From Bacteroidaceae bacterium (GTDB lineage Bacteria > Bacteroidota > Bacteroidia > Bacteroidales > Bacteroidaceae), in NCBI GenBank assembly GCA_017453465.1, contig JAFTEV010000082.1, positions 1-58,750 of the forward strand: a DNA stretch of 58,750 bases, written 5' to 3'. Shown one piece after another: positions 1-58,750 of this stretch. Each line of letters starts with the position of its first letter. The first letter of the stretch is position 1. The notes beneath the pieces were generated by a model. It was not told the DNA's origin. It did no database searches and saw only the letters and a program-made list of their open reading frames with translations. The position numbers were made by a program, and so were the translations under genes.

Positions 1-122
1 AAAAGCCAACTTTTCGTCTTAAATAAAGTTAAAATCGTTAAATCTGCACGATTTTACATTCTCAAAATATCCTTGATAGGACTTTTCTACCGTATTACCT
101 ACAACTCACTGATTATCAATAT

Positions 123-899
123 GTGCCACAAACTCTGGTTGACGACAACACTCGCTATAGTCACCCAACACTTCTTCGTGCCCCGAAATATTTTTTAGAA
201 TTAAATGAAACGTATAAAGAAGCGTTTAGAATAGGTTTTCATCCTGATGTAATTGATTATTACAAAAAAAGTTTACGAGACAATAATGGAAACGTACTTA
301 TTGCAGCAAGCAAGGAAAGAGAGATATACTCTTATTCTACATTCGGAGCTTCCATAAAAGAGGCCGGTAAAATGGGTTTTGTTGATGCGTCGGGCAACTG
401 GATTATACCACTAAGTGCGGGATATTCGGATGTTCGGCCAATAGAACAATATTATAAGGTAAAAAAACAAAATACAGGATGGCGTTTAATAACTCCTGAT
501 GGCCGAGATGTATTAGGAGCAGAATATGACAAAATTTGGAGTGAAGGCCCAGGAATAAAAATTGAAAAGGGGAAATACTGTAGCATTGTTACAACAAGTG
601 GAAAAACAATTATCCCTTTTAGCCGGGAATACACATCCATCGACTACGATTATTCAAAAAAGATTTATGAGGTGTCGAAAAATTACGGTGAATATAAAGG
701 TACCTGCAATGAAGCTGGGCGAGAACTATCTATGCATAGCACAAAAACACCATCCCAAGATAGCAAGAGCAAGACAACTAAAGATGCTTTGGAAGAACTC
801 AAGGCTTTAAAAGCACTAATGGATGTATTCAATACAGGTGTTGAAAGCAATTCCAACTTATCAGAAGAACAAAAAAAGAAACTGAAATACAGAAAGTAG
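123..899 (+). CDS. WG-repeat protein, 5' end uncertain (possibly truncated)
   Basis: The protein has about 258 residues if translated from the GTG at 123. Residues ~80-190 contain WG (KWG) beta-repeat units, for example GFVDASGNWIIP, each ending near a YDxI/YxxI motif. Proteins with such repeats are usually surface or phage-defence-associated, but no specific function can be given. The C-terminal ~50 residues are charged and end in a lysine-rich tail. The frame stays open upstream to a stop at 39-41 with no ATG, and no RBS precedes the GTG. The gene may therefore be the 3' part of a longer or broken gene. It is clearly more AT-rich than the genes after 1.2 kb, which suggests separately acquired DNA. 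No promoter motif is visible. Confidence 0.6.
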   Translation: MPQTLVDDNTRYSHPTLLRAPKYFLELNETYKEAFRIGFHPDVIDYYKKSLRDNNGNVLIAASKEREIYSYSTFGASIKEAGKMGFVDASGNWIIPLSAGYSDVRPIEQYYKVKKQNTGWRLITPDGRDVLGAEYDKIWSEGPGIKIEKGKYCSIVTTSGKTIIPFSREYTSIDYDYSKKIYEVSKNYGEYKGTCNEAGRELSMHSTKTPSQDSKSKTTKDALEELKALKALMDVFNTGVESNSNLSEEQKKKLKYRK

Positions 900-967
900 C
901 AGAAAAATCTTTTACATTAACAACTAATACAGAGAGAATTTGATAAGCAAGGTGCACCCACAAAAGG

Positions 968-1195
968 ATGCACCTTACTATTTATACAGATATGAAGGTG
1001 CTATTAAATCCACTTGTATTGATGCCCAATTCTGGTTTCATGTCATTGGCTGGGATGGAACGCGCTACGGGCATCAACCAAAAGCAACTGTCCAACTACC
1101 TCAATCACCGCGCTGTTCCACGGCGCAAACAGGCTGACCGCATCATTAGCGGCATTCATCGTTTTGCCAAAGAACCGCTGGGTATCACACTCTGA
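968..1195 (+). pseudogene. Remnant of a HicB-type antitoxin (C-terminal HTH only)
   Basis: The C-terminal ~45 residues (ATGINQKQLSNYLNHR onward, ending RFAKEPLGITL) match the HTH region at the end of Bacteroidetes HicB-family antitoxins. The N-terminal HicB fold (~90 residues) is absent and no HicA toxin lies beside it. The text before the HTH (VLLNPLVLMPNSGF) does not resemble the usual linker. An ATG at 992 could still initiate a 67-residue HTH protein. I read it as a decayed toxin-antitoxin locus; a functional orphan HTH protein is the alternative. The rest of 900-1237 holds nothing recognisable. Confidence 0.45.
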
Positions 1196-1237
1196 TGTTT
1201 TTCCAAACATTAAAGGACACATTATCCTATTTCTTTT

Positions 1238-1804
1238 TTATTGCTTGGGAGAAATCCTTTTTATCACTTGACAAGGATTGCCAACGGCAATGGTGTTTGC
1301 GGGGATGTTGTGGGTAACCACTGAGCCTGCACCGATGGTGACATTGTCGCCAATGGTGACACCGGGCAGGATGGTGACGCTGCCGCCAATCCAGACATTA
1401 TTGCCAATGGTGATGGGTTCGGCCCACTCTCTGCGTGTGTTGCGCTCCATGGGGTCTGTACTGTGACAGGCTGTGTAGATGCTGACGTTAGGACCAATGA
1501 AGCAGTCGTCGCCAATGGTGACAGGGGCTTCATCGAGCACGGTGAAGTTGAAGTTGGCAAAGAAACGTTTGCCAACACGAATCTGCTTGCCATAGTCGCA
1601 ACGGAAAGGCTGGTTGATGATGATGGCATCATCGGCGATATGCCCCAACAGGCTTTTCAAAATCGCTAACATCTGCTGATGCTCCGAAGGACGTAGCAGA
1701 TTGTAATCATGAATCAGTTCTCTGGTGGCGGCTAATTCTTTGAGCAACTGAGGTTCGATGGCTGAATAAATGTCGCCAGCCAGCATTTTCTCTTTTTCTG
1801 TCAT
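1238..1804 (-). CDS. Maltose/galactoside O-acetyltransferase family (left-handed beta-helix)
   Basis: A sugar O-acetyltransferase of the LacA/Maa (NodL) group, which transfers acetyl from acetyl-CoA to a sugar hydroxyl in the cytoplasm. The N-terminal helical maltose acetyltransferase domain (KEKMLAGDIYSA) is followed by hexapeptide repeats of the left-handed beta-helix (TIGDDCFIGPNVSIY, TIGNNVWIGGSVTI, TIGDNVTIGAGSVV). The YTACHS histidine is the expected catalytic base. Length (188 aa) is normal for the family. I chose the ATG at 1804 over the in-frame GTG at 1813 because AAGGAG lies 8 nt upstream. That RBS begins at the stop codon of the HxlR gene, so the two are translated from one message. 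The true acceptor cannot be told from sequence. Confidence 0.9.
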   Translation of the reverse strand: MTEKEKMLAGDIYSAIEPQLLKELAATRELIHDYNLLRPSEHQQMLAILKSLLGHIADDAIIINQPFRCDYGKQIRVGKRFFANFNFTVLDEAPVTIGDDCFIGPNVSIYTACHSTDPMERNTRREWAEPITIGNNVWIGGSVTILPGVTIGDNVTIGAGSVVTHNIPANTIAVGNPCQVIKRISPKQ

Positions 1805-1816
1805 AACAAACACTCC

Positions 1817-2161
1817 TTAGTCTGTGACCACTTCGGCAAAATGCTCCTTTCCCCAGTCAACGAGGGCTGTGACGGCGGGCATGAGCGACCGGCCTGTGTC
1901 GGTCAGTGAATATTCTACGCGGGGCGGCACTTCGGGATAAACTTCACGGTGAACCAGATGGCTGCGCTCCAGATTCTTCAGTGTCTGGGAGAGCATCTTC
2001 TGAGAACAGTCGGTCATCAACCGACGTATCTCGTTGAAACGCAACACGCCCGTCTCGCTCCGATTGAGCATAAACAGCACTAACATGGACCACTTGTCGC
2101 CAAAACGACTGACAACTTGCCTGATGGGACAGGCCAAATACTCTGCTTGGATATCTGCCAT
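1817..2161 (-). CDS. HxlR-family winged-helix transcriptional regulator
   Basis: A 114-residue regulator of the HxlR family (PF01638), small MarR-like winged-helix dimers that often sense quinones, aldehydes or redox change. The family core is clear: CPIRQVVSRFGDKWSMLVL, then FNEIRR, MLSQTLKNLE and VEYSLTDTG. A cysteine near residue 11 occupies the position that is redox-active in YodB/HypR relatives, and a second lies in the recognition region (TDCSQ). It is the first gene of a two-gene unit with the acetyltransferase and is divergent from the cupin gene. Related TTGGTAACT words lie upstream of both transcription units, consistent with autoregulation and control of the divergent gene; that part is inference. 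Confidence 0.93.
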   Translation of the reverse strand: MADIQAEYLACPIRQVVSRFGDKWSMLVLFMLNRSETGVLRFNEIRRLMTDCSQKMLSQTLKNLERSHLVHREVYPEVPPRVEYSLTDTGRSLMPAVTALVDWGKEHFAEVVTD

Positions 2162-2177
2162 AATAACTTATTTTGTG

Positions 2178-2185
2178 CAAAAGTA
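2178..2185 (-). promoter_or_regulatory. Bacteroidetes -7 element for the HxlR gene
   Basis: Read on the minus strand this is TACTTTTG, matching TAnnTTTG, 17-24 nt before the HxlR start codon. No well-spaced TTG is evident at -33. Confidence 0.5.
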
Positions 2186-2271
2186 GCAAAAAGTTACCAA
2201 GTATCAGTCACGCACTATGTTAATCTGCGTTAAAGGCTTTTCTGGGGAGAGCCGATGATTTCGCAATTCCT

Positions 2272-2300
2272 ACTTTTTGGTAACTATACCACCAAAAAGT
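2272..2300. promoter_or_regulatory. Perfect 10-bp inverted repeat, candidate HxlR operator
   Basis: ACTTTTTGGT (2272-2281) and its exact complement ACCAAAAAGT (2291-2300) are separated by 9 nt and lie just upstream of the -33 element of the cupin promoter. The word TTGGTAACT (2277-2285) recurs inverted at 2192-2200, next to the HxlR promoter. Position and symmetry fit the binding site of a dimeric winged-helix regulator. Confidence 0.55.
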
Positions 2301-2306
2301 GCCTTC

Positions 2307-2337
2307 TTGCACAGATTGTTTTTTCGCCGTAACTTTG
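2307..2337 (+). promoter_or_regulatory. Promoter of the cupin gene
   Basis: TTG at 2307-2309, a 20-nt spacer and TAACTTTG at 2330-2337 match the Bacteroidetes -33/-7 promoter exactly. Transcription would start near 2344, leaving a ~38-nt leader before the ATG at 2382. This rules out the open frame that begins upstream at 2277. Confidence 0.8.
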
Positions 2338-2381
2338 CAGCGTCAAAACAAATCAATAACATTTTAAACAAAGTAAAGACT

Positions 2382-2837
2382 ATGAAACAGATTGAGACAA
2401 TGAAGACTGGCAAGAATTTTGCTGCCGTGAGTGTTGGTAAAATGAGTGAGATTATTGAGCACGAGCTCCCGATGGGTCCCGACTTCACACTCAAAGGAAA
2501 GGTGTTCGCAGGTCAGGCCGTTGGTGCCACAGGCAGCGAACTGAGTTTCCAGACACTGGTTCCAGGCCAGGACAGCGGTTTCCTGCACACACACAAGACG
2601 CACGAAGAGCTGTATATCATCCTGAAGGGTGAGGGACAGTATCAGGTTGACGGCGAAATCTTCCCTGTCAGCGAGGGCACCATCATCCGTGTGTCGCCCG
2701 ACGGCAAACGTGCGCTGAAGAACACTGGCAAGGAGAATCTTACAATGCTCTGCATCCAGTACAAGGCCAATGCTTTCACAGAAGCCGACAGCCCCATGAC
2801 CGACGGTGTTATCCTGAAGGACGAACTGACGTGGTAA
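2382..2837 (+). CDS. Cupin-domain protein
   Basis: A 151-residue single-domain cupin. The metal-binding motif 1 appears as HTHKTHEELYIILKGEG and motif 2 as the GxxxxVSPDGKRALKN region, giving a small beta-barrel likely to hold a divalent metal. Such cupins are isomerases, oxygenases or binding proteins and the substrate is not predictable. The ATG at 2382 is chosen because the promoter at 2330-2337 makes earlier starts untranscribed. The next gene starts at or just after this stop codon, so both are co-transcribed. Its position opposite an HxlR regulator suggests a role in a response to a reactive small molecule; this is inference. Confidence 0.88.
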   Translation: MKQIETMKTGKNFAAVSVGKMSEIIEHELPMGPDFTLKGKVFAGQAVGATGSELSFQTLVPGQDSGFLHTHKTHEELYIILKGEGQYQVDGEIFPVSEGTIIRVSPDGKRALKNTGKENLTMLCIQYKANAFTEADSPMTDGVILKDELTW

Positions 2838-2842
2838 CAGGC

Positions 2843-3289
2843 ATGGAAAGGGCTTTGCAATTCCTGCGCAACCACAACGAGGTGGCTTTCGCTACAAGCG
2901 AAGGTCACCTCCCCAAATTGCGCATGTTCCAGATAATGAAGCAGGAGGGCAACATACTTTACTTTGCCACGTCTGCAAAGAAGGCGGTGTTTCGTGAACT
3001 GAAGCAAAATCCCAATGTGGAGCTGTTGGCATACGCCGACAACATTTCCGTCCGTTGCGCCGGTATGGTGAATTTCCATGTGGAAGACACCGTCAAGCGT
3101 TGGATTTATGAGCACAACGATGTACTGAGCCGCCTCTACGAAAGCTACGACCAGATGGAATATTTCTGCCTTCCCATTGCCGAGATGGATTACTACGACC
3201 TATCCCCTACACCACCCGTGTTTCTCCACTTCGACTTGATGGCTGGCGAAGTTGGCAAAGGATTCGTAGGCGACCGATTCAGCAAATAG
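2843..3289 (+). CDS. Pyridoxamine 5'-phosphate oxidase-fold flavoprotein
   Basis: A split-barrel FMN-binding protein of the PPOX family, ~148 residues. The fold is recognisable from the N-terminal strand pattern EVAFATSEGHLPKLRMF, then ILYFATSAKKAVFRELKQNPNVEL. The C-terminal PPVFLHFDL strand also fits. Small PPOX proteins of this type are FMN- or F420/haem-binding reductases of mostly unknown substrate, and it need not be true PdxH. The start may be ATG 2843 or the GTG at 2831, which overlaps the cupin stop; neither has a strong RBS. It forms a two-gene unit with the cupin, is divergent from the HxlR gene, and ends before a bidirectional terminator. Confidence 0.85.
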   Translation: MERALQFLRNHNEVAFATSEGHLPKLRMFQIMKQEGNILYFATSAKKAVFRELKQNPNVELLAYADNISVRCAGMVNFHVEDTVKRWIYEHNDVLSRLYESYDQMEYFCLPIAEMDYYDLSPTPPVFLHFDLMAGEVGKGFVGDRFSK

Positions 3290-3316
3290 CCGCAATCCCG
3301 AAAGCTGTAGAAAAAA

Positions 3317-3358
3317 GAAATGGGTGCATCGTTCACTATGTGAGGATGCACCCATTTC
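3317..3358. terminator. Bidirectional intrinsic terminator
   Basis: A perfect 14-bp stem (3317-3330 with 3345-3358, GAAATGGGTGCATC and its complement) has a 14-nt loop. It lies between two convergent units, the PPOX gene (+) and tsf (-). Read on the minus strand the stem is followed by TTTTTT, so it is best suited to stop the rplM-tsf operon. Confidence 0.85.
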
Positions 3359-3379
3359 TATGTATTTGTAACGAACTGA

Positions 3380-4372
3380 TTACTCAGCACGCAGTGTGTA
3401 ACGCTTGAAGTCAGTAATAGTCAGTTCCTTGTCAACAGACTGGAGGTACTGCTTTACGCTGATTTTGCTGTCATCGATGTAAGCCTGGTCGAGGAGGCAG
3501 TTCTCCTTGAAGAACTTGTTAAGCATACCCTGAGCGATGTTCTGAATCATCTGTTCGGGCAAGTTGGCAGCCTTCTCTTCAGCCACAGTCTTCTTGATTT
3601 CGCGAGCCTTAGCTGCGTCTTCAGCTGTAATCCAACCCTTAGCCTGGTTAGACTCGATGTGGTCTTCAGAGTCAACGTGAGCAGGATTGATGCCAGCCTT
3701 CTTCAAGGCAACCTCAACAGCCTTGGTAATCTGATTCTCCTTAGCTTTCTCGATGTCAGCCTTCAACTCGGCATCAATAGTAGCCTGTGGAACAGAAGCC
3801 TCGTCCAGTGCAACGGGGTTCATGGCAGCTACCTGCATGGCAATGTTCTTGCCCACCTGCTCGTCAGCCTTCTTGTTCAGCGCAACGAGTGTGCAGAGGA
3901 AGTTACCAGCCATGTGGTTGTAGGCGATGATGTTTTCACCCTCAACCGTTGCATAGCCGTCGAGTTCCATCTTTTCGCCTGTAACACCAGAGCGGTTCAC
4001 TACTGCGTCGGCAACAGTTTCGCCATTGATGGTCAGAGCCTTCACTTCGTCCAGCGTCTTAGCCTTAGCTGCAACAGCTGCGTCGATGATGGCGTTGGCC
4101 AGTGCAACGAAGTCTGCGTTCTTTGCAACAAAGTCGGTCTCGCACTTCAGAGCAACCATCGCACCGAAGTTGCCGTCAACCTTTGCAAGCACACAGCCTT
4201 CTGCTGCTTCGCGGTCAGAACGCTTGGCAGCAACGAGCTGACCCTTCTTGCGAAGAATCTCCATAGCTGCGTCCATGTCGCCATTGGCCTCAGTGAGTGC
4301 TTTCTTACAGTCCATCAGACCAGCCTGAGTCTTCTGGCGGAGTTTATTGATATCTGCTAATGTAATAGCCAT
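3380..4372 (-). CDS. tsf: Translation elongation factor Ts
   Basis: EF-Ts, the guanine-nucleotide exchange factor that regenerates EF-Tu-GTP in the cytoplasm. The N-terminal UBA-like domain (ITLADINKLRQKTQAGLMDCKKAL) is followed by the hallmark CETDFVAKN motif of the core, which inserts next to the EF-Tu nucleotide. At 330 residues it is longer than the E. coli protein (283), as is usual in Bacteroidetes. It is the last gene of rplM-rpsI-rpsB-tsf, 59 nt after rpsB, and is followed by a strong hairpin terminator. The rpsB-tsf gap contains AATTTGTCAAATTGTAAATT (minus strand), a word that recurs before the OmpH-like gene at 51 kb. Confidence 0.98.
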   Translation of the reverse strand: MAITLADINKLRQKTQAGLMDCKKALTEANGDMDAAMEILRKKGQLVAAKRSDREAAEGCVLAKVDGNFGAMVALKCETDFVAKNADFVALANAIIDAAVAAKAKTLDEVKALTINGETVADAVVNRSGVTGEKMELDGYATVEGENIIAYNHMAGNFLCTLVALNKKADEQVGKNIAMQVAAMNPVALDEASVPQATIDAELKADIEKAKENQITKAVEVALKKAGINPAHVDSEDHIESNQAKGWITAEDAAKAREIKKTVAEEKAANLPEQMIQNIAQGMLNKFFKENCLLDQAYIDDSKISVKQYLQSVDKELTITDFKRYTLRAE

Positions 4373-4431
4373 AGTCTTATTTTAGGATTTGAGAATTTAC
4401 AATTTGACAAATTACTTATCTCATTTATAGA

Positions 4432-5220
4432 TTATTCTGCTGCGGGAGCCTCTTCAGCTTCTGCCTCTTCAGCAGGAGCAGCTGCCTCGTCGGCCTGTGT
4501 TTCACCGGCAGCGTCCATGTCAATCTTTTCAGCCTTGCGCTCATCGATTCCTTCCTGGATGGCATCGCAAATAGCACCGAGGATAACCTCAATGGCTTTG
4601 CTTGAATCGTCGTTTGCAGGAATTACGAAGTCGACGTTGTTAGGATTAGAGTTGGTATCGACAATGGCGAACACAGGTATGCCCAGACGGTTAGCCTCTG
4701 CGACAGCGATGTGCTCCTTCATAACGTCAACCACGAAGATAGCAGAGGGAAGACGAGTCAGGTCGGCAATAGAGCCGAGGTTCTTCTCCAGCTTGGCACG
4801 CTTGCGCTGAATCTGGAGGTTCTCACGCTTCGAGAGCTTGTCGTAAGTACCGTCAGCCAACAGCTTGTCGATGTTCGACATTTTCTTCACAGCCTTGCGG
4901 ATGGTGGGGAAGTTGGTGAGCATACCGCCCGGCCAACGCTCGATGACGTAAGGCATACTTACAGACTTTGCCTTCTCTGCGATGATTTCCTGTGCCTGCT
5001 TCTTTGTTCCGACGAAAAGGATGCGCTTTCCGCTCTTTGCAATCTGCTTCATGGCCTCGGCAGCCTGTTCTGCCTTTGCCACAGTCTTGTGGAGGTCAAT
5101 GATGTGGATGCCGCTCTTCTCCATGAAGATGTAGGGAGCCATTGCGGGGTTCCATTTGCGCTTGAGGTGACCAAAGTGCGCGCCTGCTGCGAGCAGGGTA
5201 TCAAAATCTAATCTTGCCAT
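4432..5220 (-). CDS. rpsB: 30S ribosomal protein S2
   Basis: Ribosomal protein S2 of the small subunit. Diagnostic segments are AGAHFGHLKRKWNPAM near the N terminus, ILFVGTKKQAQEII, ERWPGGMLTNF and GIPVFAIVDTNSNP. The last ~25 residues form an Ala/Glu-rich acidic tail beyond the conserved core, a common Bacteroidetes extension. It follows rpsI by 119 nt that contain a stable hairpin, and precedes tsf, the classical rpsB-tsf pairing. Confidence 0.98.
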   Translation of the reverse strand: MARLDFDTLLAAGAHFGHLKRKWNPAMAPYIFMEKSGIHIIDLHKTVAKAEQAAEAMKQIAKSGKRILFVGTKKQAQEIIAEKAKSVSMPYVIERWPGGMLTNFPTIRKAVKKMSNIDKLLADGTYDKLSKRENLQIQRKRAKLEKNLGSIADLTRLPSAIFVVDVMKEHIAVAEANRLGIPVFAIVDTNSNPNNVDFVIPANDDSSKAIEVILGAICDAIQEGIDERKAEKIDMDAAGETQADEAAAPAEEAEAEEAPAAE

Positions 5221-5277
5221 AGTTTTTTTGAATTTTTGTTTACTTTCTTTTTAGTTAATAAATTTTGTTTGTTAACC

Positions 5278-5316
5278 AACCACAGAGTAGCCGCTATGCT
5301 GCGAGTCTCTGTGGTT
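5278..5316 (-). promoter_or_regulatory. Hairpin between rpsI and rpsB
   Basis: AACCACAGAG (5278-5287) pairs perfectly with 5307-5316 around a 19-nt loop that can form a short inner GC stem. On the minus strand it lies ~57 nt before rpsB and is not followed by a U-run. An RNA processing or leader element for rpsB-tsf is more likely than a full terminator. Confidence 0.5.
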
Positions 5317-5339
5317 TAGATGCTAAACGATTCTCTACA

Positions 5340-5729
5340 TTAACGCTTAGAGAACTGGAAGCGACGGCGTGCCTTTGGACGACCTGGCTTCTTACGTTCA
5401 ACAACACGTGCATCGCGAGTGATGAAGCCTTCAGCACGGAGTGCCTTCTTGTCTTCAGCATTGATCTTGACGAGTGCACGGGCAATAGCGAGACGGAGAG
5501 CCTGGCTCTGGCCGGTGTAACCACCACCACAAAGATTGGCCTTAATATCATACTTCTCGGCTACACCAAGAAGGTTGAGAGGTTGCTTAACAACGAACTG
5601 AACCAGTTCGGATGGAAAATAATCTACGAGATCGCGCTTGTTAATTGTAATCTTACCAGTACCTGCTGTAAGGTAAACGCGGGCAACAGCGGCCTTGCGG
5701 CGACCGAGTGCATTAATTACTTCTGCCAT
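5340..5729 (-). CDS. rpsI: 30S ribosomal protein S9
   Basis: Ribosomal protein S9 (129 aa). Conserved features are the N-terminal INALGRRKAAVARVYL, the central GGGYTGQSQALRLAIARAL and the basic C-terminal tail KKPGRPKARRRFQFSKR, whose last Lys-Arg reaches the P-site tRNA. It lies 12 nt after rplM, the near-universal L13-S9 gene pair, and is co-transcribed with it. The length is complete. Confidence 0.98.
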   Translation of the reverse strand: MAEVINALGRRKAAVARVYLTAGTGKITINKRDLVDYFPSELVQFVVKQPLNLLGVAEKYDIKANLCGGGYTGQSQALRLAIARALVKINAEDKKALRAEGFITRDARVVERKKPGRPKARRRFQFSKR

Positions 5730-5741
5730 ATACCTTCGTGC

Positions 5742-6209
5742 TTATTTTAAGAGGTTAATATCAAGTGAAACTGGCTTCTGAGCCTCATGCGGATGTTCTG
5801 GTCCTTCGTAAATCTTGAGATGGCTTGGACCAGCGAGATGTCTGCCAAGGATTCCCTTGGGCAGCATACCCTTGATGGCATGGCGGAGAATCTTCTCGTA
5901 ACCATTGGCGCGCTTAGTCATATCGGCAAATGTAGCCTTCTTCTGACCGCCAGCATACCCAGAGAATGTGATGTAGAGCTTCTGGGTTTCCTTTGCACCT
6001 GATACCTGAATCTGGTTTGCGTTAATGATGATGACGTTGTCACCACAATCCATGTTCGGAGTGAAACATGGCTTGTACTTACCACGAAGTACTTTTGCGA
6101 CCTTAGATGCCAGACGACCGAGGGTCTGTCCTGCTGCATCCACAACGACCCACTGCTTTTCGGCAGCTTCGGTGTTGACGTAGTTCGTCTTAAAACTTAA
6201 AGTGTTCAT
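5742..6209 (-). CDS. rplM: 50S ribosomal protein L13
   Basis: Ribosomal protein L13 (155 aa). Conserved blocks are VVDAAGQTLGRLASKVAKVLRGK, DNVIIINA, KLYITFSGYAGG and RAIKGMLPKG-type (here HAIKGMLPKGILGR). It is the first gene of rplM-rpsI-rpsB-tsf. It has an unusually long leader, about 213 nt from the predicted transcription start to the ATG at 6209, with several stems. Bacteroidia are known to carry an L13-dependent leader in this position, so feedback regulation is likely. Confidence 0.98.
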   Translation of the reverse strand: MNTLSFKTNYVNTEAAEKQWVVVDAAGQTLGRLASKVAKVLRGKYKPCFTPNMDCGDNVIIINANQIQVSGAKETQKLYITFSGYAGGQKKATFADMTKRANGYEKILRHAIKGMLPKGILGRHLAGPSHLKIYEGPEHPHEAQKPVSLDINLLK

Positions 6210-6422
6210 TTAAATAAATAATGTGATAAAAAAGAGTTTGTAATTTCTCGGCTTCTTCCACCGAGCACCCGACGCTTGTCGCAGTGTTTTGTGCCAACGG
6301 AGCCATGCATCGGCCCCATCGGTTTTGTAATCCGTGATTCGCCGGACCGCCATTCCTATTTTCAGAATGCACTATCCACACACAGATTAAGACCCATTCT
6401 GGATGAGTCCTCGATAATAATC
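6210..6422 (-). ncRNA. Long structured 5' leader of rplM (candidate L13-Bacteroidia leader)
   Basis: This is a GC-richer stretch than a typical spacer, between the promoter at 6429-6436 and the rplM start. On the minus strand it folds locally: GGGGCC/GGCTCC around GATGCAT, and CTCGG/CCGAG with a 9-nt loop about 30 nt before the start codon. A ribosomal leader motif named L13-Bacteroidia has been described upstream of this gene. I could not align it, so identity is by position and structure only. Confidence 0.55.
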
Positions 6423-6428
6423 GGCTTG

Positions 6429-6458
6429 CAAAGGTACAGTTTTTCCACGGCCCGACAA
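6429..6458 (-). promoter_or_regulatory. Promoter of the rplM-rpsI-rpsB-tsf operon
   Basis: On the minus strand TTG (6458-6456), 19 nt, then TACCTTTG (6436-6429) match the Bacteroidetes consensus closely. Transcription would start near 6422. Confidence 0.8.
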
Positions 6459-6476
6459 AAGTTTTTCCAATTTATT

Positions 6477-6507
6477 TTGCCTTAACAGCAAGTTTTTTAT
6501 ACTTTTG
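6477..6507 (+). promoter_or_regulatory. Promoter of the radical SAM gene
   Basis: TTG at 6477-6479, 20 nt, TACTTTTG at 6500-6507. It is divergent from the rplM promoter, with the two -33 elements only ~18 bp apart. It makes the ATG at 6541, not the TTG at 6505, the start of the downstream gene. Confidence 0.75.
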
Positions 6508-6540
6508 CAACGTCAAAGCAACAAAACTGCCACCAAGCTA

Positions 6541-7476
6541 ATGCAACGATACAACGAATTTGGCCCTTGGCTCAGCGGCTGGCTGGGCTGCAAGGCACAG
6601 AAGATATCCATCAATGCGGGCTTCACCTGCCCCAACAGGGACGGCACCGTGGGACTGGGCGGCTGCACCTACTGCAACAACCAGACCTTCAATCCGACCT
6701 ATTGCGAAACCCGGAAGAGCATCACGCAGCAGCTGGAGGAAGGCAAGAAGTTTTTCGCCCGCAAATATCCCACGATGAAATACTTGGCTTATTTTCAAGC
6801 ATACACCAACACCTACGGCTCGCTCGACACATTGATGGCCAAGTATGAAGAGGCTCTCGCCGTCAGCGACGTGGTGGGACTCGTCATCGGCACCCGTCCC
6901 GACTGTATGCCCGACAGCCTGCTCGACCACCTGGAACAACTCAGCAGGGACTGCCACATCCTTGTGGAATACGGCGTAGAGTCCATCTACGACACCACCC
7001 TACAGCGCATCAACCGAGGCCACACCCATGCGCAGACCGCAGAGGCCATACGGCGCACAGCCCTGCGAGGCATCCCCGTCGGTGCTCACATCATTCTGGG
7101 ATTTCCGGGAGAAAGCAAAGAAATGATTCTCAACGAAGCTGCCGAACTTTCAGCCCTGCCGCTCACCACCCTCAAACTGCACCAGCTACAGCTCATCAAA
7201 GGCACACGCATGGCAGAAGAATATGCGCAGTGTCCCGCAGACTTCCCCCGCTTCTCGGTTGACGAATACATCGACCTCGTCATTGACTTCATCGTCCGCT
7301 TGCGTCCCAGTATGGTTCTGGAACGATTTGTTTCCCAGTCGCCTGCATCCCTGCTTGCCACGCCGGGATGGGGACTGAAGAACTATGAATTCACAGCGAA
7401 ACTCCGCCAACGCATGGACGAAAGAAATGTGTGGCAGGGATGCCGCTGGAGTGGGACTGCATTGCCAGCCGAGTAG
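6541..7476 (+). CDS. Radical SAM protein, TIGR01212/YhcC family
   Basis: A 311-residue radical S-adenosylmethionine protein. The N-terminal signature of this family, CPNRDGTVGLGGCTYCNN, provides the cluster cysteines in the pattern Cx(n)CxxC, preceded by KISINAGFTCP. Further on are YFQAYTNTYG, VIGTRPDC, VEYGVES and GAHIILGFPGE, typical of the TIM-barrel core. A role in tRNA modification has been suggested for YhcC-like proteins, but the reaction is not established. The start is set by the promoter at 6500-6507. The stop codon lies inside the first unit of a 22-bp repeat array, so the array begins exactly at the gene end. Confidence 0.9.
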   Translation: MQRYNEFGPWLSGWLGCKAQKISINAGFTCPNRDGTVGLGGCTYCNNQTFNPTYCETRKSITQQLEEGKKFFARKYPTMKYLAYFQAYTNTYGSLDTLMAKYEEALAVSDVVGLVIGTRPDCMPDSLLDHLEQLSRDCHILVEYGVESIYDTTLQRINRGHTHAQTAEAIRRTALRGIPVGAHIILGFPGESKEMILNEAAELSALPLTTLKLHQLQLIKGTRMAEEYAQCPADFPRFSVDEYIDLVIDFIVRLRPSMVLERFVSQSPASLLATPGWGLKNYEFTAKLRQRMDERNVWQGCRWSGTALPAE

Positions 7477-7626
7477 CACAGTTCTCCCACTTCCGTGGCA
7501 CAGTTCTCCCACTGCGGTAGCACAGTTCTCCCGTTGCGGCGAGACAGTTCTCCCGCTACGGCGGCACTGCTTTCCCACCGCAACAGCACAGTTCTCCTGC
7601 CGCAGCAGCAGAGTTCTTTCACCCAA
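7473..7626. repeat. Seven tandem 22-bp units
   Basis: Seven consecutive, degenerate 22-bp units fill 7473-7626 without gaps, starting at 7473, 7495, 7517, 7539, 7561, 7583 and 7605. The shared core is CACAGTTCTCCC and the ends vary (CACTTCC, CACTGCG, CGTTGCG and so on). Units 1-4 are closest to each other and units 5-7 have diverged. The array begins at the stop codon of the radical SAM gene. It shows no spacer structure and no plausible reading frame, because 22 is not a multiple of three. Confidence 0.9.
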
Positions 7627-7695
7627 AAAACACTGTGAAACGGGTCCGTGAGACGCTTTTCGGCATTTTTTGTTAGTTTTTTCACAATAAAATCG

Positions 7696-7703
7696 TACCT
7701 TTG
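7696..7703 (+). promoter_or_regulatory. -7 element for cca
   Basis: TACCTTTG lies 27 nt before the cca start codon and matches TAnnTTTG. The nearest TTG is at a poor 23-nt spacing, so the -33 element is weak or absent. Confidence 0.6.
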
Positions 7704-7730
7704 CACGCTTAGAATCTTAAAAAAGTGCAG

Positions 7731-9185
7731 ATGAAACAACTGACACACGAAGAAATACTGCAAGCACTGGACCACCCCGTCTTCAAGATGATTAGCGAAA
7801 CAGCCGACAGGTTGCAGCTGGAATGCTACGTGATTGGTGGCTGGGTGCGCGACCTATTGCTGGGCCGCCCATCCAAGGACATCGACGTGGTGGTAGTAGG
7901 CAACGGGGTAGAGCGACCAGGCATTGTCATTGCCGAAGCAATGAAGTCGAAGCTGGGTGGCAAAGCAAACATTGCCATCTACAGGAACTTTGGCACAGCA
8001 CAACTGAAGTACAACCACCTGGAGGTGGAATTTGTGGGAGCACGCCGCGAAAGCTATGACCGCAACTCGCGAAAGCCCATCACCGAGGACGGCACACTGG
8101 AAGAAGACCAGAACCGCAGGGACTTCACCATCAACGCCATGGCTCTGTGCCTGAACCAGCAGCGTTTTGGCGAACTGGTTGACCCCTTCAACGGACTGTA
8201 CGACCTGGAGGACGGCATCATCGCCACCCCACTCGACCCCGACATCACGTTCAGCGACGACCCGCTGCGCATGATGCGCTGCATCCGTTTCGCCACACAG
8301 CTGAACTTCTACATTGAGGACGAGACTTTCCAGGCACTGGAACGCAACAAGGAGCGCATCAAAATCATCAGCGAAGAACGCATAGCCGACGAGCTGAACA
8401 AAATCATCCTTTCGCCCGTTCCCTCCAAGGGATTCATCGACCTGGACCGCTGCGGACTGCTGGAACTCATCTTCCCCGAACTGGCAGCCCTGCAGGGCGT
8501 GGAGACCCGCAACGGCAAGGCGCACAAGGACAACTTTTACCACACACTGGAGGTGCTCGACAATGTGGCCCGGATGCAGTCTGCCCCGTCCCTGTGGCTA
8601 CGCTGGGCTGCCCTGCTCCACGACATCGGCAAACCCAAGTCGAAGCGTTGGGATCCGCTGCTGGGCTGGACCTTCCACAACCACAACAACATTGGCGCAA
8701 AGATGATACCCGGCATTTTCCGCCGGATGAAACTGCCTACAAACGAGAAGATGAAGTATGTGCAGAAACTGGTGGAACTGCACATGCGCCCCATCGTCAT
8801 AGCCGACGAGGAGGTGACAGACAGTGCCGTGCGCCGCTTGCTGTTTGAAGCCGGCGACGACATTGATGACCTGATGCTGCTTTGCACAGCCGATATCACG
8901 TCGAAGAACGAGGAGAAGAAGCGCAGATTCCGACAAAACTTTGAACTCGTCAGGCACAAGCTGGTGGAAATCGAAGAGAAAGACCGCATCCGCAACTTCC
9001 AGCCCCCAGTCAGCGGCGAGGACATCATGGCGATGTTTGGACTGCCACCCTGCCGCGAAGTGGGCACACTGAAAAGCAGAATTAAAGATGCCATTCTCGA
9101 CGGCGAAATACCCAACGAATACCAAGCCGCCAGGGATTTGTTGATTGCCGAAGCAGAAAAAATCGGGCTAAGCATCCGGGAATAA
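7731..9185 (+). CDS. cca: CCA tRNA nucleotidyltransferase with HD domain
   Basis: Adds or repairs the 3' CCA end of tRNA in the cytoplasm. Residues 36-52 carry the class II nucleotidyltransferase motif (GGWVRDLLLG then DID), with catalytic aspartates D50 and D52. The RRDFTINAMA and DPLRMMRCIRFA motifs of the head/neck region follow. Around H297-D298 (LLHDIGKP) there is an HD phosphohydrolase domain, which may process 2',3'-cyclic phosphates on damaged tRNA ends. At 484 aa it fits the HD-containing Bacteroidetes form. ATG 7731 is preferred to the GTG at 7725. It could be a poly(A) polymerase paralogue, but the C-terminal HD makes Cca the better name. Confidence 0.93.
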   Translation: MKQLTHEEILQALDHPVFKMISETADRLQLECYVIGGWVRDLLLGRPSKDIDVVVVGNGVERPGIVIAEAMKSKLGGKANIAIYRNFGTAQLKYNHLEVEFVGARRESYDRNSRKPITEDGTLEEDQNRRDFTINAMALCLNQQRFGELVDPFNGLYDLEDGIIATPLDPDITFSDDPLRMMRCIRFATQLNFYIEDETFQALERNKERIKIISEERIADELNKIILSPVPSKGFIDLDRCGLLELIFPELAALQGVETRNGKAHKDNFYHTLEVLDNVARMQSAPSLWLRWAALLHDIGKPKSKRWDPLLGWTFHNHNNIGAKMIPGIFRRMKLPTNEKMKYVQKLVELHMRPIVIADEEVTDSAVRRLLFEAGDDIDDLMLLCTADITSKNEEKKRRFRQNFELVRHKLVEIEEKDRIRNFQPPVSGEDIMAMFGLPPCREVGTLKSRIKDAILDGEIPNEYQAARDLLIAEAEKIGLSIRE

Positions 9186-9197
9186 GCCAAAAATACT

Positions 9198-9205
9198 TAT
9201 CTTTG
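9198..9205 (+). promoter_or_regulatory. -7 element for the GH105 gene
   Basis: TATCTTTG, 61 nt before the start codon and right after the cca stop. It fits TAnnTTTG, without a clear -33 TTG. Confidence 0.5.
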
Positions 9206-9266
9206 CCCCCCATAAAACCCTCTTTCAACCCTAATTGCAAAATCATTTCAATCCTAACCAATCATT

Positions 9267-10382
9267 ATGAAAGCACTACTTACCCTTGCACTCGGCGCGT
9301 CCCTGCTGACACAGACCGCCATAGCACAAACCAGGCAGGAGGTTGTCTCTGCCATCGAGAAAGTGAACGACTACTGGCAGTCGCACAATGCAGCCACGTG
9401 TCGCGGATTCTGGGACAATGCCGCCTACTTCACTGGAAACCAAGCCGTCTATGAACTCACTGGCAAGCAGCAATATCTGGACTACGCCGTGGAGTGGGCT
9501 GAATACAACAACTGGAAAGGAGCCACACAGCGCGACAAGTCGAAGTGGTGCTACCAGACTTACGGCGAAGGCATGGACTTCGTGCTCTTTGCCGACTGGC
9601 AGATTTGCTTTCAGGTCTATATTGACCTGTACAAACTGGAACACCGTGCAGAGCGGCTGGAACGCTGCCTGGAAGTGATGTGCTACGAGGCCAGCACCTC
9701 AGCCAAGGACTACTGGTGGTGGGCCGACGCACTCTACATGGGTATGCCCATCTTCTCGAAACTCTACAGTGTGACCCACGACCAGAAGTTGCTCGACAAG
9801 CAGTATGAATGTTTCCGCTGGACCGACAGCTTGCTTTTCGACACCGAGGCACAACTCTACTACCGCGACGGCAAGTATGTCTATCCCAAGGTGAAGACTG
9901 CATGTAACGGGGGCAAGAGCTTCTGGGCACGCGGTGCCGGCTGGGTGTTGGCAGGACTGGCCAAGGTGTTGCAGGACCTGCCCAAGGACTGCAAGTACCG
10001 CGCATTCTATCTGGACCGCTTCAAGAAACTGGCTGCCGGCGTGAAGGCTTGTCAGCAAGAGGGTGGCTACTGGAGCCGCTCTATGCTCTGCGAGGCCGAT
10101 GCGCCGGGCTATGAAACCAGCGGAACGGCATTTTTTACCTACGGCATTCTGTGGGGAGTGAACAACGGGATTTTGCCAGCAAAGGATTATCAAAACTGCA
10201 TTGATAAGGCATGGAACTATCTTTACACCAAAGCCTTGCAGCCAGACGGCAGCATCGGCTTTGTGCAGCCCATCGGCGAAAAGCCAGACCCCACACGCAC
10301 CGTGGACGCACACTCGCAAGCCCCATTTGGCACAGGTGCGTGGTTGCTTGCAGCTTGTGAATACAGTAAATACATAAAATAA
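9267..10382 (+). CDS. Secreted unsaturated rhamnogalacturonyl hydrolase-like GH105
   Basis: A 371-residue glycoside hydrolase of family 105 (YteR/YesR relatives), (alpha/alpha)6-barrel enzymes. They hydrolyse the unsaturated uronyl group left by polysaccharide lyases, mainly on pectin rhamnogalacturonan. A cleavable signal peptide is clear (MKALLTLALGASLLTQTAIAQ), so it acts in the periplasm or outside. Family marks are the WWWADALYMGMP segment, with the aspartate expected to be catalytic, and FWARGAGWVLAGL. No SusC/SusD pair, lyase or transporter is nearby, so it is not in a classical utilisation locus. It is followed 20 nt later by sppA and is probably co-transcribed with it. Confidence 0.88.
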   Translation: MKALLTLALGASLLTQTAIAQTRQEVVSAIEKVNDYWQSHNAATCRGFWDNAAYFTGNQAVYELTGKQQYLDYAVEWAEYNNWKGATQRDKSKWCYQTYGEGMDFVLFADWQICFQVYIDLYKLEHRAERLERCLEVMCYEASTSAKDYWWWADALYMGMPIFSKLYSVTHDQKLLDKQYECFRWTDSLLFDTEAQLYYRDGKYVYPKVKTACNGGKSFWARGAGWVLAGLAKVLQDLPKDCKYRAFYLDRFKKLAAGVKACQQEGGYWSRSMLCEADAPGYETSGTAFFTYGILWGVNNGILPAKDYQNCIDKAWNYLYTKALQPDGSIGFVQPIGEKPDPTRTVDAHSQAPFGTGAWLLAACEYSKYIK

Positions 10383-10402
10383 GTTCATCAGTCTTAAACA
10401 CA

Positions 10403-12202
10403 ATGAAACAGTTTCTGAAATACGTATTTGCCACAGTTGTTGGCATTATCATCGTGAGCGTGGTATTCATGTTCTTTGCCATTTCGACCGTCATTGGCAT
10501 GGCCAGCATGAAGTCTGCAAACACCACGGTAGAGGACAACACGGTGCTGGTCATCAAGATGGAAGGTTCCATGGACGAAAGAGTGGAAGACAATCCACTG
10601 GGCTTTCTGCTGGGCAACTCCCTCGCCGAGCAGCAGGGCCTGAGTGCCATCCTGAAGGCCATAGACCGAGCCAAGAACGAAGACAAAGTAAAGGGCATCT
10701 ACATTGAGGCTGGCTCCTTCATGGGAGCGGCTCCTGCCATGTTGCAGGAAATTCGCAATGCGCTGGCCGACTTCAAGAAGACCAAGAAGTTCATCGTGAG
10801 CTACGGCGACATCTACACACAGGGCACCTACTACCTGAGCAGTGTGGCCGACTCGGTCATCATCAATCCGCAAGGCATGATTGACTGGCACGGCATGGCC
10901 ATGCAGACCATGTACTACAAGGACTTGCTTGAAAAGGTGGGCGTAAAGATGCAGGTGTTCAAGGTGGGTACTTACAAGAGTGCCGTAGAGCCTTTCCTGC
11001 TGAACGACATGAGCGAAGCCAACCGCGAGCAACTGAATGTAATCGCCAAGGAGATTTGGGGCAACATGGTGGCCGATGTAAGCAAAAGCCGCAACATCAC
11101 GGCTCAGCAGCTGAATGTGCTGGCCGATTCCTGCATGACCTTTGCTTCTGCCACAGAATACAAGAAAGCCAAGCTGGTTGACAAACTGGCCTACAGCGAC
11201 GAAGTGCCAAGCATCATCTGCAACATGATGAAGGGCGTGGACAACCCCGACGACTACAAGACCATCACTGTGAACGAACTGGCATCCATCGCACAGAGCG
11301 AACCCAAGGGCACCAGCGGGAACATCATCGCCGTGTATTACGCCTACGGTGACATCGTGCAGGAATCATCGAGCGGATTTGGCGGCTTGAACGGCGACCA
11401 CGAAATTGTGGGCAAGACCGTCATCAAGGATTTACAGGAACTGGCCGAGGATGATGACGTGAAGGCAGTGGTGCTCCGCGTCAACTCTGGTGGCGGTAGT
11501 GCATACGCCAGCGAACAGATTTGGCACCAGGTAATGAACATCAAGCAGAAGAAACCCATCATCGTGAGCATGGGAGGCTATGCGGCCAGCGGCGGCTACT
11601 ACATCAGCTGTGCAGCCGACTGGATTGTGGCCGAACCCACAACACTGACGGGGTCGATTGGAATCTTTGGCATGTTCCCCGAAGCCAGCGAACTGATGAA
11701 CAAGAAACTGGGCCTGCACGTGGCCACAGTGAAGACCAACAAATATGCCGACCTGGGGCTGAGCATGGCGCGTCCGTTCAACGAAAGCGAAAGTGCCATC
11801 ATTCAGCGTTACATCAACAATGGCTACGAGTTGTTCACCAAACGCTGTGCCGATGGCCGAAAGATGAAGCAGAACGACATCAAGGCCATTGCCGAAGGAC
11901 GGGTGTGGACTGGTGTGCACGCCAAGCAACTGGGACTGGTTGACCAGCTGGGCAGTCTGCAAGACGCCATCAATGTTGCCGAGAAACGGGCCAAGGTGAA
12001 AGAATACAGCATCATGGAATATCCCAACAGCAGTTCACTCCTGGACAACCTGCTGGAGGAAGTCAGTGGCAACAGTTATGCTGACGGGCAGATGAAGGCT
12101 GCACTCGGAGAATACTATGACCTGTTTGGCCAGCTGAAAAACATCCACTCGAAAACAGGCATCCAAGCAAGCCTGCCCTATTATCTGAGATTTAGTCTGT
12201 AA
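10403..12202 (+). CDS. sppA: Signal peptide peptidase SppA, 67K type
   Basis: A membrane-anchored serine protease that degrades cleaved signal peptides. A transmembrane helix occupies residues ~8-32. Two tandem ClpP-like S49 domains follow, as in the E. coli 67K form (599 aa here, 618 in E. coli). The general-base lysine lies in FKVGTYKSAVEPF in the first domain and the nucleophilic serine in TLTGSIGIFG in the second, which is the two-domain division of the Ser-Lys dyad known for SppA. MGGYAASGGYYIS is also conserved. It sits between GH105 and lpxK with 17-20 nt gaps. Confidence 0.96.
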   Translation: MKQFLKYVFATVVGIIIVSVVFMFFAISTVIGMASMKSANTTVEDNTVLVIKMEGSMDERVEDNPLGFLLGNSLAEQQGLSAILKAIDRAKNEDKVKGIYIEAGSFMGAAPAMLQEIRNALADFKKTKKFIVSYGDIYTQGTYYLSSVADSVIINPQGMIDWHGMAMQTMYYKDLLEKVGVKMQVFKVGTYKSAVEPFLLNDMSEANREQLNVIAKEIWGNMVADVSKSRNITAQQLNVLADSCMTFASATEYKKAKLVDKLAYSDEVPSIICNMMKGVDNPDDYKTITVNELASIAQSEPKGTSGNIIAVYYAYGDIVQESSSGFGGLNGDHEIVGKTVIKDLQELAEDDDVKAVVLRVNSGGGSAYASEQIWHQVMNIKQKKPIIVSMGGYAASGGYYISCAADWIVAEPTTLTGSIGIFGMFPEASELMNKKLGLHVATVKTNKYADLGLSMARPFNESESAIIQRYINNGYELFTKRCADGRKMKQNDIKAIAEGRVWTGVHAKQLGLVDQLGSLQDAINVAEKRAKVKEYSIMEYPNSSSLLDNLLEEVSGNSYADGQMKAALGEYYDLFGQLKNIHSKTGIQASLPYYLRFSL

Positions 12203-12219
12203 AGAAAACCCAGGGAACC

Positions 12220-13266
12220 ATGGAAGGCGACCACATCAAGACCTATCCGCTGTTGGCCCCGCTCTCGTGGCTATATGGTGCAGGAGTCATGTTTCGCAAC
12301 ATGCTCTTCGATTGTGGTGTGCTCCACTCCCGAAGTTTCGATGTGCCCATCATCTGTGTAGGCAACTTGACCGTGGGCGGAACAGGCAAAACGCCGCACA
12401 CGGAATACCTCATCAGACTGCTGAGCCAGAACTGTCAGGTGGCTGTGCTGTCGAGAGGTTACAAGCGCAAGTCCAGTGGATTCGTGCTGGCACAGGCCGA
12501 CACGCCTATGCGGGAAATAGGCGACGAGCCGTTCCAGATGAAGCAGAAGTTTCCGCAGATTCACATGGCCGTGGACAAGGACCGATGTCATGGCATCGAA
12601 AAGCTCTGCCAGCCCAATGTCACCCCTATGACAGACGTGGTTTTGCTGGACGACGCTTATCAACATCGGTATGTGAAGCCAGGCTTGAACATCTTGCTGA
12701 TGGACTACCACCGACTGATTTACTTTGACATGCTGTTGCCCGCTGGCAAACTGCGCGAACCCCTGTCGGGGAAAGACCGAGCCGACATTGTCATTGTGAC
12801 GAAGTGCCCCACCTACATCACCCCGATGGACATGCGGGGCATAGAGCGCACACTGGGATTGCAGCCCTGGCAGAAACTATTCTTTTCCACCTACAAATAC
12901 CCCGACACATTGGGAGAGGTGGGCGAGAATCCGTTGCTGGTCACGGGCATAGCTTCGCCCAAGCAGATAGAGTACGACCTGAAGAAAATCATACCACACT
13001 TTGAAGTGATGGCCTTCCCAGACCACCACCAGTTTACACGAAAGGACATTGAGCGCATCAAGAAACGTGCCCAGGGCAGAACCATCTTGACAACGGAAAA
13101 GGATGCCACACGCATGACAGGCATAGAGGTCAAGACCATCCCCGTGGAAGTAGTTTTTATAGGAAATAACAAACAAGAAGAATTTAATCAAACCATCTTA
13201 AGCTATGTACGAAAAAATAAAAGAAACAGCTGCATTCCTGAAAGAAAGAATGCACACAAAGCCTGA
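12220..13266 (+). CDS. lpxK: Tetraacyldisaccharide 4'-kinase (lipid A synthesis)
   Basis: LpxK phosphorylates the 4' position of the tetraacyldisaccharide precursor of lipid A at the inner face of the inner membrane. The N-terminal hydrophobic anchor (LLAPLSWLYGAGVMFRN) is followed by the P-loop VGNLTVGGTGKTPHTEYL. The family motifs LSRGYKRKSSGF, DEPFQM and LLDDAYQHR are present, the last with the conserved Asp near the P-loop. The length (348 aa) is normal. Its last 62 nt overlap the start of the purine nucleoside phosphorylase gene in another frame, so its C-terminal 20 residues and the PNP N terminus are encoded by the same DNA. Confidence 0.96.
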   Translation: MEGDHIKTYPLLAPLSWLYGAGVMFRNMLFDCGVLHSRSFDVPIICVGNLTVGGTGKTPHTEYLIRLLSQNCQVAVLSRGYKRKSSGFVLAQADTPMREIGDEPFQMKQKFPQIHMAVDKDRCHGIEKLCQPNVTPMTDVVLLDDAYQHRYVKPGLNILLMDYHRLIYFDMLLPAGKLREPLSGKDRADIVIVTKCPTYITPMDMRGIERTLGLQPWQKLFFSTYKYPDTLGEVGENPLLVTGIASPKQIEYDLKKIIPHFEVMAFPDHHQFTRKDIERIKKRAQGRTILTTEKDATRMTGIEVKTIPVEVVFIGNNKQEEFNQTILSYVRKNKRNSCIPERKNAHKA

Positions 13267-14014
13267 AACGGCCATCATCTTGGGGTCGGGATTAGGAAAA
13301 CTTGTGGACGACATAAACATCGAAAAAGAAATACCCTACTCCGAGATACCCCACATGCCAGTATCTACCGTGGAGGGACACGCTGGCAAACTGCTGTTCG
13401 GCAAGCTGGGCGGAAAGGACATCATGGCAATGGAGGGACGCTTCCACTACTACGAAGGGTACTCCATGAAGGAAGTGACATTCCCCATCCGCGTAATGTA
13501 TGAACTGGGCATCAAGAACCTCATTGTCAGCAATGCTGCTGGCGGCATGAACCCTGCATTCAAAGTGGGCGACCTGATGGTCATTGAAGACCACATCAAC
13601 AGTTTCCCTGAGAATCCGCTCCGTGGCAAGAACTTCCCGACCGGGCCACGCTTCCCTTCCATGCACGAGGCTTACGACAAGAACTTCATCCGCATTGTGG
13701 AAGAAGCCGCCAACAGACTGGGCATCAAGATTCAGAAAGGTGTATATGTGGGCACAGCAGGCCCCACGTTTGAGACTCCGGCAGAATACCGTATGTTCAA
13801 GGGCTGGGGAGGCGACGCAGTGGGCATGAGCACCGTGCCCGAAGTCATCGTAGCCGTGCACTGCGGCATCAAGGTCTTCGGCATGAGCGTCATTACCGAC
13901 CTGGGAGGCTTTGAAGTTCCCATGAAGGTGAGCCACGAAGAGGTGCAAGAGGCTGCAAACAATGCACAGCCCAAGATGACAGCACTGATGAAAGAACTTA
14001 TTAAGCAAATATAA
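13205..14014 (+). CDS. punA: Purine nucleoside phosphorylase (PNP-I type)
   Basis: Reversibly phosphorolyses (deoxy)inosine and guanosine to base and ribose-1-phosphate for purine salvage in the cytoplasm. It belongs to the trimeric mammalian-like class: IILGSGLGKLVD (phosphate-binding), PVSTVEGHAGKL, GRFHYYEGYS, VSNAAGGMNP, GTAGPTFETPAEYRM and the purine-site VGMSTVPEVIVA. ATG 13205 gives a full N terminus (MYEKIKETAAFLKER), so the 62-bp overlap with lpxK is real. It is translationally coupled to thiL through a TAATG junction at 14012-14016. Confidence 0.95.
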   Translation: MYEKIKETAAFLKERMHTKPETAIILGSGLGKLVDDINIEKEIPYSEIPHMPVSTVEGHAGKLLFGKLGGKDIMAMEGRFHYYEGYSMKEVTFPIRVMYELGIKNLIVSNAAGGMNPAFKVGDLMVIEDHINSFPENPLRGKNFPTGPRFPSMHEAYDKNFIRIVEEAANRLGIKIQKGVYVGTAGPTFETPAEYRMFKGWGGDAVGMSTVPEVIVAVHCGIKVFGMSVITDLGGFEVPMKVSHEEVQEAANNAQPKMTALMKELIKQI

Positions 14015-15120
14015 TGGCGAGAACTGAGATTAATACCCTGGGGGAATTTGGTTTGATTGACCATCTGACGAAGGCCATCGAACTGAAGAACCCTGAAACA
14101 AAATACGGCGTAGGCGATGACTGCGCCGTGCTCTCCTACCCTGCCGACAAGGACGTGCTTGTGACCACCGACTTGCTCATGGAGGGCGTGCACTTCGACC
14201 TCACTTATATCACGCTGAAACACCTGGGCTACAAGAGTGCAATCGTGAATCTGAGCGACATCTATGCCATGGGCGGAATGCCCAAGCAGATAACGGTCAG
14301 CCTGGCTCTGAGCAAGCGTTTCTGTGTGGAAGACATGGAGGACTTCTACGAAGGGCTGCGCATTGCTTGCGAACAACACCATGTGGACATCGTGGGCGGT
14401 GACACCACCAGTAGCATGACGGGTCTGGCCATCAGCATCACAGCCATTGGCGAGGTGGACAAAGGCAAGGCCATCTACCGCAACGGAGCCAAGGAGACAG
14501 ACATTGTCTGCGTGAGCGGAAATCTGGGGGCTGCCTATATGGGATTCCAGTTGCTGGAGCGCGAAAAGCAAGTCTATTACAAGCAGATTGAAGAGATAGA
14601 GCGGAAACGCGCCGCTGCCACCGACCCTGCAACCAAAGCACAGCTTGAACAGCAGTTGGCACAGGTGGCTCAGCCCGATTTCTCAGGCAAGGAATACCTG
14701 ATAGAACGTCAGATGCGGCCTGAAGCACGGCGCGACATCATCCTGAAACTACGCGAACACGGCATACAACCCACCGCCATGATGGACATCAGCGACGGAC
14801 TCTCCAGCGAACTGATGCACATTTGCAAACAGAGCAAAGTGGGATGCCGCATCTATGAAGATCGCATCCCTATAGACTACCAGACTGCCGTCATGAGCGA
14901 GGAAATGAACATGAACCTCAGCACAGCTGCACTGAATGGTGGCGAAGACTACGAACTGCTCTTCACCGTCCCCATTGCCGACCACGAAAAGATTGAACAG
15001 ATGGAAGACGTGAAAGAAATAGGCTACATCACCAAGCCCGAACTGGGCCAAATGCTCATCACACGCGACGGCAACGAATTTGCGCTGAAAGCTCAAGGCT
15101 GGAATCCATTAGAATCTTAA
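14014..15120 (+). CDS. thiL: Thiamine-monophosphate kinase with a charged insert
   Basis: ThiL phosphorylates thiamine monophosphate to thiamine diphosphate, the last step of the cofactor pathway. Typical parts are the N-terminal LGEFGLIDHL, GDDCAVL (metal/ATP), TTDLLMEGVHFD, NLSDIYAMGG, GGDTTSS, and the late DISDGLSSEL and NGGEDYELLF. Residues ~185-235 hold a helical, Glu/Lys/Gln-rich insert (YYKQIEEIERKR onward) not found in most ThiL proteins. It raises the length to 368 versus ~325-350. The start codon shares one base with the PNP stop. Confidence 0.95.
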   Translation: MARTEINTLGEFGLIDHLTKAIELKNPETKYGVGDDCAVLSYPADKDVLVTTDLLMEGVHFDLTYITLKHLGYKSAIVNLSDIYAMGGMPKQITVSLALSKRFCVEDMEDFYEGLRIACEQHHVDIVGGDTTSSMTGLAISITAIGEVDKGKAIYRNGAKETDIVCVSGNLGAAYMGFQLLEREKQVYYKQIEEIERKRAAATDPATKAQLEQQLAQVAQPDFSGKEYLIERQMRPEARRDIILKLREHGIQPTAMMDISDGLSSELMHICKQSKVGCRIYEDRIPIDYQTAVMSEEMNMNLSTAALNGGEDYELLFTVPIADHEKIEQMEDVKEIGYITKPELGQMLITRDGNEFALKAQGWNPLES

Positions 15121-15142
15121 CCTTCATAAAAATCAACAGAAA

Positions 15143-16315
15143 ATGAAACACCTACTATTATCCACACTCTTGCTGGCGGCAGCAAGCACGACACAAGCAC
15201 AGTTCATAGACCAGGCGAACATGAACTTGAATCCGAAACCCACATTCGACCGCAACATTCTTAACCACCTCGACATCTCCTTCACCGCAGGCATGACGGG
15301 ACTTGGCTTCGACATTGCCATGCCCATCGGCAACTATGTGCAGGTGAGAACAGGTGGTGTCTTTATGCCACATTTCCAGAAAAACGTCAATTTCGACATT
15401 GAAGTCAGCAAGAACGGAGAGACCCTGACTGGCGCAGAAAAGCAGTCACGATTTGAAAAGATGTCGGCCCTGCTCGAAGGCTTCACAGGCATCAAAGCCA
15501 GCGACCATGTGACCATGGTTGGCCAGGCTCACATGAACCACTGGAAGTTCTTGGTCGATGTGTTCCCCTTCAAGAGCAAAGGCTGGAAGAACCTGCACTT
15601 CACCGCTGGTTTCTATCTCGGCAATTCACAGATAGGAACAGCCAGCAACTCGGCTGAAGACGTGACTTCACTGATGGCTGTCAACATGTACAACCGAATC
15701 CGCAGCGAGGTGCTTGCACTGGAGCCACTCGTAAACGTGGCCATAAAGGGCACAAAGTTCTCGATGGGCATTCCAGAGGAAATGCAGCAGTACTTCATTG
15801 GTAAGCTGGAAGAATACGGCACCATGGGCATGGGCGTTGGCTATTATTCGCATGATGTCTATGCCACAGAAGATATCTACTACGATAAAGATGTCTATAC
15901 TACTTCCGACCTTGATGTGCTCTATTACGACGACCCAGAAACACCAACTCCGACACATAAGAAAGGCGATTTGAAGTACGCCAAGGGGGATGTCATCCAC
16001 AAGAAAGGCGACCCCTACAAGATGTTGCCAGGTGAGGACTGCCAAGTCAGTGCTACAGTGAAGGTAAACAAATTCAAGCCCTATCTGGGCCTCGGCTACG
16101 GGGGAGCCATCACCAAAGATAAGCGCACCAGCATTTCGGTCGATGCGGGTGTACTCTTCTGGGGAGGCACACCCCGCATGGTTACCCATGACGGCACAGA
16201 CCTGATTAACGACATTGAGGGCTTGTCTGGAAAAGTGAAGGACTACGTGAACCTTGTCAAAGGATTCAAAGTCTATCCAGAAATCAGCATCAGACTTACA
16301 CAAAGACTTTTTTAA
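15143..16315 (+). CDS. Predicted outer-membrane beta-barrel protein, unrecognised family
   Basis: 390 residues with a clear signal peptide (MKHLLLSTLLLAAASTTQAQ). Alternating aromatic/hydrophobic strands suggest an OMP-type barrel (LDISFTAGMTGLGFDIAM, YVQVRTGGVFMPHF, FKPYLGLGYGGAI), and the C-terminal strand ends in phenylalanine (SIRLTQRLF), as barrel proteins do. Residues ~240-300 are rich in Tyr/Asp/Lys with short repeats (YYDKDVYT, KKGDLKYAKGD, HKKGDPYK) and look like an exposed loop. No enzymatic motif is visible. It is 22 nt after thiL and is followed by a 22-bp repeat array and a terminator. Confidence 0.7.
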   Translation: MKHLLLSTLLLAAASTTQAQFIDQANMNLNPKPTFDRNILNHLDISFTAGMTGLGFDIAMPIGNYVQVRTGGVFMPHFQKNVNFDIEVSKNGETLTGAEKQSRFEKMSALLEGFTGIKASDHVTMVGQAHMNHWKFLVDVFPFKSKGWKNLHFTAGFYLGNSQIGTASNSAEDVTSLMAVNMYNRIRSEVLALEPLVNVAIKGTKFSMGIPEEMQQYFIGKLEEYGTMGMGVGYYSHDVYATEDIYYDKDVYTTSDLDVLYYDDPETPTPTHKKGDLKYAKGDVIHKKGDPYKMLPGEDCQVSATVKVNKFKPYLGLGYGGAITKDKRTSISVDAGVLFWGGTPRMVTHDGTDLINDIEGLSGKVKDYVNLVKGFKVYPEISIRLTQRLF

Positions 16316-16318
16316 AGA

Positions 16319-16406
16319 GACAAGAACGAAGTGTCGTAACGACAAAAGCGAAGTGACAAAACGAGAAGAACGAAGCGCTGTAACGACAAGAACGAAGTAT
16401 CAAAAA
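16319..16406. repeat. Four tandem 22-bp units
   Basis: Four gapless 22-bp units start at 16319, 16341, 16363 and 16385, with consensus GACAAGAACGAAGTGTCGTAAC. The array starts three bases after the stop of the outer-membrane protein gene and runs into the terminator hairpin at 16404. Its sequence is unrelated to the 22-bp array at 7473, yet the period is the same. Confidence 0.9.
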
Positions 16407-16451
16407 AGTGACACTGAAGTGGTGTTTGAATCACACTTCAGTGTCACTTTT
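16404..16451. terminator. Bidirectional terminator, 18-bp perfect stem
   Basis: AAAAGTGACACTGAAGTG (16404-16421) pairs perfectly with 16434-16451 around a 12-nt loop. The A-run on one side and T-run on the other serve both converging units (outer-membrane protein on +, secreted protein on -). Confidence 0.9.
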
Positions 16452-16501
16452 AATATGTAGAGCAGTGAATCTGTATGCAGCAGAGAGCAGCTTCAGAAAG
16501 A

Positions 16502-17707
16502 CTACTTCATAATCATTTTACGAGTAGTACCGTCAGAATATTTGACGATGTTCACGCCCTTGGCAGGAGCGGAAAGTTCGACACCGCTAATGGAGTAGTA
16601 GCTCTGTACGACAGGTTCATCGGCCTGTACGCCTGTAATGCCAGCAATGATTTCGTTATATTCGGCTTCGGTCATGATGGTCAGCTCGGCTGGAGTGCCA
16701 GCAGCAACCTTCAGATATGAAATGTTGGCAGGAAGGCAAAGCTGGTAATCTTCGATAGCTACGGAGTAGAGCGACTTCAACATATCACTGGTAGCAGTCA
16801 CAAAGCCCAACTTGCCGGTTGAAGTAACTCCCAACATACGCATGGTTGAAGCATTGTAAACCGTGCGAGCCACCTTGCTCTCCTGGCGATCCTCAAATGC
16901 AAAGTAGTTTCCAGCCAGCACATTGTCGGCAGGCTTCTGTGGTGAAGTTGCCTGAAGAGAAAGCTTATTGTTGACAGCTTCAGATGATGTGGCTTCAAGA
17001 ATGACTGGAGTAGCAGCTGGCACTGTGCCTGTAATCTCCTTCATCACAGCAACACCCATCTTTGCATCTACCTGGCTGATGTAGTATGCCTTCATGCCCG
17101 ACGTAAATGGGTAATCAGCATAATAAGCCGCATAGTATTTCCCGCCACACGACAAAGAAGGCTTCACAGCAATGTAGTTGTCGGTCTGATTGATGGGAAT
17201 TATGGCCCAACGCTCGATGTTCTTTGTGACATCCACATCATCGTCATTAAGAATTTTCTGATCTGCAGCTGCTGTTCTGAGGAAACTGTTCTCGCGCCTT
17301 TTCGAGGTGACTGCATCATACAGATATACTGTATATCCTTCCTCTGTAGCCGATACGGTATAGGAATTTGTCCCCCAGTTGTGAGCATGGACATAATGAT
17401 TGATCATGTCGTGCACACCCGTGCCCTGAGCTTTCAAATCATACTTTTCATTTGCTGCATCCACCTGCTTGATATAGATAATCGAAGCAGGATCCGTGTA
17501 CGCAGTCTCAATGTTCAAACGGGACTGAATGGCACCCATGTCAGCCGAAGCTTTTGCTACATTGATACTACCCGTGGCATCATACACATAGATATAACGC
17601 ATCGTGTAACGGTTGTACACGCGGTAGTAGCCATCGCCCGAAAACTGAGCGGCTGCCGGAAAGGCAGCCGCCATAGTTAATAATATAATAGCAAGTCTTT
17701 TCACCAT
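16502..17707 (-). CDS. Secreted protein with C-terminal sorting-like tail
   Basis: 401 residues with a signal peptide (MVKRLAIILLTMAAAFPAAAQ). The body is not recognised. It begins with a short ricin-like or lectin-like segment (GYYRVYNRYTMRYIYVYD), and a GYxRVxN pattern of this kind recurs in Prevotella secreted proteins. The last ~35 residues (SYYSISGVELSAPAKGV, then NIVKYSDGTTRKMIMK) resemble the C-terminal tail of Prevotella secreted proteins, which carry a YYxxxGxxxxxPxKGxxI pattern probably read by type IX secretion. PorU and PorV, needed for such cargo, are encoded at 36-40.6 kb in this window. It converges on the terminator at 16404-16451. Confidence 0.7.
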   Translation of the reverse strand: MVKRLAIILLTMAAAFPAAAQFSGDGYYRVYNRYTMRYIYVYDATGSINVAKASADMGAIQSRLNIETAYTDPASIIYIKQVDAANEKYDLKAQGTGVHDMINHYVHAHNWGTNSYTVSATEEGYTVYLYDAVTSKRRENSFLRTAAADQKILNDDDVDVTKNIERWAIIPINQTDNYIAVKPSLSCGGKYYAAYYADYPFTSGMKAYYISQVDAKMGVAVMKEITGTVPAATPVILEATSSEAVNNKLSLQATSPQKPADNVLAGNYFAFEDRQESKVARTVYNASTMRMLGVTSTGKLGFVTATSDMLKSLYSVAIEDYQLCLPANISYLKVAAGTPAELTIMTEAEYNEIIAGITGVQADEPVVQSYYSISGVELSAPAKGVNIVKYSDGTTRKMIMK

Positions 17708-17787
17708 AAATAAAATTTAGTATAGAACTAAGCTTATTAAGTAATATTTAGAGCTTTATCTAACCTGCCACCAATGGGAAGGAGAGA

Positions 17788-18912
17788 TTACTCAGCGATA
17801 CAGATAGTAACGCGGTTGAGTGGCTGGTCTGTGTAAGGCTGCTCTGTGTCACCCTTTGCAGAAACGGTCATGCGGCTTGCAGAAATACCGAACTGGTTCT
17901 GGAGTGTGTTAGCAACAACCTCAGCACGCTTCTGAGAATAACCCATGTTGATCTTTGGGTTACCAGTGCCACGGTCAGCATAACCAGTGATAGATACGCG
18001 AGACTCAGGATACTTCTTCATGTAGTCAGCAACCTCGATAACCTTGGCCATTTCCTGAGCGGAAATCTGAGAACCACGGATGAGGAAGTAGATGTCACGG
18101 CGGAGTGGCTCACGCTTTGGCTGCTCAACAACAGGAGCCTGTGGCTGAACGTAAACAGTGTCAACCTTTGGCTGCTCAACAACAGGAGCAGGCTTGCAGC
18201 ATGGCTCAATCACCTTAGTTTTGTGAGTTGCACCGAAGTTGTAGCGCAGACCAACGAGACCGTTGAAATACCAGTCAGAGTTACCAGCTCTCTTGCTGTT
18301 GTACTTGTCAGAAGTGATGTTGTGGTTGATTTCAAAGTTTACAGAGAAAGCATCGTTGATGCGAACATCTGCAAAGAGACCGAACTGAGCCACGAAATTG
18401 CTCTTAGTGCCAGACCAGAGATATTCCATGTATTCAGGGCAATCGGGAAGAACCTGAGTGTAGATGTCATACCAAACATCAGCAGCCTGCTTATTGTTCC
18501 AAGCAATGTTCACACCTGCACCGATGAAAGCATAGATGTTGATGGGACGATTGTACTTGTAGCCGCAGAAGAGGTTAGAGAGGTTGGCTGTGAGGTCAAG
18601 TGTAGGAGCAATGTAGTTCCAAGCCCACTTATATTCCTTACCGTAAAGTTCAGAACCACCCTTAGACTTCCAAGCGTTTACAGCGAGACGAGTACCGATA
18701 ACGGGATTGAACTCGTAACCAGCTGCAAGCTGAGCATTGGGTGAAAGCAGAGAACCGAAGCTCACTTCACCAAGAGTGTGCTGCATACCAAACTGACCCT
18801 GAATGTACCAGTGTGGCTTGAACACTTCCACTGTCTTTGCCTGCTGCTGAGCAGAGGCTGATACACTTGCTACTGCGACAAGCGCACCGAGAAAGATGTT
18901 TTTAATATTCAT
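17788..18912 (-). CDS. OmpA-family outer-membrane protein
   Basis: 374 residues with a signal peptide ending SASAQ. Residues ~30-235 form a predicted beta-barrel with repeated aromatic strands. A Pro/Val-rich linker follows in which VVEQPK occurs repeatedly. The C-terminal OmpA/MotB domain (~255-374) has the peptidoglycan-binding pattern VSITGYADRGTGNPKINMGYSQKRAEVV, with the Asp and Arg that hold diaminopimelate. It ends RVTICIAE. Such proteins tether the outer membrane to the cell wall. It lies 38 nt after the lipocalin-like lipoprotein gene and may share its transcript. Confidence 0.92.
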   Translation of the reverse strand: MNIKNIFLGALVAVASVSASAQQQAKTVEVFKPHWYIQGQFGMQHTLGEVSFGSLLSPNAQLAAGYEFNPVIGTRLAVNAWKSKGGSELYGKEYKWAWNYIAPTLDLTANLSNLFCGYKYNRPINIYAFIGAGVNIAWNNKQAADVWYDIYTQVLPDCPEYMEYLWSGTKSNFVAQFGLFADVRINDAFSVNFEINHNITSDKYNSKRAGNSDWYFNGLVGLRYNFGATHKTKVIEPCCKPAPVVEQPKVDTVYVQPQAPVVEQPKREPLRRDIYFLIRGSQISAQEMAKVIEVADYMKKYPESRVSITGYADRGTGNPKINMGYSQKRAEVVANTLQNQFGISASRMTVSAKGDTEQPYTDQPLNRVTICIAE

Positions 18913-18950
18913 AGATACAAATTTTTATTAGTTTCTTTTTTGTTTAAATA

Positions 18951-19577
18951 CTAAAGCATAATCAGTCCGTGCTGACGTTTGCAGGTGTAAAGGCTGTCAA
19001 GGAAATTCAACTGGAGTTCTTCGGCGGAGAGTGTCAAGATTTCTGCTTCTTCCACTTCATACTCTTGTTTGCTTGATGCCTCCTGCTGCATATCGACATA
19101 GTAGAGAAATAACTTTCCGTTGAGCAACTTCCATTCTCTGAAACTGATTCGGTCGGTATTGATACTGGAGAGGCCGCCTGTTGTTTCAAAGGCCATGCCC
19201 CTATGCTGCTGCATATCGTAGTACCATTTTCCGCGTAATTCAGAAACATTGATGCAAATCTTTACTTTCTTTCCCTTCGAATCGGGGAAGATTGAAAGCG
19301 TGTCGCCCTCGGTCAGTGTGCCTTTGATTTGGTCTTCAGCCTCAGCTTCGCTGTAGGAATAGGCTTTGGGATGTTCCAGCTCGTTGTTGCACAAGCGGAC
19401 TATCACTGAATCGCCATCTACTTCCTGCAACACCACCAACTCGGCTTCATCGACAACTTCATCCAGCTCTTCTACCGTCAGATTGATTTTCGAGTCCTTC
19501 TTGCCTCCGCTACAAGAGCAGAGGACAAGAAGACTTGAAATCAATATTGTCGTTAGGACGTTGCGCTTAGTATTCAC
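18951..19577 (-). CDS. Lipoprotein with lipocalin-like domain
   Basis: 208 residues starting at a GTG (AAGGTG overlaps the start). The N terminus MNTKRNVLTTILISSLLVLCSC has a lipobox-like site. The mature part has an acidic N-terminal segment (EELDEVVDEAELV), then LRGKWYYDMQQHRGMAF, SSINTDRISFREWKL and GKLFLYYV. This is the pattern of Bacteroidales lipocalin-like domains, which form small ligand-binding barrels. No ligand can be predicted. It is 36 nt after the giant coiled-coil lipoprotein gene and 38 nt before the OmpA gene, suggesting a surface-protein operon. Confidence 0.65.
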   Translation of the reverse strand: MNTKRNVLTTILISSLLVLCSCSGGKKDSKINLTVEELDEVVDEAELVVLQEVDGDSVIVRLCNNELEHPKAYSYSEAEAEDQIKGTLTEGDTLSIFPDSKGKKVKICINVSELRGKWYYDMQQHRGMAFETTGGLSSINTDRISFREWKLLNGKLFLYYVDMQQEASSKQEYEVEEAEILTLSAEELQLNFLDSLYTCKRQHGLIML

Positions 19578-19613
19578 CTTATTTATTATTAAGGGTTCAG
19601 AGTTTTGTTTGGA

Positions 19614-22600
19614 TTACTTCTTGGCTACGTAGTACTTGCGAGTAGCAATCTGACCATTGTAGTCAAGAGCAGAGTATGCAACTTCGTAGATGTAACCATC
19701 CTCAAGGTTGAGAGTAACATTCTGGTGAATGCCACCGTTGATAACCTTGTTCATGTTAGCACCCTTGTTAGCCTTCTGGAGAGCAGCGAGGCAGTCGCCG
19801 TTACCTTCCTGAGCTGATTCAGGAGCACCTGTCAAAGAAGCACCGATTGCATATACGTTAGTTACAGCGACATGCTTCTTGAGGCATGGAGTGATAACTT
19901 CTGCAGTGTAAGTAGTTGGGTAAACAGTGATAGTAGAAGCGTCAACAAACTTCACAGCACCACGAGTACCACCAAGCTGAGCAATCTTGTTGCCTTCAAC
20001 GAAGAGAGCGATTGGCTGAACACGGTCGCTGATGTTGTTGATGAAGTTCACAAGCTTACCGTTAACCTTGTCAAGATACTTCTGGATAGTGTTGTCAATC
20101 TTGTTCTCAATGCGAGTCTCGTAAGATTCGAGGTTGCCGAGATATTCATTAACCTTAGTGAAGAGGTCAGCAAGGTCATCAACCAAAACAGCGGTGTTAT
20201 TGAAGTCATAGTTGACATCATAAAGAATGTCTCTTACATCAGCAACGAAGGATACAACAATATACTTCTGGCCATCAATAATCTTTGTTTCGAGAGCATT
20301 ACCATCAGCATCAAGGATTGGATCAATGTCTGTAGTAAGAGCATCAGCCTTCAAGTAAACCACAAACTGACGATTATAAACATTCTCACCATCAACAACA
20401 ATAATATCAATATTTGAAATATCATTGGCTGCCTTGTCTAACATCTTAACGAGTGCATTATCTTTGATGCGTGGATTAACTGTGTTCTTGATAAATTTGT
20501 CAATGCGACGGTTAATTCTATAGATAATGTTCATTACGCTGTAGTAGCCTCTTACATACTGCTCATCCTTTGTGAGGAGCTTCTTTTCGATTGCGTTCCA
20601 GAAGTCTGGAGAGAAGCCAGGAGCCTTCACAGCAGTTGCAGCAACGCCGTAGTTAGAGTAAACGCTGCGAGTTTCGCCATCAGCGTTCTTGTACTCTGCC
20701 TTTACAGCAAGAGCTGGGAGGATGCCGTTGAACTGGCTGTAGAGAGTACCAACGAGCGTAGCAATTGATGGGAATGTACCGCTTACGTCCTTAGTCTTAA
20801 CAGCAGTCTTGGCAGCGCTGAATGCATCCTTGAATGCGTTAGCAATCTTAGTGCGGTCAATCTTCACAGCCACCTTAGAGATGTCAGACTTAGAGAGGTG
20901 AGCATCTGCTGCATAGAAGCCGTTAGATACGGCACGAGTGTAACCGAAAGTGATGAGCTTAGAAGAAGGATCGAGGTTCTTCAGTTCAATACCAGAAGCT
21001 TCATCTTGGCTGTTAACCAGCTTGATAGGAGCATCGCTAAAGTCAACACCTGCAGGGTTGATGGTTACATAAATCTTACCAGCATTGTCTTCAGTATCGC
21101 TGATGAGTGTACCGGCAAAGCCATTAATCTGACCATCAACGCTACCAATCATATCGAGGTCACTCTCAGTCAGCTTAGACATAGCAGTTACAGCCGGGTC
21201 AGCATAGAATGCCTTTTCAGAAGACGGGAACTCATAGCTGTTGTCAGCCTTACCATAGTAAGCAACGAGCACGTTAGAGTTGATACCAGCAGGAATGTTG
21301 AATGTACCGTACATTGGGTTGTAAGTACCCTGAACGATTACACCTGTAATCTGGCTGTTGAGAGCATCAGCAATCTTGTCAACGGCAGTTGTAAGTTCAT
21401 CAATAGCTTTCTTGTTCTCACCGATTGCAGTTGCATTGTCAGCAACGTCTTTCTTCAAGCTTGTAATATCTTCCTTGATACCATCGATTGCTTTGTTCAG
21501 AGCAGTGTTGTAGTCTTCAACCTTAGTGTCGAGGGTTTCAACCTTAGTTTCAAGTGTAGAAACCTTACCCTGAAGTTCAGAGATATTACCTTCAGCATCA
21601 GTCATTTTACCTTCGAGAGTAGAAATCTTGCCTTCAGCTTCGGTCATCTTACCTTCAAGAGTAGAAATCTTGCCTTCAGCATCGGTCATCTTACCCTCGA
21701 GAGTAGAAACCTTGCCTTCAACGATTCCGACCTGACCTTCAAGAGTAGAAACCTTGCCGTCAAGAGTAGTTACCTTACCATCGAGTGTACCAACCTTGCC
21801 GTCAAGAGTCTTAACCTTACCGTCAATAGTTGCGAGCTGACCCTTAAGATCTGCAATCTGACCAGTGATTTCAAGAACCTGAGCTTCGAGGCCAAGAACA
21901 GAAGTAGTCAGACCTGCGATAGCAACATTCTGAGCAGCATCTGCAAGTTTGTAAGCAGCTGTTACGTTAGCGATAGCAGTGTTCAGTTCGTCCTTAGTAG
22001 CGAACTTAGAAAGGTCACCTTCGTAAATCTTCTTGATTTCGATAGTAATCTTAGCGATAAGATCAGAGTAGTCAACTGGTTCACCAGGAACGAGGCTTTC
22101 AACTGTGCCAGTGAGAACACCCAGCTTGTAGAGGATGTCGTGGATAACAGCATCGAGGTCATCAATTCTCTGAGCGTTGTAAGCTGCATTGTTCAGAGCA
22201 GTAGTTGCATCCTTCTGAGCTGCAGTAATATCGCTTCTGAGCTGACCTTCGATTGTAGCAAGGTCTGTCTTTACCTTATTAATAGCTTCAAGAGCCTTGT
22301 CGAACTTCTCGTTTGCAGCCTGTGCAAGGTTGTAAGCGAGGTCTGCCTTAGCTTGAGCAGCCTCAACAGCGGCGTTAACCTTACCCAGTTCTTCTGCCAA
22401 AACAGCCTTAGTTACGAAGTTAGAGAGGTCAAGGTCTTCGATAGCCTGCTGAAGCTTGGCAATGTCAACCTTGTTTTGTGCTACGTCAGACTTGAGTGTA
22501 GAGAGGTCAGATGTAGCTTCCTGCAACTTAGCAATGTCCTTCTGAACTTCTGTGAGCGTGTTCTGAAGAGCATCCTTAGCATCCTTCAGCTCGCGGATAA

Positions 22601-24278
22601 CCTGAGCATCGTTTACAACGTTCTTAGCGATGTTTTCAACATCTTCAGCTGTGAGTGCGCTTGGATAAGGATGAGCAGCAGCCCAGTCAGCAACAACCTT
22701 AGAAGCGATTTCAGCAACCTCTTCCGAAGTCAGAGTTGAGCAAGCGCATTTGGCAGCCTCAATCAGGTTCTTAATCTCAGCAGTTGTAGAATAGTCTTCG
22801 AGAGCATCCTTAACCTTATCATCAATCAGGCTCATCACGTCTGCTGTAGTAGAGTAAGCAGAGAGGTCGCTCTTCTTGAGAACATCCTTGATGGCTTCTG
22901 TGATAAGATTCTGAACTTCAGCCTTTGTCAGACCTTCATTGAAACCTTCGAGAGCCTTAGCAATAGCCTCGTTGATGAGGTTCTTCACAGCGTCTGTAGT
23001 AGAGTACTCAGCAAGAGCAGTCTTCACAGCGTCGTTGATAAGAGCCTTCACGTCGTTAGGAGTAGTGTAAGACTTCAGTTTCTCGTCAACAATCTGGTAC
23101 ACAAGGTTCTTAACCTCTGCTTCAGACAGACCGTCAACACCCTTCAGTGCGTCAGTTACAATCTTGTTTACAAGTTCCTTAACCTCAGACTCAGACAGAC
23201 CATCGGTCTTCAGACCCTTCAGAGCCTCGTTGATGAGGTTGTTAACCTCAGCAGTTGTTGGGTAAGAAGAAAGAGCATCCTTGTTGAGGAGATCCTTGAT
23301 GGCATCGTTGATAGCAAGAGCTACTTCAGCAGCCGACATGCCAGCTGGGTGTGAAGCCTCATACTTCTCAAGAGCGTCCTGGATAGCCTTTGTGACGAGG
23401 AGTTCAGCCTCTGCGGGTGTAATGCCGTCCTTCCATTCAGCCTTAGCAGCAGCGATGGCCTTGTCAATCATGCCCTGAACTTCAGCCTCCGAGAGGTGCT
23501 TGTCAGTTGCAGCATAAGCATTGATAGCCTTGTCAATCAAGCTCTCAATGTATGCCTGAGTTGGGATGTCAGACTTCAGTGCATAGTCAGCAAGAGCCTT
23601 AGTGATGGCAGCTTCGATGAGTTCATTAACCTCATCCTTGTTGAGAATCTGGTGGTTGTAAACCCATTCTGTTACGATAGTCTGAACATCTTCCTTAGAA
23701 AGACTTGGGTGTGCCTTCATGTAGGCATCAACGATTGTCTCAACATCTTCCTTTGTCAGACCAGGATTTGATGTCAGATAGCCTTCAATCAGATCCTTCA
23801 CGTCTTGTTTAGACAAACCAGGATGTGCAGCAGCATAGTCCTTAATCATCTGCTCAACTTCAGCCTTCTGAGCTTCAGAGAGCTTAGCGATTACTTCGTT
23901 GATTGCATTAGTGATAGATGTAGCTACGTCAGATGCAGTCTGATAGGGATTGCCGTTATTAGCCAGTGCAGCTGTAATAGAAGCATCAATCAGAGACTGA
24001 ATACGTTCATCCAGTGCACCGTCAGCGCAAGAGCACTGCTTGATGTTACCCAGAGCCGTGTTGATTGCGTCAATCTGGTCTTGCAGACCCTTAACCTGAG
24101 CAGCCAACAAAGACTTGAGGGAAGCATCCTGTGCATTCAGGGCATCGGTGTAACCGTTGATGAGTTCCTGCCTGTTCTGAGCAAGAGTATCCTCATCGGT
24201 GTCCTTACAAGAAGTCACAAAGCCCGCACTGGAAAGTGCCAGCGCAAGCACGAGCAAGTTTGTAAATTTTCTTCTCAT
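19614..24278 (-). CDS. Giant coiled-coil surface lipoprotein, 1554 aa
   Basis: The signal peptide MRRKFTNLLVLALALSSAG is followed by a lipobox (FVTSC), so the protein is lipid-anchored. Residues ~20-90 are helical. Residues ~90-530 contain more than a dozen imperfect repeats of 25-35 residues built on the pattern xLTKEDVETIVDAYxKAHP or LSEAEVKNLIxEAIKxAL. Residues ~530-800 are long heptad coiled coil. Residues ~805-910 are a strict 7-residue repeat, TLDGKVG then TLEGKMTDAEGKI-type. From ~975 a beta-rich globular region begins (ITGVIVQGTYNPMYGTFNIP), like the domain after coiled coils in Bacteroidales DUF4988-type surface proteins. It ends QIATRKYYVAKK. The layout suggests a stalk carrying a distal domain. 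Function and ligand are unknown. Confidence 0.85.
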   Translation of the reverse strand: MRRKFTNLLVLALALSSAGFVTSCKDTDEDTLAQNRQELINGYTDALNAQDASLKSLLAAQVKGLQDQIDAINTALGNIKQCSCADGALDERIQSLIDASITAALANNGNPYQTASDVATSITNAINEVIAKLSEAQKAEVEQMIKDYAAAHPGLSKQDVKDLIEGYLTSNPGLTKEDVETIVDAYMKAHPSLSKEDVQTIVTEWVYNHQILNKDEVNELIEAAITKALADYALKSDIPTQAYIESLIDKAINAYAATDKHLSEAEVQGMIDKAIAAAKAEWKDGITPAEAELLVTKAIQDALEKYEASHPAGMSAAEVALAINDAIKDLLNKDALSSYPTTAEVNNLINEALKGLKTDGLSESEVKELVNKIVTDALKGVDGLSEAEVKNLVYQIVDEKLKSYTTPNDVKALINDAVKTALAEYSTTDAVKNLINEAIAKALEGFNEGLTKAEVQNLITEAIKDVLKKSDLSAYSTTADVMSLIDDKVKDALEDYSTTAEIKNLIEAAKCACSTLTSEEVAEIASKVVADWAAAHPYPSALTAEDVENIAKNVVNDAQVIRELKDAKDALQNTLTEVQKDIAKLQEATSDLSTLKSDVAQNKVDIAKLQQAIEDLDLSNFVTKAVLAEELGKVNAAVEAAQAKADLAYNLAQAANEKFDKALEAINKVKTDLATIEGQLRSDITAAQKDATTALNNAAYNAQRIDDLDAVIHDILYKLGVLTGTVESLVPGEPVDYSDLIAKITIEIKKIYEGDLSKFATKDELNTAIANVTAAYKLADAAQNVAIAGLTTSVLGLEAQVLEITGQIADLKGQLATIDGKVKTLDGKVGTLDGKVTTLDGKVSTLEGQVGIVEGKVSTLEGKMTDAEGKISTLEGKMTEAEGKISTLEGKMTDAEGNISELQGKVSTLETKVETLDTKVEDYNTALNKAIDGIKEDITSLKKDVADNATAIGENKKAIDELTTAVDKIADALNSQITGVIVQGTYNPMYGTFNIPAGINSNVLVAYYGKADNSYEFPSSEKAFYADPAVTAMSKLTESDLDMIGSVDGQINGFAGTLISDTEDNAGKIYVTINPAGVDFSDAPIKLVNSQDEASGIELKNLDPSSKLITFGYTRAVSNGFYAADAHLSKSDISKVAVKIDRTKIANAFKDAFSAAKTAVKTKDVSGTFPSIATLVGTLYSQFNGILPALAVKAEYKNADGETRSVYSNYGVAATAVKAPGFSPDFWNAIEKKLLTKDEQYVRGYYSVMNIIYRINRRIDKFIKNTVNPRIKDNALVKMLDKAANDISNIDIIVVDGENVYNRQFVVYLKADALTTDIDPILDADGNALETKIIDGQKYIVVSFVADVRDILYDVNYDFNNTAVLVDDLADLFTKVNEYLGNLESYETRIENKIDNTIQKYLDKVNGKLVNFINNISDRVQPIALFVEGNKIAQLGGTRGAVKFVDASTITVYPTTYTAEVITPCLKKHVAVTNVYAIGASLTGAPESAQEGNGDCLAALQKANKGANMNKVINGGIHQNVTLNLEDGYIYEVAYSALDYNGQIATRKYYVAKK

Positions 24279-24379
24279 GTTGTTTAAAAAAAATTATAAA
24301 GTGGTTAATAATAAAAATTGGTTTCTACGCGCATATACATTATTATATAATATGGAGTGCAATAACACTAAAATCGGGA

Positions 24380-24387
24380 CAAATTTA
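24380..24387 (-). promoter_or_regulatory. -7 element for the giant lipoprotein gene
   Basis: The minus strand reads TAAATTTG, matching TAnnTTTG, about 100 nt before the start codon. The AT-rich leader between them is unusually long for this genome. The rest of the 24279-24638 gap is AT-rich with no further feature apart from the divergent promoter. Confidence 0.5.
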
Positions 24388-24581
24388 GTAATAAAAACTT
24401 TCTCGCTCTTCATAAAGCCACACAAATAACTATATTTTTAAGAAAAATTCACACTTAAAAGACGCATTTACTTAGAAATAGTTGTCAAAAGTACATACTT
24501 TTAAGAAAATTACCATCAACAGCCATCAAAGACAACACAGCTTTTTTATTAAAGAAAACGTAAAATCTGCTGGCAAATTGC

Positions 24582-24611
24582 TTGAGTTTCGACATATTTC
24601 TGTTAAATTTG
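24582..24611 (+). promoter_or_regulatory. Promoter of the HhH/barrel protein gene
   Basis: TTG at 24582-24584, 19 nt, TAAATTTG at 24604-24611, then a 27-nt leader to the ATG at 24639. Confidence 0.75.
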
Positions 24612-24638
24612 CAAACCTAAAGACATCAAGCAGCAATC

Positions 24639-26759
24639 ATGACTATTTTCAGACGATTAACGCTCATTGCCATGCTACAGAGCTGTTCACTGGGAGCCTA
24701 TGCACAAGTGGAGCCATCATGGGAAGACTTTGCAGAGCAGTCGATGGACGAAGCAGAGGAAGACAGCGAGGCTGGCCACGAGCAACTGGCAGAACTTCTG
24801 TCACATCCCATCAACCTAAACCAGGCGAGCGTGGAAGAACTGATGCAACTACCGTTTCTGAACGAAGAGCAAGCACGCGACATTGTCTTCTACCGATTCA
24901 TGCACGGTCCCCTGCGAAGCACAGGCGAACTGATGTTCATCGAGACCCTCAGCAAACAAGACCGAGACAACCTGCAACTGTTCTGCTATGCAGGAGAACC
25001 AGAACAGGACAACAACAGGCTGACCGCAAGTAAATTATTGAAGTACACACAGCACGAACTCATCCTGCGGACAGACATACCATTCTATTATAAGGCGGGG
25101 CAGCAGGACTACTCAGACGAAGTGCTTGCCAAGTACCCCAACCGCAAATACCGGGGCGACCCGCTTCACGGAGTGTTCAGGTACAGACTGAGCAGCATGA
25201 ACCACCTGTTCGCAGGGGTACAGATGGAGAAAGACGCTGGAGAGCGCGGCATCGACTTCCTGTCGGCACACATCATGCTGAAGGACATACAGACAGGGCG
25301 GCAGAGCTGCATCCGGGAAGCCATCTTGGGCGACTACCGCGCACACTTCGGGCTGGGACTGGCCATCAACAACAGCATCAACTTTGGCAAGGCCATGATG
25401 ATTAACAGCCTCGGACGCATTGACCGAGGATTCAGCAAGCACTCCTCGACGATGGAGACCGGCTACCTGAGAGGTGCAGCCATCCGCTTCCGATACAAAA
25501 GCCTCACGGTGTCGGCTCTTGGCAGTTACAACAAGAAAGATGGAACATTCTTGTCCGACTCTACAGGCATTTCGTCCCTGAAGACCGACGGGCTGCACCG
25601 CACACCCCTGGAGCGGAGCAAGAAGCACAACATCAGTGAGGTAACAATAGGCGGAAACATCCATTGGGAATGGAAAAGCCTGCAATTATCTGCCACAGCC
25701 ATCAGCACGCACTACTCTATCCCGCTGAAGCCCAAATGGGACACACCTGCCACACTGTACAGAAAGTACAATGCGCAGGGGCAGAATTTTCAGGTATATA
25801 GCGTAGGATATGCGTGGCAATGGCAAAGACTGCGATTTGCAGGAGAGACCGCGATGAGCCATGCCGCAGGACTCGACACAGGCGCGGGAAGACAGCAGGG
25901 AGTCGCCACGCTCAACACCCTGCAATACAGAATCAGCCATCAACACACCCTCAGTTTGGCAGTGCGCTATTATGGAGCAAAATTCGTCAGCATCAACGGA
26001 AAAGCCTTTGGCGAAAACGCCTCTCCACAGAATGAGGAAGGTGTGTTCATTGCATGGAAAACGAGCATGATACCAGGACTGAACCTTGACACCTACGTCG
26101 ATTTGATGTATTTTCCCTGGCTCAAATACGGTGTGAGCAATCGGTCATACGGTGTGGACGGCATGGTGCAGGCTTCCTACCGGTACAGCCAACGGAGCAG
26201 ATGGCTAATCAGATACAAGTTGAAGTCGAAGCAAAAAGATTTCAACTATGGCGAGGACACGCAAGAAGAAGAGGAAATCGGGACAAACGAGGCTGGCACT
26301 GCCATGCGCTACAACAGAAAGCACAGCTTAAAAATTCAGCACAACTTGTCGGTGGGGAAATCGTGGACTTTTAGGACAATGCTGAATGGCTGCATTGTAG
26401 ATACAGGCCACGATGCAGCGGAGAAAGGCTTTTCGGTGGGCGAACATATCAGATGGACGGGGCACAACGAAAGGCTTAGGCTGGACTTTGCCATCACGTT
26501 CTTCAACTCCGATTCTTACAACGCCCGCATCTACAGCTACGAACCGTCCCTGCTATACAGCTTCGGCCTTACGTCTTATTTTTACAAGGGTATCAGGAGC
26601 ATTGCCATGGTCAACTGGAACATCTACAAGAAGTTGACCTTTACAGCCAAGTTCGGACTCACCAAGTATTTCAACAGGGACAGCATCGGCACAGGCACCG
26701 AACTAATTGCTGCCAACCACAGGGAAGATTTGCAACTGATGGTGCGCTGGAAGTTTTGA
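24639..26759 (+). CDS. Helix-hairpin-helix protein with predicted outer-membrane barrel
   Basis: 706 residues with a signal peptide (LTLIAMLQSCSLGAYAQ). Residues ~50-125 hold ComEA-like helix-hairpin-helix motifs: INLNQASVEELMQLPFLNEEQA, then a second (LRSTGELMFIETLSKQDRD). From ~130 to the end the sequence has many alternating aromatic strands (AHFGLGLAINNSINFGKAMM, SYGVDGMVQASYRYSQRS) and ends in LMVRWKF, a C-terminal phenylalanine as in outer-membrane barrels. The family is widespread in Bacteroidales without known function. A role in DNA binding or uptake at the envelope is possible from the HhH part, but there is no competence context here. It is monocistronic. Confidence 0.75.
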   Translation: MTIFRRLTLIAMLQSCSLGAYAQVEPSWEDFAEQSMDEAEEDSEAGHEQLAELLSHPINLNQASVEELMQLPFLNEEQARDIVFYRFMHGPLRSTGELMFIETLSKQDRDNLQLFCYAGEPEQDNNRLTASKLLKYTQHELILRTDIPFYYKAGQQDYSDEVLAKYPNRKYRGDPLHGVFRYRLSSMNHLFAGVQMEKDAGERGIDFLSAHIMLKDIQTGRQSCIREAILGDYRAHFGLGLAINNSINFGKAMMINSLGRIDRGFSKHSSTMETGYLRGAAIRFRYKSLTVSALGSYNKKDGTFLSDSTGISSLKTDGLHRTPLERSKKHNISEVTIGGNIHWEWKSLQLSATAISTHYSIPLKPKWDTPATLYRKYNAQGQNFQVYSVGYAWQWQRLRFAGETAMSHAAGLDTGAGRQQGVATLNTLQYRISHQHTLSLAVRYYGAKFVSINGKAFGENASPQNEEGVFIAWKTSMIPGLNLDTYVDLMYFPWLKYGVSNRSYGVDGMVQASYRYSQRSRWLIRYKLKSKQKDFNYGEDTQEEEEIGTNEAGTAMRYNRKHSLKIQHNLSVGKSWTFRTMLNGCIVDTGHDAAEKGFSVGEHIRWTGHNERLRLDFAITFFNSDSYNARIYSYEPSLLYSFGLTSYFYKGIRSIAMVNWNIYKKLTFTAKFGLTKYFNRDSIGTGTELIAANHREDLQLMVRWKF

Positions 26760-26810
26760 AGCTGCAAAACCGAAGAAAAGGGGAATTATGTGCAATATCC
26801 TTAAAAGAAG

Positions 26811-26896
26811 TAGGCAATACGCCGCGCTCGCGTAGGCAATGAAGTGTGTCAGATTGCCTACGCGAGCGCGACGCATTGCCTACACGAGCGAGCACA
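26811..26896. repeat. Palindromic GC-rich repeat with 22-bp period (copy 1)
   Basis: Arms 26811-26840 and 26853-26882 are complementary at 28 of 30 positions, with a 12-nt loop. Within each arm an 8-9 bp word (TAGGCAAT or ATTGCCTAC) recurs after exactly 22 bp (26811/26833 and 26853/26875). The core GCCTACGCGAGCGCG is shared with the element at 45.8 kb. The remaining part of the 26760-27115 gap holds only the terminator below and a stray TATCTTTG at 27073-27080. Confidence 0.9.
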
Positions 26897-27010
26897 TTTC
26901 TATATGCAACAGCCTCAGAATGTTTCAAATACTCTTTTTGAAGCAGTTACAGCGTGTGATTTTTTGTGTTGCAAACGTCTGCCGCCTCCAATTCATATTC
27001 TTTAACAATA

Positions 27011-27049
27011 AAAGGTGCTCACCCAAAGCCAAGTTGGGCGAGCACCTTT
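27011..27049. terminator. Bidirectional terminator hairpin
   Basis: A 16-bp stem with one mismatch (27011-27026 with 27034-27049, AAAGGTGCTC / GAGCACCTTT) has a 7-nt loop. It lies between the converging HhH-protein and HAD-hydrolase genes. Confidence 0.85.
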
Positions 27050-27115
27050 CATTCACGACAGGTAGCAGACGCTATCTTTGTTCCAAAAGTCTGATTCCGC
27101 GTTGGGGCACTTTTT

Positions 27116-27862
27116 CTACTGCGTAAAAAGCGGCAACAGTTGTTCCCAATGGTCGCACAGGGACTGCATGGAGGGGAAGAGCAAATTGGCCCCCTGCGAC
27201 AACAAAGCCTCATCGGGAAGCGGCCCCGTGTTGACAGCGATGGTGAACACCCCTGCCGCAACAGCTGCCTGAACACCCAGGGGGGCGTTTTCCACCACAA
27301 TGAAATTGGACGGGGAGAAGGTTCCGCCCTGGTAGCGGGCGTACTTCTGCATCCCCATCAAGTAAGGTTCGGGGTTGGGCTTTCCCATTTTCACGTCGAA
27401 AGCTGTGACCATGAGTTCGGGACGGAAGATGTCGGGGAAATGGGTATTCAGTCGTCCCAGCAGGGTTTTCTGCCCTGAGCCGGTGACAATCATGGGCGTG
27501 ATGCCCGAAGCCTTCACCTTCTGCAGCAGTTCGTAAGCCCCCTGCATGGGTTCGGCCTTGGGGCAACGGTTGAAAAGCTCTGCCTTGTAAGCATAGATTT
27601 CAGCAACCTCTTCGGGGGTGGCATCGTGCCCCCGCTCGCGCTGCGACACGATGTTGATGGTGCCGGCACCAGTGCGTCCCTCGTGCATGTAGGCTTCCTC
27701 CAGCGGAAAGTTCTTGAAACCGAAATGGAGCATGGTTTCATGCCAGCTGACGGCATGGTTTTTCATGGAGTCGTAGAGCACGCCGTCCATGTCGAACATG
27801 ACGGCCTTGAGGTGGACGGGACCGTATGCGTGAAGTGCCTGAAGTATTTGTTCGTTGGTCAT
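27116..27862 (-). CDS. HAD-superfamily hydrolase, beta-phosphoglucomutase-like
   Basis: 248 residues of HAD subfamily IA. Motif I is FDMDGVLYDS (nucleophile and acid Asp), motif II is MIVTGSG, the lysine of motif III lies in KMGKPNPEPYLMG, and motif IV is FIVVENAPLGVQAAVAAG. The helical cap (residues ~35-100) is of the phosphoglucomutase/phosphatase type. Likely substrates are sugar phosphates. It is 6 nt after gmk and forms the end of yicC-gmk-HAD. In many Bacteroidales nadD follows gmk instead. Confidence 0.9.
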   Translation of the reverse strand: MTNEQILQALHAYGPVHLKAVMFDMDGVLYDSMKNHAVSWHETMLHFGFKNFPLEEAYMHEGRTGAGTINIVSQRERGHDATPEEVAEIYAYKAELFNRCPKAEPMQGAYELLQKVKASGITPMIVTGSGQKTLLGRLNTHFPDIFRPELMVTAFDVKMGKPNPEPYLMGMQKYARYQGGTFSPSNFIVVENAPLGVQAAVAAGVFTIAVNTGPLPDEALLSQGANLLFPSMQSLCDHWEQLLPLFTQ

Positions 27863-27868
27863 TGGCTG

Positions 27869-28438
27869 TCACTCTTGAAGGAAATCGCTGACCAAGGATT
27901 CGGCCTCAACCTCGGCAACCTGCAAGTTGTCGTTGATAATAATCTCATCGAACTGGGAAGCAAAAGACAGTTCGTACTCGGCTTTCCGCAGCCGTTCCTC
28001 GATGATTTCGGGCGCGTCCGTGCCACGTCCTTCCAGACGGCGGCGCAGTTCCTCGACCGATGGGGGCTGGATGAAGAGGGACAGGGCCTGCTTGCCGTAG
28101 ATTTTCTTGATGTTGAGGGCACCTTTCACATCGACATCGAAGATGATGTTCTGCCCATCGGCCAGCTGTTTGTCAACCTGCGACTTGAGTGTGCCGTAGA
28201 ACTTGCCTGGATAGACCTCTTCGTACTCCACGAAATCGCCGCCCCTCACGTGTTCGTCAAACTGGGCCTGAGAGAGGAAGAAATACTGTTCGCCATCGGT
28301 CTCGTCCCCGCGTGGCGGGCGTGTTGTGGCCGAAACGGAGAAACGCAAATCGAGGTCGGTTTCCTCTTGGAGATATTTCACGATGGTGCTTTTGCCGCTA
28401 CCAGAGGGGGCGGCACAAATGATGAGTTTACCTTGCAT
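27869..28438 (-). CDS. gmk: Guanylate kinase
   Basis: Phosphorylates GMP to GDP with ATP. The P-loop is APSGSGKST near residues 9-17. The GMP-binding region shows SATTRPPRGDETDGEQYFFLS and the segment FVEYEEVYPGKFYGT, both typical. The length of 189 aa is normal. The yicC-gmk order is conserved in many bacteria. The lid region (GRGTDAPEIIEERL) is intact. Confidence 0.97.
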   Translation of the reverse strand: MQGKLIICAAPSGSGKSTIVKYLQEETDLDLRFSVSATTRPPRGDETDGEQYFFLSQAQFDEHVRGGDFVEYEEVYPGKFYGTLKSQVDKQLADGQNIIFDVDVKGALNIKKIYGKQALSLFIQPPSVEELRRRLEGRGTDAPEIIEERLRKAEYELSFASQFDEIIINDNLQVAEVEAESLVSDFLQE

Positions 28439-28487
28439 AGTCTGAAAATAAGAATTGGTTAGAAAAATGTGGAGGATGACAGGAGCA

Positions 28488-29381
28488 TTACATGACGTTG
28501 AGCACTTGCTCCTTAATCTGTTCGAGTTCGTCCTTCATACGAACCACGATGTTCTGCATCTCGGCCTGATTGGACTTGCTGCCAGTGGTGTTGATTTCAC
28601 GCCCCATCTCCTGAGCAATGAAGCCCAGCTTTTTGCCTTGCCCCTTGCCCTCGTTCATGGTCTCCACGAAATAGCGCAAGTGGTTGGAGAGGCGTTGCTT
28701 TTCTTCAGAGATGTCGAGTTTCTCAATGTAATAAATCAGTTCCTGCTCCAGACGGTTCTTGTCGTAGTCGGTGCCAATCTGCTGTTCCAACGTATCGACA
28801 ATGCGCTGCCGAATCTTCTCGGTACGGCCCTGTTCGTAGGGTTCAATGCTGGAGAGCAAAGCGGTGATGTTGTCAATCTTCTCCTGGAACTTCTTGGCCA
28901 GTGCCCTGCCCTCTTGCTTGCGGAACTCGACGAGGTTCTGCACGGCTTCTTCTGCCACGCGGCGTGCCACGACCCACTCCTCGTCGGTAAGTTCTTCCAC
29001 CTCTGTGCGCAACATCACATCGGGCATCCGCACCAAGGCACGCATCCAGTCGCTGGCGGTGTTGCGCTCGTTGGAAGCATCAAGCCCCAACTGTTCAGAC
29101 AGTGCCTGCATCTGGCGGAAATACTCTGTGGCAAGTGCCACATTGATAGGGGCTGCATTGGTAGCCTCAGACTTTTCCACCCAGATGCTGAACTCCACCT
29201 TGCCTCGCTCCAGTTCGGTCTGGATAAGCTGGCGAAGCTCCATCTCCTTCTCACGGTAGATAGGGGCAATGCGAGTGGTCATGTCGAGTGCCTTTGAATT
29301 GAGCGACTTAATTTCTGCGTGGATTTTCTTTCCTTGAAATTCGGCTACGCTCTTGCCGTAGCCCGTCATCGATTGTATCAT
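28488..29381 (-). CDS. yicC: YicC-family endoribonuclease-like protein
   Basis: 297 residues. The N terminus MIQSMTGYGKSVAEFQGKKI is the YicC signature, and the C-terminal DUF1732 part includes RLSNHLRYFVETM and KKLGFIAQEMGREINTTGSKS. E. coli YicC is an RNase acting on small RNA. Here it is the first gene of a unit with gmk, 49 nt apart. A promoter -7 element lies ~54 nt upstream. Confidence 0.95.
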   Translation of the reverse strand: MIQSMTGYGKSVAEFQGKKIHAEIKSLNSKALDMTTRIAPIYREKEMELRQLIQTELERGKVEFSIWVEKSEATNAAPINVALATEYFRQMQALSEQLGLDASNERNTASDWMRALVRMPDVMLRTEVEELTDEEWVVARRVAEEAVQNLVEFRKQEGRALAKKFQEKIDNITALLSSIEPYEQGRTEKIRQRIVDTLEQQIGTDYDKNRLEQELIYYIEKLDISEEKQRLSNHLRYFVETMNEGKGQGKKLGFIAQEMGREINTTGSKSNQAEMQNIVVRMKDELEQIKEQVLNVM

Positions 29382-29434
29382 AAAACGAGTATGTTTTTAT
29401 CTGTTAAAAAGAATTCGTAAAAACAAAACGGTTG

Positions 29435-29442
29435 CAAAGGTA
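29435..29442 (-). promoter_or_regulatory. -7 element for yicC-gmk
   Basis: The minus strand reads TACCTTTG, 54-61 nt before the yicC start codon. Confidence 0.6.
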
Positions 29443-29514
29443 CGGAATAAATCTGAATAAGAGAATGCGAAATCTAAAAAGTAACCCGTTTTTAGGTTTT
29501 TTGGCGAAGAAAAC

Positions 29515-29545
29515 TTGGTGAATCCTTGGAGTTATACTAACTTTG
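29515..29545 (+). promoter_or_regulatory. Promoter of the tsaB-ispF operon
   Basis: TTG 29515-29517, 20 nt, TAACTTTG 29538-29545, followed by a ~13-nt leader to ATG 29565. It is the only good promoter before a ten-gene run of co-directional genes ending at 41126. Confidence 0.75.
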
Positions 29546-29564
29546 CACTTTATTTACATAGGAA

Positions 29565-30305
29565 ATGGCTTGTATATTACACATAGAAACAGCAGCAGAG
29601 GAATGTAGCGTGGCCGTAAGTCAAGAAGGAGCGGTCATCTACCATGCCGACAGCCGACACACGGAGACTGAAACAGAAGCGGCACCATCACACAAGGACA
29701 AGAAATCGCTGAGCGGACACGCTGGCATACTGGGCACACTGGTTGACGAAGCCCTTTCTTTCACAGACAACCATGCCATACCGTTTGACGCGGTGGCCGT
29801 CAGTGCTGGCCCTGGCAGCTATACGGGGCTGCGTGTCGGTGTCAGCATGGCAAAAGGCATCTGCTACGGACGCGACCTCAAACTCATAGCGCTGCCAACA
29901 CCGCAAATACAATGTGTCCCCTTTCTGCTTTCACACGATGACATTCCGGAAGACTCGCTCATCTGCCCCATGCTGGATGCCAGACGTATGGAGGTCTATA
30001 CCGCACTCTACACACGGGGACTGAAGCCCGTCATCGACATTTGCGCGAAGGTGATTGACGAGCAGTCGTTCTTGGAACAGTTGGCCGAACACCCCATCTA
30101 CTTCATGGGCAACGGCGCACCGAAGTGCAAAGCCGTGATTTCTCACCCCAATGCCCACTTTGTGGACGATGTGCCCTTGGCTGCCAAATACATGTCACCA
30201 CTGGCAGAGCGGAAGTTCCTGCGTGGAGAATTTGAAGATGTTGCTTATTTTGAACCCAATTACCTAAAAGAATGGACTACAACACACAAAGACCCAAACT
30301 CATAA
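29565..30305 (+). CDS. tsaB: tRNA threonylcarbamoyladenosine synthesis protein TsaB
   Basis: TsaB is the partner of TsaD in making the t6A37 modification of ANN-decoding tRNAs. Seen are ILHIETAAEECSVAVS at the N terminus (ASKHA fold strand 1) and VSAGPGSYTGLRVGVSMAKG, the most conserved part of the family. CPMLDARRMEVYTALY and the C-terminal PNYLKEWTT are also present. Length 246 aa. Its 3' end overlaps the DUF4290 gene by 34 bp, so the two are translationally linked. Confidence 0.95.
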   Translation: MACILHIETAAEECSVAVSQEGAVIYHADSRHTETETEAAPSHKDKKSLSGHAGILGTLVDEALSFTDNHAIPFDAVAVSAGPGSYTGLRVGVSMAKGICYGRDLKLIALPTPQIQCVPFLLSHDDIPEDSLICPMLDARRMEVYTALYTRGLKPVIDICAKVIDEQSFLEQLAEHPIYFMGNGAPKCKAVISHPNAHFVDDVPLAAKYMSPLAERKFLRGEFEDVAYFEPNYLKEWTTTHKDPNS

Positions 30306-30868
30306 TGCCTGAATACGGGCGATACATCCAGGAGATGGTGGACTACTGCAAGACGATTGCAGATGCCAGCGAGCGGCAGCACTGCGCCGAAAGCATCGTG
30401 GCTGTCATGGCCAGCATGTCGGAGAAAAGCGGTGATGATGCCGATTTCAAGACAAAGCTGTGGAACCACTTTGCAGCCATCGCAAACTACGAACTCGACA
30501 TTCAATACCCCGTCCCCATTGAGCGAGAGGATGCCATTGGCAGCAACCGCGAGCGCATTCCCTATCCGCAGAAGAAGATTGAGCGCAGGCATTATGGAGC
30601 CATTGTGGAGAAGTTCACGAAGGCTTTGGCTGAAGAGACCGACGAGGAAAAGCGTTACGAGATGGCCAAGCTGATAGCCAACCACATGAAGCGCGACCTG
30701 TCGAACTGGAATGTAGATGCCATGAGCGATGCTAAAGTGGCAGAAGACCTGGAGCAATACACAGGCGGAAAGGTTGTGCTGAACCCGGAAACGTTCCAGT
30801 TCATCAGTGACGGCGAATTGCTTAGTAGCCTTATTTCAACAACCGTGAAGAAGAAAAAGAAGAAATAA
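30272..30868 (+). CDS. DUF4290 family protein
   Basis: 198 residues, cytoplasmic, all-helical by composition, of the Bacteroidetes-specific DUF4290 family. Conserved-looking parts are LIMPEYGRYIQEMVDY, TKLWNHFAAIANYELDIQYP and YGAIVEKFTKALAEE. The function is unknown. The gene almost always precedes murA in this phylum, and here it joins murA through a TAATG junction (30866-30870). The protein ends in seven lysines. A link to peptidoglycan synthesis is suggested only by context. Confidence 0.9.
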   Translation: MDYNTQRPKLIMPEYGRYIQEMVDYCKTIADASERQHCAESIVAVMASMSEKSGDDADFKTKLWNHFAAIANYELDIQYPVPIEREDAIGSNRERIPYPQKKIERRHYGAIVEKFTKALAEETDEEKRYEMAKLIANHMKRDLSNWNVDAMSDAKVAEDLEQYTGGKVVLNPETFQFISDGELLSSLISTTVKKKKKK

Positions 30869-32172
30869 TGGAACAATTTGTCATTGAAGGCGGACATAAG
30901 CTGCATGGCGAAATCACACCACAGGGTGCCAAGAACGAGGCTCTGGAGGTTATCTGTGCCGTATTGCTTACAGCCGAGCCTGTCATCGTGAGAAACGTGC
31001 CAGACATCCTCGATGTGAACAACCTGATTAACCTGCTGAGCAAGATGGGGGTGTCGGTCACACCGTCGGGCAACCATGAATGGACTTTCCAAGCGTCCCA
31101 GCTTGACAAGAACTATCTTGGCAGCCAAGAGTTTGTGCAGCGTTGTGCCAGTCTGCGTGGTTCCATTCTGACCCTTGGGCCGTTGCTCGGACGCTTCCAC
31201 CACGCTTGTGTGGCTAAGCCAGGCGGCGACCAGATTGGCCGCAGACGACTGGACACCCACTTCATCGGCATACAGAACTTAGGCGCAAAATTCAACTACG
31301 ACCTTGCGCGTGGCGTATATGACATTGATGCCCACGAACTGAAGGGTGAATATATGCTGCTGGATGAAGCCAGCGTTACCGGCACGGCCAATATCATTAT
31401 GACGGCAGTCCTGGCTCAGGGAACGACCACTATCTACAACGCTGCCTGTGAGCCATACATCCAGCAATTGTGCAAGATGCTGAATCGCATGGGAGCCAAG
31501 ATAACAGGCGTGGGGTCGAACCTGCTGACCATAGAGGGTGTTGACGTGCTGCACGGCACGGAGCACACCATCCTGCCCGACATGATTGAGGTTGGTTCAT
31601 TCATCGGCATGGCGGCCATGACGAGCAGCGAACTGACCATCAAGCACGTGGCATACGAGCATCTGGGCATTATTCCAACGATGTTCAGTCGCCTGGGCAT
31701 TCAGATGGAGCACAGAGGAGACGACATATACATTCCAGAACAAGCACACTACGAAGTACAGTCGTTCATGGACGGCAGCATCATGAACATTTCCGATGCA
31801 CCATGGCCAGGACTAACCCCCGACCTGCTCAGTGTCATGCTGGTAGTGGCAACACAGGCCAAGGGCAGCGTGCTGATACACCAGAAAATGTTTGAAAGTC
31901 GCCTGTTCTTTGTGGACAAGCTGATTGACATGGGGGCACAAATCATCCTCTGCGACCCCCACCGCGCAGTTGTCGTGGGGCACGACAACCAGCGGAAACT
32001 GCGCGCAGCCAAGCTGTCGAGTCCCGACATCCGTGCCGGTATTGCCCTGCTGATTGCCGCCATGGGCGCACAAGGCACCAGCGTCATCAGCAACATTGAG
32101 CAGATAGACCGTGGATATGAAGACATCGAGGGACGACTGACCGCCCTGGGTGCAAGCATCAAACGTGTATGA
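30868..32172 (+). CDS. murA: UDP-N-acetylglucosamine 1-carboxyvinyltransferase, Asp-type active site
   Basis: First committed step of peptidoglycan synthesis: enolpyruvyl transfer from PEP to UDP-GlcNAc. The conserved lysine is K22 (GAKNEAL). The loop that normally reads PGGCxIGxRPxDLH is PGGDQIGRRRLDTH here, so residue 121 is Asp in place of the Cys that fosfomycin alkylates. Asp-type MurA enzymes are active and fosfomycin-insensitive (known from Mycobacterium and Chlamydia). The rest of the two-domain inside-out barrel is complete at 434 aa. It is flanked by one-base (DUF4290) and four-base (rimM) overlaps. Confidence 0.97.
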   Translation: MEQFVIEGGHKLHGEITPQGAKNEALEVICAVLLTAEPVIVRNVPDILDVNNLINLLSKMGVSVTPSGNHEWTFQASQLDKNYLGSQEFVQRCASLRGSILTLGPLLGRFHHACVAKPGGDQIGRRRLDTHFIGIQNLGAKFNYDLARGVYDIDAHELKGEYMLLDEASVTGTANIIMTAVLAQGTTTIYNAACEPYIQQLCKMLNRMGAKITGVGSNLLTIEGVDVLHGTEHTILPDMIEVGSFIGMAAMTSSELTIKHVAYEHLGIIPTMFSRLGIQMEHRGDDIYIPEQAHYEVQSFMDGSIMNISDAPWPGLTPDLLSVMLVVATQAKGSVLIHQKMFESRLFFVDKLIDMGAQIILCDPHRAVVVGHDNQRKLRAAKLSSPDIRAGIALLIAAMGAQGTSVISNIEQIDRGYEDIEGRLTALGASIKRV

Positions 32173-32729
32173 TACATAAGGAAGACTGCTATAAGATAGG
32201 AAAAATCACCAAGCCACACGGTCTGAAAGGGGAGGTAAACTTCATGTTCACCGATGACATTTGGGACCGCGTTTCGGTTTCTCACCCTAATGCACCTCAT
32301 GCTGAAGGACAGGGTGAGATGCTGATATGTGAGGTGGACGGCATCCTCGTGCCCTTTTTTATAGAAGAATATCGTTTCCGCAGCGATTCTGTGGCCTTGG
32401 TGAAATTTGAAGACCTAAACTCTGCTGACGCGGTGCAGTTTCTGGTCAACAGCGATGTTTATTTTGAGAATAAATATCTTGACGAAAGTGAAGAAGAGGC
32501 CGTTTCGCTTAACTTCTTCATCGGATTCAGAATGATTGACGGCACTGACAACGCGGAAATAGGAACCATCGCGGACATAGACGACAATACAGACAACTGG
32601 CTCTTCATTGTGGAACGACCCGACGGAAGTGAAGTAATGATACCCGCACACGAAGAATTTATCAAAGAAATCAGGCAGGACGAGAGAGAAATGGTTATGG
32701 ACCTACCGCTTGGACTGCTTGACTTATAA
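32169..32729 (+). CDS. rimM: Ribosome maturation factor RimM
   Basis: RimM assists 30S head assembly by binding S19. The N-terminal beta-barrel begins YKIGKITKPHGLKGEVNF, the family signature. The C-terminal PRC-barrel includes FIGFRMIDGTDNAEIGTIADI and VMIPAHEEFIKEI. Length 186 aa. It starts inside the murA stop (ATGA) and is not next to trmD/rplS as in many bacteria. Confidence 0.93.
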   Translation: MIHKEDCYKIGKITKPHGLKGEVNFMFTDDIWDRVSVSHPNAPHAEGQGEMLICEVDGILVPFFIEEYRFRSDSVALVKFEDLNSADAVQFLVNSDVYFENKYLDESEEEAVSLNFFIGFRMIDGTDNAEIGTIADIDDNTDNWLFIVERPDGSEVMIPAHEEFIKEIRQDEREMVMDLPLGLLDL

Positions 32730-32740
32730 AACCAGAATAC

Positions 32741-33880
32741 ATGAAACGAATTTGCATATTAGGTTCAACAGGCTCCATTGGCACACAAGCCCTGGAAGTG
32801 ATAGAAGAACATAGCGACCTGTACGAGGCATACGTGCTTACAGCATACAACAATGCAGACCTGGTCATTGAACAGGCACGCAAGTTTAAGCCGGAGGCAG
32901 TGGTCATTGCCAATGAAAATAATTATAATAAGGTACGCGATGCACTGGCCGACCTGCCCATCAAGGTGTATGCAGGAGCAAAGGCCCTGTGTGAAGTGGT
33001 GCAGAATGAAAACGTGGACATCGTGCTGGCCAGCATGGTGGGGTTTGCCGGACTTGAACCGACCATTGCTGCCATCAAAGCCAAAAAAGTTATTGCATTG
33101 GCAAACAAGGAGACACTGGTGGTAGCAGGTGACCTTATCACTCGATTGGCAAACGAATATCAGGTTCCCATTTTGCCTGTTGACTCGGAACACTCGGCCA
33201 TTTTCCAATGTCTCGAACCCGGCAACAGGATTGACAAGATTTTGCTCACATGCTCAGGTGGTCCTTTCCGAAAAATTTCCAAAGAACAAATACAGCACGT
33301 TACCAAGAGCGATGCGCTGGCTCATCCCACATGGAACATGGGGGCAAAAATCACCATAGATTCAGCCACACTGATGAACAAGGGCTTTGAAGTCATTGAG
33401 GCCAAATGGCTCTTTGGCGTGAAACCCGAACAAATACAAGTGGTCGTTCATCCACAAAGCGTCATTCACTCAGCCGTACAATTTGAGGACGGAGCCGTCA
33501 AAGCACAGCTTGGTGTGCCTGATATGCGCTTGCCCATTCAGTATGCCTTTTCTTATCCCAAGCGACTCACACTCTCTGGAGAGCGGCTTGACCTGTTTGC
33601 CACCAAAGACCTCACTTTTGAAGCACCCGACACAGACCGCTTCCCCTGTCTGCGTCTTGCTTACGAGGCACTGCACCAAGGTGGCAACATGCCGTGTATT
33701 GTCAATGCTGCCAACGAAATCGTAAACCGCGCATTCATCGATGACCATATTGCTTATCCACGCATTGCTGAAATCATTGAAAAGACAATGAGCCAAATTG
33801 AATACTCCACAGAGTCATCGCTTGAAGTTTATTTAGAAACAGACAAAAAAGCCAGGGCTTACGCTTCTTCTTTGCTCTAA
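32741..33880 (+). CDS. dxr: 1-deoxy-D-xylulose 5-phosphate reductoisomerase
   Basis: The NADPH-dependent second step of the MEP isoprenoid pathway. The Rossmann motif is ILGSTGSIGTQALEV at the N terminus. ALANKETLVVAGDLI, LPVDSEHSAIFQCL (metal Asp and Glu) and FRKISKEQIQHVTKSDALAHPTWNMG (flexible loop) are present, as is HPQSVIHSAVQFEDG. Length 379 aa. It is in the same operon as ispF, the fifth MEP enzyme. Confidence 0.97.
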   Translation: MKRICILGSTGSIGTQALEVIEEHSDLYEAYVLTAYNNADLVIEQARKFKPEAVVIANENNYNKVRDALADLPIKVYAGAKALCEVVQNENVDIVLASMVGFAGLEPTIAAIKAKKVIALANKETLVVAGDLITRLANEYQVPILPVDSEHSAIFQCLEPGNRIDKILLTCSGGPFRKISKEQIQHVTKSDALAHPTWNMGAKITIDSATLMNKGFEVIEAKWLFGVKPEQIQVVVHPQSVIHSAVQFEDGAVKAQLGVPDMRLPIQYAFSYPKRLTLSGERLDLFATKDLTFEAPDTDRFPCLRLAYEALHQGGNMPCIVNAANEIVNRAFIDDHIAYPRIAEIIEKTMSQIEYSTESSLEVYLETDKKARAYASSLL

Positions 33881-33919
33881 CAAACGTATGCTCATTCATT
33901 ATATATAAATATAGAAAAC

Positions 33920-35353
33920 ATGGAAACAGTACTGATAAAAGCTTTTCAACTCATAATTGCCCTCTCACTCCTCATCGTGCTTCACGAAGGTGGGCACTTT
34001 CTTTTTGCAAAACTCTTTAAGACCCGTGTAGAGAAGTTCTACTTGTTTTTTGACTACAAATTTCATCTGTTCAGCACATACTCCAACTGGTTTCGCAAAC
34101 TGCGCGGCAAGGCTCCAGTGCCCCACCGCAAGGACAAGAACGGAAAGGAACTGGACGAGTATGAATATGACGGCACAGAATATGGCATTGGCTGGATTCC
34201 TCTGGGCGGCTATGTAAAGATAAGCGGCATGATTGACGAGTCTATGGACAAGGAGCAAATGGCTCTTCCACCCAAGCCATGGGAGTTTCGCACAAAACCA
34301 GCATGGCAACGTTTGCTCATCATGCTGGGAGGTATCATCATGAACTTCCTCACCGCATTCTTCATCTACTCAATGGTTCTGTTCTATTGGGGTGAACAAT
34401 ATGTCAAGAGTGAAGACATGGTTTACGGACTGAAATTCTCAGAAGCAGCCAAGAAAGACGGGTTCCGCGATGGAGACATCGTCATTAAGATTGATGACGA
34501 CAAAATAGAGTCGTGGGAAGCCAAGTATTTGCAAAACATATCTAACGCAAAGACTGTGACTGTATTGCGTGCTGGCAAGGAAGTCGTCATCAACCTTCCT
34601 GAAGACATGAACCTGATTGACATGCTCCAGCAAGAACCGCGTTACGCATCTATTCTTTTACCCATGGAAGTCGATAGTGTGATGCCAAGTTCACCTGCGG
34701 AAAAGGCTGGCCTCAAGAAGGGCGACAAAATCACATCGCTCAACGGCAATATCATTGCAGACTTCAATGATTTCCACACACAACTACTTATGCTTCAAGA
34801 TATGCTGACAGACGAGTCTTCCCACGCAGACAGCCTGAAACAGCGATCTGTCACCATGGTCATCAATGGAACAGACACCGTAAAGGCCGTACTGACCCCG
34901 GAATTTACGCTGGGTTTTGCCAACAAAACTCCATATCTTGACAAAATCTCCACACGTGAATACGGACTCCTTGAATCCTTCCCTGCAGGCATCAAGTTGG
35001 GCTACGAAACACTGGCCAGCTATGTTGACCAAATGAAATACCTCTTCACACCCAAGGGGGCACGTAGCGTGGGCGGCTTCATCGGCATTGGCAACATCTT
35101 CCCCGATGTCTGGGATTGGCAACGTTTCTGGCTGCTGACAGCATTCCTTTCTGTGGCTTTGGGATTCATGAACGTGTTGCCCATTCCGGCTCTCGATGGC
35201 GGTCATGCCGTTTTCGCCATCTACGAAATCGTCACACGCAGAAAACCCAGTGAAAAAGTGCTCGAAAAGGCACAATACATCGGAATGATTCTACTCATCG
35301 GACTGATGATTTTGGCACAAGCTAATGACATTTTAAGACTATTTGGTTTGTAA
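33920..35353 (+). CDS. rseP: RIP metalloprotease RseP (site-2 protease, M50)
   Basis: An intramembrane zinc protease that cuts transmembrane anti-sigma factors or stress regulators. The HEGGH zinc motif is at residues 22-26 in the first membrane helix, and the third zinc ligand lies in PIPALDGGHAVF near the end. Two PDZ-type segments lie between them (~170-230 and ~245-340, the second with MPSSPAEKAGLKKGDKI). Helices are also visible at ~135-155 and in the last third. At 477 aa it is slightly longer than E. coli RseP (450), due to the charged N-terminal loop. Confidence 0.95.
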   Translation: METVLIKAFQLIIALSLLIVLHEGGHFLFAKLFKTRVEKFYLFFDYKFHLFSTYSNWFRKLRGKAPVPHRKDKNGKELDEYEYDGTEYGIGWIPLGGYVKISGMIDESMDKEQMALPPKPWEFRTKPAWQRLLIMLGGIIMNFLTAFFIYSMVLFYWGEQYVKSEDMVYGLKFSEAAKKDGFRDGDIVIKIDDDKIESWEAKYLQNISNAKTVTVLRAGKEVVINLPEDMNLIDMLQQEPRYASILLPMEVDSVMPSSPAEKAGLKKGDKITSLNGNIIADFNDFHTQLLMLQDMLTDESSHADSLKQRSVTMVINGTDTVKAVLTPEFTLGFANKTPYLDKISTREYGLLESFPAGIKLGYETLASYVDQMKYLFTPKGARSVGGFIGIGNIFPDVWDWQRFWLLTAFLSVALGFMNVLPIPALDGGHAVFAIYEIVTRRKPSEKVLEKAQYIGMILLIGLMILAQANDILRLFGL

Positions 35354-35366
35354 AAGAAAGGTTCCC

Positions 35367-35999
35367 ATGAAAATACTCGCTGTTGGCATGAACTATGCCG
35401 CACACATCAATGAGTTGCACAATAAAAAAGAACAGAATGCGTTAATACCATTAGAGCCAGTCATTTTCTCAAAACCCGACTCGGCCATCATTCAGCCAGG
35501 CAAACCCTTCTTTGTCCCCGATTTTGCCGAGCGTTTCGACTATGAGACAGAAATTGTCGTGCGCATCAACAGAGCTGGCAAAGACATTGGCGAGCGATTT
35601 GCACACCGCTATTATGATGAAGTCACCGTCGGCATAGACTTTACGGCTCGCGACCTTCAGCAAAAGCTGCGCACCCAAGGACTGCCCTGGGAACTCTGCA
35701 AGGGGTTCGATGGCAGTGCGGGCATCGGCAAATTCATAAAAGTGGAAGATTTAGGCACAGACGTACAAAGCATTGATTTCCATCTAAACAAAAACGGAAA
35801 GACCGTACAAAGCGGAAACACCCGCGACATGCTTTTCACCATAGACCAAATCATTGCATACGTCAGCCGATTCTTCATGCTGAAGACAGGCGACTTGCTC
35901 TTTACTGGCACCCCCATAGGCGTGGGGCCAGTAGCAGAAGGCGACATACTCGACGGATTCATTGGCAACACACAATTACTCCACTTGAGAATCAAATAA
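35367..35999 (+). CDS. Fumarylacetoacetate hydrolase-family protein
   Basis: 210 residues of the FAH fold, which covers hydrolases, decarboxylases and isomerases of beta-keto or acylpyruvate substrates. Metal ligands are expected in FDYETEIVVRI (two Glu). GIDFTARDLQQKLRTQGLPW, KGFDGSAGIG and the late LLFTGTPIGVGPVAEGD are characteristic. ATG 35367, 13 nt after rseP with AGAAAGG before it, gives a family-like N terminus (MKILAVGMNYAAH). It may act as an oxaloacetate or acylpyruvate hydrolase in metabolite clearance. Its place in an envelope operon is not explained. Confidence 0.9.
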   Translation: MKILAVGMNYAAHINELHNKKEQNALIPLEPVIFSKPDSAIIQPGKPFFVPDFAERFDYETEIVVRINRAGKDIGERFAHRYYDEVTVGIDFTARDLQQKLRTQGLPWELCKGFDGSAGIGKFIKVEDLGTDVQSIDFHLNKNGKTVQSGNTRDMLFTIDQIIAYVSRFFMLKTGDLLFTGTPIGVGPVAEGDILDGFIGNTQLLHLRIK

Positions 36000-36032
36000 A
36001 AAACAGAATAATCGGTAAAAGCACAAATACCC

Positions 36033-39000
36033 ATGGCAAAGAAACTCTTTACATTATTAATATTATCCGCATTGACCATTACGCTCAATGCTGCAAACAC
36101 ATACGCAGAGCACTCGGTTCTTTCCTCTGGCAGATGGGTTAAGATACGTGTGAACAATGCTGGAGTTTACCAACTCACAGCCAGTCAATTGTCAGGAATG
36201 GGATTTGGGAATCCAGCCACTGTTCGTCTCTTTGGCTACAATCTGCCCATATTGCCAGAAGCAAACATCGAAGACATCAGCGACGATTTGACAGAAATTC
36301 CGCTGTGGCGACGCAGTGACGGAACACTGCTCTTCTATTCATGCGGTCCTACACAATGGAATCGTGTCAGCACATCGAACAACCGATTCACTCATCAAAA
36401 CAACCCATACTCCAACTATATCTACTACTTCCTCACAGAAGGAACCCCTGCTACGTTCAGGCAAGAAAGTCCCTCTACAACTCCTGTCCACACAACGACT
36501 ACTTTCCCTGAACATTCACTCATTGACACAGACGAATTTTCATTTCTCAACGTTGGGCGCACCTTCTTTGAATCCTACGAATTTGGAAACAACACCAGCA
36601 AAACTTACATGCTGAACACACCTGACATCACGGATGGCTCCATCTACCTGAACATTCAATTTGCTTCGACAGGTGCTTCAACCCTTTATGTTTCTGCCAA
36701 CGGGAACAATCTGACTTCCAAGACTTACACAGAACCTGCCAGTCACAGTGTGGCCAGAGTGAACAGTATCGCAACAAGCATATCGGACAACAATTCAAAC
36801 ACTGCCAACATCACGCTCAACCACAAAGCCTCATCAACAGCCGTAACAGGCCATCTCGACTACATTCAGGCAAGCTACACCCGCAAACTCAATCTCAGCG
36901 GGCTTTCCTACCTGGCGTTTCGCATCAACAATGCATCTATCAGCACAGCAACCATCACAGGCGCACAAAGCGACACCAAGGTCTGGAAAATAACAACCCC
37001 CGCTTCCACCTGCGAACAAAAAGGCAACCTTTCTGGCACAAACTACGTGGTTGGGCTTGTCAACGAAGATGGCGACGAATACGTGGCGGTCAATGTCAAT
37101 GCAACTTTTCCAGCACCAGAGGTTGTTGGAGAAATCGCCAATCAAGACCTCCACAGCTGCAAAGACATCGAATTTGTCATCATCGTTCCTGAAAACAACC
37201 GCTACACTGTGCAGGCACAACGACTTGCCGATGCACATACCTCCAAAGAAGGCATGAAGTGCCTTGTCGTCAGAGCAGACCAAATCTACAATGAATTTTC
37301 ATCTGGTACTCCTGATGCCACAGCTTACCGTCGCTTCATGAAGATGCTTTACGACAAAGCCCAAAACGACGGTAGCATCAGGGCACCGCGCAACCTCTTG
37401 TTCTTTGGAGCTTGCTATTGGGACAACCGGCTGATGACTCCAACGATGAAACAGAAGTCACAAGCCGACTACCTCCTGTCATACGAATCCGACAATGCCA
37501 TATCTTCGACAGAGAGCTACCTCTGCGAAGAATACTATGGCCTGCTCCAAGACAAAAGTGGAAGCAACCCGCTGAAAGAAGCAGCACAAATTGGCGTTGG
37601 CCGTTTGCCTGTCACAGACCTTACGACAGCCACAAACGTCGTGACAAAACTCATCAAATACATCAACAACGAAAATACCGGAGCATGGAAAAACACCATC
37701 TGCTTCATGGGAGACGATGGTGACAACAACATTCACATGGAAGATGCAGAAAGTGTCATCGACAGCATACAGCCCTGCTATCCCAAGTTCCGATACAAAC
37801 GAATCTATTGGGACCACTACCCCATTGTGAAAACCTCCACGGGTAGTTCCTATCCTACTGTGCTCGAAGAAATAAACAAAATCATGCTCGATGGAGCACT
37901 GGTCATGGACTACACAGGACATGGTTCGGCTTCTCTCCTCTCGCATGAGCAAGTGCTGAAGACCGAAAACTTCCAGAAATGGTCTTCGCCCAAACTTCCG
38001 CTATGGATTACAGCAGCTTGTGACGTAACCCCCTACGACATGAACAAAGAAGACCTGGGAACAGAAGCCGTGTTCAACCCACGCGGAGCTGCCATGGGAT
38101 TCATCGGAACTGCACGTACTGTCTATTCCACACAAAACCGAGTGTTCAACCGCAACTTCATGAAGCAAGTATTGGGTAGCGACCGAAATGGCCGACGCTA
38201 CACCATTGGTGAGGCACTTTCGCAAGCTAAAGCAATCATTGCTACAGGCAAGAACATCAGCAATCGCGATGCACTGAACAAAACACACTTCGTTCTGATT
38301 GGCGACCCAGCCATCACACTTGCTACCCCCACCTATAATATCAAGGTTGACCAAATCAACGGAAAGGCAGTCAACGAAAACGACCAGCCTACCATCAGTG
38401 CGGGCGATGTTGTCACCGTGACAGGCCACATTGAAGACGAAAGCGGCAATCCCGTGACAGACTACAACGGAACAGTGGAACCCATCGTGTACGACAACCT
38501 TGAAACCATCAAGTGCCACAACAATGCTGCAGCCGACACAGCCTTTGTTTACCAAGACCGCACACGTACCCTCTTTGCTGGCTCCGAAACTGTTTCAGGA
38601 GGGCAGTTCACATTCAAGTTCCCCGTTCCGCTCGACATCAACTACAGCAACGAGGCAGGTCTGATTAACCTCTATGCCAACAACGGACAGACAGAAGCAC
38701 ACGGAAATTGCAACGACTTCATCGTGGGCGGCACAGGCAACTACGTGCAAGACGGCAATGGCCCCACCATCACCGCCTACCTCAACAGCGAAGACTTCTA
38801 CGACGGCGACGATGTGAACGAAACCCCCTATCTTTACCTGAAGCTCCACGACCCAGACGGCATCAACACCACAGGCAATGGCATTGGGCACGACATCGAA
38901 ATCATCATCGACAACGACGAACAGAAAACCTACAGCCTCAACAAATACTTCACGCCATCCACAGGCGGATATGCTGAAGGCACAGTGGGCTACAGCATTC

Positions 39001-39416
39001 CCGAACTGGAAGAAGGAGAACACACCATGCTGATACGTGCTTTCGACATCCTCAACAACATGGGCAGCACCACACTCAACTTCAATGTCGTAAAAGGACT
39101 GAAACCCGATGTTTCCTACCTCGCAGTCACAGCTCCCATTCGCGACAACGCCACCCTGCGCGTCTATAGCGACCGCAAAGGCTCCATCCTCAACGTGAAC
39201 CTCTGGATTTACGATATGCACGGAAAACTTCACTATGCACAGACGCTTTCGGGCGAAGAAAACATTGGGGACTACTACGAATTTGACTGGAACATTACAG
39301 GCACAGTGGGTCTTGTGCCCCCAGGCATCTACATTGCCCGCGTAGGCATTTCCACAGCCGACGGTGAAGAATGCAAAATCTCCAAGAAAATATTTGTAGT
39401 TGGAACACAAAAATAA
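36033..39416 (+). CDS. porU: Type IX secretion system sortase PorU
   Basis: A gingipain-like C25 cysteine protease on the outer surface. It removes the C-terminal sorting domain of T9SS cargo and links the cargo to anionic LPS. A signal peptide (LFTLLILSALTITLNA) is followed by an N-terminal beta domain and then the caspase-like core. The catalytic pair is H630 (MDYTGHGSASLL) and C663 (WITAACDVTPYD), 33 residues apart. C-terminal immunoglobulin-like domains end with a typical carboxy-terminal strand (GIYIARVGISTADGEECKIS). At 1127 aa it matches P. gingivalis PorU (1158). porV follows after 30 nt. Confidence 0.95.
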   Translation: MAKKLFTLLILSALTITLNAANTYAEHSVLSSGRWVKIRVNNAGVYQLTASQLSGMGFGNPATVRLFGYNLPILPEANIEDISDDLTEIPLWRRSDGTLLFYSCGPTQWNRVSTSNNRFTHQNNPYSNYIYYFLTEGTPATFRQESPSTTPVHTTTTFPEHSLIDTDEFSFLNVGRTFFESYEFGNNTSKTYMLNTPDITDGSIYLNIQFASTGASTLYVSANGNNLTSKTYTEPASHSVARVNSIATSISDNNSNTANITLNHKASSTAVTGHLDYIQASYTRKLNLSGLSYLAFRINNASISTATITGAQSDTKVWKITTPASTCEQKGNLSGTNYVVGLVNEDGDEYVAVNVNATFPAPEVVGEIANQDLHSCKDIEFVIIVPENNRYTVQAQRLADAHTSKEGMKCLVVRADQIYNEFSSGTPDATAYRRFMKMLYDKAQNDGSIRAPRNLLFFGACYWDNRLMTPTMKQKSQADYLLSYESDNAISSTESYLCEEYYGLLQDKSGSNPLKEAAQIGVGRLPVTDLTTATNVVTKLIKYINNENTGAWKNTICFMGDDGDNNIHMEDAESVIDSIQPCYPKFRYKRIYWDHYPIVKTSTGSSYPTVLEEINKIMLDGALVMDYTGHGSASLLSHEQVLKTENFQKWSSPKLPLWITAACDVTPYDMNKEDLGTEAVFNPRGAAMGFIGTARTVYSTQNRVFNRNFMKQVLGSDRNGRRYTIGEALSQAKAIIATGKNISNRDALNKTHFVLIGDPAITLATPTYNIKVDQINGKAVNENDQPTISAGDVVTVTGHIEDESGNPVTDYNGTVEPIVYDNLETIKCHNNAAADTAFVYQDRTRTLFAGSETVSGGQFTFKFPVPLDINYSNEAGLINLYANNGQTEAHGNCNDFIVGGTGNYVQDGNGPTITAYLNSEDFYDGDDVNETPYLYLKLHDPDGINTTGNGIGHDIEIIIDNDEQKTYSLNKYFTPSTGGYAEGTVGYSIPELEEGEHTMLIRAFDILNNMGSTTLNFNVVKGLKPDVSYLAVTAPIRDNATLRVYSDRKGSILNVNLWIYDMHGKLHYAQTLSGEENIGDYYEFDWNITGTVGLVPPGIYIARVGISTADGEECKISKKIFVVGTQK

Positions 39417-39446
39417 ACGCAACAACGTAAAAATCGCAACAATAGA

Positions 39447-40625
39447 ATGAAAAGAAACGCATTAATACTGATTGCACTCTGCTGCGTCCTCTGTGCCAAG
39501 GCACAGGACGTGAAGAACCAACTCAACCCCGTCAACTACGGAGTCACCTCTCTCCTCATCGCCCCCGATGCACGTGCAGGTGGTCTGGGTGATGTCGGTG
39601 TAGCTACAGACCCTGATGTCAACTCGCAATATTGGAACCCTGCCAAATACCCCTTCTGCATCAGCCGTGCAGGAATCTCACTCAACTACACCCCTTGGTT
39701 GCGCCGACTGGTCAACGACATCGACCTTGCCAACCTCACAGGCTACCTCCGTTTGGGCGAATACAACGCCCTCTCAGCCTCCTTGCGTTACTTCTCGCTG
39801 GGCGAAGTCATTGCTGATGGCGACTTCACCGTCAAGCCCTACGAATTGGCATTCGACATCGCCTATTCGCGTATGTTGAGCGAAACATTCTCCGCAGCCG
39901 TAGCTCTGCGTTACATTCGCAGCGACCTTGGTTGGAAAGACAGCGGCATCACGCCAGGCAACGCATTCTCAGCCGACGTAGCCATCTACCACAACGGCTA
40001 CCTCAACCTCGGCAGCCGTGAATGTCAGATGGGCTGGGGTCTCAACATCAGCAACATCGGCAGTAAAATATCCTATGATGAAGGTAACACCAGCGAATTT
40101 CTTCCCACCAACCTCCGTCTCGGTCTCGCTTTCATGATTCCTTTCGACGAATACAACACGCTCACCATTTCAGCCGATGCTAACAAGCTGCTCGTCCCCA
40201 CCCGTCCCACCTTTGAGCAATACCTCGAACAGACAGGAGCCAACAATCAGGACTACTCAGGCTATCGTGCATGGCTCGAAGGCGAAGGCTACTACAACGT
40301 ATCCTCCATTTCCGGAATCTTCAAGTCCTTCAGCGACGCACCAGGCGGATTCAAGGAAGAACTGCAAGAAATCCAGTGGTCAGCCGGTCTGGAATATTCC
40401 TACAACAACCAGTTCTTCGTCCGTGGTGGTTATCACTACGAACACCCCAACAAGGGTAACCGCAAATACTTCACCATCGGTGCCGGTTTCAAGATGTCCG
40501 TCTTCGCCATCGATGCAGGCTATGTCATTTCCACCGCACAAAGCAATCCGCTCGACCAGACTCTTCGTCTCTCGCTTTCCTTCGACATGGACGGCATCAG
40601 AGACTTGCTGGGCAAACGCAGATAA
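39447..40625 (+). CDS. porV: Type IX secretion outer-membrane protein PorV
   Basis: PorV (LptO) is the outer-membrane barrel that collects T9SS cargo from the translocon and passes it to PorU. The signal peptide ends LCAKAQ. The diagnostic start of the mature protein is VTSLLIAPDARAGGLGDVGVATDPD, followed by NPAKYPF. FadL-like strands continue to the end (QTLRLSLSFDMDGIRDLLGKRR). The length of 392 aa is typical. It pairs with porU as expected. Confidence 0.95.
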   Translation: MKRNALILIALCCVLCAKAQDVKNQLNPVNYGVTSLLIAPDARAGGLGDVGVATDPDVNSQYWNPAKYPFCISRAGISLNYTPWLRRLVNDIDLANLTGYLRLGEYNALSASLRYFSLGEVIADGDFTVKPYELAFDIAYSRMLSETFSAAVALRYIRSDLGWKDSGITPGNAFSADVAIYHNGYLNLGSRECQMGWGLNISNIGSKISYDEGNTSEFLPTNLRLGLAFMIPFDEYNTLTISADANKLLVPTRPTFEQYLEQTGANNQDYSGYRAWLEGEGYYNVSSISGIFKSFSDAPGGFKEELQEIQWSAGLEYSYNNQFFVRGGYHYEHPNKGNRKYFTIGAGFKMSVFAIDAGYVISTAQSNPLDQTLRLSLSFDMDGIRDLLGKRR

Positions 40626-40637
40626 GGAGACAACATC

Positions 40638-41126
40638 ATGGCAAGTAAAATCCGTATAGGCATGGGCTACGATGTCCACCAGCTCGTCCCTGGGCGCGAC
40701 CTCTGGATTGGCGGTATCAAGCTGGAACACACAATGGGGCTGCTGGGACACAGCGATGCCGACGTACTCATCCACGCCATCTGCGATGCCATCCTTGGTG
40801 CAGCCAACTTGCGCGACATAGGCTACCACTTCCCGCCCAAGAAAGGCAACGAGTTTGAGAATATCGACTCCAAGATACTGCTCCGCAAGACCATTGACCT
40901 CGTGGCAGAGAAAGGCTACCACATCGGCAACATCGACGCAACGGTCTGTGCCGAGCGCCCCAAGCTCAATCCCCACATTCCGCAGATGCAAACTACTCTT
41001 GCCGTGGTCATGGGCATCGACCCCGACGACATTTCCATCAAAGCCACCACAACCGAAAAGCTCGGTTTCACGGGACGCGAAGAAGGCATCAGCGCCTACG
41101 CCGTCGCACTGCTACAGAAAGACTAA
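40638..41126 (+). CDS. ispF: 2-C-methyl-D-erythritol 2,4-cyclodiphosphate synthase
   Basis: The fifth MEP-pathway enzyme. The metal-binding start is GMGYDVHQLVPG, and GHSDADVLIHAICDAILGAANL is the most conserved stretch. NIDATVCAERPKL and KATTTEKLGFTGREEGI are also seen. Length 162 aa. It is the last gene of the tsaB-ispF operon, 12 nt after porV, and is followed by a strong hairpin. Confidence 0.97.
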   Translation: MASKIRIGMGYDVHQLVPGRDLWIGGIKLEHTMGLLGHSDADVLIHAICDAILGAANLRDIGYHFPPKKGNEFENIDSKILLRKTIDLVAEKGYHIGNIDATVCAERPKLNPHIPQMQTTLAVVMGIDPDDISIKATTTEKLGFTGREEGISAYAVALLQKD

Positions 41127-41146
41127 TACACCCCACACTTATTAAT

Positions 41147-41183
41147 ATGCCCCCGAAAGTTCTTGCTTGACTTTCGGGGGCAT
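41147..41183. terminator. Terminator closing the tsaB-ispF operon
   Basis: A perfect 14-bp stem (41147-41160 with 41170-41183, core GCCCCCGAAAGT) has a 9-nt loop. It lies between ispF (+) and the phosphodiesterase gene (-), and probably serves both. Confidence 0.88.
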
Positions 41184-41215
41184 TCTTCTTGTGCTTTTCG
41201 GAAAGACTCCGACCG

Positions 41216-43513
41216 CTACACGCCCAAGTACAGGTTGATGAGCGTCGTAATGTCCAGCAGATTCACATTTCCGTCGCCATTCACGTCTGCTGCGGGAACA
41301 TTCGTCACAGAATCCAGATACAAATTGATGAGCGTCGTAATGTCCAGCAAGTCCACCTTGCCATCTTCATTGACATCGCCTGGCAGCTGTGGTTTTGGCT
41401 CAGAGAGCAACAGCAAGCGGAATTTGTCGGCCTTGAACCAGCGTGCAGATTCCAGCCCTATGGTGTAAGTGCCCTTTTTGCAATACGTATAGAGCGTGAG
41501 CGGAACACCCAGTGTGCGGTCAATCAACACAGGCGACTGAAGCACAGCATTGCCAAACACAAGGTTCACCCAGGTGTCGCCCTCCCAACCGCCACCAGAG
41601 GCCACAGTGGCCGAGAGCGCATAGTACCCCTCCTTCGTGATGCTGATGTCCTGCTTGCAGTAGAACGTGCCATTGCCACCCGGCGACCACGCATTGAAAA
41701 TGTGCGTACCGTCCATGCCCGTGAAGTAACGTCCATTGCCGTTCTGCTCATTCTCCCACGAAGCAAACGCCTCTTCTGCCTCGGCTGCCGTAGAGACCGT
41801 CCAGCCATATACACTGTGGTTCTCGCCGTTCACATTGTCGCCCAGATTGCGGGCAATGCCCATCTTCTCAAACGACGGATTCTTTATCTTTGACGAAGTA
41901 TAGTCGCGCTCCACATCATAGCCAGCCCACTCCGCTTGGATGGCATCCATTGCCTCTGCCAACTGGCGAATGGCGGCATCCGCCGTGGAGTATCGCACAG
42001 GAACAGCCAGAGCATCCACCAGACCGCTGTAGCACACGTCCGAGAGCGGATAGTTCAAGCAAGTCATGGCGCGATTGAACGTCTCCACATATTTATTATA
42101 TAGAGCAACCTGCGTTTCCGACAAGAAAAGCCAGTCGCTCAAGTCCGTCTCGTAAGTCGTGCCAGCATCCAGCGAATAGTTCTCATTCCACGCCACATTC
42201 ACATAGTGGTTGCTGGCCTTCAGCTTGAAGGCATCGGGCCGCGACCATCCCGTCTGCAAGCTAAACGATGTAGCACCCGAACTGTTCTGCGTGTGACAAT
42301 AGTAGCTGAAGTTCTTCCAGCCCAGCACCAGCCGATAACCATTGTCCGTGGAAAACGTGCGCGTGTCGCCATCGCCCCACATACCCCACGGCGTGGCATC
42401 CGCAACAAAGGGCACCAGTGCGCCCGTCTCGTTCAGGAAATAGCCCGAACCCACATTGTAGAGATAGCGATACGTGCCGCCAGCCGTCTCCGTCTCGCCC
42501 TCCCAGAAGTCTGTGGCCTCGGTGGGCAACAGCTGCGAACCCACGGTCTCAAACTCAGCCACCAGCGGATAGTGGTCGCCCAGCATCTTCCCTTCCGCAT
42601 TCACGTAGTCCTCCTCCACCTTCAGGCTCTTCAGCGAAAGTTGCAGGCCGTGGGCAGGATTGATGAAGAAAATCTTATCCACAATCTCATAGTTCGGCCC
42701 CGCCAGTCCCTGGCTGGCATCAGTCAGGGCGTATGCCTCCGCATTCGTCTTGTGGTAAGCAGGGAAACTTCCCTTCCTGCTATACTCCACCCACGCATCC
42801 TTCACGGTGTAGCTCGTTCCGCTGTTGATGGCATCCACAAACAGCTTCTTCAGCTGGTCGCGGGTGTAGCGGCAGTTCGTGTCGCCCATCACAATCTTGG
42901 GCCGTCCATTCGTGTTGGCAATGATGGCAGCCGCCAGCTGCTGCAACTGAACCTCGCGGGCAGCAAGGTCGCCCTCCGCAGTCTCTGCATCCATGTGCAG
43001 CGTGTAGAGGTCTATCACGGCACCGCTCTCCAACGTCAGCTTATAGTAGCGGTAGCCCTTGTCCACATTCTCGTCAAAGCCATTGTCCAGGTTGCCGAAA
43101 GTCTTCTCCCACGACACCCAACGTTCCTCCTCCGCACTGTGCACATTGCGCCACAGCAGGTTCAGTCCGTCCGTATCGACCTTAGACCCGTTAGTCAGTG
43201 CCTTGGCTATCGAGCCGGCATCCAGCCCGCCACGCCATGTGCCGGCATTGTAGTCGGTCAGTTCCGACAGCAACGAACCATTGTAGTTGAAGTCCTCACT
43301 CACAGCCACAACGTCGTAGCCCTTCTTCGCCAAGTAAGCACTAATCAGCCTGGTACCCTCCGAGCCAGGGCCGTCGGGGTTCACCTCATAATTCAGGATA
43401 GAAGCAGGCAGTCCGTCCACATTCAGCGCACAGACCGAAAACGATTGGCTCTGCGCACCCAGCGAGAGCACGTAGCACAGCAGGCTACAGCACACACACA
43501 CAATTGACTTCAT
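41216..43513 (-). CDS. Secreted endonuclease/exonuclease/phosphatase-fold protein with C-terminal dockerin
   Basis: 765 residues from ATG 43513 (MKSIVCVCC), preferred because the frame upstream has no signal peptide and runs into the neighbour. A signal peptide is followed by an EEP-fold domain (~25-340). Catalytic-type motifs are VVAVSEDF (metal Glu), YTLHMDAET, VMGDTNCRYTRDQL and GDHYPLVAEF. This pattern is closest to sphingomyelinase or phosphodiesterase-like EEP proteins. The middle (~360-560) holds ricin-like and helical parts, and ~580-700 a carbohydrate-binding-like jelly roll. The end carries two calcium-binding dockerin repeats (DVNEDGKVDLLDITTLINLY and DVNGDGNVNLLDITTLINLY). Substrate is unknown. 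It lies 29 nt after the PLP lyase gene. Confidence 0.85.
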   Translation of the reverse strand: MKSIVCVCCSLLCYVLSLGAQSQSFSVCALNVDGLPASILNYEVNPDGPGSEGTRLISAYLAKKGYDVVAVSEDFNYNGSLLSELTDYNAGTWRGGLDAGSIAKALTNGSKVDTDGLNLLWRNVHSAEEERWVSWEKTFGNLDNGFDENVDKGYRYYKLTLESGAVIDLYTLHMDAETAEGDLAAREVQLQQLAAAIIANTNGRPKIVMGDTNCRYTRDQLKKLFVDAINSGTSYTVKDAWVEYSRKGSFPAYHKTNAEAYALTDASQGLAGPNYEIVDKIFFINPAHGLQLSLKSLKVEEDYVNAEGKMLGDHYPLVAEFETVGSQLLPTEATDFWEGETETAGGTYRYLYNVGSGYFLNETGALVPFVADATPWGMWGDGDTRTFSTDNGYRLVLGWKNFSYYCHTQNSSGATSFSLQTGWSRPDAFKLKASNHYVNVAWNENYSLDAGTTYETDLSDWLFLSETQVALYNKYVETFNRAMTCLNYPLSDVCYSGLVDALAVPVRYSTADAAIRQLAEAMDAIQAEWAGYDVERDYTSSKIKNPSFEKMGIARNLGDNVNGENHSVYGWTVSTAAEAEEAFASWENEQNGNGRYFTGMDGTHIFNAWSPGGNGTFYCKQDISITKEGYYALSATVASGGGWEGDTWVNLVFGNAVLQSPVLIDRTLGVPLTLYTYCKKGTYTIGLESARWFKADKFRLLLLSEPKPQLPGDVNEDGKVDLLDITTLINLYLDSVTNVPAADVNGDGNVNLLDITTLINLYLGV

Positions 43514-43542
43514 GGTAATAATCGTGTTTTTATCCGTAATAA

Positions 43543-44736
43543 CTAATCTGCGTAATCTGTGAAATCCGTAGTGCGGTAAGCCTCTGCCAACTGCTTCACA
43601 GCCTGCTCCACAGTGCTGCGCGGGCAACCCACATTCAGCCGCATGTACCCCTCGCCCAACGTGCCGAACATGGCACCCGAATTGAGCGCGAGGCGGGCTT
43701 TGTTGATGAAGAAGTCCTCCAGTTCGGCATGACTAAGCCCCATCGCCCGGCAATCGAGGAACACCAGGAAGCTGGCCTCCGGGCGAATCATCTTGATGGC
43801 AGGACAAACGCGGGGCAACGCCTCGGCCAGGTAGTCGATGTTCTCCTCTACGTAGGCCAACATCTGCTGCCGCCACTCATCCCCCTCGTCCGTGTAGCAA
43901 GCCCGTGCACAGTCATAGGCAAACACATTGCCCAGGTCCTGGTCCGTCCCCTCAATGTAGCTGAAGTAAGCCTTCCGCAACGCCTCGTTCAGGACGATGG
44001 CATGAGAGCACACAATGCCCGGCATGTTGAAGGTCTTCGACGGAGCCTGCAGCGTAATGGCGATGTCGCGAGCCTCCTCGCTCACCGTGGCAAAGGGCAC
44101 GTGCTCGTGGCCCGTCAAGACCATGTCGCAGTGGATTTCGTCGCTCACCACCTTCACGCCAGCCTCGGCACAAATGCTCGCCACCCTTTGCAGCGTTTCG
44201 CGGCTCCAGCAAATGCCCGCCGGATTGTGAGGATTGCACAGAATCATCAGCTTGCAGCCCTGTATGTCTCGGCGCAGGGCATCGAAGTCCATCTCAAAGC
44301 TGTCTGCCGTGCGGCGCAGCTCGTTCTGCACCACGATGCGGCCCGTGGCTTCGGGCACCAGGCGGAAGGGGTGATACACAGGCTGCTGGATGAGCACCTT
44401 GTCCCCCTTCTCCGTGAATGTCTGCAAAGCCAGGAATATGCCCGACACCACGCCGGGCACATAGCTCACCATGTCCGGCGTGATGTCCATGCCGTGCAGC
44501 CGCTTCACCCATCGGCAAATGGCCTCCTTGTAGCTCATCATGCCACACGTGTAGCCCAGTATGCCCTGCCCCAGGCGGCGGCTGATGGCCTCGGTCACAA
44601 AGGGCGGCGTGCGGAAGTCCATGTCGGCCACCCACAGGGGCAATACGTCGGTACGACCACACAGGTCCATCAAGCCCTCATATTTATAACAATCGGTGCC
44701 CTGTCGAGGCACAATCTCGTCGAAGTTGTATTTCAT
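43543..44736 (-). CDS. MalY/PatB-family pyridoxal-phosphate C-S lyase (aminotransferase fold)
   Basis: Fold-type I PLP enzyme, about 397 aa, of the MalY/PatB cystathionine beta-lyase group. The N terminus LPLWVADMDFRTPP, YVPGVVSGIF, LCNPHNPAGICW and VVSDEIHCDM are typical, and the PLP lysine is in APSKTFNMPG. It probably cleaves cystathionine or cysteine conjugates; the E. coli relative also affects maltose regulation. ATG 44736 is chosen for the family-like start MKYNFDEIVPRQGTDCYKYE. The last residues (TTDFTDYAD) are encoded by the interspersed word TTCACAGATTACGCAGATT, so the natural end has been extended or replaced by a repeat. The secreted dockerin protein follows. Confidence 0.9.
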   Translation of the reverse strand: MKYNFDEIVPRQGTDCYKYEGLMDLCGRTDVLPLWVADMDFRTPPFVTEAISRRLGQGILGYTCGMMSYKEAICRWVKRLHGMDITPDMVSYVPGVVSGIFLALQTFTEKGDKVLIQQPVYHPFRLVPEATGRIVVQNELRRTADSFEMDFDALRRDIQGCKLMILCNPHNPAGICWSRETLQRVASICAEAGVKVVSDEIHCDMVLTGHEHVPFATVSEEARDIAITLQAPSKTFNMPGIVCSHAIVLNEALRKAYFSYIEGTDQDLGNVFAYDCARACYTDEGDEWRQQMLAYVEENIDYLAEALPRVCPAIKMIRPEASFLVFLDCRAMGLSHAELEDFFINKARLALNSGAMFGTLGEGYMRLNVGCPRSTVEQAVKQLAEAYRTTDFTDYAD

Positions 44737-44773
44737 AGATTCTCCGTTTATAATTATTTTAGTTTTTTCGTTG

Positions 44774-44781
44774 CAAAAATA
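44774..44781 (-). promoter_or_regulatory. -7 element for the PLP lyase gene
   Basis: The minus strand reads TATTTTTG, 38-45 nt before the start codon, divergent from the rubrerythrin promoter. Confidence 0.5.
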
Positions 44782-44801
44782 CAAAAAAAACAATAAACAG
44801 C

Positions 44802-44833
44802 TTGCAGGAAGTGATAAATAATTCTTATCTTTG
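44802..44833 (+). promoter_or_regulatory. Promoter of the rubrerythrin-rubredoxin unit
   Basis: TTG 44802-44804, 21 nt, TATCTTTG 44826-44833, followed by a ~50-nt leader to ATG 44892. Confidence 0.75.
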
Positions 44834-44891
44834 CGCACAGATTTCCAGAGAAGCTGAATTTATTAACCACTTAAAAAACTCTAACATCATT

Positions 44892-45455
44892 ATGGTAAAG
44901 AAATGGGTATGCCCAGTATGCGGCTATGTTTATGAGGGAGAGAACCCTCCAGAGAAATGTCCTCAGTGCAAGGTTCCAGGTTCAAAGTTCAAACTGAAGG
45001 AAGAGACTGAAGGACTCCATTTTGCGTGTGAACACGAACTCGGTGTAGCAAAAGCCATCCCCGAAGGCGAAGAAGGTGCATTCGTCCTGCAAGGACTGAA
45101 AGACCACTTCACGGGCGAGTGCACCGAAGTAGGTATGTATCTGGCCATGGCTCGCCAGGCCGACCGCGAGGGCTATCCCGAAGTGTCGGAGGCATTCCGC
45201 CGCTATGCCTACGAGGAGGCCGACCACGCTTCACGCTTTGCCGAACTGCTCGGCGAAGTGGTGTGGGACACCAAGACCAACCTCAAGGCTCGCATGGAAG
45301 CCGAAGAAGGTGCCTGTGCAGCCAAGCTCGACATTGCCAAGGTAGCCAAGAAGCTCGGCCTCGACGCCATCCACGACACCGTTCACGAAATGGCCAAGGA
45401 CGAAGCACGCCACGGCGCAGGCTTCCAGGGACTCTACAACCGATACTTTAAATAA
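44892..45455 (+). CDS. Reverse rubrerythrin (peroxide reductase)
   Basis: 187 residues with domains in reverse order compared with classical rubrerythrin. The rubredoxin-like iron centre is N-terminal ([20 protein letters not shown], residues 6-25). The ferritin-like di-iron four-helix domain follows (~45-187), with ligands in [32 protein letters not shown] and [10 protein letters not shown]. Such proteins reduce hydrogen peroxide to water in anaerobes, taking electrons from rubredoxin. A rubredoxin gene lies 19 nt downstream, completing the pair. ATG 44892 excludes a 30-residue upstream extension that begins inside the promoter. Confidence 0.93.
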
Positions 45456-45474
45456 CCCTAACACCCCAACAGCT

Positions 45475-45636
45475 ATGCAGAAATACGTATGCGATGTATG
45501 CGGCTGGGAATACGACCCCGCCGTAGGTGTGCCCGAAGCAGGCATTGAGCCAGGCACTCCATTCGAGGAACTCCCCGACGATTTTGAATGTCCCCTCTGC
45601 TCGGTAGGCAAAGACCAGTTCTCTCCGGCAGAGTAA
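45475..45636 (+). CDS. Rubredoxin
   Basis: A 53-residue rubredoxin. Two CxxC(G) knuckles bind one iron: [18 protein letters not shown] near the N terminus and [11 protein letters not shown] near the C terminus. It is a small cytoplasmic electron carrier, placed 19 nt after reverse rubrerythrin, to which it very likely delivers electrons. Both lie between one promoter and one terminator. Confidence 0.95.
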
Positions 45637-45643
45637 CAACCAC

Positions 45644-45680
45644 AACGGGATGTGTCAACAACGAAATGACACATCCCGTT
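45644..45680 (+). terminator. Rho-independent terminator after rubredoxin
   Basis: A perfect 14-bp stem (45644-45657 with 45667-45680, AACGGGATGTGTCA) has a 9-nt loop and is followed by CTTTTTTT. Confidence 0.95.
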
Positions 45681-45788
45681 CTTTTTTTGTACATAAAGCA
45701 AGCCCTCTCCGAGGTCGAGAAAACAGCCCGTGGTGAACTGAACAGCGACGTTTTACGCCCCTCTGTTTTTATTTCTGTTAAAACACAA

Positions 45789-45870
45789 CGCGCTCACGTA
45801 GGCAATGCGTCGCTGCGGCGTAAGCAACAAAGTGGCGCACATTGCCTACGCGAGCGCGACACATTGCCAG
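45789..45870. repeat. Palindromic GC-rich repeat with 22-bp period (copy 2)
   Basis: CGCGCTCACGTAGGCAAT (45789-45806) is complementary, with one mismatch, to 45841-45858. The word TAGGCAAT (45799) recurs as TAAGCAAC at 45821, and ATTGCC recurs at 45841 and 45863, both exactly 22 bp apart. The core GCCTACGCGAGCGCG is identical to the copy at 26853-26870. Between this element and 46162 lie a short coding remnant and a terminator. Confidence 0.88.
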
Positions 45871-45981
45871 CGCAACCCGCTCGGCTTCTTTCTTTTGCAC
45901 TACGGACTGCGAATTTGGGGCACAAAAAGCATGGAAAAACTGTTGATTTTATGCTGTTTGGGATTTTTTAACAATGGGTGA

Positions 45982-46188
45982 GAGGGGGTAAACTCGGAGC
46001 AGCTGCCCTACACCATCGGCAACACCCAGCTGGTGGGCACATGGTACACGAGCGAGGGCGACAACGGCAGGATAATCATAGAACTCGTTGCTATGGATTC
46101 CCCATCCGTGCCGTCTGCCCGTGATATTTATAGGCCATCCGCTCCCGTGCTGAGCGGATGGTCTATTGCTTTCCGCATACATTTTTGA
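45982..46188 (+). pseudogene. Short coding remnant, lipocalin-like
   Basis: A 68-codon stop-to-stop frame without an early ATG. Its first 33 codons read like protein (EQLPYTIGNTQLVGTWYTSE then GDNGRIIIEL), resembling the LVGTWYxxEGxxGRI start of small lipocalin-like domains. The rest (after VAMDSPSV) looks like noise and runs through the terminator of the nuclease gene. I take it as a truncated gene fragment; chance remains possible. Confidence 0.3.
46130..46166 (-). terminator. Terminator hairpin overlapping the nuclease stop codon
   Basis: A 14-bp stem with one G-U pair (46130-46143 with 46153-46166, core CCATCCGCT/AGCGGATGG) has a 9-nt loop. Its upstream arm contains the stop codon of the AddB-like gene (46163-46165). 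Confidence 0.8.
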
Positions 46189-49066
46189 AGTCGCAGTATT
46201 TGCAGTTGTCGAGGAGGCTGGTCTTGGAGAAAGCAGTCTGCGAGCTGAAGATTTCCTGAATGACGGCCATCAGCTGCTCGTGGTAGTCGGCCTTCAGCTG
46301 CTGGCGGAAGTCGCTGATGGGTTCCTTGCCCAACTGAGCTGCTTGCATTCGCTTGGCGGGTGGCAGCTTCACGTACATCAGTTGGGGATAGACGGGCTGC
46401 CGGGTCTCGGTCTCAGTCACCACGTGGCAATAGTACAGGGCTTGCAGCAGGTGGTGGGAGCGGTTCTTCTGATCGGGGCTGAAGAGGGCCTGCAGGCTGG
46501 ATGCCGTCTGCGGACGACTGCTGGTCTTGTAATCGACAATGCGGATGTGGCCTTCGGGCGTGCGCTCATAGCGGTCTATCACGCCACCGATGCGGACTGA
46601 AACCGTGCCGTCAGCCGTGGGGACGGAGAGTTGGGCGTAGGCGGGAGCCTCCACGCCCAGCAGCGTGAAGGGGCACGCATGTGCATCGTATTGCAGCTGC
46701 ATCTTTATATAAGTAATGAGTACGTGCTTGTTGAGCAGCTGGTGACCGTTGTAGGGAAGTTGAGAGTTGAGAGTTTTGAACACATGCTTTGCAAATGCCT
46801 GGTCCACCAGCAGGGAGAGCTTCTCGGTGTCCTGCGCCATGGAGAGCAGGTAGCGGCTCTGCACTTGCCGCCCCACGCAGGGACGGTAGATTTGCTCCAT
46901 GCAGTAGTGGAGCAGGGTGCCAAACATGGCATCGTCCACGTCGTCGGAGAGTTCGTCTTCGGCCTTCATGCCCACCACGTAGTGAAGGAAGAAGCGGCGG
47001 CGGCAGTCCAGGTAGTCGTTGATGGCCGACGGCGAGAGGGTCATCTTGGCTCCGTGGTGCTGCTCGCTGTACTCGGCTTCGTAGGCCAGGCTGAAGCGGT
47101 GGTACAGCTTTTCGAGCACGGCGGGACTGCTGTAGATTTCTTCGTCTTTTTCGGGAAGGATGTCGGTGGCTGCCACCAGTGCCCGGAGCTGAATCTTCAC
47201 GCCAGGGGCAAAGAGGCGGTTCTGCTCAATCTGGAGCTGCATGAGGAAGCGCGACATTTCGCCCTGGTTCAGCCCCTCGGTGGAGCTGTTGAACATCAGG
47301 GTGACGTTTCGTGCACGTTCCAAGAGGCGGTAGAAGTAGTAGGCATAGAGGCTGGCCTGCTTCTCGATGGTGGTCATGCCGTGGAGGGCCCGCAGGGTGT
47401 AGGGGATGAAGGTGTTGTTCATGGAGATGCGCGGCATCTGGCCTTCGTTGACGGAGAGCATGATGAGGTTGTCGAAGTCGAGGTTGCGTGTTTCGAGCAA
47501 GCCCATAACCTGAAGGCCAATGGCAGGTTCGCCGTGGAAGGGGATGCTCTTGCTGCGGAGCACTCCCCGGAGCAAGCGGCTGTAGGTGTCCTTGCTGACG
47601 CTAAACGACGGCAGCGTCTCCTGAATGGTGCCAATGCGACTGACCAGCGTGTAGGCATTATAGACCGACTCGGCAAAGAGCGGCGAGGCGGACTGGAAGG
47701 AGCCGATGCGCTCGATGACGGCAGCAAGATAGCGGGTCAGCTGTTCCGCCGTGTCCTGGTGAGCAAAGACGAGAGCCAGGAAGTCGTTGGCGGCAAAGAG
47801 TTCGTCGGAGGGGAAAAGGATGGACTTTCGGTTCAGTGTGGCCAGCAGTTCGGTGGCTGTTCCGTCGGAGAGCCACACGGTGTAGGGATGTTTCAGCACG
47901 GCTGCCACCTGGGTGTATCGCCAGTTGCCCGTCTGGGTACGTCCGTGTGTCTGCAGGTCGAGCAGTGTGCAGAGGAAACTGTAGATGGGCGTGTCGGTCA
48001 GGGGAAAACCCATGGTGACATTGAGCAGCACGGAGCTGCCATCTATAGCGGAGGGAATGGCGTGCAGGACGGAGTTCAGGATTTTCTCGTTGCAGAGCAC
48101 AATGGCCGTGCGGTTGTCAATGCTGATGTCGGGCCGCTGCAGCCACTGGGTGAGGTAGCGGCTCTGGGCATCCTCCGTGGGGGCAGAGACAAAGGTGATG
48201 GACTTCGTCGTGTCGTGCCTGAAGTTGTCGTAATAGTCACGCTCGGCAAATCGGTTGGGAAAGAGTTGCAGGTTTTGCCGAATGAAGGTGCCAGCCTCGG
48301 TGTCGAGATAGGCTTTGTCGTAGTCCCAGTAGAAGACGGTGTCGCGCTCTGCCTTCAGGAACTTGAACAGCTGTTTCTCGGTTTCGCTCAACACATTGAA
48401 ACCCACGACCACGTAATGGCGTGAGGTCAACCGCTGGGCCACAGCTGCCGGGCTTTGCCTGATGGCCTCTACGACAAGGCGTTTCTGCATTCCGCCGTAA
48501 CATTTCCGCTCGGCCAGCAACGTGTCGTGAAAAGCCTGATAGACGGGATAGAGATGCTGCCAGACGGACTGGAAGTTTTCCTTCAGTGCCGTCTTTCGCG
48601 ATGCGTCGAAGCTGAAGAAGAACTGCCGAAGGGCTTCCAGCTGCTCTTCGGACAGATAGTCGAAGCTGGTCAGGTCGTCGAGGTCGCTGATGCTGGCAAA
48701 GAGTGTCTTGGCCTCGACCATGTTGTTGTCGATGTCGTCGAAATCGCTGACAAGCAGTTCGCCCCAGGCATAGAAGCGGTCGAGCGAGGTGTCTGCGCCC
48801 AGCATCTCCTGATAGACCTGATGCAGGCGGCACACCAGGTAGATGGTGTCGGCCACCGTCACGTTGCTCAGCGTGTCGAAGATGTCGCTAATCGTCACAT
48901 ACGGAGGTGTCCACAGGGGCTTGTCTCCCCCCTGAGCCACCAGCCACTGATTCATGAACAGACTGGCACGCTTGTTGGGAAACACCACCGTCACATCCGA
49001 ATAGTCACCGCCAAACAACTCGTTCATATCTTCTGCCACCAGCTGCAGAAATCCTTTACGTTCCAT
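46163..49066 (-). CDS. AddB-like PD-(D/E)XK nuclease with Fe-S cysteines
   Basis: 967 residues related to the AddB subunit of AddAB, the double-strand break resection enzyme. N-terminal region: VVFPNKRASLFMNQWL and PPYVTISDIFDTL, a helicase-like domain lacking a Walker A motif. The C-terminal nuclease domain begins SPSAINDYLDCRRRFFLHY. It has GVIDRYERTPEGHIRIVDYKTSSRP (catalytic D, then D-x-K) and ends CKYCDFKNVCGKQ. With the Cys of DYLDC the last three cysteines make the 4Fe-4S staple of AddB-type nucleases. No AddA helicase gene is adjacent on either side, although Bacteroidales usually pair them. A -7 element TATCTTTG (minus) lies at 49087-49094. Confidence 0.88.
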   Translation of the reverse strand: MERKGFLQLVAEDMNELFGGDYSDVTVVFPNKRASLFMNQWLVAQGGDKPLWTPPYVTISDIFDTLSNVTVADTIYLVCRLHQVYQEMLGADTSLDRFYAWGELLVSDFDDIDNNMVEAKTLFASISDLDDLTSFDYLSEEQLEALRQFFFSFDASRKTALKENFQSVWQHLYPVYQAFHDTLLAERKCYGGMQKRLVVEAIRQSPAAVAQRLTSRHYVVVGFNVLSETEKQLFKFLKAERDTVFYWDYDKAYLDTEAGTFIRQNLQLFPNRFAERDYYDNFRHDTTKSITFVSAPTEDAQSRYLTQWLQRPDISIDNRTAIVLCNEKILNSVLHAIPSAIDGSSVLLNVTMGFPLTDTPIYSFLCTLLDLQTHGRTQTGNWRYTQVAAVLKHPYTVWLSDGTATELLATLNRKSILFPSDELFAANDFLALVFAHQDTAEQLTRYLAAVIERIGSFQSASPLFAESVYNAYTLVSRIGTIQETLPSFSVSKDTYSRLLRGVLRSKSIPFHGEPAIGLQVMGLLETRNLDFDNLIMLSVNEGQMPRISMNNTFIPYTLRALHGMTTIEKQASLYAYYFYRLLERARNVTLMFNSSTEGLNQGEMSRFLMQLQIEQNRLFAPGVKIQLRALVAATDILPEKDEEIYSSPAVLEKLYHRFSLAYEAEYSEQHHGAKMTLSPSAINDYLDCRRRFFLHYVVGMKAEDELSDDVDDAMFGTLLHYCMEQIYRPCVGRQVQSRYLLSMAQDTEKLSLLVDQAFAKHVFKTLNSQLPYNGHQLLNKHVLITYIKMQLQYDAHACPFTLLGVEAPAYAQLSVPTADGTVSVRIGGVIDRYERTPEGHIRIVDYKTSSRPQTASSLQALFSPDQKNRSHHLLQALYYCHVVTETETRQPVYPQLMYVKLPPAKRMQAAQLGKEPISDFRQQLKADYHEQLMAVIQEIFSSQTAFSKTSLLDNCKYCDFKNVCGKQ

Positions 49067-49086
49067 GCTTTAATGTTTTTTCACGG

Positions 49087-49094
49087 CAAAGATA
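49087..49094 (-). promoter_or_regulatory. -7 element for the AddB-like gene
   Basis: TATCTTTG on the minus strand, 21-28 nt before the start codon. Confidence 0.6.
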
Positions 49095-49117
49095 GCTGTT
49101 TTCAGTGAATTTCTCCT

Positions 49118-49125
49118 TACCTTTG
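49118..49125 (+). promoter_or_regulatory. -7 element for the ABC-F gene
   Basis: TACCTTTG, 25 nt before ATG 49150. No clear TTG at -33. Confidence 0.6.
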
Positions 49126-49149
49126 CAGCTAAATTTCAAATTCATTTAA

Positions 49150-50954
<1,805 letters not shown>

Positions 50955-50969
50955 ACTATTTGTAAAAAC

Positions 50970-51003
50970 TAAATTGTCAAATTGTAAATTGTTAAATTGT
51001 CAA
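50970..51003 (+). repeat. AT-rich direct repeats in leader of the OmpH-like gene
   Basis: AAATTGT is repeated four times with 7-11 bp spacing just before ATG 51004. Related words occur before the 607-aa gene (56786-56806) and, inverted, in the rpsB-tsf gap (4395-4415). Confidence 0.7.
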
Positions 51004-51618
51004 ATGAAAAAACTCCTCACCCCCCTCTGTGCACTCAGTCTTCTCTGTGCACTCAGTGTGTCCTGCAACAACAACCAACCAAAGGAGGCAGCCGAAGATG
51101 CTGCACCGCAGACAGAAGTGAAGGCAAACGAACTGAAAATTGCCTTCGTGCTCATCGACACACTGACCAACCAGTACGAACTCTACAAGGAAGCTAGCGA
51201 CGCCTTCCAGAAGAAGCAGGCCAACGCCGAATCCACCATCAACGCCAAGGGCAAAAGCTTTGCCAACCAAGTGCAGGAATTTCAGCGCAAAGCCCAGAGC
51301 AACCAGCTCACCCAGCAGCAGTATGAAAGCGAACAGGCCCGTCTCGCCAAACTCCAGCAAGACATCCAAGACCTGCAGCAACGCCTCTCCGTCTCCCTGC
51401 AAGAAGAATACCAGAAAGAGCTCCAGGCACTCACCGACACCATCCAGAGCTTCATGAAGTCATACGCTAAAGAAAAAGGCTTCGACTTCATCCTCTGCAA
51501 ATCCTCTGGCATCGACAACGTCCTCTACGGCAACCCCCGCTACGACATCACCAACGAAGTCGTGAAAGCCCTCAACAAGCGTTACGCCAAAGAGAAGAAA
51601 ACAGAAAACAAAAAATAA
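51004..51618 (+). CDS. OmpH/Skp-like lipoprotein
   Basis: 204 residues. The signal peptide MKKLLTPLCALSLLCALSVS ends at a lipobox-like cysteine. The mature part begins with an acidic linker, then the OmpH/Skp family pattern: LKIAFVLIDTLTNQYELYKE, a long coiled coil (~65-150) and KEKGFDFILCKSSGID near the end. Skp-type proteins are periplasmic chaperones for outer-membrane proteins. The lipid anchor would tether it to a membrane. The CALSLLCALS stretch is encoded by a DNA direct repeat that is nearly identical in the gene at 56811. Confidence 0.88.
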   Translation: MKKLLTPLCALSLLCALSVSCNNNQPKEAAEDAAPQTEVKANELKIAFVLIDTLTNQYELYKEASDAFQKKQANAESTINAKGKSFANQVQEFQRKAQSNQLTQQQYESEQARLAKLQQDIQDLQQRLSVSLQEEYQKELQALTDTIQSFMKSYAKEKGFDFILCKSSGIDNVLYGNPRYDITNEVVKALNKRYAKEKKTENKK

Positions 51619-51629
51619 GTTTGAAATCC

Positions 51630-51713
51630 GAATTACGAAATCCGAAATCCGAAAGGCCGTCCGGATGGTTCGTAATTCGTAACTCGTAATTCGTAATTTG
51701 GATTTCGTAATTC
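51630..51713. repeat. AT-rich inverted repeat in the OmpH-lemA gap
   Basis: GAATTACGAAATCC (51630-51643) is the exact complement of 51700-51713. Between and around the arms the words CGTAATT and GAAATCC recur several times. It could form a long hairpin in the intergenic RNA. Confidence 0.85.
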
Positions 51714-51726
51714 GTAATTAAAAATT

Positions 51727-52290
51727 ATGTCCACAACATTCATCCTCATCATCGTCATCGCCGTGCTTGCCCTGGTGTGCATCTCCATCTACAACAACCT
51801 CGTCAAGATCCGCAACAACCGCGAAAACGCATTCGCCAACATCGACGTACAGCTCAAACAGCGTTTCGACCTCATCCCCCAGCTCGTAGCCACCGTAAAA
51901 GGCTATGCCGCCCACGAAAAAGAACTGCTCGAAAAGATTACCCAGGCACGCACAGCAGCCATGTCTGCCACCAGCATCAACGACAAGATTCAGGCAGACC
52001 AACAACTCTCCAGCGCACTGGCAGGACTGAAAGTCAGCGTCGAAGCCTACCCTGACCTGAAAGCCAACCAAAACTTCCTCCAGCTGCAAGGCGAACTGGC
52101 CGACATCGAGAACAAGCTGGCAGCCACACGCCGCTTCTTCAACTCCGCCACCCGCGAACTCAACAACGCCGTGCAGACCTTCCCCGGCAACCTCCTTGCC
52201 GGCATCTTTGGCTTCCACAAAGAACCCATGTACGAAATCCAAGCCTCCGAACGCGTGGCCATGGAGACCGCACCGAAAATTGAATTCTGA
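51727..52290 (+). CDS. lemA: LemA family protein
   Basis: 187 residues. An N-terminal membrane helix (TFILIIVIAVLALVCISIYN) is followed by the LemA core: LVKIRNNRENAFANIDVQLKQRFDLIPQL, then VKGYAAHEKELLEKITQART, and ENKLAATRRFFNSATRELNN with the C-terminal FPGNLLAGIFGFH. LemA proteins are inner-membrane, four-helix-bundle proteins of unclear function. They are frequently next to M48 metalloproteases, as here (52399), and to stress-response genes. Confidence 0.96.
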   Translation: MSTTFILIIVIAVLALVCISIYNNLVKIRNNRENAFANIDVQLKQRFDLIPQLVATVKGYAAHEKELLEKITQARTAAMSATSINDKIQADQQLSSALAGLKVSVEAYPDLKANQNFLQLQGELADIENKLAATRRFFNSATRELNNAVQTFPGNLLAGIFGFHKEPMYEIQASERVAMETAPKIEF

Positions 52291-52298
52291 AATAATTA

Positions 52299-52398
52299 GG
52301 AATGAGGAATGAGGAATTGATACTGAAAAGGCACAGTAACCATTCCTCATTCCCAATTCCTCATTCAAAATTCCTCATTCAAAATTCCTCATTCAAAA
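52299..52398. repeat. AT-rich inverted and direct repeats in the lemA-M48 gap
   Basis: GAATGAGGAATTG (52307-52319) is complementary to 52354-52366. After the second arm the 14-nt unit ATTCCTCATTCAAA repeats in tandem right up to the TTG start of the next gene, so the last repeat supplies its start region. Confidence 0.85.
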
Positions 52399-53409
52399 TT
52401 GCACTACGTCGGCATACAAACCCAAATCGACCGCAACAACAGGAACAGCATCCTGCTGCTGCTCACCTTCCCCTGCATCATCCTGGGCATGATGTGGATA
52501 TTCCTGGCACTGGTGACAGGCTTTGAAACCGTAGGCTACGACGAATACGGCTACTCACAGTCCCAATTCAACGCCGACACCGTCAACGCCAACTGGATCA
52601 CCTGCGCACCCTACGTCATCGGCGGTGTGGGCCTCTGGTTCATCATCGCCTACCTGTTCAACACACGCATGATACAGTCAGCCACAGGAGCACGCCCCCT
52701 CACCCGCAAAGAAAACCCACGCATCTACAACATCGTGGAAAACCTCTGCATCGCCGGCGGCATGGACATGCCCAAAATCAACGTCGTCGACGACCCGCAG
52801 CTCAACGCCTTCGCCTCCGGCATCAACAAAGATTCATACACCGTCACCGTCACCACAGGCATCTGCGACCGACTCACCGACGAAGAACTGGCAGGAGTCA
52901 TAGGCCACGAACTCACCCACATCCGCAACCACGACACCCAGGTACTCATCACCAGCATCATCTTCGTCGGCATCATCAGCACCGTGCTCAGCGCACTCAC
53001 CCAGTTCGTCTATCGCACATTCATCTACGGCGGATTCCGCACCACATCCAGCGACAACAAGAAAGGCAACGGCGGCATCGGTGTCATGGCCACCATCCTC
53101 GTCGCCATCGTCTGCACAGCCCTGGCCTACCTCTTCACCCTGCTCACCCGCTTCGCCATCAGCCGCCGACGCGAATTCATGGCCGACGCAGGCGGAGCCG
53201 AACTCTGCGGCAACCCCCTCGCACTCGCCTCAGCCCTCCGCAAAATCTCCAGCGACCCAGGACTCAGCCACACTGACCGCGACGACGTAGCCCAGCTCTT
53301 CATCATCCACCCCCCGCAGCTGCACCAGTCCTTCCTCAGCAGCCTTGGCTCCCTCTTCGCCACCCACCCCGACACCGCCGAGCGCATCCGCATACTGGAA
53401 CAATTCTAA
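52399..53409 (+). CDS. M48-family zinc metalloprotease (HtpX-like)
   Basis: 336 residues, integral membrane. Two N-terminal helices (~18-40 and ~75-95) precede the protease domain. The zinc motif is IGHELTHIRNHD (HExxH) and the downstream ligand EFMADAGGAEL. A pair of helices lies between them (~190-205 and ~225-250). HtpX-type enzymes degrade misfolded membrane proteins. No ATG exists near the expected start. The TTG at 52399 gives MHYVGIQTQIDRNNRNS, which resembles other family N termini, but an extended start in the repeat cannot be ruled out. The stop shares a TAATG with the next gene. Confidence 0.92.
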   Translation: MHYVGIQTQIDRNNRNSILLLLTFPCIILGMMWIFLALVTGFETVGYDEYGYSQSQFNADTVNANWITCAPYVIGGVGLWFIIAYLFNTRMIQSATGARPLTRKENPRIYNIVENLCIAGGMDMPKINVVDDPQLNAFASGINKDSYTVTVTTGICDRLTDEELAGVIGHELTHIRNHDTQVLITSIIFVGIISTVLSALTQFVYRTFIYGGFRTTSSDNKKGNGGIGVMATILVAIVCTALAYLFTLLTRFAISRRREFMADAGGAELCGNPLALASALRKISSDPGLSHTDRDDVAQLFIIHPPQLHQSFLSSLGSLFATHPDTAERIRILEQF

Positions 53410-53411
53410 TG

Positions 53412-53510
53412 CACAATCAACAATGCACAATTAACAATTTGAGTATGAAAACTTCAACAGTCAAGAGAGCAATACATATCCTAATTGTGAATTGTGCATT
53501 GTTAATTGTG
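53412..53510 (+). promoter_or_regulatory. 28-bp inverted repeat flanking the start codon of the regulator
   Basis: 53412-53439 and 53483-53510 are complementary at 26 of 28 positions, with a 43-nt loop that contains the ATG at 53445. The downstream arm and a further copy of its words (to ~53530) encode the signal peptide. The structure could hide or present the start codon. Confidence 0.7.
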
Positions 53511-54476
53511 AATTGTGCATTGTTAACCGCGCATTGTCAAGCTCAGCCCACCATCATCGGCGCATGGACCATGGTGAGCGAGACAGGCCCCGACGGAAAA
53601 GAAACCCCGCAGATATACACCCAATACACACGCTGCAAAATCTACGACCCCGACAGCACCTACTACACCGTGCAGCTCCACGCCGTCGGCCAAGACATGA
53701 TGATCATCGCCCACGAAATGGGACGCTACCACCTCCAGGGCGACACCCTCTACACAGAGAACGGCAGAACCATGCCCTTCCGCTGGGTAAACGACTCCAC
53801 ATTCATCGACGAATTCAACGGATACCAGGAAAAGATGGTGCGCACCACCACCATGACCGAAGCACGCAAAGAAGAAATCCGCGCCCTCGTCAGACAATAC
53901 CCCCGCGACGGCGAATCCCCCGTAAAACACTTCGTCCTCTCCACCACCGAGCGGAAGCTGAAGGCAGAAAACAAAGTCTTTCTCTATACTATTATAATAA
54001 TGTGTGCCACCAGCGTCGGTGTAGCGGTGTATGTCTATCGCTTGCGGAAGCGGAAGAGCGAAGTGGAGGCGAAGTTGGCAGAGATAGAAGAGGCAAACCT
54101 GCTCCGCCCCGAACCTGTGGTCACAGCCATGAAACAGGTAGAGTCCGAGTTCTACCAGTCAGAGTATTACCAGACCCTTCGCCACCGCATCGAAGCAGGC
54201 GAGAACCTACATTCGCAAGACTGGAAAGACTTGGAGCATCAGCTGAAAGTCATCTACCCCAATTTTAGCAGTAGCCTCTACGGGCTCTACAACTTCTCGC
54301 CCACCGAGTATCAGGTATGTATGCTTCTGAAGATTCGTACCAAACCCGTCGAGATAGCCGCAGTGCTCAACAAGGACAAAAGCACCATCAGCAGCATCCG
54401 CACACGCCTCTACAAGAAAGTATTCGGGCAGGACGGCAGCGGAAAAGACTGGGACGAGTTCATTCTTTCTCTATAA
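53445..54476 (+). CDS. Membrane-spanning one-component regulator: lipocalin-like sensor, TM, HTH
   Basis: About 343 residues. A signal peptide-like start contains two VNCALL repeats. The periplasmic part (~35-135) has a lipocalin-like pattern (IIGAWTMVSETGPDGKE, MIIAHEMGRYHLQGDTLY, STFIDEFNGYQEKMVRT). A single helix follows at ~178-198, then a coiled coil (~200-225). The C terminus carries a LuxR-type winged or HTH domain (~284-335, FSPTEYQVCMLLKIRTKPVE, AAVLNKDKSTISSIRTRLYK). This layout senses outside and binds DNA inside in one chain. An alternative ATG at 53409 overlaps the protease stop but would add a repeat-encoded tail before the signal peptide. Targets may be the thioredoxin genes downstream; this is inference. 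Confidence 0.8.
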   Translation: MKTSTVKRAIHILIVNCALLIVNCALLTAHCQAQPTIIGAWTMVSETGPDGKETPQIYTQYTRCKIYDPDSTYYTVQLHAVGQDMMIIAHEMGRYHLQGDTLYTENGRTMPFRWVNDSTFIDEFNGYQEKMVRTTTMTEARKEEIRALVRQYPRDGESPVKHFVLSTTERKLKAENKVFLYTIIIMCATSVGVAVYVYRLRKRKSEVEAKLAEIEEANLLRPEPVVTAMKQVESEFYQSEYYQTLRHRIEAGENLHSQDWKDLEHQLKVIYPNFSSSLYGLYNFSPTEYQVCMLLKIRTKPVEIAAVLNKDKSTISSIRTRLYKKVFGQDGSGKDWDEFILSL

Positions 54477-54508
54477 AAAGCCCTCATGCTTATTATAAGA
54501 CGGTTAAA

Positions 54509-54546
54509 CGGGAGTTTGCAAACTATTTGCAAACCCCGCTTTTTTG
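54509..54546 (+). terminator. Terminator after the regulator gene
   Basis: CGGGAGTTTGCAA (54509-54521) pairs with TTGCAAACCCCG (54527-54538) with one bulged A and a 5-nt loop, followed by CTTTTTTG. Confidence 0.85.
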
Positions 54547-54587
54547 TTTACAGGCAAAAAGCCAACTATTTGTCAACCCCCGTTTCT

Positions 54588-54617
54588 TTGCGAGAAAAGG
54601 CAGATTACGTACTTTTG
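54588..54617 (+). promoter_or_regulatory. Promoter of the first thioredoxin-fold gene
   Basis: TTG 54588-54590, 19 nt, TACTTTTG 54610-54617, then a ~33-nt leader to ATG 54650. Confidence 0.75.
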
Positions 54618-54649
54618 CAGTCGAAAAGACAAACCTAAAATCTCAAAAA

Positions 54650-55582
54650 ATGAAAAAGATTTTGACAACATTATGTATCCTTGTGTCAGCGATGACCGCA
54701 CAGGCGCAGAGCCGCGTGATTGTGAACCCCGACTACGAAGAGGAGGAAGGGGCGCGAATGTTCCCCGTGAAGGTGGAGCTAAGCGACACGGCAACAACCC
54801 TGCACATCCTGATGAAGTGCAACTTTTCAGGTTGGGGACTAACCAACACCTATTTAGAGGCGACCGGCAAACGATATACCCTCAAAAGCGGGCTTCGCAT
54901 CCCCACCCTTATCGGGAAAGAAATCAAAGGCGACACGCTGATAGCGACCAGGGACAAGGCTGGCGAACAGGGAACGTGGCTCATCAAGGGACCCGAACCG
55001 TTTGTAGAGGGTAAGATGTATCTGAATCCAGGTCAGACGGATTCCATCATTCTCCATTTCGAACCCCTTCCCGCTGATGTGAGCGTGTTCGATTGTGGCG
55101 ACAACTTCCGCAAAATCAGTCTTGTGAAAACCAAGAAGAACGAAATGTCACACGACTCCCACCTGCTGGTCATGCCCGATGCTGCGCCCGAACAGTTCAT
55201 GGAAGCCATCGTCGCCCAGTTCCCCGGCAAAGTAATCTTCATCGACCTGTGGGCCACGTGGTGCGGCCCCTGCAAGCGCGGCATATCCAAGATGGGACCC
55301 GTGAAGAAAGAACTGAAAGACCAGGACGCGGTGTTTATCTACCTGACCGACGAGTCCAGCCCCGAAGATGAATGGCGGAGCAGCATTGCCTCCATGGCGG
55401 GCTACCACTTGCGCATGTCCAGCAGATTCTGGGACAAGCTCCCCTGCATCGTCGAGACGAACAGCATCCCCCAATACCTCCTTTATAATCGCCAAGGCAA
55501 GCAAATCCTTCATCAAATCGGTTTTGCCGACGGAGCAGAGCAGCACTTCAAGAACGAAATCCTGAAGGCCTCAAATGAATGA
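54650..55582 (+). CDS. Periplasmic thioredoxin-fold protein with N-terminal beta module
   Basis: 310 residues from ATG 54650; the long frame upstream starts before the promoter. The signal peptide ends TAQAQ. Residues ~20-145 form a beta-rich module (PVKVELSDTATTLHILMKCN, RYTLKSGLRIP, EPFVEGKMYL, IILHFEPLPADVSVFD), which occurs twice more in the gene at 56811. The thioredoxin domain follows (~175-305) with WATWCGPCKRG (C205, C208). Proteins like this (TlpA/ResA type) reduce disulfides in the periplasm or at the envelope. A membrane electron donor is not encoded nearby. Confidence 0.85.
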   Translation: MKKILTTLCILVSAMTAQAQSRVIVNPDYEEEEGARMFPVKVELSDTATTLHILMKCNFSGWGLTNTYLEATGKRYTLKSGLRIPTLIGKEIKGDTLIATRDKAGEQGTWLIKGPEPFVEGKMYLNPGQTDSIILHFEPLPADVSVFDCGDNFRKISLVKTKKNEMSHDSHLLVMPDAAPEQFMEAIVAQFPGKVIFIDLWATWCGPCKRGISKMGPVKKELKDQDAVFIYLTDESSPEDEWRSSIASMAGYHLRMSSRFWDKLPCIVETNSIPQYLLYNRQGKQILHQIGFADGAEQHFKNEILKASNE

Positions 55583-55628
55583 ATTTAATGTTGGTTCCAA
55601 GTTGTTTTTTATCATCACCTAAACCGAT

Positions 55629-56687
55629 ATGAAAAAGATTTTGATTGTAACTTTGTGTGTTGGCTTGCTGTCGTGCCAACACACGGCACCGAGGCAAGAC
55701 ACGTTGGAAATCATCCTCCCCACAGGCACAGAAGGCTTTATAGAAGTGACATGGGACGATTCGGCAGAGCAGAAAGACACGTTCCCCACCCAGAACGGCC
55801 AGCTCGTTCTGGAAAAAGCCCGTCTGCCAGCATCCGTCACGCTGAGGTACATGAAAGAGCGGGATGCCGACAGCACCGTGTGGCTGGCAGTACAAGGCGA
55901 ACACGCCCGATGGGGAACCGTCCCCCTGGGCTATGGCCACACCCTGCTCACCTTCGACTCCCTGCCCTACCCCGTCGCCGTGGGGACAATAGCCGATGAG
56001 TATGGCGATTTTGAAGCCAACGAAGTTTTCTTCAATACCCCCCAGTGCTTCCGGAGCCAAAAATTTCTGAAGGCACACTCCCGCAGCATCTATGCACTAC
56101 AGCTTTTACCCTTATCGTGGGATACCGAAACCCTGCAGCAAGCATTAGACTGCTTCACCGAGTCCCTGCAAAACACCCCCAGAGGACAAGAACTGCGGCA
56201 ACTCATCATGGCCCGCAAAGAAAAGAACGGAGTGGCAAAACTCTTCCCCCTATGGGACACGGCAGGGATAGCCCATACTTTCGAGGAGTGTCTGGATGGA
56301 AAGGAGTATATGCTGCTGAACCTATGGGCGAGTTGGTGCGGTCCCTGTCGTGCCGAGATACCCGAACTGATAGCATACGAGGAAGAATGTCGTGACCGTG
56401 TGGCATTTGTCAGCGTGACCATCGACGAAGACAAAGACGCTTGGCTGAAAGCGGTGGATGAACAGCCGGAATGCGCATGGGCAAACCTCTCCTTCAAGTT
56501 CGATGGCAGCCCCGAAGGACGGCCACGTCCCAAACTCTTCGACAATGGCTTCGTCCCCTTCTTCTACATTCTCGACAGCCATGGAAACACCATCTACAGT
56601 TCACTTGAACACAAAGAAGCCCGCCCCCTGGATGATGTCAAGAACAGGCTGAACAGCTTACTTTGCAGGAGTTCAGGAGTTAAGTAA
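55629..56687 (+). CDS. TlpA-like thioredoxin-fold lipoprotein
   Basis: 352 residues. The signal peptide MKKILIVTLCVGLLSC has a lipobox (GLLSC). Residues ~25-190 are a DUF4369-like domain (TLEIILPTGTEGFIEVTW). The thioredoxin domain has LLNLWASWCGPCRAEIPEL (C237, C240), followed by FVSVTIDEDKDAWLKAVDE and FVPFFYILDSHGNTIYSS (cis-Pro region). It is anchored in the envelope and probably reduces disulfides. The last codons (SSGVK) run into the AGGAGTTAAG repeats of the following gap. It is 46 nt after the previous gene. Confidence 0.92.
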   Translation: MKKILIVTLCVGLLSCQHTAPRQDTLEIILPTGTEGFIEVTWDDSAEQKDTFPTQNGQLVLEKARLPASVTLRYMKERDADSTVWLAVQGEHARWGTVPLGYGHTLLTFDSLPYPVAVGTIADEYGDFEANEVFFNTPQCFRSQKFLKAHSRSIYALQLLPLSWDTETLQQALDCFTESLQNTPRGQELRQLIMARKEKNGVAKLFPLWDTAGIAHTFEECLDGKEYMLLNLWASWCGPCRAEIPELIAYEEECRDRVAFVSVTIDEDKDAWLKAVDEQPECAWANLSFKFDGSPEGRPRPKLFDNGFVPFFYILDSHGNTIYSSLEHKEARPLDDVKNRLNSLLCRSSGVK

Positions 56688-56762
56688 TTATCGCTTCGCT
56701 CGTCCTTCGGACAGGAGTTAAGCCGTTACGGAGCTTATGTATTGGCTTAACTACTTAACTCC
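56676..56762. repeat. Inverted repeat after the TlpA-like gene
   Basis: GGAGTTAAGTA (56676-56686) pairs perfectly with 56752-56762, and AGTTAAGCC (56716-56724) pairs with GGCTTAACT (56744-56752). The words GGAGTTAA and TTAACTCC recur. The stop codon of the preceding gene is inside the first arm. It can act as a terminator-like hairpin. Confidence 0.8.
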
Positions 56763-56810
56763 TCTAACTTCTTAACTTCCACAAATAAATTGTAAATTGT
56801 AAAATTAGTC

Positions 56811-58634
56811 ATGCTAAAACTTTTCACAATCCCCCTCTGTGCACTCAGTCTCCTCTGTGCACTCCGTGCCTCCGCACAAAACCGAGTAATCATCAACCCC
56901 GACTACGTCAAGCCAGAAGGCGTGGCCTATCTGGAACCCAAACGTGTGGAACTGACCGACACCGCCACCGTGGTGCATCTGAGCACAACCAGCAACTTCG
57001 CCCCGCTGAAGATGTGGAACATCTGGCTGAAAGCCGACGGCAAAAAGTATGCCCTACGCGGCGGACGGCGCATCAGCACATGGGGGCAAGGAAAACCAGC
57101 CTACGAGAAAGACGAGACCATTCCGTTCCTCAACAGCAGGGGCGACACTGTCCAACTCTCCCTTGTGCCAAAAGAAGAACCGTTTGTAGAAAACCAACTA
57201 TATGAGCACACCAGTCTGGCCGACTCCCTCGTGCTCTGGTTCGACCCGCTGCCAGAGGGCACGACCCAGTTCGACTTCTCCAACGACATTCAGGGCATCA
57301 GCCTCACCAAGTCCGTGCAATACGACGCTACCCCCCAGAACATCCTGCCCATGCCCGATGTCGCGCCCGACCAGTGCTTCGAAGCCATTGCCGCCATGTT
57401 CCCCGGCAAAGTCGTCTTCTTCGACCTCTGGACCACGTGGTGTGGCCCCTGCAAATATGGCATCAGCAAGATGGCCCCCATCAAGCAGGAACTGGCCGAC
57501 AAAGACGTGGTGTTTGTCTATCTCACCAACGAAACGAGCGACAAAGCACTCTGGAAGAAAAGCGTGGCCAACACCCAAGGCTACCACCTGATGCTGCCCA
57601 ACGACTACTGGAACCAACTGCCCTGCATCATCAAGACCAAGGGCATTCCACAGTATTTCCTTTACGACCGTCAGGGGACGTGCACCGTCAGCGAGCTTGG
57701 TTTCGCCGACGGCATGGAGCTACGCTTCAAGGAGAAGATTCTGGAGGCTTTAGGGGAAAAAGAGCGGGTTATCTTCCGCCCCGCATTCAAGTCCAGCTCC
57801 ACAGGCAGTTTGTGCCCAAAGCGGGTGGAACTGACGAAGGAGGCCACCGTGGTACATTTCCGCATGAATTGTGCCCACTGGAGGAACTGGAGCATGGAGG
57901 GAGCACGACTGGAGCGGGATGGCCAGCGGTATGCCTTCAGGCAGGGGCGCATCATCACGCACGACGACACGGGGGTACTGGCCGACGAGCCGTTTCAGCT
58001 GGGCAAGCAGTATGCACAGAATGCACAGCAGGATTCGGTCATCCTCTACTTTGAGCCGCTCCCGGCAGAAGCCAAGACTTTCGACTTCATTGAGGAGGGC
58101 GAAGACGAGGGACTTTGGAGGGTGTGGGGCATCCGTCTCGACGGCCAGCTTTATCCGTCCATCTTTCCGCCCTACAAGCCACGGGTGGATGACGGGAAGC
58201 CCCTCGCGCCGCTCACGTTGAAGCATGGAGAGGCGCGGGCAACTTTCGTGGTGCATGGCGGCAGCATCGGCTACTTTGGCGACCCCAGCCGCGACCCCAT
58301 CACGGGGCAGTATGAGAGCAAGAGCCAGTACAGCGATTCTACGCTGGTTTACTGCCACCCTGCCTACGTGACGACGTGTCCGCATTTCCTAGGCTGCAGG
58401 GTAGATGGCAGCATGTTTACCGACCAGTTTGGGCTGAACATGGTGCCAGACGGGGAGTTCACGCTGGAGGTGGATGCCACGAGCTGCACGGCTCGCGACA
58501 ACGACTTTGCGGCGGGCAAGCCGCAGAACCGCGACTGCTATCGTGTGAGCGGCCCGATGGGAGACCTTGTGCAGGTAATGCTGGAGAATGCCACCCTGGG
58601 GTTCTCTCACCCTAACCCAACTTTGACGCTTTGA
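56811..58634 (+). CDS. Thioredoxin-fold protein with a duplicated beta module
   Basis: 607 residues with a signal peptide (MLKLFTIPLCALSLLCALRASAQ). Residues ~25-165 form the beta module (PKRVELTDTATVVHLSTT, EPFVENQLY, LVLWFDPLPEGTTQFDF). Residues ~180-320 are thioredoxin with WTTWCGPCKYG (C211, C214). Residues ~335-450 are a second copy of the beta module (PKRVELTKEATVVHFRMNC, EPFQLGKQY, VILYFEPLPAEAKTFDF). The last ~150 residues are beta-rich and unassigned. The first two parts align with the whole protein at 54650, so a gene like that one has gained a second module and a new C terminus. Role at the envelope is likely redox; the added part may bind a partner. Confidence 0.82.
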   Translation: MLKLFTIPLCALSLLCALRASAQNRVIINPDYVKPEGVAYLEPKRVELTDTATVVHLSTTSNFAPLKMWNIWLKADGKKYALRGGRRISTWGQGKPAYEKDETIPFLNSRGDTVQLSLVPKEEPFVENQLYEHTSLADSLVLWFDPLPEGTTQFDFSNDIQGISLTKSVQYDATPQNILPMPDVAPDQCFEAIAAMFPGKVVFFDLWTTWCGPCKYGISKMAPIKQELADKDVVFVYLTNETSDKALWKKSVANTQGYHLMLPNDYWNQLPCIIKTKGIPQYFLYDRQGTCTVSELGFADGMELRFKEKILEALGEKERVIFRPAFKSSSTGSLCPKRVELTKEATVVHFRMNCAHWRNWSMEGARLERDGQRYAFRQGRIITHDDTGVLADEPFQLGKQYAQNAQQDSVILYFEPLPAEAKTFDFIEEGEDEGLWRVWGIRLDGQLYPSIFPPYKPRVDDGKPLAPLTLKHGEARATFVVHGGSIGYFGDPSRDPITGQYESKSQYSDSTLVYCHPAYVTTCPHFLGCRVDGSMFTDQFGLNMVPDGEFTLEVDATSCTARDNDFAAGKPQNRDCYRVSGPMGDLVQVMLENATLGFSHPNPTLTL

Positions 58635-58750
58635 ACTTGATTTTTCTTGCTAATCAGCGACTTTCACATTCTTGTTATGGTGACTGTGTTCTACAGATTT
58701 TGATTTTTCGGAACGGCATTTTCTTGTAGTTCAACATGGAGTAGATGTCA
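58635..58750. other. Intergenic end of window
   Basis: No gene, promoter match or hairpin was identified in the last 116 bases. Confidence 0.5.

Follow-up and report, generated by a model that had tools for sequence, protein, structure and literature searches.

Intergenic repeat arrays sharing a 22- to 24-bp period in a Bacteroidaceae genus as candidate rows of protein-binding sites

Results

Repeat arrays in the window and their neighbours

The window, a stretch of 58,750 nucleotides of contig JAFTEV010000082.1 from a Bacteroidaceae bacterium (assembly GCA_017453465.1), carries two direct repeat arrays and two palindromic elements between genes (Table 1). Array 1 starts at the stop codon of the radical SAM gene, the bounds of which come from a purpose-made simple gene caller, and its units share a mean pairwise identity of 0.68. 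Array 2 starts 4 bp past the stop codon of the gene at 15221-16315, with a unit identity of 0.74, and the hairpin behind it reads as a two-way intrinsic terminator in the fold model. In the first palindromic element, TAGGCAAT recurs after 22 bp, is followed by the inverted ATTGCCTA after 20 bp, and this recurs after a further 22 bp, a layout repeated in the second element, where two boxes are degenerate.

Table 1. Features of the window discussed in the text.
Feature	Position	Strand	Description
Radical SAM protein gene	6541..7476	+	PF04055, PF16199; 3' end abuts array 1
Array 1, family A direct array	7473..7626	+	Seven 22-bp units, consensus ~GTRGCACAGTTCTCCCACTGCG
Poly(A) polymerase / tRNA nucleotidyltransferase-like gene	7731..9185	+	PF01743, PF12627, PF01966; downstream of array 1
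Array 2 (array C)	16319..16406	+	Four 22-bp units, consensus ~GACAAGAACGAAGTGTCGTAAC
Strong hairpin with T-run	16404..16451		Directly behind array C; fold z = -8.18
Family B palindromic element	26811..26882		TAGGCAAT boxes at 26811 and 26833; inverted boxes at 26853 and 26875
Degenerate family B element	45799..45870		Boxes at 45799, 45821, 45841 and 45863

An earlier note on this DNA had assigned an exact 22-bp period to four arrays. The arrays are real and the spacing is confirmed within the direct arrays and within each palindrome arm, whereas the step across the palindrome centres is 20 bp; moreover, the two palindromes are copies from a single family, which leaves three independent cases. 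The three unit types, A (array 1), B (both palindromes) and C (array 2), are, judged by their consensus units, unrelated, as the note had held: the best rotation gives 9-10/22 identities, no better than shuffled units, leaving common descent of A, B and C unsupported.

Families A, B and C in the window's genome

Family A is not a one-off array, with 56 blastn matches in its own genome at E<=1, and all 67 of 67 word pairs in seven listed classes hold phase modulo 22, reversed units included. In two of the three cases looked at, A arrays stand beside the same gene in this genome and in G004, with synteny on one side only, and their units are reshuffled. Family B comprises 75 elements with at most three mismatches, the boxes being perfect in 22 and carrying one mismatch in 15. 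Its TAGGCAAT...ATTGCCTA pairs (69 in all) enclose a 12-bp centre in every match listed, with 8-16 allowed. Across 45 genomes, B occurs beyond the window's genome once, in G004. The degenerate B element lies within a 199-bp stretch (45777-45975) that is 93.5% identical to a stretch of contig C63, and another B element has 172 bp in common at 76.7%. B exhibits no 3' bias, with 2/13 elements within 150 bp of a gene 3' end and 6/13 between divergent genes. Array C is single-copy, its own genome giving only itself and two 15-base matches at chance level, which excludes it as a dispersed family.

The 22-24 bp period as a trait of the genus

In 449 kb of the window's genome, self-similar intergenic regions number 11 at lag 22, 12 at lag 44 and 5 at lag 66, against 0, 0 and 2 in coding regions and none at any lag after local shuffling; the contigs beyond the window's were chosen by matches to array 1, which inflates the density of such regions and leaves the choice of period unaffected. 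The earlier note had proposed a unit-length distribution with coding and shuffled controls as its check, and both controls gave zero lag-22 regions. The distribution itself, run on genome samples, is not flat and peaks at 22-24 bp: a period of 22 is found in 9/13 intergenic tandem repeats of the window's genome, and one of 22-24 in 26/32 from 13 other genomes of the genus, counting periods of 15-40 and leaving multiples of 7 aside. The window's genome also holds many 7-bp arrays. Sampling covered 16-100 kb per genome, the window's genome excepted, and the simple gene caller counted G003, G026 and G051 as nearly all intergenic, one of the 32 arrays coming from G003. Small samples taken beyond the genus show the trait to be rare, with 3 arrays of period 15-40 each for four further genera of the family and for four other families.

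When 11 other genomes of the genus were scanned for three dyads at equal spacing, irrespective of unit sequence, 14 arrays at 22-24 bp emerged, compared with about 0.2 in shuffles. The same scan of the window's own genome found nothing at 22 bp, indicating that the arrays there have imperfect dyads. Chance origin is rejected by the lag-22 counts and by the dyad scan, both against shuffles, and coding repeats are rejected because neither 22 nor 23 is divisible by three and no coding region was self-similar at lag 22. The 22-24 bp period is a trait of the genus, and the common cause that the note had suggested is well supported by the unit-length peak and the sequence-blind dyad scan.

Array families in sister species

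Sister species carry other array families, in which three palindromes typically follow one another at a step of exactly 22, 23 or 24 bp. The CGGT family (CGGTSTGASTCASACCG), whose motif is present in 12/45 genomes of the genus, has three 17-bp dyads per element at 24 bp, or at 23 bp in G007, G020, G141 and RGIG3230. Perfect triples number 33 in G010 and 34 in G011, rising only to 36 and 37 when up to three mismatches in 42 fixed positions are allowed, and such nearly equal counts denote no tail of decaying copies. When two units are required and the third is left free, the third is perfect in 105/112 elements, with one mismatch in 4, two mismatches in 1 and absence in 2. CGGT copies occupy orthologous places in several species, with the palindromes nearly invariant while spacers and flanks differ by 15-24%; in 66 orthologous pairs, non-independent where several species share a locus, differences amount to 212/897 spacer sites, 61/198 sites at dyad centres and 15-19% in flanks. 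As most fixed palindrome positions were part of the search patterns, the case for dyad conservation depends on the mismatch tail and on the third unit left free; a Fisher test of third-unit mismatches versus spacer differences between orthologs sets two unlike measures side by side and is no more than indicative. Constraint is observed in this sister family only. CGGT elements also favour gene 3' ends, which are the nearest gene end in 27/35 cases versus 0.47 of random placements and lie within 150 bp in 26/35 versus 0.26. Spacing is equally exact in two further families, with GTACCCSWSGGGTAC pairs at 23 bp in 72/72 cases (18-29 allowed; 9/45 genomes) and TTCATTAATGAA pairs at 22 bp in 25/25 (16-32 allowed; 2/45 genomes).

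Discussion

Rows of candidate protein-binding sites

The explanation we favour, held with about as much confidence as doubt, is that the arrays serve as rows of candidate sites at which sequence-specific dimeric proteins bind DNA. One site would be provided by each unit, its dyad spanning about 12-17 bp and being clean in sister species but imperfect in A and B, and the spacer would fill the step to 22-24 bp, placing neighbouring dimers on nearly the same helix face, where they could touch; the step would then matter much and the spacer sequence little. Different families, within a genome and between species, would answer to different proteins, related or unrelated, so that the period is shared and the sequence is not. 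The rows lie in intergenic DNA, in many cases directly after a stop codon, and once bound they could organise the chromosome or act on transcripts by stopping or protecting them. In CGGT, positions 5 and 13 are paired in 54/116 cases where 64.8 are expected, and the dyad centre is free to vary, both as for protein rather than hairpin recognition. Families A, B and C of the window would probably belong to the same functional class. Against the protein-site reading, the window's genome has no clean three-dyad array at 22 bp and many imperfect B boxes, and a search for a protein binding the arrays found none. Of the two causes offered by the earlier note, a DNA-binding protein with two-turn spacing is nevertheless better supported than a single amplification mechanism, which is kept alive by the copying of B together with its flanks.

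Weighing the rival explanations

A serious rival, rather unlikely on balance, is that the arrays are miniature mobile or REP-like elements, copied between genes by a transposase acting in trans and tolerated behind stop codons, the fixed step being simply the element's sequence. The dispersal of A and B in tens of copies, the near confinement of B to one genome and a 3' location resembling that of REPs (PMC3733652) all accord with such an origin, and one B copy duplicated with its flanks, a second sharing a long stretch, and the imperfect dyads of the window arrays keep a REP- or MITE-like origin in serious contention. However, one transposon would not explain a step common to three unrelated unit types and many more in sister species, and orthologous CGGT copies persist in several species with almost no decay between flanks that have diverged. 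RAYT-driven REPs are rejected for the window's genome (~85% complete), in which the Y1 transposase family PF01797 has 0 matches at E<=0.001; matches occur in 27/81 genomes of the family, with G010, G011, G013, G035 and G140 outside that set. This absence is not decisive against REPs, as CGTC REPs have no known transposase (PMC3733652).

Action at the RNA level, in which transcribed 3' regions fold into hairpins that end or protect transcripts, appears improbable. Folding is far stronger than in shuffles for B elements (z -7.48 and -5.83) and moderate for array 1 (z -3.4 on one strand and -3.6 on the other); of two CGGT elements, one gives z -5.57 and the second is weak (z -1.98), and array 2 does not fold (z 0.00). 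The 3' preference of CGGT, many of whose elements have A-runs before the dyads and T-runs after them, suits this explanation, while B shows no such preference. Both B arms share the same six-base slot word in 20/48 elements versus 11.8 expected (P 0.007), but across all 14 slot positions the match between arms is no closer than for shuffled ones (10.52 versus 10.35, P 0.15). The reduced pairing at CGGT positions 5 and 13 counts against RNA action, although one C.C or G.G mismatch leaves a site foldable, so that some small probability of RNA action is left; hairpins need no exact 22-24 bp step, and known RNA families are rejected, no Rfam family having matched in the nine sources searched. Replication slippage, meaning ordinary tandem duplication with a mechanical preference near two helical turns and no function, is the least probable: the single-copy, imperfect array C, the reshuffled A units beside the same gene in two species and the 7-bp arrays of the window's genome would fit it, but it leaves unexplained the dispersal of A and B, the palindromic units, the fixed-number triples, the orthologous persistence and the conservation of units relative to spacers.

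Comparison with known systems

REP and BIME elements are short palindromes that recur between genes in tens of copies; they form species-specific families, lie mostly downstream of genes and are often clustered (PMC3733652). The arrays resemble them in palindromic character, intergenic position, copy number, species-specific families and frequent clustering; CGGT lies downstream of genes as REPs do, and B does not. The unpaired REP end tag, GTAG or CGTC, is absent by sequence from CGGTSTGASTCASACCG, GTACCCSWSGGGTAC (GTACCC family) and TTCATTAATGAA units, a difference from REPs, and the CGTC and GTAG strings of the common B unit GCGTCGCGCTCGCGTAG sit within its predicted stem. The lack of RAYT in the window's genome is a further difference. 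Partners in REP dimers mostly stand 20-100 bp apart (PMC3733652), while the array step is fixed to the base and three units are the rule in CGGT.

Direct repeats at a regular step also recall CRISPR arrays and the plasmid iterons of ~17-22 bp. In contrast to CRISPR, the array spacers are 5-14 bp, taken from a limited stock of words that occur in both orientations, with no long unique spacers; unlike iterons, the arrays are dispersed over the chromosome rather than placed at one origin. The operators of phage lambda have a centre spacing of 23-24 bp. Six 17-bp operators are described for lambda and, for related phages, three in the right region (PMC4997575). CGGT has this layout of several ~17-bp dyads at steps of about two turns, resembling a lambda-type triple operator, in which each of three consecutive dyads of ~16-17 bp takes one repressor dimer. 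It differs in having ~36 copies of one motif per genome, mostly near gene 3' ends and not in one promoter region, and the genus has several motifs. In E. coli, SlmA (GTGAGTACTCAC, ~50 sites) and MatP (13 bp, 23 sites) are dimeric readers in chromosome or division control (PMC3116907). As with the arrays, each of the two has a single palindromic motif spread across the chromosome, and the GTGA...TCAC half-sites of SlmA also appear in the CGGT dyad, perhaps by coincidence, whereas the array sites stand in phased rows of three between genes. By analogy, the best reading is a lambda-operator-like geometry with a chromosome-wide spread like that of REP or SlmA sites, the motif-bearing genomes examined all being drafts of tens to hundreds of contigs.

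Significance

No description of elements of this kind was found in titles and abstracts of open-licence PMC papers, which is weak evidence of novelty, and the terms 22-bp, 22 bp and DR22 were not found in PMC5771137, on repeats of P. gingivalis. We tentatively propose, as a possibility below even likelihood, a new class of chromosome site. It would consist of phased rows of at least three dyads, stepped by 22, 23 or 24 bp and recognised by fast-diversifying proteins with one stacking geometry, the step being kept while sites turn over between species; such rows would serve to organise the chromosome, control division or define transcript ends. Sequence is the usual basis for sorting dispersed intergenic repeats; here geometry is the conserved property, the two-turn step staying exact to the base as sequences differ between families and species. 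If the rows are protein-bound, a three-dyad row could serve as bait for unknown chromosome-binding proteins in rumen Prevotellaceae-like bacteria, the families would form a natural series of sites for following the co-change of DNA-binding specificity and sites, and equally spaced dyads would provide a search rule for finding such systems without a known sequence.

Geometry of the repeat arrays

An exact 22-bp spacing, claimed in the earlier note for all four arrays of the window, holds in the direct arrays and in the palindrome arms but not over the palindrome centres, where the step is 20 in both elements. The two direct arrays were also correctly described as unrelated in sequence to each other and to the palindromes, the three unit types (A, B and C) being alike no more than by chance.

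Repeat arrays of the window and their spacing
Feature	Positions	Units and steps
Array 1 (family A)	7473-7626	seven direct units, 22 bp each
Array 2 (array C)	16319-16406	four direct units, 22 bp each
Palindrome 1 (family B)	26811-26882	box steps 22, 20, 22
Palindrome 2 (family B)	45799-45870	box steps 22, 20, 22

The interval from array 2 to the convergent gene contains a very stable hairpin flanked by A and T runs (16404-16451, z -8.18 against shuffled sequence), which reads as a two-way terminator.

Periodicity in the window's genome and in the genus

Self-similarity was scanned in 449 kb of the window's genome, comprising the window and 20 stretches of four contigs matched by array 1. Intergenic maxima lay at lag 7 with its multiples and at lag 22. 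Self-similar regions at lags 22, 44 and 66 numbered 11, 12 and 5 in intergenic sequence and 0, 0 and 2 in coding sequence, and local shuffling of the 449 kb left none at any lag. Heptamer arrays at 51669-51719, 52342-52400 and 53482-53526 of the window (TTCGTAA, ATTCCTCATTCAAA, TAATTGTGAATTGTGCATTGT) form a second intergenic repeat class, and 7 is the commonest period, with 26 arrays in the own-genome sample and 36 in the genus sample. Coding repeats of 21/42 bp, corresponding to 7 and 14 residues, occur at 21540-21830 in the minus-strand ORF 19614-24278 (1554 aa), whose product is possibly of coiled-coil or repeat-protein type.

Tandem repeats of period 15-40, multiples of 7 excluded, were collected from samples of 13 further genomes in the genus, 990 kb in total; the gene caller did not work on G003, G026 and G051. 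Among 32 intergenic repeats, 9 had period 22, 12 had 23 and 5 had 24. Period 22 accounted for 9 of 13 such repeats in the window's genome and 2 of 3 in 400 kb from four further genera of the same family; four other families (362 kb) gave three, one at 23 and one at 24. In the genus the unit lengths of these samples cluster at 22-24 (26/32), and a common period among arrays of unrelated sequence is real and occurs widely there. The units of other species differ in sequence, are often palindromes and typically stand three in a row.

A sequence-blind scan for three equally spaced dyads found five arrays at 22 bp, three at 23 and six at 24 in the genus, with shuffles giving 0.2 in total; the remaining steps were 14 (two), 21 (two) and 29 (one). 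The family samples gave no array, the order samples one (step 17) and the window's genome a single array of step 44. Since the genus scan is positive at 22-24 and the window's genome holds one array at 44, the clean triple dyad is a sister-species feature, which the window's arrays resemble in step, not in dyad quality.

Dispersal and copying of families A, B and C

With array 1 as query, family A gave 56 matches (E<=1) in the 3.16-Mb draft of the window's genome. Common to its copies are a core near CCACYGCAGTGG and an oriented slot, e.g. GAGAACTGTG or CAATGCAGTG, whose words keep their phase modulo 22 in 67/67 pairs, orientation flips included (seven word classes, those with <5 pairs left out). 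Outside its own genome the family was found in G004, another genome of the genus, alone (array 1 matched 2 of 61 genomes). In two of three cases examined, A arrays adjoin the same gene in both genomes, with one-sided synteny and a different order of units. Family B has 69 copies of TAGGCAAT-12-ATTGCCTA in its own genome, the centre being 12 in every row listed with 8-16 permitted, and one in G004 (2 of 45 genus genomes). Full four-box elements number 75 in its own genome at <=3 mismatches, 22 perfect and 15 with one mismatch. Array 2 has one copy only.

Palindrome 2 sits within a 199-bp stretch recurring at 93.5% on contig C63 of the same genome, and palindrome 1 has 172 bp in common with another B site at 76.7%; B elements have thus been copied together with flanking sequence. 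Directly beside the C63 near-copy of the window's 45789 element, three 32-base repeats (TTTATGTCTCGTTTCCTACATCAAACCACAAC type) with unique spacers of ~34 bases (locus L042, 13391-13578) look like a short CRISPR array.

The CGGT triple dyads of sister species

In the CGGT family, CGGTSTGASTCASACCG is present in 12/45 genus genomes with <=106 matches each, the reversed control pattern giving 0. It forms rows of three dyads, with a step of 24 bp in G010, G011 and G035 (33, 34 and 28 pattern matches) and of 23 bp in G007, G020 and G141. Carriers among the GTDB matches listed (RUG13218, RUG418, RUG14560, RGIG3223, RGIG3230, RGIG4941, RGIG4883 and Tb.RUG.104) are metagenome assemblies, several from rumen or reticulum by record, in a contig match set that may lack assemblies close to the window's genome. 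When two units were demanded and the third left free (14 fixed positions per unit), the third was present at 24 bp in 110 of 112 elements, perfect in 105; one element had a fourth. With <=3 mismatches permitted over 42 positions, only three elements were gained in each of G010 (33 to 36) and G011 (34 to 37). The elements favour 3' ends, lying within 150 bp in 26/35 against 0.26 of random placements. At L186-L205 and further CGGT loci the outer arms, which in G140 read CACTRCCTCAAAAA pointing inward on both sides, recur farther out at ~23-24 bp, so the phased row may reach past three dyads. Two separate families keep an exact step: GTACCCSWSGGGTAC pairs stand at 23 bp in 72/72 cases (18-29 permitted; 9/45 genomes) and TTCATTAATGAA pairs at 22 bp in 25/25 (16-32 permitted; 2/45).

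Across 26 reciprocal G010-G011 pairs (<=5 differences), 23 differences fell in spacers, 4 in dyad centres and 2 in the rest of the dyads; within each dyad, positions 5, 9 and 13 alone were free to differ. A wider set of species gave 66 orthologous pairs, which differ at 23.6% of sites in the spacers, 30.8% in the centres, 16.9% at positions 5/13, 19.4% in the arms and 15-17% in the flanks, the remaining dyad positions being set by the search pattern. Spacers of 6-7 bp use few words in either orientation. The dyad centres change frequently, with a G-C swap in 3/4 centre changes between G010 and G011, as if the dyads were inverted in place.

Recognition and relation to known systems

An RNA-level reading would draw on folding, which is strong in the two B elements and in one CGGT element, moderate in array 1 (z -3.4 and -3.6), weak in a second CGGT element (z -1.98) and absent in array 2 (z 0.00). 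CGGT positions 5/13 pair in 54/116 dyads against 64.8 expected, and the arms of family B match at chance level over 14 slot positions, with slot words shared between arms in 20/48 elements against 11.8 expected. Rfam gave zero matches on the arrays in nine sources searched. The CGGT family is read as recognised at the DNA level, a reading confined to that family.

The geometry of the arrays is like that of lambda operators, and their distribution like that of REP, SlmA or MatP sites; they would be no more than putative members of any of these classes. Two of the REP features tested were not found, one of them a match to PF01797, the REP-associated Y1 transposase (RAYT), with zero matches in the window's genome. 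For the window's A, B and C, we infer both the manner of reading and the reader. Rows of putative dimer-binding sites at about two turns provide the best single account.
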